In this document: positions 1 through 64,000 of the stretch, piece after piece
How positions within the stretch are numbered: position 1 is the first letter of the stretch
Layout: each line of letters begins with the position of its first letter
Source of the DNA: Cymbidium sinense
Lineage: Eukaryota > Streptophyta > Magnoliopsida > Asparagales > Orchidaceae
Assembly: GCA_021442155.1 (NCBI GenBank)
Contig: CM038221.1
Coordinates: 46,571,648-46,635,647 of the forward strand
DNA: 64,000 nucleotides
Direction: 5' to 3'
Position numbers and translations under genes: made by a program
The notes under the pieces: model-generated
Database searches by the model: none
Told to the model about the DNA's origin: nothing
Seen by the model: only the letters and a program-made list of their open reading frames with translations

Positions 1-600
1 GCCATATACTAAAGGTTAGTCAGTGCCGAAATTCCACTCATTTGATGGAAATGGTAACCCCAGGAAGCACCTAGGATAATTTAAAGAAACTTGTGGTAAT
101 ACTGGGGGTAATGACACACTATTGTTTCATTATTTCATTAACAGCTTAACTTCATCTACTTTTGAGTGGTACACAGAATTGCCAAATGACTTAGTTAAAA
201 TATTTGCCGAGTTGGAGGCAATGTTTATCAAAAGATTTGCTAGTACAGTTAGAAAGACTATTATAGCTAACCTTGCATTGGAGAAAAGGAGGAAGGATGA
301 GTCAGTTACAAAATACATAACTTGTTGACGCAACATGAGCATGAAGTGCGAGCAATAGTTGGAAGAGGAACATGCAATTCAGTTGCTAATGAGCAACATT
401 GATGATAAAATGACACCCTATTTATGCATGGCTTCCATCACCACCTTCCAAGAACTACTTGATCGGGTGGTGAAATTTGAAAAGCTGAATCTTTCCAAAC
501 TTGAAAGTCATTCAGACATAACAAAGGAAGGGAGGTTCTTAGAATCAAGGAAAAGTGAATCTCACACTACTTCATATGATTCAAATAAAGGAAGGTGAGC
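1..600 (+). pseudogene. gag: gag capsid region (Retrotrans_gag-like), element F
   Basis: Read with stops ignored, it begins with a VPKFHSFDGNG...PRKHLG motif, followed by NSLTSSTFEWYTELP and FAELEAMFIKRF. This is the usual plant Ty3/gypsy gag core (FDG..DP..H, then W(Y)..LP, then F..RF). Stops occur after the PRKHLG motif, at 326-328 and again around 356 and 596-598, so no intact product is possible. Element B has the same domain on the - strand at 51250-51700 (NSLRGVAFDWYAELP), which confirms the family relation. The role in an active relative would be capsid formation around the genomic RNA. Confidence 0.85.
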
Positions 601-1300
601 AACCTATAATGCAGATAAGGGGAAACAACTCATTTATTTTGAAGAAAGCGTCAAACAACCCTTCAATTCTCCACCAAAGTTAGTTCTTAGAAGTAATGAC
701 AAACTTAGAACTTTCTCGGGTAATGGTGAGCACCCAAGATAATTATTAGGAGATTATGATCAAATTCATCCATCTCTTAAGGAGAAAATGAATAAAGAAT
801 ACTCTTTCAAAAAAGAAAGTGTAGCTAAACTATTCTGACAAGCATTGAAGGTAGGGTTAGAGTTGCCAGAATGTAAAAGATCTGAAGAGTCGAGGAATGA
901 ACTGGTAGCCCAAATTATTGTCCATATCATTGGGTAGTTAGCCACCCTATAGAAGATTGCTATGTATTCCAAGACTAGCTAGAAAGAAAATATAGGAGAG
1001 GTGAATTCACACTATCTAATAGTTTTCTTATTCACCCAAAGAAAGAATCTACAAATGTGATTACGTCATCTTCCATGCCCTCGTAGGAAAATAAAGCAAA
1101 AGAAAAGATAGTTGAGGATGATAAATGGGAGGTTGTGGTCTCAAAGAAAACTATGAAGATGCTGAAGAAATTAGAAGGTGTTTGTGGTGTCAGATGGAAA
1201 TCACCATTTAAGGCGGTACTAGAACCGAAGGAAGGGCCCACATCAGAAGGTTCTTCTCTTCAAAGATAGTCCAAGGTGATTGGCACCCCTCGACCTAAGA
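600..1300 (+). pseudogene. gag: gag C-terminal part with C-x2-H-x4-H-x4-C motif, element F
   Basis: Translation with stops ignored gives a motif CPYHWVVSHPIEDC at 919-960, followed by a D.LERKYRRGEF segment. C-x2-H-x4-H-x4-C is the spacing I associate with the knuckle near the gag C-terminus of Tat-type elements. All four metal-ligand positions are kept here. In element B the matching stretch (about 50640-50700, -) reads FPYHYMISHALEDY, where both cysteines are lost. The frame is broken by stops at about 741, 837, 935 and 1086. Confidence 0.65.
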
Positions 1301-2141
1301 AGTAGCTATTCAAAACCTACCAAAAACTCTCAAAAGACCAACTAAACAAAAGAAAATAAAGAAAGAAACCATTACCCAAAAAATTATTAATAATATTGAA
1401 GAATATCAACAACCAGCAAGACAACCAATAAGCTTATTGATTTCATATTAGGACTCCAAATCATTGAAATAAATGATGAAGGGGATGATGACAAAGAATC
1501 TAATTTTGGAGAAGTCCACGGGTTATCTCAGTGTCCTTGGATACTCCCTGATGAAATTCACTTCTTCAAGATAATTCAAGAAGAGGAACCACCAATGATG
1601 TGGCATTCATGTTTTTCCTGATGGTGAAGCAAACAGATGATAACTCAGAAGATGACTTGTGCTTTCCGGAGGAAGATGAGTTAGAGTCTTCAATATCACC
1701 ACTGATGAAGGGCATAAAATTGGGAAGTGATTCTAAAGTCTCCATCCAATCCTCTGGAAAAAATGGTGATTCTGAAGAGGAGACTTCTTTAGAAGAATTT
1801 GAGCCAAACAGAGGAGCCCCAGTGCAGTTAAGAAGTGGTAAGATGTTTCCATCATCATAGAAGAAAGGAACACCAAATAAAGGCAAGGACAAAAATATAG
1901 AAGTTAAAGAAGATATCATTCCTAAAGATCTAATGAAGAATTCTAACATGGATAAGGGAATTGATTACAACATCTTGTCACACTTAAGGAAGATCCTTGC
2001 ACAATTGAGTGTGTATGAGGCCCTCTTGATGTCGCAGGATCTCCATGAAATTTTAATTTAGGCTCTTAAAAATTTGAAGAAATATGAAGTGTACTTTAAG
2101 AGCGATGTATGACTAAAGTATTATAATCTTAAAACCTTCTG
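1300..2141 (+). pseudogene. gag-protease linker, element F
   Basis: A charged, serine- and glutamate-rich segment lies here, with an open stretch at 1600-1860 containing EEDELESSISP and GDSEEETSLEEFEPNRGAPVQLRSGK. No catalytic motif is visible. The corresponding part of element B (49892-50323, -) is also serine- and acid-rich. It joins the gag knuckle to the protease and is interrupted by several stops. The - strand frame over the same bases is a shadow. Confidence 0.55.
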
Positions 2142-2681
2142 ATGACCACCTTCTCTAAGGAAGATCTTATGTTTGGAACATCAGAACACAATCACCCGCT
2201 ATATGTCTTTGTAGAGAGCGATGGTGTCATAGTCAATCGAATTCTAATTGATCCAAGTTCATCTGTCAATCTCATGAGTCTGCGAGCATTGAAAGGATTG
2301 CCTCTCAAAATTCAACATTTAGGACGAGACAAATTGATGATCCACGACTTCAATGAAAAAGGGAAAAAGACTCTCAGATCTTTTACCTTGCCACTAAGAT
2401 TTGGAGAACTTTATACAGAAGCCAAATTCAATGTCATTGATGCTGACACCTTGTTCATGGCTTTGTTGGGTTGTCCTTGGCTACATGAGTATGAAATAGT
2501 CCCATCTACTTTGCACCATTGCACAAAATACATAAGAGACGAGGATGAACACAAAATTTCTAGCAATCTTCAGCCATTCGCAGTCCATGAAGCTAAAATC
2601 TATGAAGATGCAAAATATTATTTGTTAAAGGAGCCTAGGCATCAAAAATCCAAGGCTTCTACTACAAAGGCTGCAAAATAA
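2142..2681 (+). pseudogene. retropepsin-like aspartic protease domain, element F
   Basis: An open stretch of 179 codons holds the protease fold: HNHPLYVFVESDGVIVNRILIDPSSSVNLMS, then IHDFNEKGKKTLRSFTLPL, then FNVIDADTLFMALLGCPWLHEY. This is the arrangement of plant gypsy proteases (VD.G.S..., GF....G.I.L, F.V.D....Y...LGRPWLH). The active-site triplet, expected to be D-(S/T/G)-G, reads D-P-S here, so the enzyme was probably inactive even before the frame decayed. Element B has D-Q-G-A at the same place (49166-49525, -). The stretch downstream (2722-2943) is a lysine- and acid-rich linker towards the polymerase. Confidence 0.8.
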
Positions 2682-3279
2682 TCCAAAGAAGTCAAGAAGG
2701 AAAAAAGAAAGAAAGAAGGCTATGCCTACTCTACTTAAAACAACTAGTGCATCACCTAAGTTGAAAAGACTAGTCTCTCATCTGGGTAGTGACACAGAAG
2801 AAGAAGAGGATGATCTTTCTATCAGAGCCAAGAGAATAAACAAGTCTCTGGTGAAAGAAAAGAAAAATATAGAATACTCAAACCCCAATTATGATTCCCT
2901 ACGTGAACCTCTTTCAACACTTCAAGGAAGTTACTCCATGTGAAGTCCACATTGTTGAAGAGTTGAAGACTTTCTATGTATCTCCTTTGCCTAGAAGTGA
3001 TGAACATAAAATTTCATTTTACAAGTCTGAGGAGTGTTATCACTAAGATTCTGATTGACTCATGCAATTTAATGAATCTGATGATATGGTTCCCACAAGA
3101 ATGGAAAAATATTTTTCTCCAAGGATTCGCAAGATGATGCACAAAATGGGAGATAATGTTGGAACAGACAAATGGTGAGCCCACTTATTTGATACCCTTT
3201 GGGGTTTAAAAAGTCCATAGATCTCATGAAAGTGTGATAATCATACATCTAAAGGTCTTGGATACATCTACATAAACAT

Positions 3280-4135
3280 CGTCGAAGAAAAACCTATTAT
3301 GCAGTAACATAAGAAGAGATTGAGATTGAGACCAAACTTAAAGTTGATCCTTATGAAGTTAATCTTACAAATGATCAGGAGGTAGAAGCTAAGCCTGCAC
3401 CTGATGAACTCGAAGATGGTGGACAAACAACTAGCATGGATGAGTTGAAAGAAATCAACTTGGGAATAAAGGATGATTTCCACCCAACTTTCATTAGTGT
3501 CCTTCTTCCTGATGAAAATGTTAAAAAATGAGAACTTTACTTTGTGATTTCAAGGACCGCTTTGGTTGGACATACTCTAAAATGCCAGGCTTATCCCCTG
3601 AGGTGACAGTTCATAAACTCACCATTAAACTAGATGAAATGCCTATTAAGCAAGCTCCTAGGAAAATGAGGTTGGAGATTGAATAATAAGTAATTATAGA
3701 AACTAAGAAGCTGATTGAAGCAACCTTCATCCGGAGGAGAAGTATGCAGATTGGATAGCCAACATCATCCCAGTTAGGAAGAAGAATGGTCAAATCCGTA
3801 TTTGCATTGACTTTTGAGATATGAACAAAGCATGCCCAAAAGATGACTTTTCGCTTCCAATATCAGAACTACTAGTGGACAATACTTCCAACTATGACAT
3901 GTTCTCATTCATGGATGGATCATCAGGGTACAATCAAATCAAGATGGCCCCTGAAGATGAGAAGCACACATCATTTAGGATACTAATTGGTATATACTGG
4001 TACACAATCATGCCCATCAGATTGAAGAATGCTGAAGCTACATATCAGAGGGCCATGACAGGCACCTTCGATGAGTTGATTCATCAGAAAGTAGAATTCT
4101 ATGTGGATGACCTCATCGTTAAGAGCATATATTGA
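3280..4135 (+). pseudogene. pol: reverse transcriptase, element F
   Basis: The N-terminal approach has a DELKEINLGIKDDFHPTFISVLLP motif around 3430-3510, then a PGL....V.HKL..K linker with frameshifts. From 3821 the polymerase palm is readable: NKACPKDDFSLPISELLVDN, SFMDGSSGYNQIKMAPEDEKHTSF and VEFYVDDLIVKS. The catalytic YVDD box is at 4100-4111 and the first catalytic Asp is in FMDGSSGYNQI. The frame ends at a TGA at 4133-4135 and continues in the next entry. Stops around 3530, 3686 and 3818 mark it as dead. Confidence 0.9.
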
Positions 4136-4870
4136 GAAGATCACTTTGATAACCTAAGGATGGTCTTAGAAAGAATTAGGCAATATGATCTCAAGATGAA
4201 TCCTCTTAAATATGCATTCAGGGTTTCTTCTAGAAAGTTCCTTGGCTTCGTGGTTCGACATAGAGGAATTGAGATCGACCATAATAAAATCAAAGTAATA
4301 GTGGACATGCCACCACCGAAGAATATTCATCAGCTTCGTTCAGTGCAGGGACATTTGGCATTCATCCGACATTTCATATCAAATCTATCGGGCAAGTGTC
4401 AACCATTTGCTAAATTGATGAAGAAGAATGTGCCATTTAAGTGGGACGATGAATGTCAAAAAGCATTCGATAGCATCAAAAGGTATCTATTAAACCCACC
4501 AATTCTTGCAGTGCTAATTTTGAGAAAGCCTCTTATTTTGTATGCAGCTACACTAGAAGAATCTCTCGGAGCATTTCTTGCACATCACAATAAAGAAGGC
4601 AAAGAAAATGCACTGTACTACATAAGTTGAAGATTGATAGAAGCTGAAGCAAAGTACTCTCTAATCGAGAAGCTCTGTCTTGCATTGATCTTTGCCATCC
4701 ATAAGCTCAGAAATTTCATGCTATCACACAAGATAATGCTCATCTCAAAGATCGATCCATTGAAATTCTTGATGACAAGGCTAGTGTTAACAGGTCGCTT
4801 GGCATGATGGGCAGTGCTCCTGTTACAGTTCGATATTACATATGTATCTTAGAAAACTGTAAAGGGGAAA
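4136..4870 (+). pseudogene. pol: RT thumb/connection and first RNase H domain, element F
   Basis: Readable motifs are LKMNPLKYAFRVSSRKFLGFVV, IKVIVDMPPPKNIHQLRSVQGHLAFIRHFI, PFKWDDECQKAFDSIKRYL and LILYAATLEESLGAFLA, then (after a TGA at 4628-4630) AEAKYSLIEKLCLALIFAIHKLRNFM. This is the normal gypsy RT-RNaseH continuation. The first RNase H Asp, normally in LY.D.S, is replaced (LYAATLEES). The homologous part of element B lies at 42162-42575 (-). Confidence 0.85.
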
Positions 4871-5029
4871 ATACTAGCAAATTTTCTCACTGTGCATCCT
4901 ATCCCAACATATTCAATAGTCGATGATTTACCTGATGAACAAATACTACTTATCTATGAAAGAGAAAAGTTACAAATCTAGAAAATGTATTTTGATAGTG
5001 TATGATCTATTAAGCCCGCTCAGCCCCAA

Positions 5030-5400
5030 AATCTGCCAAAAGTAAGAGCTGGCGTTAGCCTCATCTTCATAACATTGGAAGGTGGCATAATGAGGCATTC
5101 ATACAGGCTGACTAAGCCAAGAACCAACAATGAAGTTGAATATAAGGCATTGGTGGCAGGCCTCGAAGAAGCTGCTGTTATCGGCATCCAAAATTTAAGA
5201 ATCTTTGGAGACTCTCAATTGGTGATCAACCAAGTGTTGGGTCTCTATAAGATTAATAAGCTTGAATTTGTATACTATCATAGGCGAGTGCTTGAGCTAA
5301 TGAAGCAAATTCTGAATGTTAAACTGGCCTGAGTTTCTCGATCGAAGAATAGCAAAGCAAATTGCCTGGCCAAGCTAGAAAAAAATGGCAAACACGGATG
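5030..5400 (+). pseudogene. second RNase H domain (archaeal-type, Tat-specific), element F
   Basis: The open part at 5075-5332 carries TKPRTNNEVEYKALVAGLEEA and IFGDSQLVINQVLGLYK, which are the E- and D-containing motifs of the RVT_3-type RNase H found downstream of the ordinary RNase H in Tat/Ogre elements. The first Asp motif (FDGS) is not visible; the preceding bases read ITLEGGIMRHSYRL. The segment after 5332 continues as SRSKNSKANCLAKLEKN, the usual N..AD.LAKLA end of the domain. This domain is the main reason for placing the family in the Tat branch. Confidence 0.85.
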
Positions 5401-5739
5401 ACGACATTGTGTTGATTGAAGTGCCAACTTGTTGTGTTCTACAACTAGTAAATTCATACTCCATGCAGATAGAGAGGACATCAAACTCAAGCCAGCAGGA
5501 GGCAATTCAAATTACTCCTCACTCTCCCAAAGAACAACAAATACAAGAGAGAGAAAAAAATCAATTGTACTACAAAAAAATTATGTGAAGCTTTCATAGT
5601 GGAAGAGCTTGATGATTGAAGATAACCCTTCATTGATTATTTCAAGAAAAGCAAATTTTTGAGCAATAAATTACTAGCCACACAGATTATAAAAGAATCA
5701 TATGATATGCTTATATCAATGACCCATTATACCATAGAT
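5400..5739 (+). pseudogene. linker and start of integrase N-terminal region, broken by LTR D
   Basis: With stops ignored, the end of this stretch reads VEELDDWR.PFIDYFKKSKFLSNKL followed by ESYDMLISMTHYTID. This is the usual W..PI..YL..G..P segment and the first strand (Y.L.DG.LY.R) before the HHCC zinc motif of integrase. The sequence breaks at 5739/5740, where LTR D starts with TGTTGACC. The last five bases before the LTR (5735-5739, tagat) would be the left target-site copy; the right copy is lost. Confidence 0.7.
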
Positions 5740-6169
5740 TGTTGACCTTATTTTTAGAATGAGCTCCCAGCACCTCCATCTTAGGCTTAGGATTCCTCTT
5801 ACTTTAAGAGTTCCTTAGTCTTAAGACACATCTAGTGATTAGGTGGACACTCCAACCTAGCCCTATAATACGTAGAAGAGTTAGCCATAGGAATAAGTCA
5901 TGCTTTAGGGGTGTTGGGAAAATTTCCTACCCTTAGCTTAAACTTTTCCTCACTTTCCTTCTTTCAAGTCAAACTCCAAATCAATTCTATTTGATTTTCT
6001 TAAACTCAAATCAATTCCATGATTGAGATCCATGATTGAAATCCATGATTGAAACCCATGACCAAATTCCATTAAAAATTCCTAAGTTCAAATTTCCTAA
6101 GTCCTTAAACCCTTTCTTAAGGACTTAGCCAAAATCATGATTCAAACCTATTCAAATTTTTGAGATTTT

Positions 6170-6760
6170 CTCATGATCCATTTATATTCTCATTTATATT
6201 CTGATATATAAATTAAATATAAATTCAAACCCATCAAATTAGATTCAAAATTCAAAATCAATTCATGAAAATTTTCTTAAGTCCCTTTAATTTTCCATTA
6301 AAGGACTTAGCCAAAATCAACTCTAAACCTTGATCAAATCAATTCAAATCCTTGGGATTTTCTCAAAACTTATTTATATCCTCATTTATATTCACATATA
6401 TAAATGAAATATAAATATAAATCAATCCAATCAACTCAAAAATTAAATTCTAAATTTAAAATGCTTGAAATTCCCTTAAATCCCTTAATTTTCCATTAAC
6501 GGATTTAACCAAAACTTTGATCAAACAAACCACTTCAAACTCATGGGATTTTCTCAAAACTTATTTGTATTCTTATTGATATTCTCATATATAAATGAAA
6601 TGTAAATATAAATCAATCAAATCCAATTCAAAAATTAAATTTCAAATTAAAAATTGTCTTAAATCCTTTAAATTCCCTTTAATGGATTTAACCCAAACCA
6701 TGATCCATTTATATTCTCATTTATATTCACATATATAAATAAAATATAAATTCAATCAAT
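6170..6760 (+). repeat. Four AT-rich subrepeats with an inverted repeat, LTR D
   Basis: Copies start near 6180, 6370, 6560 and 6706 (spacing about 146-191 bp). Each holds CATTTATATTC followed by ATATATAAATGAAATATAAAT, which can fold on itself. Between them are variants of a cctttaatggatttaacc box. The copy number differs among LTRs of the same family: four in D and E (44150-44700), three in A and B, one in G (21645) and C (56390). Confidence 0.75.
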
Positions 6761-7079
6761 CAAAACTAATTCCAAAAATCAAACTCAAGTCCACTCAAAA
6801 TCAAATCTAAGTCTTTCAAGCCAAAATCTTGAACTTAGTCAAATCATCTTCAAATCAAGCCAAACTCTTGATTTTCTCTCGTGGTTCAATCAATTCTACA
6901 ATCATGAGCTCATTTATAAATCCAAACCTCAATCAAACAATCAAAACCAAAATTAAAAATCAAACCCAAGAATCCTTCATATTCTTCCTGAGTATGAAAT
7001 TTCCAAATGGATCAAAATCTATTTGACTTCAAACCACTTGTAAATAGATTTATATTTCAATCATAAGTCCATATACAAG

Positions 7080-7980
7080 ATCAACCAACTTCAAATCAAG
7101 CTTTGACCCATTTAGGCTCACTTGACCCAAAGTGACCTAAAGTACCCTTATGAGCTAACTTTTGATCCTAACCAAATTGGTTTGAACCAAACTTATATAC
7201 CCCTCTCATTATAATCAACAATCATCATGAGATGATCAATCAATCAAATTAGGTCAAACCAAGTCAAACCTAAGGTTTGAACAAGTCAACACTTAACCTA
7301 AAATGAAACCTAACATAGCCAAAATCCACCATAGACCAAATTGATTGAAACCATTGATCCAAGTTCACTCATTACTTATGTTTGAACTTTACTAAGCCAA
7401 CATTTGAGCCTAACCTAGCCCAATTGGCCCACTTGACACAAGTTGACCCGTTTTGACCTAAAGGGCCAAAATGTGTCAAAACTTGATCTAAGCCAAATTG
7501 ATTGAAATCAATGGGCCAAGTCTATCCCAAATCACTTGTGGAACTTGACCAAAGCCTCAATTGGCTAACTAGACCCAACCTAGCCCAATTGACCTTAGAC
7601 CCAACATGACCTAAAGGGGTCATGTTGAGCCAAAATTGAACTTAACCCAAATTGATTGGAAATAAAGATAACAATCCATTCAATATGACTAACCTAACCT
7701 AAACATACGCTTGACCTACCTCAAATAGGTCAAATGAGTTAAATAGGTCAACGTGACCCATTTGACCTAAATGAGTCATATGAGCCAAAAACCAAATCTA
7801 TACAAAACTGAACCAAACAAAAGGCACCAAAATATTTCAAATGGCCATATGAACTTGACCCAACCCTTGGTTTGACCCAATTTGACATATTAGTCAACTT
7901 GACCCATTTTGACCTAAATGGGTCAACATGAGCCAAACCTAATCAAATGGATTCCAAATCTAATGAAACTTGGTTAAACC
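7080..7980. promoter_or_regulatory. Cluster of TTGACY (W-box-like) motifs, LTR D
   Basis: I counted 12 TTGACC on the + strand and 7 RGTCAA (TTGACY on the - strand) within about 900 bp. About two TTGAC 5-mers (both strands together) would be expected by chance. TTGAC(C/T) is the binding core of plant WRKY factors. The cluster lies upstream of the candidate promoter palindrome. It is present in all six LTR copies, so it is a family feature; whether it binds anything is inference. It could also be spread of a short low-complexity motif. Confidence 0.5.
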
Positions 7981-8393
7981 TATTTTCTCAACATACCAAA
8001 TAGACCCAAAGTGAAAAAAAAAATAGAAAAATGATCATTTTACCCCTAGGCCATGGAACAAATTTTGGCCTAGCCCATGGGTATTTTAGTCATACACTCT
8101 TCACAATCACTTGAGGATTTCCTAAAAGCTCAAGGGGACTTAGTGATGTGTGGTGCACTTAACCCAATGGGTTTGGGTCAACCCATTTGATCCATGGACC
8201 AAACCTAACCCTTAGCCTTGAAATTCAATTTTCAAACTCCCTCCTAAGCTCAATTTGATGCACATGGGAGGTTGGCATTCCACTCAAGGGATCAAACTAA
8301 CCATGTGCAATGATCTAACAGCCTAAACAACTCACTCCATATGGTCAATTGGATCAAAATGGTAACTAATGAGTTGGCAGTCTGATTGCCATA

Positions 8394-8412
8394 GGGGGAG
8401 ATATACTCCCCC
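8394..8412 (+). promoter_or_regulatory. TATA-containing GC palindrome, LTR D
   Basis: GGGGGAG-ATATA-CTCCCCC is a perfect 7-bp inverted repeat around ATATA. Related palindromes occur at the same relative place in LTR E (46321-46339), C (58057-58073), A (19199-19215, -) and B (34271-34286, -, weak). It lies 432 bp upstream of the donor-like site, a spacing that is nearly constant among copies. Candidate core promoter of the LTR. Confidence 0.5.
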
Positions 8413-8821
8413 TAACTCACTAAAAATTCACTTCGCTCTTGATCGATTGGAGCCTAGGAATCCTTAGCAACCACCTTAGAGCATTCCTAAGAGTTTTAAG
8501 AGGGATTTGAATCTTGCATTTCTCAGTTTTGCACAGTGCAAAGCAAGGGAGCTCACATTAATTCTCAACTTCCTATACACTTGATCTTAATCCAATTCCT
8601 TCTACACACTCCTTCTAAGAACCAATTCAAACTTTCCCAAGCATCCATTTGAGTTCCCACAATAAGGAAGAGCTCAATTCAATCAAAGCTGCAAGGATAT
8701 TGAAGAGGAGTTGGTCCACCAATTGATCCACTCAATCTCAATATTTAGGAACTTCAACAGGGCTTCATCTCCACTAGACGAAGCTACCTCATCAATCTCG
8801 AGCACCGGTGATCACCTCTAG

Positions 8822-8834
8822 TGAGGTATGTGTT
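8822..8834 (+). promoter_or_regulatory. Splice-donor-like site AG|GTATGTG, LTR D
   Basis: The junction would fall between 8825 and 8826. All six LTR copies keep AG|GTA here: E 46754, G 23471, C 58481 on the + strand and A 18782, B 33862 on the - strand. LTR D is truncated before the matching acceptor. Confidence 0.5.
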
Positions 8835-11459
8835 TTTTCGACCAGTTAGATTGGGAGGTATTGATCCTTTGTGAAAGGAATTTTCATTGCATGTGAAATC
8901 CACCATTGAATTGGCCGCTCTATTTCTCTAGATGGTGTGGGTTGAGTCTTGAATGATTCTATGCTAGACCGGGCTTGGATATCCCCTTGGATCATGGACG
9001 GTCTCCATTAATCCTCAAGGAAGAACTTAACTCATCTCAGCCGTTCATCCACACATTTTAGATGGACGACTGAGATTATTAACCACGTTTTATAAATCAT
9101 TTATTCAATTTAAGCCACGGGTTAATCCTTAGCCATTCGATCTTTGATTGGACAACCGAGGATATAAGCGTGTGCGCCGCCAGTCGCCCTCTCGATTTGA
9201 TATTTAAGTGGATGGCTCATGGTGCGACGCATGTAAAGTACGCTGACCGCCGCCACCATGCGTCGTGTCGTGAGCTGAGATTAAGTGGGGATTAGTTATT
9301 TACTTAATTAAAATTTAATTAATCCTTATAAATTCTAAAATTAATATCTCTTCATATAAAATTAAGAAAAAATATAAGGAAAAATGCTATGGATAGATAA
9401 TTTCATCCAGAATATTTTAAAAATGTTTTCAATGGATTTTTAATTATCCTTTTCTCTGAATCTGGATTTCTTTGGAAATGTTAATTAGTTAATTATTCTC
9501 TAATTAAGTCACCAATTGATCTCAAACTTCTAGGGTTCATTTTAGGGGATGATATCTGCCTCCTCTAATTTTCTTGAGATTTATTGAGACCTTAATTTGA
9601 AAAATTGCTAGCTCATTCCTTAATTACCCCTATCATGTAATTAAGGGTAATTAAGGTGTGATTAGTGAATTTACCCTTTGATTAAGTTTGATTAGGTTAG
9701 ATCAAGTGAGTAGAAGTTTTATGGAATAATTTTGGGATATTTCCCCTAAGCTATTCCCCAAGCCCCCTTTTCTTTCCTTAATCCCCTCTTAATTAATGGT
9801 TAAATCATTAATTATTCCTTTAAACAATTTTCAAAAATTATAAAAAGTTTCAGAACTTAATTAATCTAGATTGGGTAGATGCTTAGGTGTTTAATAGCCT
9901 ACGTCTAATTAAGGAAATTAAAATACCTTTCATAAGTATGAAGGGGTGTTTTAAAAGTACTTAAACTAAACCCCTTAGCTTAATTAACTTTTAATTGTGA
10001 GCCAAATTGCATTAGGAATTTTTGATTATATGGTGCATTAAAAATTTAAATACTTTGTGGGTTTTATGTCATCTCATTGGCTCCTGATTACTTAATTAAT
10101 TTTTCTAAGGTGGTGTAAGGGCTAATTAACCAATAAATTCATACTCTAATCTAATAAATGCTTAAAAATGGATTTAATTATCTAAAAATTTAAAAAAAAA
10201 TACAAAACACATGTGGGAATGGGTTAGAATATAAAACTCATCTCACATTTTCAAAATTAAATCAAAGCTTAAACCAAACAAAAATTATTTTGAAATTCAC
10301 TTTGATTTATTCTAAAATTTTCTTATTCTTTAAGAATGTCTTTAGGATTTAAGTAAAGTGAGTTTGTTTACATGCTTTCATTGCTTTAGATGTTAACCAA
10401 CATGTTAAGTTGTATTCCATGTGATTCATGCATTCATAATTTCATGTTTCATATTTAAAAAATAAAAATTATTTACTTTCTGTAAAATGTGCATGTGTTG
10501 ACTAAAGTAAAATATGAGTGGCTATTATCACTACTAAATCTAAAGTATTTTCAAAACCTATAAATGAAACATCAAATATGAAAGTGTGCTATTCTTATAC
10601 TTTAATTGTAAGCTTGCATGTGATAGATTATAAAGTAATATTTGGTGTAGTATTTCCTTTCTTTCTTATGTTAGCATAGTTTTGAATAGGAGTTGGTAAG
10701 ATGTAGGGTTCATTTGAAAAGAACCCAACACTTACTTAATTCCAAACCCTATTCATCCCTATGTTCTCACTTAAGAAGGTATGCCAACACTTACTTGAAT
10801 AAATTGCATAAAAAAATGAAACTATTAAACAACTTTTGCATACTCCTTCTTCATTTCATTTCTTTTATATGCATGTTTGTACTTAAGAAAAGTGGTATAT
10901 TAGTCTAGAAAACCCCAAGGTTGTGAGGCTTTAAGTAGCCCTAAGTAGGTCTTGTACCTTACACCTTTGGTTAACAATGATGCTGTACTCACTTATGCCT
11001 TTTTTACTTTCATGCATGTATGTGATATTTTGGATAAAGAAAATATTTTCTACTTAAGAAAAATCATGCATATTCAACTTCTAAATTTTCTTAAATGGAT
11101 TACTTAGCATGCATCATAAAGTGTGTTAACTATTCTCATTTACATGTATAGATATGCTTAGGTTCCATCCATATGCATGTTATATATGTTGGGAAAGAAA
11201 TCAAGTAATATGTGTTATGTGAATTTTGATTCATTTTATTTAATCTTAAAATGTCTTTCTTTTTGAATAGGTTTGTTTAAGGATTATCTAAACATAGGAT
11301 TGATTAAAATATGTAATCAAAATATTTACCTAAATGAAATTAAAATGTGAACTTACCTTAGAAATTACTTAAGGATTAGGGAAGGAATGAGAAGTTCCCT
11401 TCTCTTTCCCTCGCTATATAACTTAGTAATTAATTATAGGTTTCACTCAAATCAAACTT

Positions 11460-12530
11460 AAATATAATGGGTGATGTTGATACCTGTACTGGCGATGGCG
11501 TACATAGGGTAGAACGGCGGGGTGGAGACACCACCGACTCTTGTGTACAGGAGTTGCCCTCCTGTGATGGCTTGTCCCCATGAGGAGAATACTATCAGTA
11601 TGGTCGGCGTGAGTAGCACGCTGAGCTAGAAAGTCAACCAAAGCATAAGCGGATGACTAACAGTTGAACCTCCGTCACTCTCTACTGGTAATGTATGATG
11701 TATGGGCCTCACGCGCCTTCTCTTGATGGATCTGCCTCCCTACATTGTGGGGGATAACATATCATAGATTGAACTAGGTACCAGACTTCGAGCATCCATA
11801 TGCTCCACCTACCTGGCGTAGAATAGAGCGAAGGCCTGTGTACGACTTCCTACTCTTAGAAATTGCTGGCTGCATATGCACCACTGGAGGGCACCACTGG
11901 AGGAGGCGATGAATAGATCCTCCTGGCATCCTCTTTATCTGATCCTGAGAGAGGATGAAACTGGTTGTAACCAGTTGTGATGTGACCATGGGAGACTCAT
12001 CCATGGTTGAACCACTCGCCAAGCTCTATCTAATATGGAACCGCTTTGACCATACGGTTCTTGTTCTCACGTAGGATGAGAGGAGTGTAAGCTAGACCCA
12101 TACTCAAATGTGGGGGATGCAAGCCCTGAAACTAGGGGAGCCTTACCCTTGGAGGGTACATATGGTAGGGTGCTAGCACACAACAGGGAAACATGTGCAA
12201 CTCGAGGATGAAATGCCACTGGAACTAGAACTGCTGGTACTATCTGTACTGAAACCACTGAAGTTTGTGGTACTGCCATAATTGTCCTCTTCAATGAGGA
12301 GATATCTGAATCAGAGGGTAAGTCTACCCTGATGACAGGCTTCTGCCCGACCACCTTCTTCCTGCTGACTATAGTGAGGGGAATTCCCTCATAAGTGATC
12401 CTGGCCCCCCCTCAAATCCATAACCAAAATGGATGAAATGGGTGTGATCCAAATGACAGAAGTCATCCTGATCCAAGGCTAGATCCATGCTGTGAGGGAA
12501 AGTAAAGACAAATTTCTAAGAGCCTACCAT
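11460..12530 (-). pseudogene. gag: gag N-terminal region, element A
   Basis: The reading begins with an ATG at 12530 (-) and KFVFTFPHSMDLALDQD, which matches the start of gag in element B (MAHKFVFFFPSSVDLALDLA from 53541). Further matches are the SSLKRTI...PSKGKAPLVSGLASPTFEYGSS segment (12067-12354) against B 53036-53341 and the YTGLRSILRQV segment against B 52808-53008. Stops occur throughout. The coding is lost at about 11460, where LTR D meets it. The protein part is serine- and proline-rich, with no catalytic motif. Confidence 0.7.
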
Positions 12531-12639
12531 TGCACTGAATGAAGTAAATTGAAACTAAAACTGTACTGATTAAAAAGAATCTGCAATGAGAAATGAACTT
12601 GCATCAATTTTTTGTCTCCATATATTTAGGAATTTGAAT

Positions 12640-14860
12640 TTTGGAAATTTGAACCCACATCCAACAACTTGGGAGTGTTAAGTGTAGTTCAAATGAATTT
12701 AGAAAGATTGATTGAAACAGGAATTTGAGTATGAATCCAAACTTCAACAAGTTTGAGCATGTTGAAATATGGATTCAAAATTTTTATAGGATGCTTCCAT
12801 AGGTTCATTTTGTTATGAATTTGAGTTTTTTTGTGATGGAACACCCTTTCCTTTAACAAATTTGGGTATGTTGAAGAAAAGGTCAAATTGGTTTTATTTT
12901 GTTTAAATGTTTTGGAATTTTTACTTAAGCAAATTTAGGTATGCTAAGTGAAGTAAAAGTGATTGTTTCTTTTTTGTGAAAATTTTTGTTTTGTTTCAAT
13001 TTTTTTTTTTAGAAAATTTTGGAGTTCTTACTTAGAAAATTTAGGTATGCTAAGTGAAGAACCCAAGTGTATTTTGTTTGATTTTGAAAAATAGGATTCT
13101 TAGCAAATTTAGGTGTGTTAAGAAAATCCTAAGTGTTTCATTTTTTTGCAAAATTTTGATTTTTGAAAAGGATATGATCCTTTAGAAATTTGGTATGCTA
13201 AGGGAATCCTAAGGTGCTTCATTTTGTTTATGAAATGATTGAAAGTGGAGATTCAACTTTAGCAACTTTGGTATGCTAAAGATAAATCACACTTGGTTTT
13301 GCGAAATGGAAATTTCACTTAGCAAATTTGAGTATGCTAAATGAAATTCCATATGGTGTATTTGAAATTTTGATTTATTTTGGTTTTGAAAAATGGAAAT
13401 GTCTCCTTAGCAAATTTGGTATGCTAAGGAAAGAAGTTCCAAAATGGTGTTTGAATATTTTATTTTGACTTTGGAAACTTTAGCAAATTTGAGTATGCTA
13501 AGTGAGGTTCCAAAATATGTTTTGAAAAAGTTTTGAATTTTGGATTTGGAAACTTTACTTAACAAATTTAGGTATGTTAAATGAAGTTCCAAATTTGTTT
13601 AGAAAATTTTGAAATGTGATTGTTGGTTTTGAATTTTTGAATTTGTAAACTTCACTTGGTAAATTTGATTATGCTAAATGAAAATCCAAATATATGTTTT
13701 GAAATTTTTTTGAAATTTTTGGGGTTTGGAGACTTCACTTAATAAATTTGGGTATGTTAAGTGAAGTTCCAAATGTGTTTGTTGATTTTGATTTTTTTTT
13801 TTTTTGGATACTTCACTTAGAAAATTTGATTATGCTAAATGAAATTCCAAATGTATGTTTTGAAAAAAATTTAAAATTTTTGGGATTTGGAGACTTCACT
13901 TAACAAATTTGGGTATGTTAAATGAAGTTCCAAATGTGTTTGTTGATTTTGATTTTTTTGAATTTGTAAACTTCACTTATCAAATTTGATTATTGTAAAT
14001 GTAATTCCAAATGTGTTTTGAATTTTTTTTGAAATATGATTATTGATTTTGATTTTGGGTTTTTGAAACTTTACTTAGCAAATTTGATTATGCTAAATGA
14101 AATTCCAAATATGTGTTTAAAATATTTTTGAAATATGATTATTGATTTTGATGTTTTGAAAAGAGGACCTCCATTTAACAAATTTAATTATGTAGAATGG
14201 AGATCCATCTTATTTTTAAAATATGATGTTTTCATTTTGTGTGTGATTGTTGCTTTTCTTTTTTTTTTTCTTTTTTTTTGAAAGAGAAAATTCCAAATTA
14301 AAACATATGTGAGATATGTTTAAGTGGGATTTCCTAAAAGAAATTTTCATTTTTTTTTAGTTAGGAATGAAATCTTCATTTAATAAATTTAAGTATATTA
14401 AAGGAAGGTATTCATGTGTGCTTTTTGAAAAGTTTATTTTTTATTTACAAATGAACTTTCCATTCAATAAATGTGAGTATATTGAATAGAAAAAAAATCA
14501 TGTGTTCTTTTGAAAAGCTTAATTTTTGTTTGCAAATGAACTTCCTATTGAACAAGTGTAAATATATTGAATAGAAAAATTCATGTGTGCTTTTGAAAAG
14601 CTTAATTTTGTTTACAAATGAACTTCCTATGCAATAAGTGTGAATGTAATGAATAGGAAAAAATCATATGTGCTTTTTGAAAAGATTTATGATTATGATT
14701 GTGATTTTTGAAAAAGATGATTGTTTATTTTATTTTGAAAATGAGATCTTCACCAAAGTGAATTGAAAGAAGATATTCATTTGTGCTTTTAGAAAATTTT
14801 ATTAGTTTTATTTTTCAAAATCCCTACATGTAATAATTATATGAATTGTTAAATGAGGGT
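12640..14860 (-). repeat. Leader array of about 25 stem-loop repeats, element A
   Basis: Units of roughly 60-100 bp each hold an inverted repeat around a loop like AAATTTGGGTA (+ strand reading). Examples: CTTAGCA...TGCTAAG, CTTAACA...TGTTAAG, TTCAACA...TGTTGAA flanked by GAATCC...GGATTC (12733-12776), and CTCCTTAGCA...TGCTAAGGA (about 13405-13435). The arms differ from unit to unit but usually remain complementary. Between 13545 and 14000 the loops alternate GGGTA and GATTA types, giving a dimer period near 161 bp. The array lies in the untranslated leader between PBS and gag. Confidence 0.85.
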
Positions 14861-15035
14861 GAAGAAATTTTTGTGGAAAATATTTTATTAAGTGCATTTT
14901 TGAAAAATGTGCTTTTAAAAAGAAAAGTTCTTTATGGAAGATTTATTTTTTTGGATGAACCTTTCCTTATCATGAAGATGATAAGGAGGAAGTCTTTAAG
15001 AGATGTTTCCTTTTATTTTAGATCTTTTCATTTTA

Positions 15036-15056
15036 CCCATTGGAGAATCCAACGGG
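15036..15056 (-). ncRNA. Conserved 9-bp leader stem-loop, element A
   Basis: In sense (- strand) orientation the stem is CCCGTTGGA / TCCAATGGG with loop TTC, including one G-U pair. It starts 196 nt downstream of the PBS start. Elements B (55020-55040) and C (63606-63626) have the same 9-bp, 3-nt-loop structure with different bases. Candidate packaging or dimer-start signal by position; function not shown. Confidence 0.6.
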
Positions 15057-15235
15057 GGTTTTAAGACCAAAAAGGAATGTGGTCCTAAACCTAAAGATGT
15101 TGGCTAACTTAACTCAAGAATGAAATGAGCTAAGTGCTAACAAAGAAGGATAGTATTGGATTCATACCAAAGTACAAACCCACTATCGATGCTCAAAGAC
15201 AATGATCATTTACCAAATATGGAGAGAGGAGCCAT

Positions 15236-15252
15236 CCCCAGTGGAGTCGCCT
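15236..15252 (-). other. Primer binding site, element A
   Basis: In sense orientation it reads AGGCGACTCCACTGGGG; the family form is TGGCGACTCCACTGGGG, which complements a tRNA ending GGTGGAGTCG plus CCA (plant tRNA-Arg type). It is separated from the LTR end (15261) by the 8-nt spacer seen in B and C. A second, degenerate copy of the junction (gtcgcc...aaatctgttggtg) follows 49 bp away at 15295, after a run of 12 G (15284-15295). Confidence 0.8.
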
Positions 15253-15260
15253 GAAAAATC

Positions 15261-18200
15261 TGTGGAGAAAAATTCCTATATATGGGGGGGGGGGGTCGCC
15301 TTCCAAATCTGTTGGTGAAAAATGAAAGAGGCAACACCCTATATAAAATTTAATCTTGGTAAGACACCACATAGATCCGCAGATGTACTTATTCAGGTTG
15401 ATATGTCATCAAGATATAGTGTACTATCTCCATAGTCGCTACCCTTTAATGGAACAAATCACCTTAATAAGGACTCCTAAGGATGATGGGTCTACATATG
15501 TACCAGAGACTCTTCTGCTACTTTACATGAAAAAGTAAAGTAGGATTTATTTTAAATCGAGTTCATTAAGTTCCCTACAAGAGAAAACCCCTTAAAGGAT
15601 AGGATCCCTTAGGAAAACTCTCAATTAAGGTAAATGATCATTGTCTCTGAAGATTCTAATAGGAAGGACTATCAATTGATTGGTTTATATTTGAAGGATC
15701 AAATGGGATTGATCAATAGAGGGAGTTATTATCGAAGCCAAAATGGGAAATAAGTAGGAGATGCCCATGATGCTAGGATACTTAGTGAGCATTTCAAACT
15801 ATCCTAAAATTGGGTTTTACATTTTAGAAATTGATTTAGTTTATTTTAGTTGTATTTTTCATTAGAATTTTAAGACTTAAGTTTTCTTAGCACAAAAGAA
15901 ATGCCTACGATGTGAGGAATTATCTTATGGCCCACAAACGGGAAAAGCAACCTCAGAACCTAAATATAGGGAGCTTCGATGAAGGCCGGAAGCACAACCT
16001 AAATCTAAGGCAAAAATGGATAATTGGTTTGCCTCCATAAGAGAGGACAAACCACTCGACATCTTGGACTTATAACCGCCTGGGGGTGGCCACCAACTAA
16101 CTCTTCCTATGATTTTAAATACATGTAGGCAAATCTTTATGCTTATGCAAGATAGCTAGGTTATTTTTATTTAGAAAGAGATTAAGTCCTTAAACTCACT
16201 CTCTAAAGAGACTAGATCATGTAAAGGGATATGCTTCAAATGACCTAAATCTAATGCAATTCAAATTTTATTTTTATTTTTATTTTTGTACAATCATTTT
16301 GACTCAGGCTAATAGGATTTTTATGACTAATGCATGAGAAATCAGATTATTGGACAAAATCAGTGAGAAGGTAGGAGGTGAGTTTCCATCACGGCCCTCA
16401 AAGGTCAAGCCGGGTTCTCTTACAAAGGTGAAAGCCCTCTAATCAAGAGTGAAATAAGATGCATTTATGCATGATATTATAAATAAATGCTCATCCAGCT
16501 AAGGGGCTGCTAATTCTTTTATCTTGACTTTAATCCTAAGCATTGAGTGAGGTTATAAGTTATTTAATTTTAGTTTGAATTGTTAAGTGGGGTAAAAGAT
16601 TTATTTTTTCCAAAAGAGCCTAATTCACATCCAGACCATACATAAAGCAAGAAGAAACTAAGAAAATTATGCCACTTAATGCAAAAGCTAAACAAATCAT
16701 CAAACAATTTATAAAGCTAATCCTAAAAAGAATAGATGGTCATTTGCGATTGGGCACCACTGCACAAACTCAAAAATATCAAATGTGGGTAGCGGAGCTC
16801 TACCCTTATACATTTCAGATTATAAATGAATCAAATTATAATTTAAGCAAATGAATTCATTGTTATGGGGGTCTTCAAGCTTTATTCTTATTTCTTCTTT
16901 CATCTTTTCTTCTTTCTTCTTTTCTTCTTTGGTTCCTCATTTAGATGGTTGGAAGGTGGATGCTCCAAGGCTTCACATTGTTCATAAGATGGGATCTTAT
17001 GACCAATGCTCATCCTAATCCCCATAACAAATCATTCCAAAATCCTAAATATACAAATTTTCACTTAAATAGGAAAAGTATAAATCTAACTAACATGTGG
17101 AAAACAAAGGTTAGTCAAATCACACCTCACAAATCCTAATCATGTGCATTGGACTTATCACCCCACACATGGATGACTAAGTCCACCTGGCCTATGGATT
17201 ATGCTTAGGGGTATAAGCACCTACAAGCAAGAAGCATTTATATTTTTATTTATGATAGTGCCCCTTTAGCATAATCCCCTATAGAAAAGAATAGTTATAC
17301 TAAGCATGTCCTTCCATTCATTCTATGAGCATACACCCTAACATCCAGTCTAAAACATATTCATCATAAAATAAAATATAATATCAAACCATGCATCGAC
17401 CTAACCAAAGGCTAGAAGTGGTGACTTAGGCTAATGTGTGTGTTTTAAAGGTTTGTGTGGCATGCTTAGCTTTCAGGTTTAAGTTTTCTAAGTTTGAAGG
17501 ACATGTTCAACTTAGAGGAGGATTTCATTTAAGTTGTTAGGTTATTGAACACATAAAGCTCTACAATTTGATCAATTAAGAGAAATCAGATAAAATTACC
17601 CTTTAATTAGGTTAATCAAGTTATTAATACATTAATCCATTCCTCTTTACTAAATTACCTAATTTAATTGATTATCCCTTTGAAATGAAATGGAATTAAG
17701 GTGAAAAAGGTTGGGTAAGAGGTCCCAGCCTAATTCCATAAGCATCTTACTTAATCAAACATGATTTGGTATGATTTGAGTTTTAACTTAATTAATTAAG
17801 CCATTAATTAGTTATTTAATCTTTAATTAGCATTTTGGTTAAAAAATAGAAGGAAACAAGGGGAAAGATTAGGGGGGAGGCCCCAATCCATATTTCCCAA
17901 GTCTCTTCACTATTAAATACTGATTAAGGGGTCCAATTTATTAATTAATTATTATTCAAGTGCTTAATTATTACTTAATTAAGCTAAGAAGATAATTAGG
18001 GCTTATGCAATAAATTTCCCAAATTAATCAACCAATAAATTCAAAGAAAAATAGGGGAGGTAGAGGTCATCCCCTAAACATTCTCAAAAAGTTTGAAATT
18101 GATTGGTTAATTAATTAGGGAGTAATTCAGCTAAATAAAATTTTAATTAAACTCTAATTAAGCCAAAAATACTATTTAAAATTAATTAAGGATAATTTTA

Positions 18201-20775
18201 ATGGATTCCCCTCTGAAATACCTTTAAATTGAGCCATTATTTATATTATTTAGATATTTCTATAATTAGTTATGAATTATTGAAGTTTTAGCCTTAAAAA
18301 CATATTAATTAACCTAATTAAAGCCTTAATCCCATCAGCGCCCTGTGGCATGCTGACGCGGCGTGCTTTCCATGTGGCGTCGTGAGATTGGTTATTAAAG
18401 TATTCACATTCATGCACTGAGTCAGCTGACGATGACGTGGTATTGATCTCAGTCATCCGATCTCGGATCCGACGGTGTAGATCAATCCCGTGTCGTAAAG
18501 GGAGAAAATAGAGAAAATCTAGCATGATTTGATCGGAGTCATTCATTCCAATCACGCAAAATGGATGGCCCGTGATCCTTCTTTTAGCAAGCGATGAACA
18601 ATGAAGTTCATCCGCCATGGATCATTCGATTCAAGCTCACTCGAGTTCAGATGAACTTTAAAGTCAACCCCACCATTAGGGAAAGAATCCGCACACATCC
18701 AACAGTTAAGATTGACTTGTATGTGAATTTTTTTTCACAAAGGACCAACCAAAATTCTAATTCAATGGTTTTGGGAAATTACCTCTCCAAAGCTCAAGAC
18801 TGGTGGTAGGATCGATGGAGGTAGTTTTTTGTAGTAGAGACAAGGCCCTGTTGAGTAGCACACAAGCCAATTCCCCTTGGTTTGCTTTGTGGATCAACTT
18901 CCATCACTGTGGAGCTCAGCTTCGATCGTAAACCATACTCCGGTGGGTTTGGAACTTAGGGGAAGCTTTAGGTAGCCTCGACAAGGTATGTGGAAGGTGT
19001 GTGTAAGGTATGAGGAATTAAAATTTGGTTGAGAAATGAAGAAGTTGGAATCAGGATTGAGCTCCCCTATTTCAGCCCTTCTCAGGAAGGAGAAATGCCA
19101 AAGGAGGAAAGCTTGGAATCACTCTAGGGTTTGCAAGGATGCTCAAATTTTCCCTTGAAGGTCAAATGGTTCGAATGAGCTGACTTCCTATGCGAATTGA
19201 GGGGATATACCCCTCGATTTGCTGAGGTAGATGGACAAGATCGCTTTCCATTTTTCGGCCAGCCAGCCATCGCTAGAGCGCTAGAGTGGTCACCATCAAG
19301 TTCACATGGCTCGTCTGAATTGGGATAAGCCATGGCAGTAGGCTCCAGGATTGATTTGGTCAGTTTGCCTTTGCTTGGATCCTTTGTTTTCTCGATTTGC
19401 ATGGGAGGTGGGTTAACTCACCTCCCTTTGGTCCAAGGTAAGTCCTAACATACTTATGGTGGGTTGGGAAGTTTATGGATGCTCCTTTTAGGTCAATTTG
19501 GGGTAGGTTGGGTCAAGTTGACCAATTGGTCAAATTGGGATCAATTATGGCTTTGGTTAAGCTCAATAATTAATTTGGAATAAATTTGAGCCATTGGTTG
19601 CAATCAATTTGGGTTATATCATGATTTGACCCATTTTGGCCTTTTAGGTCAATTTGGGTCAACTTGGATCAAATGGACAATTGGGTTTGGTTTGGCTCAA
19701 ATGACGGTCAAGTCATGTTCAAACATTGATTATGGGTTGGTGTGAATCAATGGTTTCAATTAATTTGGTGTAGGATGAGTTTTGGCTAGTTTGGGTTTCA
19801 TATGGACTAAAGGTTGACTTGGTCAAATGACCATGTTGACTTGGTTTGAGCCAATTCAAAGTGTTTGATCATCCTAGGGTGATTGTTGATTATGATATGA
19901 GGCTTGGATGGGCTTGGTTCAATCCAATTTGGGTTGGATAAGAACATGGCTCAAAAAGGCTCTTTAGGCCACTTTGGGTCAAGTGAACCTAAATGGGTCA
20001 ATTGGCTTGGTCTTGGCTTGATTCAAGTTTAGTTGAACTTATATATGAGCCTATGATTGAAATATAAATCTAACTACAATTAATTTGGAATCCAATAAAT
20101 TTTGGCTCATATGAAGTTTTCAAGCTAAAAGGGCTAACTTGGGCTTGACTTGGGTTGACTTGAGTTTGGTTTGATGATTATAGGTTTCATTTATATTTGG
20201 ATAGATGATTGAAGGAATGATTGATTTAGGAGAGAATTCATTAGTTTTGACTTGATTTGGATAGGATTTGGCCAAGTCTAAGGAAATGGCTTAAAAGGCT
20301 TGCATTGGGTTTTGATTTGATTTTGGATTTAGTTTTGGCTATTTGAATTTCTATTTCATTTATATTTAAGAAAATAAATGAAGATATCAATGATTCATGA
20401 GAAAACGATTTGAGTTTGGAGTGATTTGGAAGCAGATTTGACTAAGCTCATGGATATAGGTCAAAAGGTCTGAGAAGGAAATAAATTTAGTTTGATTTAT
20501 TTTTGGTCATTGGAAGGTGGGTTTCATTTATATTTATGAATATAAATGATGAAATAATTGGTTTATAAAGAAACTAATTGATTTTGGGTTGATTTGGGTT
20601 AAGATCTGGCTAAGCTTATGGAGGTATGTCCATATGGCTTAAGAAGGGTCTTGGCTTCATTTGATTTAGTTTGATTTGGTTTTGATCATTTGAGTGTGGA
20701 TTTCATTTATATTTATGAATATAAATGAAGGAATAATTGATTTATAAAAAAATCAATCAAGTTTGGGGTAACTTA
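15261..20775 (-). mobile_element. 5' LTR of element A (-), interrupted by element B
   Basis: Read on the - strand this is the LTR body from its TTGACC-rich part (about 19440-20260) to its end at 15261. Element B is inserted at 20776, within the AT-rich subrepeat zone, so the first part of the LTR lies outside the window. Relative to LTR G about 1.75 kb is missing at about 17537. The palindrome GAGGGG-TATAT-CCCCTC (19199-19215), donor-like AG|GTAATT (18782) and acceptor-like TAG|GTGC (17221-17223) are all visible in sense orientation. No coding sequence was recognised. Confidence 0.85.
19199..19215 (-). promoter_or_regulatory. TATA-containing GC palindrome, LTR A
   Basis: Sense GAGGGG-TATAT-CCCCTC, a perfect 6-bp inverted repeat; 433 bp upstream (sense) of the donor-like site at 18782. 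Confidence 0.5.
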
Positions 20776-21080
20776 GTTGGTGTTTATTTTTGGTTTATGT
20801 ATATGTGTGACACTATGCAGATCTGATGGTGTACTTATTGAAGTGATATGATATGACGATGGTGTACTTATTGAAGTGATCTGATATGACATTAAGAATG
20901 GTGCACTATCTCGAAAGATAGAAATCACCACCTTATAATGGACCTAATCACCAAATAAGGACTCCTATGGCATGATGGATCTTTAAATATACCATAGATT
21001 TTTTTCCTACTTTACATGGATGAATAAAGTAAAGTTTATATTAAACCGGGTTCTAAAGTTCCTAACGGGGGCAAGCCCCC
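20776..21080 (-). mobile_element. Terminal part of 3' LTR of element B
   Basis: In sense orientation this is the last 305 bp of the LTR; the end (ggtgtttatttttgg on the + strand) sits next to LTR A sequence. It contains a 33-bp tandem duplication (20825-20890, gatggtgtacttattg...). It continues at 28910 on the far side of LTR G; in the undisturbed copy at 55506-55513 the two flanks (agccccc and atacttaatt) are directly joined. Confidence 0.85.
21076..21080. other. Target-site duplication CCCCC, left copy of LTR G
   Basis: Five Cs directly precede TGTTGACC; the right copy is 28905-28909 directly after ACACCACA. The target is the 3' arm of a palindrome GGGGGCAAGCCCCC in LTR B. Confidence 0.85.
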
Positions 21081-23470
21081 TGTTGACCTCACTTTTGGAG
21101 TGAGTTCTCAAGTACCTCATCATAGATCTAGAATCTTGCAGACACTAAGAGCTCTTAGTCTTAATACATTTATAGTGATTAGGTGAACACTTAGCCTAAG
21201 CCTAGAGACTTAGAAGGATTAGCCATTGGAATAGGTCATGCCTTAGAGACTTAGGAAAACCTACCTACCCTATGGTTCAAACCCAATCCATGCTTCCTTC
21301 CTCAAACCAAACCTCAAATTCAAATCCAAATCATAAATCAATTCCAAACCAAATGATTGAAGCCCTTGATCAAACCCTTTCTAAGCCCTTCGATTTCATC
21401 TTATGGACTTAACCTTAACCAAATCCAAATCAATCCCAATTCATTTGATTTTCTCAAATATCAATTCAATATTTCAATCAAACTATCAAAAATCAATTTA
21501 AATCCAACTTCAAATGAATCAATCCCATGATCAAATCCAAACTCAACCAAATTTTCTTCTAAGCCCTTTTGACCTACATCCATGAGCTTGGTCAAATCTG
21601 CTTCCAAATCATTCCAAACTCAAGTGATTTTCTCATGAATCATTTATATCTTTATTTATATTTCCAAATATAAATGAAATATAAATTCAAATAGCCAAAA
21701 TTGAATTCAAAATCAAACCCAAATCCAATTTATACATTTTAAACTAATTCCTTGAACTTGGCCAAATCCTATTCAAATCAAATCAAAATCAATGGATTTT
21801 CTCTTGAATCAATCATTCCTTCAATCATCTATCTAAATATAAATGAAATCTACAATCATCAGGTCAAATCAAAATCAACTTAAGTCAAACCCAACCTAGA
21901 CCATTTGACTTGAAATATTCAAATGAGCCACAATTCATTTGAACCCAAAACAATTGTAATTGGATTCACATGTCAATCTCAAATCCATATATAAACTCAA
22001 TTAAATCAAACCCAACTCAAAATTAAGCCAACTAAACCCAATTGGTTCACTTGACCCAAAGTGGCCAATTTAACCCACATGAACTAAAATCAAATTCAAT
22101 CAAAATCAAAGCAAATTAAGCCTATCCAAACTTCATGTCATGATTGTTGATCATCCTAGGTTAATCAATTATCATGAATTGGGTCAAACCAAGTCAACTG
22201 AGCCTGTTGACTAAGTCAACCCTTTAACCCATAAGAACCCAAATTAGCCAAATTGCAACCTAAACCAAAATTGATTACAACCAATGGCTCAAGTTCATTC
22301 TAAATTGATTACTTAACTTGACCAAAGCCTTAATTGAGCCCAATTTAACCAATTGGTCAACCAAACCCAACTTAGCCCGAATTGACCTAAAGGGTCAAAT
22401 CAATCTAAAACCCAATCAAATCCAAATTAAACTTAACCAAAGCCTACAATATATTCAAAATGATCAACCAATCCCAAACTAAGCCATGGTTCAAGCCAAT
22501 TTGGTTAATTGGATCAAATTGGTCAACTTAGCCCAAATTGACCAAAAGGATCAAATTGGCAAAAAACTAAATTAAATCCAAATTAAACTAAATTGATTAA
22601 ATCCAATTGAACCAATATACTCCAAATGATCATTTGAACTTGACCCAACCCTTGGTTTGACCCAATTGGTCAACCTAACCGGATTTGACCAAATTTGGCC
22701 CAGATGGGTTAAATTGACCTAAATTAAACCAAATGAACTCCAAATGACATGAATTTTGGTCCAACTCACTTTTGACTCATTTTAAATCTGCTCAAATCAA
22801 ATTCAATACTAAATGACCACTTTGCCATTGGGTCAAAGGCATCCCATGAGAAAAGACACTTGCCCAAATGGTCATTTCTCTTCCTTGGCCAATTGACACT
22901 CATCCATGGGTCCACCTAGGCACCAAGGACATTGATCATCTGACCCAAGAGGTGGTTGGGGCAGCCATGACTCATGGGGAAGTGAATTCACGTCACCTCC
23001 CCCATTGGAACACTTGGCATGAAGGACTCCCACCTCCCCTTGCTAGGACACCCATTTGTCCTTCATGGTAGCCACTTTTCATGCCTTAGCCAACCAAAAT
23101 GAGCCAACCTATGATGATTCTCTTCCATTCCCAACCACCCTAAGCCAAATGACACCCATTTTGGAGCCAAAAAAAAAAAAAGATAAGAGATTTTCAGCCA
23201 CATTTGAAACTAGAAAATTAGAGACACCAAAACTCCTCCTCCCACTCTCATTTCCACCCCCTAGAGCTCCCAAACTAACTAGCAACCCATCCCACTTCAT
23301 TTTGGGGTGAAAAACACCAAAATCAAGTTGATCTCGATGAGGAAGTGGCGAGGTTTATAGAACACATCGTTCTAAAGTGAAAGCGAAGGTCTAGGCTCAT
23401 TCTAAGGCTTCTTTCCCCACTCAAAAGTGTGCTTGGATCATCACCGCTGTCGAAAATTATCCCTGGTGAG

Positions 23471-26400
23471 GTAATCTCCAAAAACCCGTAGCTAGCCTTA
23501 GGATTTCTTATTTTTTTGATGACTTTCATGCAATTTTAGGATTTTTCCTTAGAAATCTCTTGCATTCTTTATTTTATACAATAATAATATGAAATATAAG
23601 TTTTTTGGTGCGAATTTCCATGAAAATGAGCCCATTAAGATGAAATTTTGCTTAGATTTCACATTTTTTCCATGGTTTACCGTTCTGCCAGCCGTGATGC
23701 ACATCAGCAGTCCGATCCTACAATTCGCAAGATTGGACGGTTTATATCATGCATTGATCTTGCATTTCAGCCCGTCAGATCCTACGGATTAGATCCAGAC
23801 CATCCGATCCATGATCGGATGGCTCAAATCACGTGCCGATCACGCATTTCTGCCATCGGATCCCGCATATTGGATCTTGAGCGTCTGACCAGTGATCAGA
23901 CGGTCAGATCTAATCCACACTTCCTTATCCTATTCAACCATTTTCTAGCTCACTCACTACGTTAGTGCTATGCGGTCCAATCACGCGGCGCCGCGTGGCA
24001 CCACGTGTCACGCGGAATCCCACATCCAATTGTGTGGCGCCGCGTTGCCCCATTGGCCCTGCACGTAGTTTTGACTGGGCTAAGTGAAAAAATTCAGATT
24101 TTCTAATTTTAAAGATTATTTAAAACATGTAAAAATTCAAAAAATTCTTAGAAAATAAAGTACTTAACTAAAAATTTCATATAAGGGCTTGTGGGATTTG
24201 TCTTTTTGAGAGGAATCCAACAAACTCAAAATTCCCAAAATTTACTAGATATTTTGAGCTTAATTTGAGTTTTAGTAAAAATTAAATTTCATTAATTAAA
24301 CCAAAAATATACATTATATTAAGTTAAAATTTTTATGTATTGAAATTGAAGTTAAAATACAGCTACTATAAATAGTTCAAGTCCAAATTCTAAAGTTCTA
24401 ATGGTAAAAATAAATTAATGGACTTTGTAAAAATCATGAAAAATCACTTAAATCAAATGATACTTTGAAAAATCATAACAAATCATAGAGAAATCATAAA
24501 AATACAAATAAATACTTATTTTAAAGGTATTTTGGAGGAGATTAAATTAAAAGTAATTCTAATTAATTTTAAATAGTAATTAAAGCTTAAGCTTAATTTG
24601 GGTTTAACTGAAAACTTAGTTAGCTAAATTAATCCCTCATTACCTAAGTAATAAATTTTAAACTTTTTGAGATTGATTAATGGGACGACCTCTGCCTCCC
24701 ATAATTTTCTTGGGTTTTATAGCTTGGTTAATTTGGGAAATTAGTTGCCTTAGCCTTAATTACTTTCTTAATTAATTAGGTGATTGATTAGCATGCTAAT
24801 TAGAAAGGAAACTATTAATTAATCTTATTAATTATTGTGGAATAGTGAATGGCAATTGGAAATGTGATTGGGACCTCTTTCCCATTTTTTTCCCTAAGTT
24901 CAATTCACTTGAATTGAAACTAATTAATTTAGGACTAATTGATTGTTTGAATCATTAATTAAAAATGGCTTAATTATTCAAATTAAAACCATAATCACTC
25001 CATAACTCATCTAATTAAGTTTCTTGGATAGATTTTTAGGTGTTTAATAACTTAAATCTATATAAGGAAATTATGGCTAACCTAAATATGTGCAGAAGCC
25101 ATAAAAGTACTTAATTAAGTTCCTTAACCCAATTAATTATTAATTATGAGTTAATTTCATTAGGCCCTTTCATTTCTTAGGATCTTTTCAAGTTATTTTT
25201 CATGCATATCATGTTGGCTCATAATTAATTGGTTAATTACTTTAAGATAACATAGGCAAGGGTTAATTAATTGATTTAATTCATATCATTACTTAATTAA
25301 TCCATAAAATTCCCCTAATTATTTTCATTGAACCAAATTAATTAACAAACATGGGAATGGGTTAGGTGCAGTAAATGATTGAATCTCATCTCTAAATTAA
25401 ATCAAACATCCAAAAATAATTTAATAAGAAGTTTTGGTTTATTTTAAATAAGCTTATTTATTATGATTGTCCTTACGAATTAGTTAGATTGAATCAAATT
25501 ACATGCTTATGTCTCTTTATTTCTTTCTAATAATGTTAAAATGTTGCATGCCACTTGATTCATGCATTCATTTCTTTAAAAAAATCAATTAAAAATAAAT
25601 GATTTTCTTTATGTCAAGTTGCATGTGTTGTCTTAATTAAAAATATGTGTGACTATTATCACTATTAACTTGCAAATATATTTTCAAAAGCTTTTTAATG
25701 AATAATAACATATACACATTGTGACTTTAGTTATATATACATAGGAGGTGCATGTGAATATAAGGCTAGTGTATGAAGTGATGTTCTTTCTTATATTCAT
25801 ATGTTGATTTTCATCAGTAATAATGTTAGTGGGTATATTAGTCTGGACATCCCAGGGATGCACGACTTTAAGTAGCCCTAAGGAGTTTCCTAACTCACTC
25901 CCTTCGTGTGAAACAATGGCGATGTAGCTACTTGATTTCATTCGTATTCATTTTAACATTAGAATTTAGATAGAGCTGTAATTCATTCACATAAATAAAT
26001 CAATTAAATCAAACTCTACTTTTGCATAGTTTTCTATTCTTATAGTTGTTTATATATCCATATGTATTTAATAATAATGGGTATATTAGTTTGCACATTT
26101 CGGGGACACACGGCTTTAAGTAGCCCCAAGGAAGAGGTTCCTACCTTGTTCCCCTGGTGCAGAACAATGGTGACATACTTGCTTAAAACTTTTATTCATT
26201 TGAATGTGCATTTAACTAATAAATGGAAACCCCCTTTTTTCTATTAAAAATACATGCATTCATATTTTGTTCAAGTGGTTGGATTGATTAATCATATGAT
26301 TTAGAGCTCTTTTCTTATGCTTTTTTATAATTATTTTGATAGAGCTTTAAATTTAAATGACAAAATAATTCAACCAAGTGAAAATCAATTCTAAATACAT

Positions 26401-27053
26401 TTGCTTACATTCATCATTTAAGTGTGCTAAGATATAAATTGCATACATAGTTATGTTTAGGACTTAATCATATGCATGCTACATATGATGGAAAGAAATG
26501 AACAAACATGTGTTGTGTGATAGTAATTAATTCCAATTAATCTTAAGAGGTCTTTCTTATTGAATGAGATCATTTAAAGTGAACCTGAACTTAAGATTAA
26601 TTAAAATATGTAATAAGCCATTTGCTAAAGAGAATTGATAAATTAATTGGCTTTAAATGTGATTTAAGGTAGGGATGAAAGAGAGTGATCCTCTCTTTAT
26701 AACACTTAGTTGTTAAGTTTAAATCAAATGAAACAAAAGAAAACATTAAGTAAAACTTACAAATCAATTTAACCACTTAAATTGAAACTACCATTCATAA
26801 TTAAATCTCTTCATACTTAGAAAATAATAACAAAGCCTAGTTAGGACATACCACACAAGCCTTAATACACACACCTTAGATTAAGTCACCACTTCTATAT
26901 TTATGTTAGGGCGGTGCATGGTTTGATGTATGTTTAGTTTTACGATGTATTACTTTAGACTGGATGTTAGGATGTGATTAGCCTAACCATATTTTCTATA
27001 AAAGATTGTGCTTATGAGGTGCTTAAAATAAATATAAATGCTCTTTTTTGTAG
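23471..27053 (+). other. Candidate intron within LTR G
   Basis: It is bounded by GGTGAG|GTAATC and a pyrimidine-rich CTCTTTTTTGTAG|GTTG. The same pair occurs in C (58481-61462), B (33862 down to 30427, -) and A (18782 down to 17221, -). The conservation of both ends in copies that differ greatly inside is the only evidence. Confidence 0.35.
25831..26200 (+). repeat. Two tandem copies of the GGCTTTAAGTAGCC repeat, LTR G
   Basis: Both start GGGTATATTAGT (25831 and 26079, period 248 bp) and run through a box with 'catcccagggatgcacgactttaagtagcc' similarity, ending in an AACAATGG box. LTRs D (about 10895) and C (about 60548) have one copy; LTR B has three (31260-31860). Confidence 0.8.
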
Positions 27054-30000
27054 GTTGTTTAACCCCTAAGCATAATCTAAGGTAGGACAGGTGGGCTTGG
27101 TTACCCATGTGTATGGTGCTAAGTCCAAATTATAAATATAATTGCTTGGATGGAATGTATATTTACCTAACCTCTATTCTGCAGGTGTAGTTAGATTTAC
27201 TCTTTCCATTTAAATGTAATTTTACAATTAAGAATTAGGATTAGTATTATGGGGGGATAAGGATAAGCATTGGTTAGAAGGATTTGTCCTAGGAGGCCAT
27301 GTGATGCCTTCAAAGTGGAGCAAATTAAATCAAATGGAGATATGAAGAAATGAAGGAAACATGAAGAATGAAGATGAAGATCCCCATAGCATGTATTCAT
27401 CCTTAATTGTAATTATTCTTTTATAATCCAAATTGTATAAGGGTAGAGCTTGGCTACCCATTTTTCTTTTCGAGTTGTATGATGGTACCCAATTATAAAA
27501 TTATTTAATGTTTTTTTTAGCTTGTGGATTAGAAATGGCATGCCTCTTCATAGTTTCTTTATGTTTGGTGTTTGTTATATGGCCTAGATGTGATTAGTCC
27601 CTTAGGGAAAAATAAAATTTCTACCCAACTACAACTCATAATTAAATTTCTAAATAACTCATAACCTCACATAAAGCCTAGGCATTAAATCAAGATAATT
27701 AAAAGATTTATCAACCCTTAGCTGAATGGTTGAATGCTTCACAACATGCATATCATATTATTTCTCTCTTGAAAAATAGGGGATTTCCCTCCTTGCACGA
27801 TAGGAGAATGCTTGACCTGTGAGCACATCCCTTGTGGTGGAAAATATCATTTTCTTGCTAATTTAGCTAATAATCTAATTTTATCATACATATAGGCATC
27901 AAAATCCCAAAGCCTTTGCCAAAATGAAGTGTCAAATACAAATACAATTTGAAAAGATTTGCATTAGGCTAGGTCATTACTCATACCACTCATGCTGTAG
28001 TCTCTTAAGGAGTGGGTTTAAGGACTGTAGTCTCTTTCTAAATAATAACATCCTAACTATCTTGCAAAACATAAGACTTTCATACATGATTTTAAAGTGT
28101 AGGAGGAGTTAGCTGGTTGCAACTCTAGGCGATTGTAAGCCCAGCAGTTGGGTGATTTATCCTCTCTTGTGGAGGTAAACCATATACCCATCATTGCTTA
28201 GATTTAGGATGTGCTTGTGGTTTGTACCAAAGCTCCCTAGATTTTGGATCCGAGGTAGTTGTTTCCCTCAAGCTACAAGCATAAATCCTCATCTCTTGGT
28301 ATTTTCATAATCTTTTGTTGTGAGATTATAAGTCCTAACTTTCTAATAAAATGTTAACTTTAATAAAATTAATCTCATTAATTTCAAATATATAAAGCCC
28401 AACCATAGGATAGTTTGGGATGCTCACTAGGTTTACTAGTATCATGAGCATCCCATACTCATCTCCTTTGGCTTTGATAATAAGTCTCTCCTTTTGATTT
28501 ATCCCACTTGATTTTTCAAACATAGTCAATTTATTGATAGTCCTATCTTTGAAATATTTGGAGACAATAATTGCTTACATTAATTAAGAGTATTCCTAAA
28601 GAACTCACCTTTCTTAGGATGTAATTAACTATGAGGGCTTGCCCCCATATGTAACTTTAGAACCTGGTTTAAATAAACCATACTTTATTCATCTATGTAA
28701 AATAGGAAAAAAATCTCTAGTATCTTCGAAGACCCACCATGCCTTAGGAGTCCTTATTAAGGTGATTAGGTCAATTGTAGGGTAGTGATTTCTATCTTTT
28801 GAGATAGTGCACTATTCCTTAATGTCGTGCCCGATCACCTTAATAAATAAACCCTCAGATCTACATGGTGTTCCCCATACACATAATAAAAAATAAACAC
28901 CACACCCCCATAGTTAATTACATCATAAAGAAGGTGATTTCCTTGGGAATACTCTTGATTAAAGTAGATAATTATTGTCTCCAAAGATTTCAAAGATAAG
29001 ACTATCAAAAAATTAGTTATATTTAGAAAATCAAATGAGATAGTTCAAAAGGAGTGGTTGGGCTTTATAAATTTGAAATTTAAGAGAATTATCTTATTTG
29101 AGTTAAAATTTTATTAGATGACTAGGGCTTAAAATCCACTAACACAAGGTTAGGGGAATGTCTAAGAGGTGAGAATTATGCTTGTAGCCCAAAGAAAATA
29201 ACAACCTCAGATTCTAAATCTAGGGAGCTTCAGCAAGAGCTAGAGCACAACCTAAATCTAAGCAAAAATGGGTATGTGGTTTATCTCCACAAGAATAGAT
29301 AAACCACTTGACTACTAGACTTATAACCGCATAGAGTTGTAGCCAACTAACTCCTCATACACTTTAAAATCATGTAAGCAAGTCATATGATTTTGCAAGA
29401 TAGTTAGGTTGTTATTACTTAGAAAGATACTAAAGTCCTTAAACCCACTCCCTAAGAGACTAGAGCATGAGTGGTATGAGCAATGACTTAGTCTAATGAA
29501 AATCTTTGCAATTTTTATTTGATTTTGACACTTCATTTTGATAAAGGCCAAGGATTTTGTATGCTTATATGCATGATGAAATTAGATTATTGACTAAATC
29601 AGCAATAAGGGGTGTTTTCCACCACAAGGGATGCCCTCATAGGTCAAACATTCTCCTATCGTGTAGGGATGGAAATCCCCTATTTTCAAGAGAGAAAGAA
29701 TATGCATGCATGATGTGAAACATACAACATTCAGCTAAGGGGGTTGCTAAAACTTTTAATTATCTTATTTAATGCCTAGGCTTTAATTATGATGTTATGA
29801 ATTATTAAAAATTATAGTTATGAGTTCTATTTGGGGTAAAAAATTTATTTTTTCTTAAGAGCCTAATCGGATCGAGGCCACACATTAAATCACCATTCTA
29901 AAGAAACTTTGAAGAGGCATGCCATTTATATTATGTAATTAAACATAACAAAAAATAATTTATAAATCTAGCATAAAAGAATAAAAGGTTGATGGGGTGG

Positions 30001-31259
30001 GGTACCGCTGTACAACCCAAAAAGAAATTAGGTAGCCGAGCTCTACTCTTATACAACCCGAAATATGAAAGAATAATTATAATTTAGAAATGATAAATGC
30101 TATGGGGGGTCTTCATTTCTTCATGTCTTCTTATCTCCTTTATTTCTTCATGTGATTTGATTTACTTCAAAGGCATCACAATGCCTCCCAAGACAAAGCC
30201 TTCTAGCCACTACTCATCCTAATCCCCCATAACATTCATCCTAATTCCTAATGTAAAATTACATAAGAAATAGAAAAGATAATTCTAACTACACTTGCAA
30301 AACAAGTGTTAGCTAAACACACCATACAACCCAAGTAGTTATATGAATAATTTGGACTTAGCACCCTACACATGGGTAACCAAGCCCACTTATCCTAATT
30401 TGAATTATGCTTATGGGTTAAACAACCTACAAAAGAGAGCATTTATATTTATTTTAAACACCCCTTAAGCACAATCTCCTACATAAAACATGATTAAGCT
30501 AATATCAACCTAACATCCAATCTACGAAGAAAATGCCCTAACATCCAGTCTAAAATAGTTTATGATAAAACCAAACGTACATCAAACTATGCACTGCCCT
30601 AACATAAAGCTAGAAGTGGTGACTTAGTCTAAAGTATGTGTATTAAGGCTTGCGTGGTATATTCTTAACTAGTCTTTGTTATGATTTTCTAAGTATGAGA
30701 GGATGTTTAATCATAAAAGGTCGGTTTCATTTTAAGTGGTTTAATTGATTTGAGAATTTTACTTAGTATTTTTTTTGTCTTATTTTATTAACACTTAGCA
30801 ACTAAGTGTTATAAAGAGAAGAAAAATAAAGGATTACTCTCTTTCATCCCACCTTAAGTCATTTCTAAAGCATATTAATTAATCAATTCTTTTAAGTGAA
30901 TGACTTATTATATGTTTTATTAATCCTAACTTTAGGTTTACTTTAAATAATCATATTCAATAATAGAGATATCTTAAGATTAATTGGAGTGAATTACTAC
31001 CACATAACACATGTCCATCCATTTCTTTCCATCATATGTAGCATGCATATCAGATTAAATCCTAAGTATACCTACACTTACAATATGTCTTAACACACTT
31101 AAATAATGGATGTAAGCATATACATTTGGAATTTAGATGTTTCATTTGATTGAATTATTTTATCATATTAGTTTAAAGCTCTATCTAAATTCTTATATAA
31201 AAATACATAGGAATGAAATTAAATAGGTACATGTCATTATTAACCAAAGAAGTGAGATA

Positions 31260-31860
31260 ATCAAATGATCTCCTTGAGGCTAGCTAAAGCCTCGTGTTCC
31301 CAGGATGTCCAAACTATATACCCATTGCATTCAAACATATATAAATTCATACACATGAACATAAGAAAGAAATCTTTAAGCCATATGATCAATTTATTCA
31401 ATCACTTGAACAAATATGAATGCATGTCCTTTTTTAAAATAGAAAGGGGATTTTCATTCATTAGCTAAATGTACATACAAGTGTATAAAAGTTTTAAGTG
31501 GATACTTTGCCATTGTTAAACTAGGGAAATAAGGTAAACAAATGACCTTCTTGGGGCTAACTAAAGCCTTGTATTCTCGGGATGTCCAGACTAGATATAC
31601 CCAATACTCTTAAATACACAGGAATGTACAAATAACTATAGGAATATAAATCATGCAAGAGTTATGTTTCTTTAAGTATTTATGCATATGGAAGAAAGTC
31701 TTATCTACATTCTAGTATTGAAGCATGTAAGAATGAAATCAAATAGAGTATGTGCCATTGTTAAACCAGGGAAGTGAGGTAATCAAATGATCTCCTTGCG
31801 GCTAACTAAAGCTTCATATTCCCGGGATGTCCGGACTATATACCCATTAACATTCTTACT
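31260..31860 (-). repeat. Three tandem copies of a 245-277-bp repeat, LTR B
   Basis: The marker GATGTCC lies at 31304, 31581 and 31826 on the + strand, each time after a ctaaagc-(c/t)t box and before tatACCCA. It corresponds to the single or double repeat of the other LTRs. Confidence 0.8.
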
Positions 31861-34800
31861 TACATAAATCAATACATGAATGAAATAAAAGAAACTCCAT
31901 TTAATTTACTTAAGCTATAATTAAATATATCTCCTATGTATTTATAACTAGTATTCATAGCATATGTAATCGTTCATTTATAAGTTTTTGAAAAAAGATT
32001 TGGATATAATAATGATAATAGCCACACATATATTAATTTAAATCAACACATGGAAGTTTGACATAAAGGAAATCATTTTATTTAATAGATTTTGAAAAAG
32101 ATGAATGCATGAATTAACTGACATGCAACATTTAATATGATTAGAAAGAAATAAAGGGACATAAGCACATAGTCTCATTCAAATCAATTAATACCTAAGG
32201 ATAATCATACTAAATAAGCTCATTTAAAATAAACCAAATTTTCTTAATGTCATTTTTAATCTAATGTTTGATTTGATTTAAGAAATATGAAATGAGGTTT
32301 GCTAATCCTAATCTCATTCCCCATGTGTGAGTTAATTTGATTTAATGAGAAGAAATTAGGTTGATTTTATTGGTTAATTTGGTTATGGCATGAATTAAAT
32401 CAATTAATTAAACCCTTACCTGTGTTACCTTAAGGAAATTAACTAAATGATTATGAGCCAATAGAATATGCAAATAAATGAAAAGTAAATAGCAATGATC
32501 CTATGACATGAAAGTGCAATTAGCTCATAATCATTACTTAAATTAAGATTAAGAAACTCACTTAATTACTTTTATGGTTTTCTCACACATGTGAGCTAAC
32601 CATAATTTCATTAACTCCATTAGGTTATTAAACACCTAAAGCTCTACTCATGGATCAATTAAGGGAAATAAGATACAATTACCCTTTTAATTAGGTTAAT
32701 CAAGTCATTAATCCATTAATCTATTACTCTTTACTTAATTACCAAATTTGATTAATTAACCTTTGAAATGAAATGGGCTTAAGGGGAAAGGTTGGGAAAG
32801 AGGTCCCAACCTAATTCCATAAGCTTCTCATTCAGTTAAGCATGATTTGATATGATTTGAGTTTCAATTTAACTAATTAAGTCATTAATTAATTAATCAA
32901 TCATTACTTAGCATTTTGGTTGAAAAAGAGAAGGAAACTTAGGGAAAGATTAGGAGGGACGTCCCAATCCAATTCTCTAAGTATCCCCACTATTCAACAG
33001 TGATTATGGGATCCAATTTGTTGATTAATTATTGCTCTTATGCTTAATCATCACTTAATTAAGTTAAAAGAGTAATTAAGACTTAAGCAATCAATTTTCC
33101 TAATTAATCAACTAATAAATTCCAAGAAAAATAGGGGAGACAGAGGTCATCCCCCTAAATATTCTTAGAAAGTTTGAAATTAATTGGTTAATTAATTATG
33201 AAGTAATTAGGCTAATTAAAATTTTAATTAAGCCATAATTAAGCCAAGGTTGCTATTCAAAATCATTTAAGAATAATTTTAATGGATTACCCTCTAAAAT
33301 ACCTTTAAAATGAGTCCAAGTTTATATTTTTTGGATTTTCCATAATTAGTTATGAATTATGGAATATTCAGAATTAAAAATACATTAAATAGGCATAATT
33401 AAGTCTAATCCCACCGGTGCCATGTGGCGTGCTGATGCATCACTGTTTCCACATGGCATCGTGGGATTGGCTATTTAAGTTGTCACATCTGCACGTTGAG
33501 TCAACCAGCGATGGACGTGGTATTGATCTTCATCGTTTGATCTCAGATTGGATGGCGTAAATCAATCTCGAGGTGTAAAGGGAGAAAATAAGGTGGATCT
33601 AATGCAATTTGATCAGAGCTATCCGTTCCAATCATATAGAATGGATGACCCATGATCCTTCTTTCTATGAGTGATGAACAATAGCATCTGTCAGCCATGG
33701 ATCATTCGATCTAAGCTCACCAAAGCTAGGATGAACTTAAAAATCAACCCACACCATCAGGGAACAAAATTGAACACATCCAATGATTAAGATCAACTCA
33801 CATGCAAATTTCTTTAAAAAACTCCAATAAAATTTTCTATTTCTATAGTTTTGAGGAATTACCTTGCCGGAGCTCAAGATCGATGATGAGATCGATGGAG
33901 GTAGCTTCATCTAGTAAAGACGATGCCTTTTTGAGGGGAAATCAATCCAATTCCCCTTGGTTCACTTGATGGATCAAGATCCATCATTTTGGGGCTTAGT
34001 GGTGATTGAAGTCCATCCTCCGGTGGATTGAGAGCTTAGGAAATGACTTAGGTAGCTTCGATGATGTGGAAAGTGTGTGTAAGAGGAATTTGATTGAGGT
34101 GGAAGAATGAGCATGCTTGGATTGGGATTAACCTCCCCTATTTTGGTTCCACATGAGAAGAGGGAATACCAAAGGAGAGAAGTTTGGGATGGCTCTAGGG
34201 ATTGTAGGGAGGTTCAAAATCATGCTAGAAGCTCTCACAATTCAAATTCATTCATTTCCCATTAGAATTGAGGGAGTATACCCTATCAGTTTGCTGAGTT
34301 GAACGGACAAGATTGCTTTCCATTTTTTGGCTGGCCAGCCACCGTCAGAGCACCGGAGTGGTCGCCATCAAGTCCACATGGCTCGATTTGGATGGAGGAA
34401 GGAGTGGGAGGTGGCTCAAGGCTTGATTTGGGCAGATTATCTTGGCTTAATCCCTTGAGTGTTCGGATTGTAAGGGACATGAGGCTCACCTCCTTTTGGT
34501 CCATGGCAAGTCCTACTCCCTTTAGAGTGGGTTAAGAGGTTTAGGGATTCCTCATTTGAAAGTTTGATGGCTTTCAAGTTGAAAGGAAGAGTGGACTTTG
34601 CCATTTTTGGCAAAATCCCACATGGGGGAGAGGATCCATGGAGGGTTTGCATTGGACTTGGCTCCAAATGCATTTGGGCTGATTTTAGATTGACCCATGA
34701 TGGGTTTGGGTCAGGTTTAGTCTGCCTCTAATGGGTCATGGGTTGGTTTGATGGGTTTTGGCTTCATTTGGTCAAATGGGTTAATATTGGGTCATGTTGG

Positions 34801-35400
34801 GTTGGGTTGACCAATTGGTCAAATTGGGTCAAACCAAGACTTGGGTTAGGTTCAAATAATGATTTGAAGAGTTTAGGTTCAAGTGATATCAATCAATTTG
34901 GCTAAGGTTTGATTTTAGCTCATTTGGATTCATATAGGTCAAATGGGCTAACTTGATCGCTTTTATCAAATTGGTCAAATTGGCTTGGGTTAGGTGTTGG
35001 TTCATGTTTAATTGGTCAATTAAAAATTATACACTTTAGTTTGAATCAATTTGGATTTAAATTGTATTTTGGCCAATTTGACCTTTTAGGTCAATTTGGG
35101 CTAGGTTGGGTCAAGTTGACCAATTGGTCAAATTAGGTTCAATTATGGCTTTAGTCAAGTTCAATAATCAATTTGGGATGAACTTGAGCCATTGATTGCA
35201 ATCATTATTTGACCCATTTTGGCCTTTTAGATAAATTTGGGTCAACTTGTGTTAAATGGCTAATTGAGTTTGGTTTGGCTCAATTGAGGGTCAAATCGTG
35301 TTCAAACATTGATTATGGGTTAGTGTGAATAAATGGTTTCATTCAATTTTGTTTTTGGTAAGTTTTGGCTAGTTTGGGTTTCATTTAGGCTGAGGGTTGA

Positions 35401-35449
35401 CTTGGTCAAATGACCAAGTTGACTTGGTCAAATGACCAAGTTGACTTGG
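35401..35449. repeat. 22-bp tandem repeat made of inverted W-box-like motifs, LTR B
   Basis: The unit at 35401-35422 is repeated exactly at 35423-35444. Each unit contains TTGGTCAAATGACCAA, a near-palindrome with TTGACC-like cores on both strands. Confidence 0.8.
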
Positions 35450-36376
35450 TTTGGCTTAATTCAAAGCAATTAATCACTCTAGGGTGATTGTTGAGCATGA
35501 TATGAGGCTTGGATGGACTTAGTTCAATCCAATTTGGGTTGTTTTGAAACTTGGCTCAAAAAATTCCTTTAGGCCACTTCGGACCAAGTGGACCTAAATG
35601 GGTCATTTAGCTTGGTTTTGGTTTGATTAAGGTTTAGTTGGATTTATATGTGTTTAAAATTGAAATATAAATCCAACTGTAATCAATTCTATGATAAGTT
35701 TTGGTTCATTTTGAAATTTTCAAGTTAGAAAGGTGAACTTGGGCTTGACTTGGGTTGATTCCAATTTGGCTAGATATTTGTAAGTTTCATTTATATTTGG
35801 GTGGTTGATTGAAGGAATGATTGATTCAAGAGAAAAGCCATTAGTTTTGGTTTGATTTGGGTAGGATTTGGCCAAGTTTAAGGAATTGGCTTAAAGGGCT
35901 TGAATTGGGTTTTGACTTAATTTTGGACTTGGTTTTGGTCATGTGAATTTATATTTAATTATATTTGTGAATATAAATGAATATATAAATAATTTATGAG
36001 AAAATCACTTGAGTTTGGAGTGATTTGGAAGCAAATTCGACTAAGCTAATGGAGGTAGGTCAAAAGGGCTTAAGTAGGAGATCATTTTAATTTGATTTAG
36101 TTTTGGTCATTTTAAGGTGTGTTTCATTTATATTTGTGAATATAAATGAAGAAATAATTTATTTATAAAGAAATAAATTGAGTTTGGGTTGATTTGCTTA
36201 AGATTTGGCTAAGATCATGGAGGTAGGTCCATAAGGCTTAAGAAGGGTTTTGATTGATTTGGATTTAGTTTGATTTAGTTTTGGCTATTGAGTATGGATT
36301 TAATTTATATTCATGAATATAAATGAAGGAATAATTTATTTATAAAGAAATCAATCAAGTTTGGGTTGATTTCGAT

Positions 36377-37465
36377 GGAGATTTGGCTAAGCCTATGAGA
36401 AGGTGTCATATGGCTTAGGAAGGAATTTTGGGACTTGGATTTGATTTTAGGATGGAATCATTTGCTTTGGATTCAAATTTGAATTTGGAATATGATGGAG
36501 GGATTGAATTGATCTTGGAGAAAATGAATTGAATTTGGAATTGAATTGAATGTAGCTAAGGCTAAGTACATAAGATAAAATCAAAGGTCTTAGAAAGGAT
36601 TTTGATTTAATTATGAGTTTTAATCATTTAGTTTGGAATTTAGATCTAGATTTAGTATTTGAATTTTAATTTATGGTTTGGTTTGAGAAGGAAAGCATGG
36701 TTTGGGTTTAGGCTATTGGATGGGCAAATCTCCCTAAATCCTTAAGGCATAACCTATCCATATGGCTAACCCTTCTATGTCTCTAGGCTTAGGTTAAGTG
36801 TCCACCTAATCACTAGAAGTGTCTTAGGACTAAAAGGCTCTTAGTGTCTATAAGAGTCCTAGATCTATGATGAGGAGGTTGAAGACTCACTCTAAAAGTG
36901 AGAGAAACACTTAGTTGGAGATTTGGCTAAGCTTATGAGAGTGGGTCATATGGCTTAGGAAGAAATTTTAGAACTTGGGTTTGATTTTGGGTTTCAATCA
37001 TTTAGAATTGAGTTTAGACTTGGATTTGATAAATGATTGAGAGATTGAATTGATCTTTGAAAAAATTAAATGAATTGGGATTGAATTGGACATGGCTAAG
37101 GTTAAGGCCATGGAATTCAATCATAAGGTTTATGGAGAATTTTGAGCTTGGATTTCATTTTGGGTTTCAATCATTTGGAATTTAGATTTGGATTTGGAAT
37201 ATGAATGGAATTTGATGTTTGGTTTGAGATTTGAATCTAGATTGGATTAGAGAAGGTCCATTTGGATTAGGTTTATGATATAGGGTGGATGATTCCTTTA
37301 AGTCTTAAGGCATGACTTAATCCTATGATTAACCCTTCTAAGTCTCTAGGTTTAGGTTAAGTGTCCACCTAATCACTAGAAATTTCTTGAGACTACATAA
37401 CTCTTAGTGTTTATAAGAGTCCTATATCTATGCTAAGGAGGTTGGAGACTCACTCTATAAGTGAA
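36377..37465 (-). repeat. 540-bp tandem duplication at the start of LTR B
   Basis: GGAGATTTGGCTAAGC starts at 36377 and again at 36917. Each copy continues through a tcataTGGCTTAGGAAG box, a CCACCTAATCACTAGAA box (sense reverse) and ends in GACTCACTCTA(T/A)AA. The copies have diverged, so the duplication is old. Other LTRs have one copy. Confidence 0.85.
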
Positions 37466-37472
37466 ATTGATA

Positions 37473-40110
<2,638 letters not shown>

Positions 40111-41320
40111 TTATGGATAATATTTCTTTAGAAAGAGCTCATTGATTAGAAGCATCGGGTGCTCTCCCTTATGATTTATGAGCTGATAAGATCCTCCTCG
40201 GTAGGCCTTCTCTATGGAAAAAATGCCTTCCCATGTGGGTTCAAACTTGCTTCTCATCTTCCGATGGGAAATAATTGGTCTCCTTAGAACTTAAACAAGC
40301 TCTCCTACTTGAAAAGCTCCAGGACGTACCAACTTATTGTGAGCATGAATTATTTTGGCTTTGTACTACTCAAGATTCTGGCATTCCCATAAAAGTCTCT
40401 CCTCCAAACCTTCGAGCTCTTCTAACTACAACTTGGCATTATGCTCCATTGTGATCTTGCTACCCACAAATATCCTTAGTGATGGGAGTTGGACTTCTAA
40501 TGGTAAGACAGCTTCAGACCCATATTCTAAGGAGAAAGGGGTAGACTGAGTTCGAGTTCTATATATGGTGCGCTAAGCCCACAAGGCTTCAACCAACTGC
40601 TCATGCCACTATCGCCTGTTGTCGTCGAGTGTTTTCTTTAATATTTGGATGGGAGTTTTGTTGATGGCTTCTGCTAAGCCATTTTTTATCAGGTAGTAGA
40701 TGGTAGAATATCTCTAATTTATACTATGTCTCTAGGGAAAGCTGTTAATTTTAGTGCTCTTGATTACAATGCCATTATCAGATATAATTCATCAAGGCAC
40801 CCTGAACCTATATATTATGTGGTTCCTAAAAAATTATAGCACATGCTGAGCTGTGACCTCTCTAAGTAGGATTGCCTCTGTCCACTTGGAAAAGTAATCG
40901 GTGGCAGCTAGAATGAATCGATGACCCTTGGAAGAAGGAGGATCGATCAGACCCACTATGTCGGTACCCCAACACTCAAATGGCCACGAGGCAAATGTAG
41001 GGTGTAGAATTTTAGGTGGATGATGTAGGACCACACCGTGCACATGACATTAGTGACATCTTTTAGCTACATCCATACAGTCTGTGATCATCAAAGGCTA
41101 GTAGTATCTTAGTCTCTTGATCTTAGCTTTCATCTTTAGACCAGATTGATGCGCTCCACATAAACTTGAGTGTACCTCAATCACAATCTCATGGGATCTG
41201 TGTTTGTCCAAATAATGTAACCACATATAATTGAAGGACCGCCGGTATAAGGTGCCATCTACGAGAGCATAGGAAAGGGCTCTCTTCTTCACCTGATGTG
41301 CTAGGAACTTCTCTTGAGGT
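40111..41320 (-). pseudogene. pol: integrase, element B
   Basis: Sense order: LSYALVDGTLYRRSF; an HHCC zinc region (EVHSSLCGAHQSGLKMK...YY.PLMITDCMDVAKRCH.C); the core with FECWGTDIVGLI (first Asp), GHRFILAATDYFSKWTEA, SDNG (second Asp, about 40760) and KNGLAEAINKT (Glu, about 40640); then a C-terminal part ending IEKAYRGGSYQL...HPMLLINELFLKKYYP and a stop at 40111-40113. That ending is typical of plant gypsy integrases. All three catalytic residues can still be read, but several stops and frame changes break the gene. No chromodomain follows, which fits the Tat branch. Confidence 0.88.
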
Positions 41321-41549
41321 AGTTTGCCTGTATTTAGATAATTTATAAATGGTTGCCTCTAATCTAACTTATCATTCATTTTGGCAATGGAAACCTCACC
41401 TTTAAGAGAAAGTCTCTCGATGAGTTTAGCATCAATAAGGGATAAAACTTGTCTATTTTGGACCTTTATTAGTATGGACTCATCTTCCAGACATGCCAAC
41501 CCTTTGGAAAGCTTGGCTAGGCATCTACTACAACATTCTCTCCTCAAGG

Positions 41550-41990
41550 AATCTTGTAAATAGTAACCTCTCAGGTTTGGGCCAACAACTCCATAGTGTA
41601 CTTGTGGTAATGATGGAGCTTATGTTTTAGAACTTTATAAGATCCAACGATTTGGTTGATGACTAATTGAGAATCCCTAAAGATGTTGATATCCTAAATA
41701 CATAGCGTAACAACTAACTCCAGATCTATAATTAGAGATTTATATTTAGCTTCATTGTTGGTGCATGGATTGGAAAGATGATATGAGAATCTCATCAAAT
41801 CATGGTCTAGAGTTAGGAGAACTATTCCTACTCCTGCTATCCCTAGAAGAGTAGATCGTGGTTCTCCTCCCTTCTGAAAGGAAGCCATACCATCAAACTA
41901 CATCTCCCAGTGATGCTAGTGTCCCCTAAGTTCATAATTTATTCATTGGGGAGGTCATCACTAAGTGAGGAATCAGCAGGAAGTGGGTGT
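41550..41990 (-). pseudogene. second RNase H domain (archaeal-type), element B
   Basis: Motifs in order: FDGMAS (first Asp, about 41892-41894), GIAGVGIVLLTLDHDLMRFSYHL, CTNNEAKYKSLI (Glu) and FRDSQLVINQIVGSYK (Asp). The full motif set is clearer than in element F. A stop lies between the Glu and second Asp motifs. The region continues through ENVVVDA and a linker (SKIDKF..L.MLNSSRDFLL.VRFP) towards integrase. Confidence 0.85.
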
Positions 41991-42099
41991 GCTACTAAAA
42001 AATCTATTAGCGCTTATCTTTTCACCGCACAGTGGGGTACAAAAGTGATATCAAACTATGACAAATCATGGACCAACGTGCCAACCGTCTGGATAATAT

Positions 42100-42680
42100 T
42101 GCCCATGTCATGAGATATTACAATGGATTGATTCTAGAGATCAAGTTCATCTTATAAGAAATCATGTAATGCTGTAGCTTTTGAGATGCAAGATTAAAGC
42201 TAGGCAGTTCTTTTCAATAGGTGAATAATTTACCTCAATAGGAATTAGACAATAGTTGAGATAGTACAATACATTCTCTTTTCCTTCATCATTAGCTAGG
42301 GCTAATAAAGTGCCAAAGGAGTCATCTAATGCAACAGTATAGAGGATGAGTAGCTTGCCTAAGATAGTGGCTGCTAAAATTAGCGACATCATCAGGTAGT
42401 GCTTGATGTATTTGAAGGCATGTTGGCACTTATCATTCCACTTGAACTTGGCATTCTTTTTGATAAGTGCTAAAAATGGTTGGCATCTACCTGATAGGTT
42501 GGAATTGAAGAGTCTTAGATACGCCAACCGCCCTTGAAATGATCTGAGTTGAGTTAGACTTTTAGGGGGTGACATTTATAATATTGCCTTGATCTTCTCC
42601 GAATTGATTTCTATTTCATGATGTAAGATAATAAACCTAAGGAATTTATCCAAAGCTACTCCGAATGCACACTTCATGGG
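42100..42680 (-). pseudogene. pol: RT connection and first RNase H domain, element B
   Basis: The open part 42162-42575 reads MSPPKSLTQLRSFQGRLAYLRLFNSNLSGRCQPFLALIKK, FKWNDKCQHAFKYIKHYL, LILYTVALDDSFGTLLA and IEVNYSPIEKNCLALI. It aligns with F 4300-4720. As in F, the first catalytic position of RNase H is not a clear D.S (YTVALDDS). Confidence 0.85.
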
Positions 42681-43690
42681 ATTCCTTTTAAGGTTAAATT
42701 ATCTTAACCATTCGAAAACTACTCTCAAGTCAAAGAGATGGTCTTCCTTTCTCTATTTTTTACTACGAGGTCATCAACATAACATTCGACTTGATGATGA
42801 ATGAGTTCGCCAAAGATCTGAGTCATGGCCCCCTAGTATGTAGCACCAACATTTTTAAGGCTGAAAGGAATGACCCTATAGGAAATGATTCCGATCAAGG
42901 TTCAAAATGTAGTGTTTATTTCATCTTCAGGGGCCATCTTTATTTCATTATATCTAGATGAGCCATCCATGAAATAGAAGACTGCATGAGATAAGACAAT
43001 GTCCACCTTCAGTTCTGGTATTTCTAGTGAAAATTCATCTTTTGAACATATTTTATTTAGATCCCTAAAATTGACGCATATGCAAATTTGACAATTCTTT
43101 TTCTTAATTGGAATGACACTGGCCAACTAGGTAGGGTATTTTTTTCCCTGAAAAAGCCAGCATCAATCAGTTTCTTGACTTTGGAAATGACATATTGTTC
43201 AATGTCTAATCACATGTCTCTAGGTGCTTGCTTGATAGGGTAAGCACTAGGCTCTATTGTTAGTTTCTAGACTGCTACATTAGGAGATAAACTGGGCATC
43301 TCTTCATAACTCCATGCAAAGCAGTCCTTAAACTCAGTCAACAGCCTAACTAAGTAATTGGTTTTAGTATTATTCAACAAAGAATTGATGTATGTTGGAT
43401 GTGGATTGTCTTCAGTTCCTACGTTGATTTCTTTGAGCCCGTCGATGGTTGATTTGATCTCCTCTTTGAGTTCTGGCAGTGCATCTTTGACTTTAGAGTC
43501 ATTTGGATCATCTAAAGTTTATAAACACACCTCCTCATATGAGTTAGCATGATTTGAAAAGAACCTATTAGATTCTAAATGATTGGTGATGACTAGGCAA
43601 TAGTCACCATCATCGACTGGACTCACTATATTGAATCCTAGTCCTGGTCTTGATTGAGGATGTCTACTTTAGTTGTCCCATAACCTTTCA
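42680..43690 (-). pseudogene. pol: reverse transcriptase, element B
   Basis: Sense order: TIDGLKEINVGTEDNPHPTYINSLL (about 43450-43380), a segment with a stop and frame changes, then VIPIKKKNCQICICVNFRDLNKICSKDEFSLEIPELKVD, FMDGSSRYNEIKMAPEDE and VECYVDDLVVKN. YVDD is at 42770-42781. It is homologous to F 3280-4135. The 5' side is broken at 43697/43698 by LTR E. Confidence 0.88.
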
Positions 43691-43697
43691 AAGTAGT

Positions 43698-46600
43698 TGT
43701 TGACCTCATATTTAGAATGAGCACTCAACCCCTCCATCTTAGACATAGGATTCCTCTTAGACTTCAAGAGTTCCTTAATCTTAAGATACATCTAGTGACT
43801 AGGTGGACATTCAAACCTAGCCCTAAAAGACTTAAAAGAGTTAGCCATAAGAATGGGTCATGCCTTAGGGGTGTTAGGAAAATTTCCTACCCTTATCTTA
43901 AACCATTCCTCACTTTTATTCTTTCAAGTCAAACCCCAAATCAATTCTATTTGATTTTCTCTGAACTCAAATCAACTCCATATGATTGAAATCCATGATT
44001 GAGATCTATGATTGAAACCGATGATCAAAATCCATACAAAAAAATTTCCTAAGTCCAGATTTTGCATAAGTCCTTGAGCCTCCCTTAAGGACTTAACCAA
44101 AATCATGATTCAAACTTATTCAAATCTTTGAGATTTTCTCATGATCCATTTATATGCTCATTTATATGCACATATATAAATGAATATAAATTCAAACCCA
44201 TCAAATCAAATTCAAAATTCAAATTCAATTCATGAAATTCTTCTTAAATCTTTAAATTCCCTTTAATGGATTTAACCTAAACCTTGATCAAATCACTTCA
44301 AACTCATGGGATTTTCTCAAAACACATTTATATTCTCAATTATATTCTCATATATAAATGAAATATAAATATAAATCAATCCAATCCAATTCAAAATTAA
44401 ATTCCAATTTAAAATTACCTTTAATAGATTTAACGTAAATCTTGATCAAACCATTGCAAACTCGTGAGATTTTCTCAAAACTTATTTATATTCTGATATA
44501 TAAATGAAATATAAATATAAATCAATCCAATCCAATTCAAAAATCAAATTCCAATTTAAAATTCCCTGAAATCTTTTAAATTCCCTTTAATGGATTTAAC
44601 TGAAATCATGATTAAACCACTTCAAATCCTTGAAATTTTCTCATGATCAAATTATATTCTCATTTATATTCACATATATAAATGAAATATAAATTCAAAC
44701 AATCAAAACAAATTCCAAAAATCAAACTCAAATCAACTCAAAATCCAATCTAAGCCTTTCAAGTAAAATTCTTGAACTTAGCCAAATCACTTTCAAATCA
44801 AGCCAAACTCTTGATTTTCTCTCATGATTCAATCAACCCTACAATCTTGAATTCATTTATAAATCCAAACTTCAATCACTCAGTCAAAACCCAAGTCAAA
44901 AATCAATCCTAAAACCCTTTCATATTCTTCCTTTGAATATAAAATTTTCAAATGGATCAAAATCCATTTGACTTCAAACAACTTGTAAATGGATTTATAT
45001 TTCAATCATAAGTCCATACACAAGATTAATCAACTTCAAATCAAGCTTTGACCAAGCCATTTGATCTACTTAGGCTCGCTTGACCCAAAGTGACCTAAAA
45101 CACCCTTATGAGCCAATTTTTGATCCTAACCAAATTGGATTGAACCAAACTCATATTTGCCTCTCATCATGATCAACAATCATCATAGGATGACCAATCA
45201 ATCAAATTGGGTCAAACCAAGTCAAACCTAATGGTTGACCAAGTCAACACTTAATCTAAAATGAAACTCGACATAACGAAATTCCACTATAGACCAAATT
45301 GATTGAAACCATTAATCTAAGTTCACTCATGACCTATGTTTGAACTTGAACAAGCCAACATTTGAGCCTAACCTAGCCCAATTTGCCCACTTGATCCAAG
45401 TTGACCCATTTTGACCTAAAGGGCCAAAATGTATCAAAACTTGATATAAGCTAAATTGATTAAAACCAATGGGTCAAGTCCATCCCAAATCACTTGTGGA
45501 ACTTGACCAAAGCCTCAATTGGCCAACTAGACCCAATCTAGCAGAATTGACCTTAGACCCAACATGACCTAATGGGGTCATGTTGAGCCAAAATTGAACT
45601 TAACCCAAATTGATTGGAAACAAAGATACCAATCCACTCCATATGACTAACCTAACCTAAAGCTACCCATGAGCTATCTCAAATAGGTCAAATGGGTCAA
45701 ATAGGTCAACTTGACCCATTTGACCTAAGTGAAGTCATATGAGCCAAAATCAAATATATACCAAATTGAACCAAACCAAAGACACCAAAATATTTCAAAT
45801 GGTCATATGAACTTGACACAACCCTTGGTTTGACCCAATTTGACATATTGGTCAACTTGACCTAAGTTGATCCATTTTGACCTAAATGGGTTAACATGTG
45901 CCAAACCCTATCAAATGGATTCCAAATCCAATGAAACTTGGCCAAACTTAGTTCAAAGTGACCATCCTACCCCTAGTACATAGAACAAAGTTTGGCTTAA
46001 CCCACGGGTAATTTGGTCATACCCTCTTCACAATCACTTAAGGATTTCCTAAAAGCTCAAGGGGACTTAGTGATGAGTGGTGCACCCAACCCAATGGGTT
46101 TGGGGCAGCCCATTTGGTCCGTAGACCAAACCCGACCCCCTTGCTCAAAATTGAAATTTCAAACTCCCTCTTAAGTTCATATTAAGCCACATGGGAGGTT
46201 GGAAATCCACTCCTTGGATCAAACCTACCATGTGCACACTCAAAATAGATCAAACAACCCTCCCAATATGATCAATTAGATCAAAATGGCAAGAGCATTG
46301 CCGATCATCCGATCCTTCAAGGGGGAGATATTCTCCCCCTAATTCAATTCAATTCTCACTTTCCCTCTATCGATTGAAGCTAAGGAACTCAGTCCAATCA
46401 TCAGAGAGCACTCCCAAGCTTCTTAGAGAGGATTAGAATTCCCAGTTTCTTGGTCTTGCACACTACAAAAATAGGGGAGCTCAATCCATTAGCCAACTTC
46501 TTCTATACTTCATTTCCTTCCAATTGCTCTTGCACACTTCATCTAGGAGTTAAGTTAAGTGCACCTAAGCTTTTATTGGAGTTCCCACAACAAGGAAGAA

Positions 46601-48727
46601 TCTAATTCAATCAAAGACAAAGCTCAAGCAAGGAGGAGTTGATCCATCCATTGATCCACTCAACCTCAAGTGCTCCAAACTTTAGCAAGGCTTCATCTCA
46701 ACTAGACTGAAGCTTCTCAAAGAGAATCGAGCATTGGTGATCACCTCTAGCGAGGTAAGGGATTTTTCTACCATTAAACTCGATGTGGTGTGGAGCTTTG
46801 TGAAAGAAATTTTCACCCCATCAATTTTTTTAGTTGGATTTGCCGCTCTCTGTCTTTAGATGGTGTGGGTTGAATTCCATACTACATTTCACTTGGATCT
46901 TCCCCTTGATTATGGATGGTCTCTATTGATCAAGGGGAAGAACTTGGATGATCTCAGCCATCCATCCGTGCATTTTAGATGGACGACTAAGATTAAAATT
47001 AGTTTATCCATTTTAAAATGCGGGGAATCCTTAGCTGTCTGATCTTTAATCGAATGGTAGATGATTAAAATGCTTGCACCGCCAGCCACCCCCGTGAGGT
47101 GACAACTTAAGTGACCCCCTCATGGCATGTCACGTGTAAAGCACATTGAGTGCCACCTCCATGCATCACGCCGTAAGCCAGGGATTAGTTAGGGGTTAAT
47201 AAAATGCATTAATTAATTCTTAATTCACTTAGAGAACTTCAAAAATTCATAACTCCTTATAAAAAATTCAGAAAAATGTGAAATATAATCTTATGGATAG
47301 ATAATTAAATCTAGAACATTTCAAAATTAATTTTGATAAGTTTTGAGTCATGATTTTCTCTGAATTTGGGTTTTATTAGAAAGTGTATTTTGCTAATTAC
47401 TTTTTAATTAAGCCTCTGTTTAATCTCAAATTTCTTGGGTAAGTTTTAGGGGATGACTTCTACCTCCCTTAAGTTTCTTGGGATTTATTGAAGGCTTGAT
47501 TAGAGTTATTGCATATGGTTTCCTTAATTACCCTCCTTATATAATTAAGCATATTTAGGGTATGATTAGTAATTTTAACCTATGATTAGGATTGATTAAG
47601 GTTAGATCCAATATGTAGGAGATTTATGGAATAATTTTGGGGCATTTCCCCTAAGTTATTCCATAAACTCCCTCTTCTCTCCTTAATCTCCTCTTAATTA
47701 AGGGTTAATTCATTAATTATCCCCTTAACCAATTTCTAAAAATTATAAAAAGTTCCAACTTAATTAATATACTTTGGGTAGATGCTTCGGTATTTAATAA
47801 CCTAAGTTCAATTAAGAAAATCAAAACCCAATTCATAAGTATGAAAGGGTGTTTTAAAATTATTTAAGCTAAACCCCTTAGCTTAATTAACTTTTAATTG
47901 TGAGCCAAATTATATTAGGCATTTTCATTATTAGGTGCATTGCAAATTTAAATTCCTTGTGGGTTTTATGTCATCTCATTGGCTCATAATTATTTAGTTA
48001 ATTCCTCTAAGGTGGTGTAGGTAAGGGTTAGTTAAGCTACTTAATTCATACCTTAAACTAATCAATGCATAAAAATGAGTATAATTTTCTAAAAATTAAA
48101 CAAAAATATCAAAGACATGTGGGAATGAGTTAGGAACAACAAACTAATCTCACAGTTTTAAAATTAAATCAAACTTCAAACTAAAAAAAATCACTTTGAT
48201 TTATTCTAAATTTTTTTATTCTATAAGAATGTCTTTAGGATTTAAGTGAAGTGAGTTTGTTTACATGCTTTCATTACCTTGAATATTTTTCCAACATGTT
48301 AAGTTGTATGTCATGTGATATCATGCATTCATAGTTTTGAAATTCAAATTTTAAAATGAAATTGTTTACTTTATGCCAAATTTGCATGTGTTGGCTAAAG
48401 TAAAAAAATATGAGTAGCTATTATCACTACTAAATCCAAGTTATTTTTAAAATACTTAAATCAAATATCAAATCTGAAAGTGTGCTACTTATATTTTAAT
48501 TATAAGCTTGCATGTGATAGGTTATAAGGTATGCTTAGCATATATTTCCTTTCTTTCCTATGTTAGCATAGTTTTGAATAGAAGTTGGTAAGATGTAGGG
48601 TTCATTTGAATAGAACCCAACACTTACTTAATTCCATACACTATTCATCCTTATGCTATCACCTAATAAAGGTTGCCTATATTTGTATACATAAATTGCA
48701 TAAACAAAAATGAATCCATTAAACAAT
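43698..48727 (+). mobile_element. LTR E (+), 3' end missing, inserted in element B between protease and RT
   Basis: It starts TGTTGACCTCAT after a possible left target copy gtagt (43693-43697). It parallels LTR D closely: four AT-rich subrepeats (44150-44700), TTGACC-rich part (45040-45960), palindrome GGGGGAGA-TAT-TCTCCCCC (46321-46339), donor-like AG|GTAAGG (46754), CG-rich stretch (47080-47180) and AT-rich body. Similarity to D stops at about 48727 (D position about 10830). Element B sequence resumes there, so the end of the LTR and the right target copy are deleted. No coding sequence was recognised. Confidence 0.85.
46321..46339 (+). promoter_or_regulatory. TATA-containing GC palindrome, LTR E
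   Basis: GGGGGAGA-TAT-TCTCCCCC, a perfect 8-bp inverted repeat; 433 bp upstream of the donor-like site at 46754. Confidence 0.5.
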
Positions 48728-49165
48728 ATGGATAGCTGGTGTACTCTTGGTGGATGGGGCATACCTCATATTAGGTGGCCAATAGGGAGGCTTTCCACCT
48801 CTGGGGCTGCCTCAGGACTATCCTTTACCTATACCTAGTAGAGGTTGGGTCGTCCTACCCATACGTTCGAATGGAGTAAAGAACTGTGGGTGGAATCTAA
48901 TGTCAGGCTCTATATCTTTCCCTGACTCCATATCTCGATCTCTTTTATTTTCTTTTTCTCTCTTTTTTCTATTTTTTTTCTATTTCTTTTTTCTTTTCTT
49001 TTCTTTCTTTTCGTCCTTGATGGGGATCTTAACTAGATTCATGAGAATAGACTTGTTGGTTTTGGGGAAGAAAATAAGTTGCATCCTCATATATTTTGAC
49101 CTCATGATTTATGAATGGTTTGAGGTCTCCTTTGACATTGTACTCAATTTCACCTCTCATGAACT

Positions 49166-49560
49166 TCATGCATTGATGTAGAGAAGATGGAATTGTGTTT
49201 TTTCATGTATCCATGGTCTCCCACGAACAGCTTTGAAAGATGTATCTGAGTCTATGATATGAAACTTGGCTTCAGTCTTCCAATCATCTATCTCTAATGG
49301 CAACACTATGGAGCCTAAAGCCATCTCGCCTTGTTCATTAAATCCTCTCAATATCATCCTCTCTTTTTGGAGTTTGGAGATATTGATCCTCAAGTAGGCA
49401 AGGGTTCTTAGACTTAGAGTGTTGATTGATGCACCTTGGTCAACTAGAACTCTTGATAACCTATTTCTGCCAACATCCACTGTAATATAAAGAGGGCGGT
49501 TGTGCTTGGTCATCCCTAGAAGCAAGTCTTCATCACTAAATGTAACTCCTAAGATGTCCT
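49166..49560 (-). pseudogene. retropepsin-like protease domain, element B
   Basis: The open part (49525-49166) reads HNRPLYITVDVGRNRLSRVLVDQGASINTLS, LRGFNEQGEMALGSIVLPL and KFHIIDSDTSFKAVRGRPWIHE. It is the same domain as in F 2142-2681. The active-site motif is D-Q-G-A. Between 48730 and 49166 the reading continues as a low-information linker with a proline-rich part before LTR E. Confidence 0.82.
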
Positions 49561-49891
49561 TTGAGCTATGTGCCTCCTCTTCAATTGTGGTCAGCTAAGC
49601 TAAACATATCTCTGGATCAAGAAGAGCCTTGATTAGAGACTCCCTCATCTCTTTGGATAAAATAAGGGTGTCATATATGCTTAACTTAGCTGACAACTTT
49701 CTAAGATGCGCTAGAATACTGTAATCAACTTTAACTTGGTCCTCCATAAGCATATCCATAAGTGAAGCATCTTGTGGAGGGCCTATCTGCTCACTGGAAC
49801 TAATGACTTATTTACCCTTATCCTTAGGTGCTACCTTAGGAGGTAGAACTTTGCCACTGTGTAGGTTGACTTTAGTAACTTCTTGAAATGA

Positions 49892-50700
49892 TTAACTTGT
49901 GAAAAGTTCCACCTTCTCATCAAGTGTACCTACAGCTTCTCGTATGGGATCCTCAGAGTCAGTTGACTCCAAATCAATCTCAGTAGGTGAAACTGATTGA
50001 TTCAAAAAAGGAAAGTCCAATTTTGAATCAAAAGAGAAGGGATCAGAATGACTAGAGCTAATATTATTTTCTAAACTTGGAGCATTTTCAACAGGAATAA
50101 AATCTAGAGTATCAGAAGTGGACAAGATGTAAGTAAAAGTTTTCTTCATTAATTTCTTTTTGGGTGGAGGTACATGATAAAAGTCCAACAAAGTTAGCAG
50201 GTTAAAGGATTTAAAGCCCTTGTCCTCTGATACAATGCTCCTGCTGGTAGAAGAGTTGCTTGTAGAGGAAGAAGTAGTAGATGCAATGGTAGATGTAGTG
50301 TTGGAATCGTACGGTGGTTGCACTACTGAACTATCCCAGACAAGTAAGGTGAGCTGTTATTGTTGTTGGGCTGTCACCTTTTTCAAGTTGCCCTTGGGAA
50401 CTTGCAAACCTTCCTTGATCTTGGAGGTTTAAGCTACCTTAGGCACCTGTAAAGAGAGTTTCTTGATCTTAGAGCCCACTTTTTTATAACTTCGAGATAA
50501 GGCAATATCCCAACCTTATTTTATCTTGAGGATCGTAAGTATCCCCAAGAATTATCCTAATAAAACTGTATGGCTGTTCTAATAAGTATTCCTTGGGAAA
50601 ATCTACAAAGCTTGACATGTAGCTACGCTCAAGCCAGTCCTTAAAAGTAATATAGTCCTCTAAGGCATGGCTAATCATGTAGTGGTAAGGGAAATAGTTA
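49892..50700 (-). pseudogene. gag: gag C-terminal motif and serine-rich gag-protease linker, element B
   Basis: Sense order: FPYHYMISHALEDYITFKDWLER (degenerate form of the C-x2-H-x4-H-x4-C motif of element F, both Cys lost), a stop, then a long open stretch (50323-49892) starting PPYDSNTTSTIASTTSSSTSNSSTS and ending in an acidic part (ESTDSEDPIREAVG). The remainder 49560-49892 is a frameshifted linker with no motif. Confidence 0.6.
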
Positions 50701-53541
50701 GGATCATTACTCTTGCCACTTCCTCCAGCCTCTTAGGCTCTGATAACTAAAAGTCAAGTTTCTTTACAAGATTCTTAAAGATTTTCCTAATTACCTCCCT
50801 CTTGATTGAATATGGCTTATTCAATCTATCAGCAAGAGTAGGTGGGTAATAACTACCTGGCAGTGGATAATAATATCACTACTGTGTATGCTGTTGAGGT
50901 TGTGAGGATGGCTGTTATGGTGGCTGCGACGGTTGATATGATGGTGGTGGTGCAGGAGGAGGTGTAGTTTAGCTACGTCATCATCTTGGACTCCTCCCCC
51001 TCATCCACTAACACAACTATCCCTAGTTTTTACTCAAACACCTTCTGTGGCTTGGGCCGATATGATTGGTCAGGAAAGGGTAACTATTTAGCTTCCTCTT
51101 GCAGGCTACTCACCTCGTTAATTAGTTTCTCAAATATCCTAATGGTAAAGCCCTTAAGCATGAAGGCGACCGGGACATCAATATTCTTGAGAAGAATCTC
51201 AATGGCATATTGTTCGGACAACTGCAGCTCACATTTTGTGCTCAGGTTGATCTATCTAAGAATATATTCAATGAGGGACTTGATGGGAACCTGCTTCACT
51301 ATAACGAGGTTACCTATAGTCACTCTTTGATGAGCTTTAGCAAACCTCTTGATGAAGAGGTGCTCCAACTCAGCAAAAGTTCTAACTGAATAGTTTGGTA
51401 GTTCGGCGTACCAATCAAATGCAACCCCTCTTAGGCTGTTCAAAAAAAGTTTGAACAAGAGTGCATCACTGCCACCGATGTTGCAACAACGAGCTCTGAA
51501 AAATGTAATATGCTAACATGGGTTCCCACTGCCAACAAAGACCTTGAAGGAAGGTGACACAAAACCCTTGGGGTATTGAACTACATCAAATTACTCTGGG
51601 TATGGTCTACCCTTCGGAATGGATGAGCTTTCCCTGACATGCGCCATCGCTTCCCTCACCCGCTACTCTACCATATGCTTGATATATTTTTTATGCATGG
51701 AGGTGCCATCTATGACCTTCTTATGCAAGCTACCGGCATCATCCTCTATGGGAGTGCACCTAGGATGGTCTAAAGCATGCACCAACTATGGTCTATCAGC
51801 TAACATAGGAGAAGGCTGTGAAACTGAGGCTAAGGTTCACAATGCTAAAACCACTGACATCAACACCTATACTTTCTTCTACATCCTATCAATGTGAGCA
51901 TCCTTTTGCCTAAGCTACTGGAGGAGGGGCTGAGCCGAGTGAGAAGTGTCACCTTCCTTGAGCACAACACCATCCCAACTAAGCGGATCCCACTATAAGG
52001 ACCCCCATGTGTCAACCATGTGGATCTCAACTATGTCATCCAACATGTCATCCTCATCAGGATCAAAGCGGTCTCTATCCTCCTCCTGATATGAATGATC
52101 ACTCTCAAGAATCTATCTCTTCTTAAAGTATTTCTCTAAAATATCATTTAGTGATCAATCTACTATGCTTGGCTAGACTAGCACGAACACTCACTTATGA
52201 CTATTTGTAGGACTGTGTTCCTCTAACTCTATGCACCGGATGCTACCTACTAACGAGACTTCATCACTAGGAGGATCAACTGACTATGTCTATGTCCCCT
52301 CCCCTCTCTCCCTCTATTTGGGGTGGTGGTGATGGGATGATGATGCTCTTGGGTTGCTACTCCTTCCTGACCATAGTTGAGGTAGATAGTCGAGCAGGGG
52401 AGCTCGATCTCACCTCAACATGTGGAGTGGATGGAGTGGGATCATTGGGATGTAGCCGGATCACCAGTGGGGATGGTCTTTCCCTGGATGAGGCTTATGA
52501 ATGTTGGTAGGAGTGGTGGATGATGTAAGCTGAATGGGTGATGGTGGATGGTGAGTGGAGCGGTGTGATGGCAACATCGACTACCTCTCAACCAGAGATC
52601 TCCTATTATGTCAGACGATGCCAATAAGAACAATACTATTTGAATGGTTGGCATTGACAGGCGATGAGGGTAATCAATCAGGGCAGAGGCTACCAACTAT
52701 TTGGGATACCTCTGTCACACTCTCTTGCCTATGCTAGGCTGATATTTGAGCCTCCACAAATCTCTCCCTATGGATATGACCCATAATGCTTCTAGGGATC
52801 ATAAATCTCAAGTCAAATAATGCACTAGACTCTGAGCATCTATAAGCTTTTCCAACCTAAAAAGAATAGTCCTATGACCAGCATAGGGCTTCCTATGCTC
52901 CCTAGCCAATGTTTCAAAATGTGCTGGTGGTGGAGGTGATGCAGCGATCCCCCTACAATCCTCCTCTCCATCTGAGGCCAAGAAGGGGTGAAACCTACTA
53001 CCACTCAAGAGTGGAGAGGTCTCACGAGGAGAACTTTACTTAGCTATGTGGGAGGCATCATTGAGCTCCCTAGCTGCTTGCTCATGGTATTGCTTGACCT
53101 TCCTATTTTTGTTAAGGCATTGGGTGCAAGTGAGCAAAGTAGAGTGAGAACTAGAACATGCCTTGAAGGTAGGAGAGACTATCTTAGAGGCTAAGATAGC
53201 CTTCCCCTTGGGGACCAAAGAGAAGGTAGTAGCTCTCATTGGAGCTATGATAGGGGTAATTGATTGAACATGTGCTGAAGTAGCTGGTACTGATACCAAC
53301 ACTGAACGGGGTGTGGGAACCTCAACAACCTTCCTCTTCAATGAGGGAAACTTTGAGTCAGATGAAATGTTGAAGTGGATAAGTGGTGTCTATCCCACCA
53401 CCTCCTCCTACTGTAGTTGTGGTGTCCCATCCTGACAATCTAAACTCCCTAATCAAATGTGATAGTAGTTGTGGTGAGATTGGCTAGATCTAAGGCTAGA
53501 TCTACACTAGAGGGGAAGAAGAAAACAAACTTGTGAGCCAT
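50700..53541 (-). pseudogene. gag: gag, element B
   Basis: The start is an ATG at 53541 (-), giving MAHKFVFFFPSSVDLALDLA, matched by element A. The N-terminal part is serine-, proline- and threonine-rich with PTPRSVLVSVP and PKGKAILASKIVSPTF. The capsid core near 51700-51250 reads FVSPSFKVFVGSGNPC, then LFLNSLRGVAFDWYAELPNYSVRTFAELEHLFIKRFAK, the same as F 1-330. At about 2.8 kb including the knuckle this is a long gag, as expected for Ogre/Tat elements. The reading frame is broken many times. Confidence 0.8.
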
Positions 53542-53639
53542 AATCTTCTTTGAAAAGGCGGTCTGCATTTGTTGAAACATAATTGAGTTAGACCCTTGTT
53601 TTAATATTTTTCTTCAATCATTGACTTCTAAACTTGATT

Positions 53640-54800
53640 TGGATTTTCAACCCATACTTAACAAATTTAGGTATGCTAAATGGGGTTCATTGAATTTTGT
53701 AGAGATTTTGATAATTGGAGGAGAGACTTTTCCATATGATTTTGATTTAGAACCCATACTCAACAAATTTAAGAATGTTGAGCGGGGTTCAAATATTTAG
53801 AGAGACTTTTGTAGATATATATGTTGAATCTCTTGTTTGAAAGTTGATTTAGAAAACCTTTACTTAGAAAATTTAGGTATGCTAAAAGGTTTTCAATTAT
53901 GTGTTCAAAAATTTTGTGAAAACATCTTTGTTTGTGATGATTGGTTATATGTGATATATGTTGATTCGATTTGAAAGTGGGCATTTACTTAACAAATTTG
54001 GTATATTAAGTAGAGGCCAATTGTGTTTGATGTATGTGTTGATTTGAAAATGAGGCTCTTACTTAACAAATTTGGTATGTTAAATAGGAGTTAAGTGTTT
54101 TTATGATTATTTTTTGAAAATGAGGCTTTACTCAACAAATTTGGTATGTTAAGTAGGAGTCAAGTGCATTATGTTTTGAAAATGAGGCTCTTACTTAATA
54201 AATTTGGTATGTTAAGTAGCAAGCAAATGTATTATGATTTGGAAATGAGGCTCTTAAAAAATTTGGTATGTTAAGTGGGAGCTAAGTGTGTTTATGATTT
54301 TTGAAAGAGGAAAATCTATTTAACAAATTTAGGTATGTTAAATAGAGTTCAATTTATTTTTGTGATTTTTGAAAATGGGACTCCCATTTGACAAATTTGG
54401 GCATGTTAAATGGAGTCCAAATGTGTTTTTATGTTCAAGACTTTGGAAAAGTGGAATTCTATTTAACAAATGTAATTGTGTTAAATATATTTTAATTTAT
54501 TTTGATTTTTCAAAAGAAAGGGAAACTCTCATTTGACAAATTTGGGTATGTCAAATGGAGTTCAAATATGTCTTGATTTTGTGTGTGATTTCCTGCTTTT
54601 GAAAAGAGGCAAACTTCAACTCTAACACATGTGAAATATGCTAAGTGGAGTTTCATTTTTATGTCATGATTTTATTTGAAAATAGAATCTCTATTCAACA
54701 AATTTGGGTATGTCATTTTTAAAAAAGGGATTCAAAAAAAATGTTGATTTTCATTTTGAAAAGAACCTCCATGCAACAATTGTGGGAATGGTAAATGAGG
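53640..54800 (-). repeat. Leader array of about 15 stem-loop repeats, element B
   Basis: Units of about 60-110 bp. Clear stems (+ strand reading): ACTCAACA...TGTTGAG flanked by GAACCC...GGGTTC (about 53751-53790), GAAAACCTTTA...TAAAAGGTTTTC (about 53852-53900), CTATTTAACA...TGTTAAATAG (about 54315-54345), GGACTCC-CATTTGACA...TGTTAAATG-GAGTCC (about 54372-54410) and CATTTGACA...TGTCAAATG (about 54528-54556). The loop AAATTT(G)GGTA is conserved. It occupies the same place as the array of element A. Confidence 0.85.
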
Positions 54801-55019
54801 TTTGGTTATATGAATTTTGTGTTTTTAAAAACTTCTCATGAATTTTTTGCAAAATCTTTTGTTATGTGAATTTTGAAATGTGTTTTTGAAAAGAAGTGCT
54901 ATTTTGCAAAAGAGATTTATTTTCTTAAGTATAAGATGAACCTTGCCTCACCAAGATAGTAGTGCTAAAGAGGTTCTAACTTTTTAGTCATCTCTTTCAT
55001 TAGTTAATCTTATCTTTCA

Positions 55020-55040
55020 CCTATTGGGGGACCCAATAGG
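55020..55040 (-). ncRNA. Conserved 9-bp leader stem-loop, element B
   Basis: Sense: stem CCTATTGGG / CCCAATAGG, loop TCC, all Watson-Crick. It lies 191 nt downstream of the PBS start and is preceded in sense by GTAGGTCTTGAAACT, close to C (GTAGGTCTTAAAACC). Confidence 0.65.
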
Positions 55041-55214
55041 AGTTTCAAGACCTACATGGATTGAGGTCCTAAAACCTAAGGGATGTTGGCTAGCTTTGCT
55101 TAAGAATGAAATAAGTTAAGTGCCAATAGAAAGAAAGATAGTCTTGGGCTTATATAAGTCCACTATTGATTCTTTGAGGCAACAATTGTCTACTAGAGAT
55201 GGACATAGGAACTT

Positions 55215-55231
55215 CCCCAGTGGAGTCGCCA
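55215..55231 (-). other. Primer binding site, element B
   Basis: Sense TGGCGACTCCACTGGGG, a perfect family form. Its first 12 bases complement the end of a GGTGGAGTCG-CCA tRNA (plant tRNA-Arg type). An 8-nt spacer separates it from the LTR end at 55240. Confidence 0.88.
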
Positions 55232-55239
55232 GAAAAATT

Positions 55240-55842
55240 TGTGGTGTTTATTTTTGGATATGTATATGGGGGACATCACATAGATTTGAGGGTGTACTTT
55301 TTGAAGTGATCAAGTATGATATTGAGGTATGATGTACTATCTCTAAAGATAGAGACATCACCCTTTAATGGACCTAATCACCTAATAAGGACTCCTAAGG
55401 CATGATGGGTCTTCGAATATACCGGATATTTTTCCTCTACTTTACATGAATGAATAAAGTAGGGTTTATACTAAATTGGGTTCTAAAGTTCTATATGGGG
55501 GAAAGCCCCCATACTTAATTACATCCTAAGGAGGGTGAGTTTCTTAGGACAACTCTCGATTAAAGTAGGCTTTTATTACCTCCAAAGATTTCAAAGATAA
55601 GACTATCAATAAATTGGTTATATTTAGAAGATCAATCAGGATAGGTCAAAAGGAGAGACTTATTATTGAAGCCAAAAGCAAATGAGTAGGGAATGCTCAT
55701 GATACTAGAAACCTAGTTAGCATTCCAATCTATCCTAAGGTTGGGCTTTATATGTTTGAAATTGAGAAGAAAATTATTTGTTAAATAGTGTTTAAGGGGT
55801 CCAATTTGTTGATTAATTACCGTTCAAAAGCTTAATTATCAT
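55240..55842 (-). mobile_element. 3' part of the 5' LTR of element B, cut by element C
   Basis: In sense this is the last part of the LTR, ending ACACCACA at 55240. It keeps the uninterrupted palindrome TATGGGGGAAAGCCCCCATA (55494-55513) that LTR G used as target in the other LTR. About 2 kb is missing at about 55793 relative to A. Element C is inserted at 55843; the five bases before it (atcat) are the left target copy. Confidence 0.8.
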
Positions 55843-58800
55843 TATTGACCTAATTTTTAGAATGAGCTCTCAACCTCTTCATCTTAGACATAAGACTCCT
55901 CTTAGACACTAAGAGTTTATTAGTCTTAAGACACTTCTAGTGATTAGGTGAACACTTAACCTAATCCTAGAGACTTAGAAGAGTTAGCTATAGGAACAGG
56001 TTATACCTTAGGGGTGTTAGGAAGACTTTCCTACCCTATAGCTTGAACTAAATCCTAACTTCCTTCTTTCAAGCAGACTCCAAATCCAGACCAACTTTAA
56101 ACTCAAATCAATTCTAACTTAATTCATTTTCTCAAATCCAAATCAACTTCAAACTCAAACCAATTCTAAATTAAATCTCAAATCAATTCCAACTTAATTG
56201 ATTATCTCGAACCTTAAATCAATCCCAATGAATTTTCTCAAATCATGAATCAATTCCAAATGATTGAAAGCCATGATTGAATTCCAAATCCAAAATCTTT
56301 CCTAAGTCATTTTTATTTTATCTTATGGACTTAGCTCAAATCAAATTCAAATCACTTCAAATTCAAAAGTTTTTTCTCATAACCCATTTATATTATCGTT
56401 TAAATTCACAAATATAAATGAAATATAAATTCAAATACCTAAAACCAACTTATACCCTTTCAAGTCAAATTCTTGAACTTAGCCAAATCAAACTCAAATT
56501 AATTTAAACCTTTGGATTTTCTTTCCAAACAACCAATCCTTCAATCATAAACCAAATTCAATCATAAACTTCAATCATCAAACCAAAACCAAATTCTAAA
56601 CTCAAACCCAAATCAAATCCATGTTCATTCTTTGAACTTGAAATTATCAAATGAATCAAAACCCATTTGACTCCAAATCACTTGCAAATGGATTTATATT
56701 TCAATCATAAGTCCATATGTGAGTTCAACCAAACTTGAATCAAGCATTGATCAAGTCAATTGACCCTCTTAGGCTCACTTGACCTAAAGTGACCCAAAGT
56801 ACCCTTTTGAGCCAAATTCTAACCATACCCAAATTAGATTGAACTAAGCCCATCTAAGTCTCACCTTTTGAGCAACAATCATCATAAGATGATCAATCAC
56901 TCAAATTTGGTCAAACCAAGTCAAACCTAGCCTTTGACCAAGTCAACACTTAACCCAAATGAAACTTAAACTAGCCAAAAATCCACCATAGGCCAAATTG
57001 ATTGAAACCATTAATCAAAAGAAATTCATGATCAATGATTGGGCTTGACCAAGCCATCATTTGAGCCAAACCTAGTCTAATTGGCCACTAGACCCAAGTT
57101 GACCCAAGTTGACCTAAAAAGTAAAAATATGTCAAATCTTGATATAAGCCAAATTGATTGCAACCAATGGGTCAAATTCATTCTAAATCACTTGTTGAAC
57201 TTGACCGAAGCCTTAATTGGCCAACTAGACCCAACATAGCCCAATTGACCATGAACCCAGCTTGACCTAAAAGATCAAACCAAGATAAAATTAAACCAAA
57301 CCAAAATTGATTGAAACCAAAGCTTGCAAAACATTTCAAATGATCAACCAAGCCTAAGCCAATCCATGACCTAACCCAATTGAGTCAAATGGGTCAAATT
57401 GGTCAACTTGACCCATTTGACCTAAGTGAACTCAAACAAACCAAAACTAAATATAAACCAAATTGAATTAAACCAATGATACCAAACAATTTCAAATGAT
57501 CATTTGAACTTAACCCAACCCATGGTTTGACCCAATTTGACCAATTGGTCTACTTGACCCAAGTTGACCCATTTTGACCTAAATGGGTCAACATGAGCCA
57601 AATCATATCAAATAAACTCCAAATTTATTGAAAATTGGTACAACCTATTTTTCAATTATTCGAAATCTTCCTAAATCAAAATGAAAGCCAAATGACCATT
57701 TTACCTCTAGGTCAAAGGGTAACCTATGATCAAATTCACTTGGAATTTGATCATATTCCAACTCAAGACTATTTGGCATCCTCTTTGTGGTCCAAATGGA
57801 CACTAATGAGGGTGGTGAATATGACCCAATGAGTTTGGGTCAGCCAAACCAAACCCAAAGCCAAAATTGACCTCCCAATGGAAAATGAGCACATGGGATA
57901 ACTCCATACTCTCATTTAACACATGAACAACTCCTCCACTACACTCCCCTGCCAAAATCAAATCACATGGAGCTTGTAACAACCTAACAAACCCATTCAA
58001 TCAAATGAATTTGATCAAAAGGGCATGTAAGCTCATGACCATCCGATCCAAGTAATGGGAGATATTCTCCCCCACATTACATTCCAATTCAAGTCTCTTG
58101 CATTCGATTGAGCCATAGGAACCCAAATAGAGCTTCACCAAGCTTCTTCAAGGTTTCCCAAGCTCATTCAAACTTCCCATTCTCGGTTTTGCTTAAGCTG
58201 AAAATAGGGGAGGTAGGAGAATTTCCTAACTTACTCATCACTCCACCAAAGTCCAATTGCTCTTGCAAGCACCATCAGGGAGGCAAGTCGAGCTCACCCA
58301 AGATGTTTTTCAAGAAACCAAGCCACGGGAAGGAGGAGCTAGACCAAATATGCAAGCCATTGAAGCAAGCTTTGGTCAATTGGAAGATCCTCTTCATCCT
58401 TCAAAGCTTCAATAGGGAATTGTTTCCACTAGACAAAGCTACCTCAACATTTGAAAGCATCGGTGATAGCCTCCAGTTAGGTATGCTTCAAAACTGAGCT
58501 TAGGGAGAAATTTCTTTGGTCTTTTGTGAAGGGAATTATCACCCTAATCGAATTTGACTGTTGGATGTTCTTCGCCACAACTCTTGATGGTGTGGGTTGA
58601 ATCTTAGCCCAATCCAAGCTCAAGTGAGCTTGGATCAACCATGGAGGATGGATGGCCTCCGTCTCCCATAAGCGAGGGCAGGGATGAATCACAGACCGCC
58701 CATCCCACATATTTCAGATGGACTCTCTTGATTAATCTACATAAATCCAGTGATTTAATCCCTTTAAATCCATGGGTTTTATTTCGACCATCCGATCCTT

Positions 58801-61800
58801 GATCAGATGGTCCAAGAAGAAAATGCGTAGCATCGTCAGCTAATGTGGCATTTGATTTGACAATTTAAATAACCAATCATCATACCACGTGGAAAGCACG
58901 CACCGCATCAACAGTTCACATGGCACCGACGAGATTAGTTATATAATTAGGGGATTTAATGACCTATTAATCAGAGAAACTTCAAGAATTCATAACTAAA
59001 TATAGAAAAATAATAAAAAATGCAAACTCAACTTCATTTTAAAGATAATTCGAAGGGGAATAATATAAAATTAGGTTTAATTGATTTTGAATAGTGACAT
59101 TTACTCAATTTGAGTTTTATTGGGGATTTAATTATGCTAATTACTCCTTAATTATTTCAATAATTAATTCCAAACTCCCTAGGGTTAGTTAGTGGGATGA
59201 CCTATGCTTCCCATGATTTTCTTAGAATTTGTTATTGGATTAATTTAGGTAATTGCTTATTTCATCTCTAATCACTCCCTTAATCAATTAAATGATTAAT
59301 TAACCAATTAAATGGTGATGAATTCATTAATTAAGCTTTCTAATAATCTTGGAATAGTGGATAGACTTAGGGAATGAGATTAGGATGCCTTTTCCAAATC
59401 TTTCCCCTAAGTCTATTTCATTTGAATAAAAACTTAATTATTTTACAAATTGATTAATGATTAAATCATTTAATTAAATAGCTTAATTAACCAAACTCAA
59501 AATAAAAAAATTAATCCAAAAACTTAATCACTTAATCAATCTCATTCTTTGGAAGATACTTAGGAGTTGAATAACCTAAGTGCCTTTTAAGAAAATCATA
59601 TACAACCCATATGTGTGGGAAGGTTTAAAAAGTACTTAATTAAATCCTTTAGCATAATTAATCAATGATTGTGAGCCTTTTATATTAGGCCCCTTTATTT
59701 CTTAGTTGCATTGCTGATTCAATTTATATGTGGTTGCATATCATATATTGGCTCATAATTATTAGGTTAAGTATGTTAAGGTGGTGTAGGTAAGGAGGTA
59801 ATTAATGAACTTAATTCATACCTTAACCTAAACAAAACATAAAATAAATCTAATGGTTCTAAAAATTAAACTAAAATAACACACACATGTGGGAGATGGT
59901 TAGGACCAGCAAACCTCTTCACATTTCCTAAAATCAAATTAAAACAAAATTTCCTTAAACAATTTTGATTCACTTTAAATGATCTTTTTCCATAAGATTA
60001 TCTTTAGGAATTGATTAGGGTGAATGAATTCATATGCTTACATCACTTTATTTCTTTCCAAGCATGCTAAATATGGTTTATCATATGAAAATCATGCATT
60101 CATATCTTTTGAAAAATCAAAAAAAAAATGAAATATTTTCTTTATGTCAAATTGCATGCTTTGGCTAAAGTAAGAATATGAATGGCTATTATCATTATTA
60201 AATCAAAAATTATTTTTTAAACTTATAAATAAAAGACTGCAAATGAATGTATGCTACTTATAAATATTTATAAGCTTGCATGTGAATATAACTTAAAATG
60301 TTTTATGTGGCTTTCTCCTTTTTTCTTAACATGGTTTGTATGTGATTTGAAAAGTGTATAGTTCATTTGAAAAGAACATAACACTTGCTTAAATTTATTC
60401 CTATGCAATCCCATGTCATGAATTAAGAAGGATCTTCACTTTACACATATAAATTAAACAACCAAAATCAAACAAATGAACATAAACTTGTTGCATGATT
60501 CTTTTTCCATTCATTTTTTTTGCATGCACATGTATTTAAGAAAAGTGATATACTAGTCTAGACATCCCGGGGTTGCGAGGCTTTAAGTAGCCTAAGAAGG
60601 TCTTATACCTTATACCATTAGTGTAGAAAATAATGGCGTCATACTCACTTATGTCTTTCATACATATAAATGTGCATTTGATTAATGGATAAAAAATTCC
60701 TCTTTTTTCTACTTAACAAAATCATGCATCACAAAAATACTCAAATTTCCTTAATCAACATCTCTTAGCATTCATCATTAAGATGTGCTAAATATTTATA
60801 TTTGTATGTATAGATATGCTTAGGATCATTTCATGTACATGATACACATGTTGAAAAGAAATAAATGGTTGTGTGTTTTGTGATAATAATTCACTCTGAT
60901 TAATCTTAAAATGCCTTTCCTATTTGAATAGGTTTGTTTAGAGAAAATCTAAACTTAGGATTAATTAAAATACATAATAAAACATTCACTAAAAAATCAC
61001 TAATGAATCTAGCTTAGATATTACTTAAGGTAGGGAAGAAAGAGAAGTTCTCTTCTTTTTTCCTCTCTTTACAACACTTAGTAATTAAGTGCAGGTTTAT
61101 TCAAACCAAATCAAATCATCAAATAAAATTAAAAAAATCAATTAAATCACTTAAATGAAACCACCCTCTAAGTTGAGCCCTTTCACACTTAGAAAATCTT
61201 AACCTTAAAACCTAGCTAAGACATACCACACAAGCCTTAAATGACACACACATTAGGCTAAGTCACCATTTCTAGCTCTATGTTAGGGCGGTGCATGGTT
61301 TGATGCTTAATTTTTTTTTGTGATGTGATCTTTTAGTCTAGATGTTAGGGTGTATGTGTGTAGGTTGGATGATAGGATGATCTTAGTTTAATCATTGTCT
61401 TCTGTAGGCAATTATGCTTAAGGGGCACTACAATAAAAATAATAAATATTTTTGCTATGCAGGTTGCTTATACCCCTAAGCATAATCCAAAATTGGCCAA
61501 TTGGACTTGGTTACCCATGTGTGGGGTGTTAAGTCCAATTTATTCATATACATGCTAGGGATTGTGTGGCTTGTTTAGCTAATATCTATTTTGAGGTTTT
61601 AATTAGATTTACTTTTCCCATTTTCATGTAATTTTGTAATTAAGATTTGGAATGAATGTTATGGGGGATTTGGATGAACATTGGTCATAGAACTATGTCT
61701 TATGCATCTTGTGAAGCCTTTGGAGCAACCACATTCCAACCAACCAAAAGAAGAAAGAAGAGAGAAGAAAGAAAAGAAGACATGGAGGAAAGAAGAAATG

Positions 61801-63396
61801 AAGAATGAAGACCCCATAACATGAATTCCTTTTTTTATTGTAATTAATTCATTTGTAATTCGGATTGTATAAGGGTAGAGCTTGGCAACCCAATTTTTTT
61901 ATGAGTTTGTGCGGTGGTGCACGACCACAATGACCTTTTATTCTTTTGTGCTAGCATTATAAATTGATTGATGTTTATTTAGCTTATGCATTAAGATGAC
62001 ATATTTTTTCTAGTTTTTTCCTTGCTTTGATGAATGGCCTGGATGCGATTAGACCCTTAGAAAAAATAAATTTTCTATACAATTAATTAACTAAAAATTA
62101 AAAATTAATAACTCATAACCTCACCTAAAGCCTAAGTTATAAATTAAGATAAAAGATTTAGCAACCCCTTAGCTGGATGTTGTATGTTTTCACATCATGC
62201 ATAGAAAAGCATCTTGCTTCACTATTGCTTATGAAGGGCTTCCACCTTTGACAGAGAACTTGGCTTGACCTTTGAGAGCCATGGTGGAAACACACCTCCT
62301 TCTTGCTAATTTTGGCCCATAATCTAATTTATCATGCATTAGGCATATGAATCCCATAGCTTGTGTCAAATCAATTATCTAAAAATAAAAATAAAATACA
62401 ATAAAAATTCATATTATATTTAAGTCATTAATCAAGCCCTACATGATCTAGTCTGTTAGGGAGTTTGTTTAAGGACTTACTCTCTTTCTGAATAAACAAC
62501 ATCTTAATTATCTTGCAAAAGCATATGATTTGCGTACATGTATTTAAAATCATAGGAGGAGTTAGTTGGCACCCCAGGGGTTGTAAGTCCAATGTGTGGT
62601 TTATCCTCTCTTATGGAGGTAAACCATATACCCATCTTCACCCTAGATTTAGGTCGTGCCTTGGCTCTTGCCAAAGCTCCCTAGATTTAGGTTTCGAGAT
62701 TATTATTTCCTTTTGCAGGCTACAAGCATAAATCCTCACCTCTTAGGCATTTTCGTGATATTGTGTTATGGAATTGTAAGCTCTAGATTTCTAATAAAAA
62801 TTCAACTTAAATAAATAAATCACTTCAATTTCAAAAATATGAAGCCCAACCATAGGATAGTTTGGGATGCTTACTAGGCTTCCTAGTATCATAAGCATCC
62901 CCTACTTATCTCCCGTTGGTTTCGATAATAACTTCCTTCTCTTGATCAATCCTATTTGATCTTCCAAAAATAAACTAATTGATTGGTAGTCCTATCTTTG
63001 AAATCTTTAGAGACAACAATCATTTATCTTAATCGAGAGTATTCTTAAGGAATCTCATTTCTTAGGATGTAATTAACTCTGGGAGCTTGCCTCCATAGGG
63101 AAGTTCATGAACCCGATTTAAAATAAACCCTGTTTTACTTTTTCATGTAAAGTAGGGGAAGAATCTCTGGTACATTTGAAGACCCATTGTCCTTAAGAGT
63201 GTTTATTAAGGTGATTAGGTCTATTGTAGGATGATGACTTCTGTCTCTTGAGATAGTACATCATTTCTTCATGTCATACCTGATCACCCTAATAAGAATA
63301 TCTGCAGATCTACATGGTGTCTTACCAAAAAGCACTTTAATTTTTGTCTTCATTTAACTCTCATATTTAGACGAAGATTGAAAATAAAACACCATA
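55843..63396 (+). mobile_element. 5' LTR of element C (+), 7,554 bp
   Basis: It starts TATTGACCT (decayed TGTTGACCT), ends ACACCATA and is followed by 8 nt and a PBS, so it is a true 5' LTR. Visible parts: one AT-rich subrepeat (56390), TTGACC-rich part (56750-57600), palindrome GGGAGA-TAT-TCTCCC (58057-58071), donor-like TTAG|GTATGC (58481), a CG-rich stretch with CACGTG-like sites (58820-58930), one GGCTTTAAGTAGCC repeat (60548-60640) and acceptor-like TATGCAG|GTTG (61460-61462). The open frame at 58108-58497 does not start with ATG and is not kept in other copies. No coding sequence was recognised. Confidence 0.88.
58057..58073 (+). promoter_or_regulatory. TATA-containing GC palindrome, LTR C
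   Basis: GGGAGA-TAT-TCTCCC; 424 bp upstream of the donor-like site at 58481. Confidence 0.45.
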
Positions 63397-63404
63397 GATT
63401 TTTC

Positions 63405-63420
63405 TGGTGACTCCTTTGGG
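63405..63420 (+). other. Primer binding site, element C
   Basis: TGGTGACTCCTTTGGG, a decayed form of TGGCGACTCCACTGGG, 8 nt after the LTR end. Confidence 0.8.
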
Positions 63421-64000
63421 AAAGGTTCCTATCTCCATCTTTGGTAAATGATTGTTGTCTCCAAGTATCGATAGTGGATTTATACTTTGTATGAGGCCGA
63501 GACTATCTTTTTTTTTCCATTGGCAGTTGGTTTATTTCATCCTTAAGCTAAGCTAGCCATCTTCTTTTAGGTTTTGGTACCTCACTCCGTGTAGGTCTTA
63601 AAACCCCTATTGGGTTTCCTAATAGGTGAAAATAAAAATTTAATAAAAGAAATAACCAAAGACTTCCTTCTTACCATTTATATGGTAAAACAAAGTTCAC
63701 TCCAAAAATAAAGAAAAATAAATCCTTTATAAAAACATCAATTTCCAAAATGCACATAATAAAATGTTTACACAAAAAGTTTCATAAGTCAATCTTATCT
63801 AACAATCTTCATGATTGTTATATGTAGGATCTTTTTAAAAATCAAAATCAACAATCATCTTTTCAAATATAAAATCCAAAATCATAGTTTCCAAAAGCTC
63901 AAATGAACCTCTTCACTCAATTTATTTTGATGAAGATTTCATTTTCAAAAATAAAATTCAAAATCATATTTTCCAAAAGCACAAATGAACATCCTCATTC
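63421..64000 (+). mobile_element. Leader of element C (+), continues beyond the window
   Basis: It runs parallel to the leaders of A and B in sense: the segment after the PBS, the GTAGGTCTTAAAACC box, the conserved stem-loop (63606-63626), a GTGAAAATAAA part and, from about 63790, the first units of the stem-loop array (ACAATC...GATTGT near 63803-63819; unit-like text up to 64000 matching A 14700-14860 in reverse). No coding sequence. Confidence 0.8.
63606..63626 (+). ncRNA. Conserved 9-bp leader stem-loop, element C
   Basis: Stem CCTATTGGG / CCTAATAGG with loop TTT; one G-U pair. It starts 201 nt after the PBS start. Same geometry as in A and B. Confidence 0.6.

Follow-up and report, generated by a model that had tools for sequence, protein, structure and literature searches.

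Two elements in the window, by which we mean the whole 64-kb stretch of DNA analysed in this study, carry tandem arrays of hairpin units between the PBS and gag. The arms of these units vary in sequence from one unit to the next and stay paired within each unit. The reading that we favour, with a probability of roughly 0.6, is that the array is an RNA structure under selection in the 5' leader of the genomic transcript. Judged from this position, packaging or dimerisation of the genomic RNA may be its function, a suggestion that we hold tentatively. LTR retrotransposons make up a large share of many plant genomes and, to our knowledge, the packaging signals of plant LTR retrotransposons are hardly known. 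In every copy, the array offers numerous natural variants of a single RNA element, whose rules can be read from the sequence and tested directly. In addition, the comparison of leader hairpins with LTR hairpins of one family allows selection on RNA to be separated from template-switch repair. The sample is limited to this window and to three copies of the leader, all of them decayed.

Elements in the window and their class

The window is made up of nested, decayed Ty3/gypsy elements (Table 1). In the plus-strand element, the reverse transcriptase (3,818-4,132) and two RNase H domains (RT_RNaseH_2 at 4,136-4,627 and RVT_3 at 5,006-5,329) were above the Pfam cut-offs. RVT_3 follows the first RNase H domain (RH) by about 380 bp, and this truncated copy has no integrase after RVT_3. 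According to the available part of PMC6317226, RH followed by a second RNase H is the order of Ogre/Retand elements and not that of TatI/II. This order also suggests an angiosperm host. In the element with array B, RT_RNaseH_2 was above the cut-off, a second RNase H domain was not found, and the integrase trace was below the cut-off. Matches for integrase, for the protease on the minus strand, and for the second gag piece (other than the fragment listed in Table 1) fell below the Pfam cut-offs, and these names were given by eye. The protease-like frame at 2,133-2,678 on the plus strand matched no Pfam family and was also named by eye. A protein search with this frame returned eight relatives, whose contigs measure 573-2,806 bases. 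Searches of viral contigs with a DNA pattern and with two proteins led to no confirmed related locus. The array-bearing elements are Ty3/gypsy elements, probably of the Tat clade (Ogre/Retand-like).

When the window was compared with itself, a very long LTR emerged in six copies. The solo LTR listed in Table 1 is inserted in a further LTR of this family. At 6,100-6,800, 20,300-20,770, 35,930-36,370, and 44,080-44,735, the LTRs contain tandem repeats of their own, which include short palindromes, for example TTCATTTATATT/AATATAAATGAA. A 189-bp tandem repeat was observed at 38,074-38,533, and an (AT)49 run at 38,930-39,027.

Table 1. Coordinates and strands of the features described in the window.
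Feature	Position	Strand	Remarks
PBS of the element with array A	15,235-15,252	-	complement of a tRNA 3' end, read from the sequence; motif common to copies B and C
PBS of copy B	55,214-55,231	-	motif after the LTR end
PBS of copy C	63,405-63,422	+	motif after the LTR end
Array A	12,645-14,790	-	24 scored hairpin units and one degenerate unit
Array B, leader of the second element copy	53,640-54,830	-	15 units; B8, B13, B14, and B15 degenerate
Leader copy C: PBS, leader hairpins, and start of a probable array	63,405-64,000	+	ends at the window edge
Three single-copy leader hairpins, copy A	15,060-15,089; 15,037-15,055; 14,965-14,986	-	three-copy alignment
Gag-side frame start, copy A	12,486-12,530	-	ATG at 12,530-12,528, then a stop (decayed copy); by eye
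Reading-frame remnant after leader A	12,070-12,411	-	Pfam matches all below cut-off or absent
Gag fragment on the 3' side of array B, same strand	51,255-51,512	-	PF03732, 25.5 bits (cut-off 24.1)
Gag-, protease-, reverse transcriptase-, and RNase H-like frames	80-5,329	+	frames; names partly by eye
Gag, protease, RT/RNase H, and integrase trace	51,512-40,837	-	frames; element with array B
LTR of the element with array A	15,261-20,810	-	3' end of the LTR at 15,261; 5' limit approximate
Solo LTR, 7.8 kb	21,081-28,904		TG...CA type ends, TGTTGACC...ACACCACA; CCCCC 5-bp target duplication on both sides

Position and composition of the arrays

The same PBS and leader follow the LTR end in three copies, namely A and B on the minus strand and C on the plus strand. 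By resemblance to Ogre elements, the PBS of all three copies may be of the tRNA-Arg type. A tRNA-Arg PBS is given for Ogre elements in the available text of PMC9289625. The leader measures about 2.7 kb from the PBS to the gag-side ATG in copy A and 1.7 kb in copy B. The hairpin array fills it from about 400-450 nt past the PBS to about 100 nt short of this ATG. The PBS and the gag-side start both lie on the minus strand, which is therefore the sense strand for array A. A second in-frame ATG of copy A, at 12,488-12,486, is preceded by a pyrimidine tract with a CAG end. Stop-to-stop frames of at least 70 aa were found at 12,692-12,934 and 14,448-14,663 in array A, both on the minus strand, and at 53,576-53,797 (plus) and 53,772-53,984 (minus) in or overlapping array B. 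In copy C, the best unit-model matches (E of 0.57 and 0.041 with two models) were on the strand opposite to the sense of this copy. A 3' UTR repeat was considered as an identity for the array and ruled out, as the array comes after the PBS in both A and B.

The preliminary description had reported about 25 repeats between the PBS and gag, and the array is indeed located there. In array A, 24 units were anchored by loop homology, with loops from 12,667 to 14,637 and a unit spacing of 60-125 nt; one more unit, the 25th, was recognised by eye near 14,745, but it is degenerate and enters none of the counts. The sense loop of array A is approximately UACCYAAAUU, the linkers are A-rich with 3% G on the sense strand, and the stems of the better kept units, in either array, are about 12-20 bp long. 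The five arm pairs that had been quoted as examples of joint change were all recovered: tagca/tgcta in A9, taaca/tgtta in A16, caaca/tgttg and gaatcc/ggattc in A2, and ccttag/ctaagg in A10. One correction to that account is that the outer parts of the stems are out of register from unit to unit.

A self-complementary AAAUUU is present at the loop in 29 of the 39 units of the two arrays, and its last U falls in the closing pair. Another palindrome of at least 6 was found in 3 of the 10 units without AAAUUU, compared with 23% of 16-mers drawn at random from array A; hence, the idea of a dimer loop is without support beyond the conserved core. A two-unit block of 161 bp at 13,634-13,955 is duplicated with 89% identity, which indicates that array A grew recently. 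Units A20 (14,306) and B13 (54,626) share the same unusual loop type at corresponding places, and the two arrays may therefore be partly colinear. Rfam gave no matches above the gathering score across the window. When Rfam models were run over 12,000-16,000, two weak matches to miRNA models were obtained, far under their cut-offs.

Pairing and covariation of the arms

For the pairing tests, the units of both arrays (24 of A and 15 of B) were anchored by the loop and not by pairing, and the stem score treats G-T and A-C alike. The arms of a unit pair better with each other than with swapped arms, the stem score being 21.2 within units and 14.4 between units. Among 20,000 arm-swap permutations, none reached the observed value for all 39 units or for array A, and the same was true of A1-A11 and A12-A24 taken separately. 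The corresponding counts were 49 for array B, 11 for array B minus units 8, 13, 14, and 15, and 321 for B1-B7; B8-B15 alone were not significant (3,857). Among the 39 3' arms, a unit's own took first rank in 10 units and one of the first four ranks in 26.

Covariation also exceeded what phylogeny accounts for. In the null model, substitutions were re-placed on a FastTree tree computed from the same unit alignment. With 39 rows, Watson-Crick pairs occupied 69.3% of cells versus 36.6 ± 6.3% in the tree null (reached in 0 of 1,000 simulations), double-change cells numbered 76 versus 24 ± 6 (0 of 1,000), and pair types 25 versus 17.7 ± 2.1 (1 of 1,000). A 32-unit alignment was made by leaving out A20, A23, A24, B8, B13, B14, and B15, which are degenerate or off-anchor. 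In this alignment, standard pairs made up 82.8% of cells, versus 73.2% after shuffling and 35-46% with the partner slid, and 11 of 13 pairs had changes on both sides. The two outcomes that the preliminary description had named as refuting it, namely no covariation beyond phylogeny and arms pairing no better within than between units, were thus not observed. The RNAalifold check that it had put forward counts against the favoured reading, as no structure was predicted from the 32-unit alignment. Folding of eight hand-chosen single units gave z of -5.4 to -7.4 in seven and -2.4 in one. Chance and simple tandem duplication are ruled out by the arm swaps, the tree null, and the slid registers.

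When a unit model built from A and B was run over the window, 44 matches had an E of 1 or lower. All 35 matches with E < 0.005 were on the minus strand within arrays A and B, 32 of them being training rows; the remaining nine had E of at least 0.18 and were scattered on either strand. Training on 21 units of array A gave a model that recovered 13 of the 15 units of array B at E < 0.01. In its structured version, 12 of these 13 units gained 8-24 bits over the sequence-only model and one lost 2 bits, but the background was also about 8 bits higher and the E-values were overall no better. The cross-array model test contributes little.

The single-copy part of the leader, between the PBS and the array, was aligned for the three copies and folds to -65 kcal/mol, with a z against column shuffles of -7.9 for the sense and -6.3 for the antisense strand. 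Changes on both sides occurred in 10 of the 93 predicted leader pairs, six of them within three small hairpins (Table 1). Structure was likewise seen in the final 500-600 bp of the LTR (z of -6.8/-4.3 and -5.9/-5.5, sense/antisense), and an inner LTR piece, for which the alignment was poorer, is unstructured (0.2/-1.4). The 3' end of the LTR thus folds almost as well as the leader, which counts against the favoured reading.

Possible roles of the array in RNA

If selection acts on the array as an RNA structure, the genomic RNA, transcribed in the sense of the minus strand, would present 15-25 hairpins like beads on a string, joined by A-rich linkers that are nearly free of G. The units spread via local duplication, after which their arms drift; pairing and the AAAUU loop core are largely retained despite this drift. 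In the unspliced genomic RNA, the hairpin repeats may act as binding sites for Gag in packaging, as loop-loop contacts in dimerisation, or as both. A conserved AAAUU core together with free arms is the usual look of a hairpin that is read by its loop and shape, and the large number of repeats suggests avidity. A more specific version, which we consider improbable, is a multivalent device in which AAAUUU kissing loops would zip two genomic RNAs together and Gag sites would be repeated, the gag mRNA coming from a separate, perhaps spliced, pool that is free of the array.

Alternatively, the RNA fold may be selected for gene expression, either through diversion of ribosomes (internal entry or shunting) or because the array lies in an intron of the gag mRNA. 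We regard this as the next most likely use after packaging or dimerisation, although unlikely in itself. AUGs are not clearly avoided, with 28 versus 31.0 ± 4.1 expected in leader A, 19 versus 24.2 ± 3.6 in array A, and 16 versus 16.2 ± 3.1 in array B; hence, cap-dependent scanning through the leader to gag is unlikely, as ribosome diversion or splicing would have it. In both copies, the gag-side frame is immediately preceded by an acceptor-like pyrimidine tract that ends in AG (12,486-12,530 and 53,510-53,541). Among 2,810 YAG sites, that of B was in the top 2 and that of A in the top 40, with ties. Separate RNA pools, one of them spliced, are reported for BARE in the available text of PMC3735527. 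However, the tract of copy B reads KFVFFFPSS in frame (by eye) and may therefore be coding. Moreover, no donor-like site is outstanding, as the best consensus match is 6/9 in A and 7/9 in B and C, values of which 6 is reached by about 19% and 7 by 5% of the GT sites of the window. For an internal entry site, the difference in unit number between the arrays (24 versus 15) is, in our opinion, unexpected.

Hairpins of the LTRs as a control for template switching

Paired arms may also be kept up neutrally. In template switching, one arm of a palindrome would serve as template for its partner at a fork of replication or reverse transcription, so that pairing is restored with no selection involved. 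The process is described and yields compensatory changes (PMC8794818, available part). The non-coding parts of the present family are, in keeping with it, generally rich in hairpins. Their density in the LTRs was 1.4-3.2 per kb versus 0.45-0.67 after shuffling (2.7-4.8 times), compared with 2.5-5.0 versus 0.84-1.4 per kb in the arrays and 0.35-0.44 versus 0.19-0.26 per kb in coding-rich parts. Under a general repair of DNA palindromes, the hairpins of the LTRs are expected to covary too.

In six aligned LTR copies, 74 hairpins were scored outside the copy of discovery, and the same hairpin may enter repeatedly; the score was 12.9 within versus 12.1 between, with 47 positive and 24 negative differences (p = 0.003). 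This small excess of covariation is compatible with template switching. At equal divergence, however, orthologous LTR palindromes keep little pairing. For arm identities of < 0.6, 0.6-0.75, and 0.75-0.9, the within-between difference was 1.1, 0.3, and -0.1 in the LTRs (126, 165, and 134 pairs), whereas the arrays reached 7.9, 5.5, and 2.6 (462, 228, and 45 pairs). The contrast is weakened when only well-kept stems are compared, that is, when both stems score at least 16 or at least 20, a conditioning that itself selects for pairing. Well-kept LTR stems then differed by 3.6-5.2 at identities < 0.75 (4-11 pairs per class) and by 0.4-0.6 at identities > 0.75 (22 and 7 pairs), and well-kept array stems by 6.3-11.7 under and 2.7-4.0 above an identity of 0.75. 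Compensated cells numbered 227 versus 2,771 cells broken in one copy in the LTRs, and 1,243 versus 3,742 in the arrays; cells broken in both copies numbered 2,264 and 1,025, respectively. A weakness of this control is that many of the LTR hairpins may occur in a single copy; it demonstrates that kept pairing is absent there, and not that it was lost in every case. Since the LTR hairpins hardly keep their pairing, the palindrome-repair process seems insufficient. The upkeep of pairing is mainly a property of the leader.

Two features of the units themselves also speak against template switching. An inverted loop orientation was seen by eye in none of the 39 units, although loop inversions are also rare under template switching as described in the available part of PMC8794818. 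In addition, a one-base bulge is retained in several A units. On the sense strand, G-U and A-C occurred at 38:28 and 47:37 in two counts, an asymmetry that is neither significant nor decisive; its weakness counts for template switching and against the favoured reading. Template switching remains the chief neutral rival, and we judge it distinctly unlikely.

Strand of the putatively selected fold

The preliminary description had offered the folding of the genomic RNA and a DNA cruciform side by side. Selection on folding is supported, RNA is favoured, and the strand is corrected, the sense strand being the minus strand. On this strand, the linkers contain 54% A and 3.3% G in array A and 48% A and 4.4% G in array B; elsewhere on the sense strand, G amounts to 12% in the part of leader A that precedes the array, 14.5% in an LTR, and 19-21% in coding parts. 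When the units were given flanks of 150 nt at both ends, the mean probability of the native pairs was 0.62 for the sense and 0.42 for the antisense strand. The sense value was higher in 29 of the 39 units (Wilcoxon p = 2.8e-4, the units not being independent). The G-poor linkers, the better folding of the sense strand, the asymmetric conserved loop, and the weaker covariation of the LTR palindromes all favour sense RNA.

A role at the DNA level, in which the arms form cruciforms or palindromic protein-binding sites, is highly improbable. As in a cruciform, it is the complementarity of the arms and not their sequence that is retained. The loop, however, is conserved and asymmetric, the linkers are strand-biased, the sense strand folds better, and binding sites of fixed sequence would keep the arms conserved. 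That the array is an ordinary tandem repeat from a palindromic founder, with covariation reflecting shared ancestry, deserves hardly any credence. In its favour, the relatedness of the units is clear and recent duplications exist (the 161-bp pair), but the tree-based null and the arm swaps, including those within each half of array A, contradict it.

Comparison with known systems

Retroviral Psi is a leader region for packaging and dimerisation with stem-loops between the PBS and gag. The present array shares this position, the stem-loops, and a self-complementary motif, AAAUUU, at the loop in 29 of 39 units; it differs in that Psi has few hairpins whereas 15-25 stand in tandem here, and in that a packaging role is putative here. 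Like Ogre and other Tat-clade elements, the elements described here have a giant LTR, two RNase H domains of which the extra one follows RH, and large non-coding regions. Between protease and reverse transcriptase, where Ogre elements have an intron, the present copies are interrupted or decayed. The LTR, at 7.8 kb, compares with up to about 5 kb in the available part of PMC6317226 and with 6.4 kb in an orchid element in that of PMC9289625. Tat elements carry tandem repeats in the 3' UTR, downstream of gag-pol, according to the accessible text of PMC7004042, whereas the hairpin array fills the 5' leader here. Sireviruses share a high-copy palindromic motif in the non-coding parts of a plant LTR element; as given in the available portion of PMC2829016, nearly all of their motifs have a fixed CGG-CCG core and are located in the LTR and before env. 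By contrast, the arms of the array vary in sequence, and pairing and loop are retained. In Ty1 and Ty3, a 5' RNA structure is likewise linked to packaging, and the available part of PMC4974528 mentions no tandem array among the packaging determinants. No leader of such design was found in the titles and abstract openings of the open-access papers listed by literature searches, which is weak evidence. We rate structured retroelement leaders as already known, and a tandem array of covarying hairpins in the leader as a new variant.
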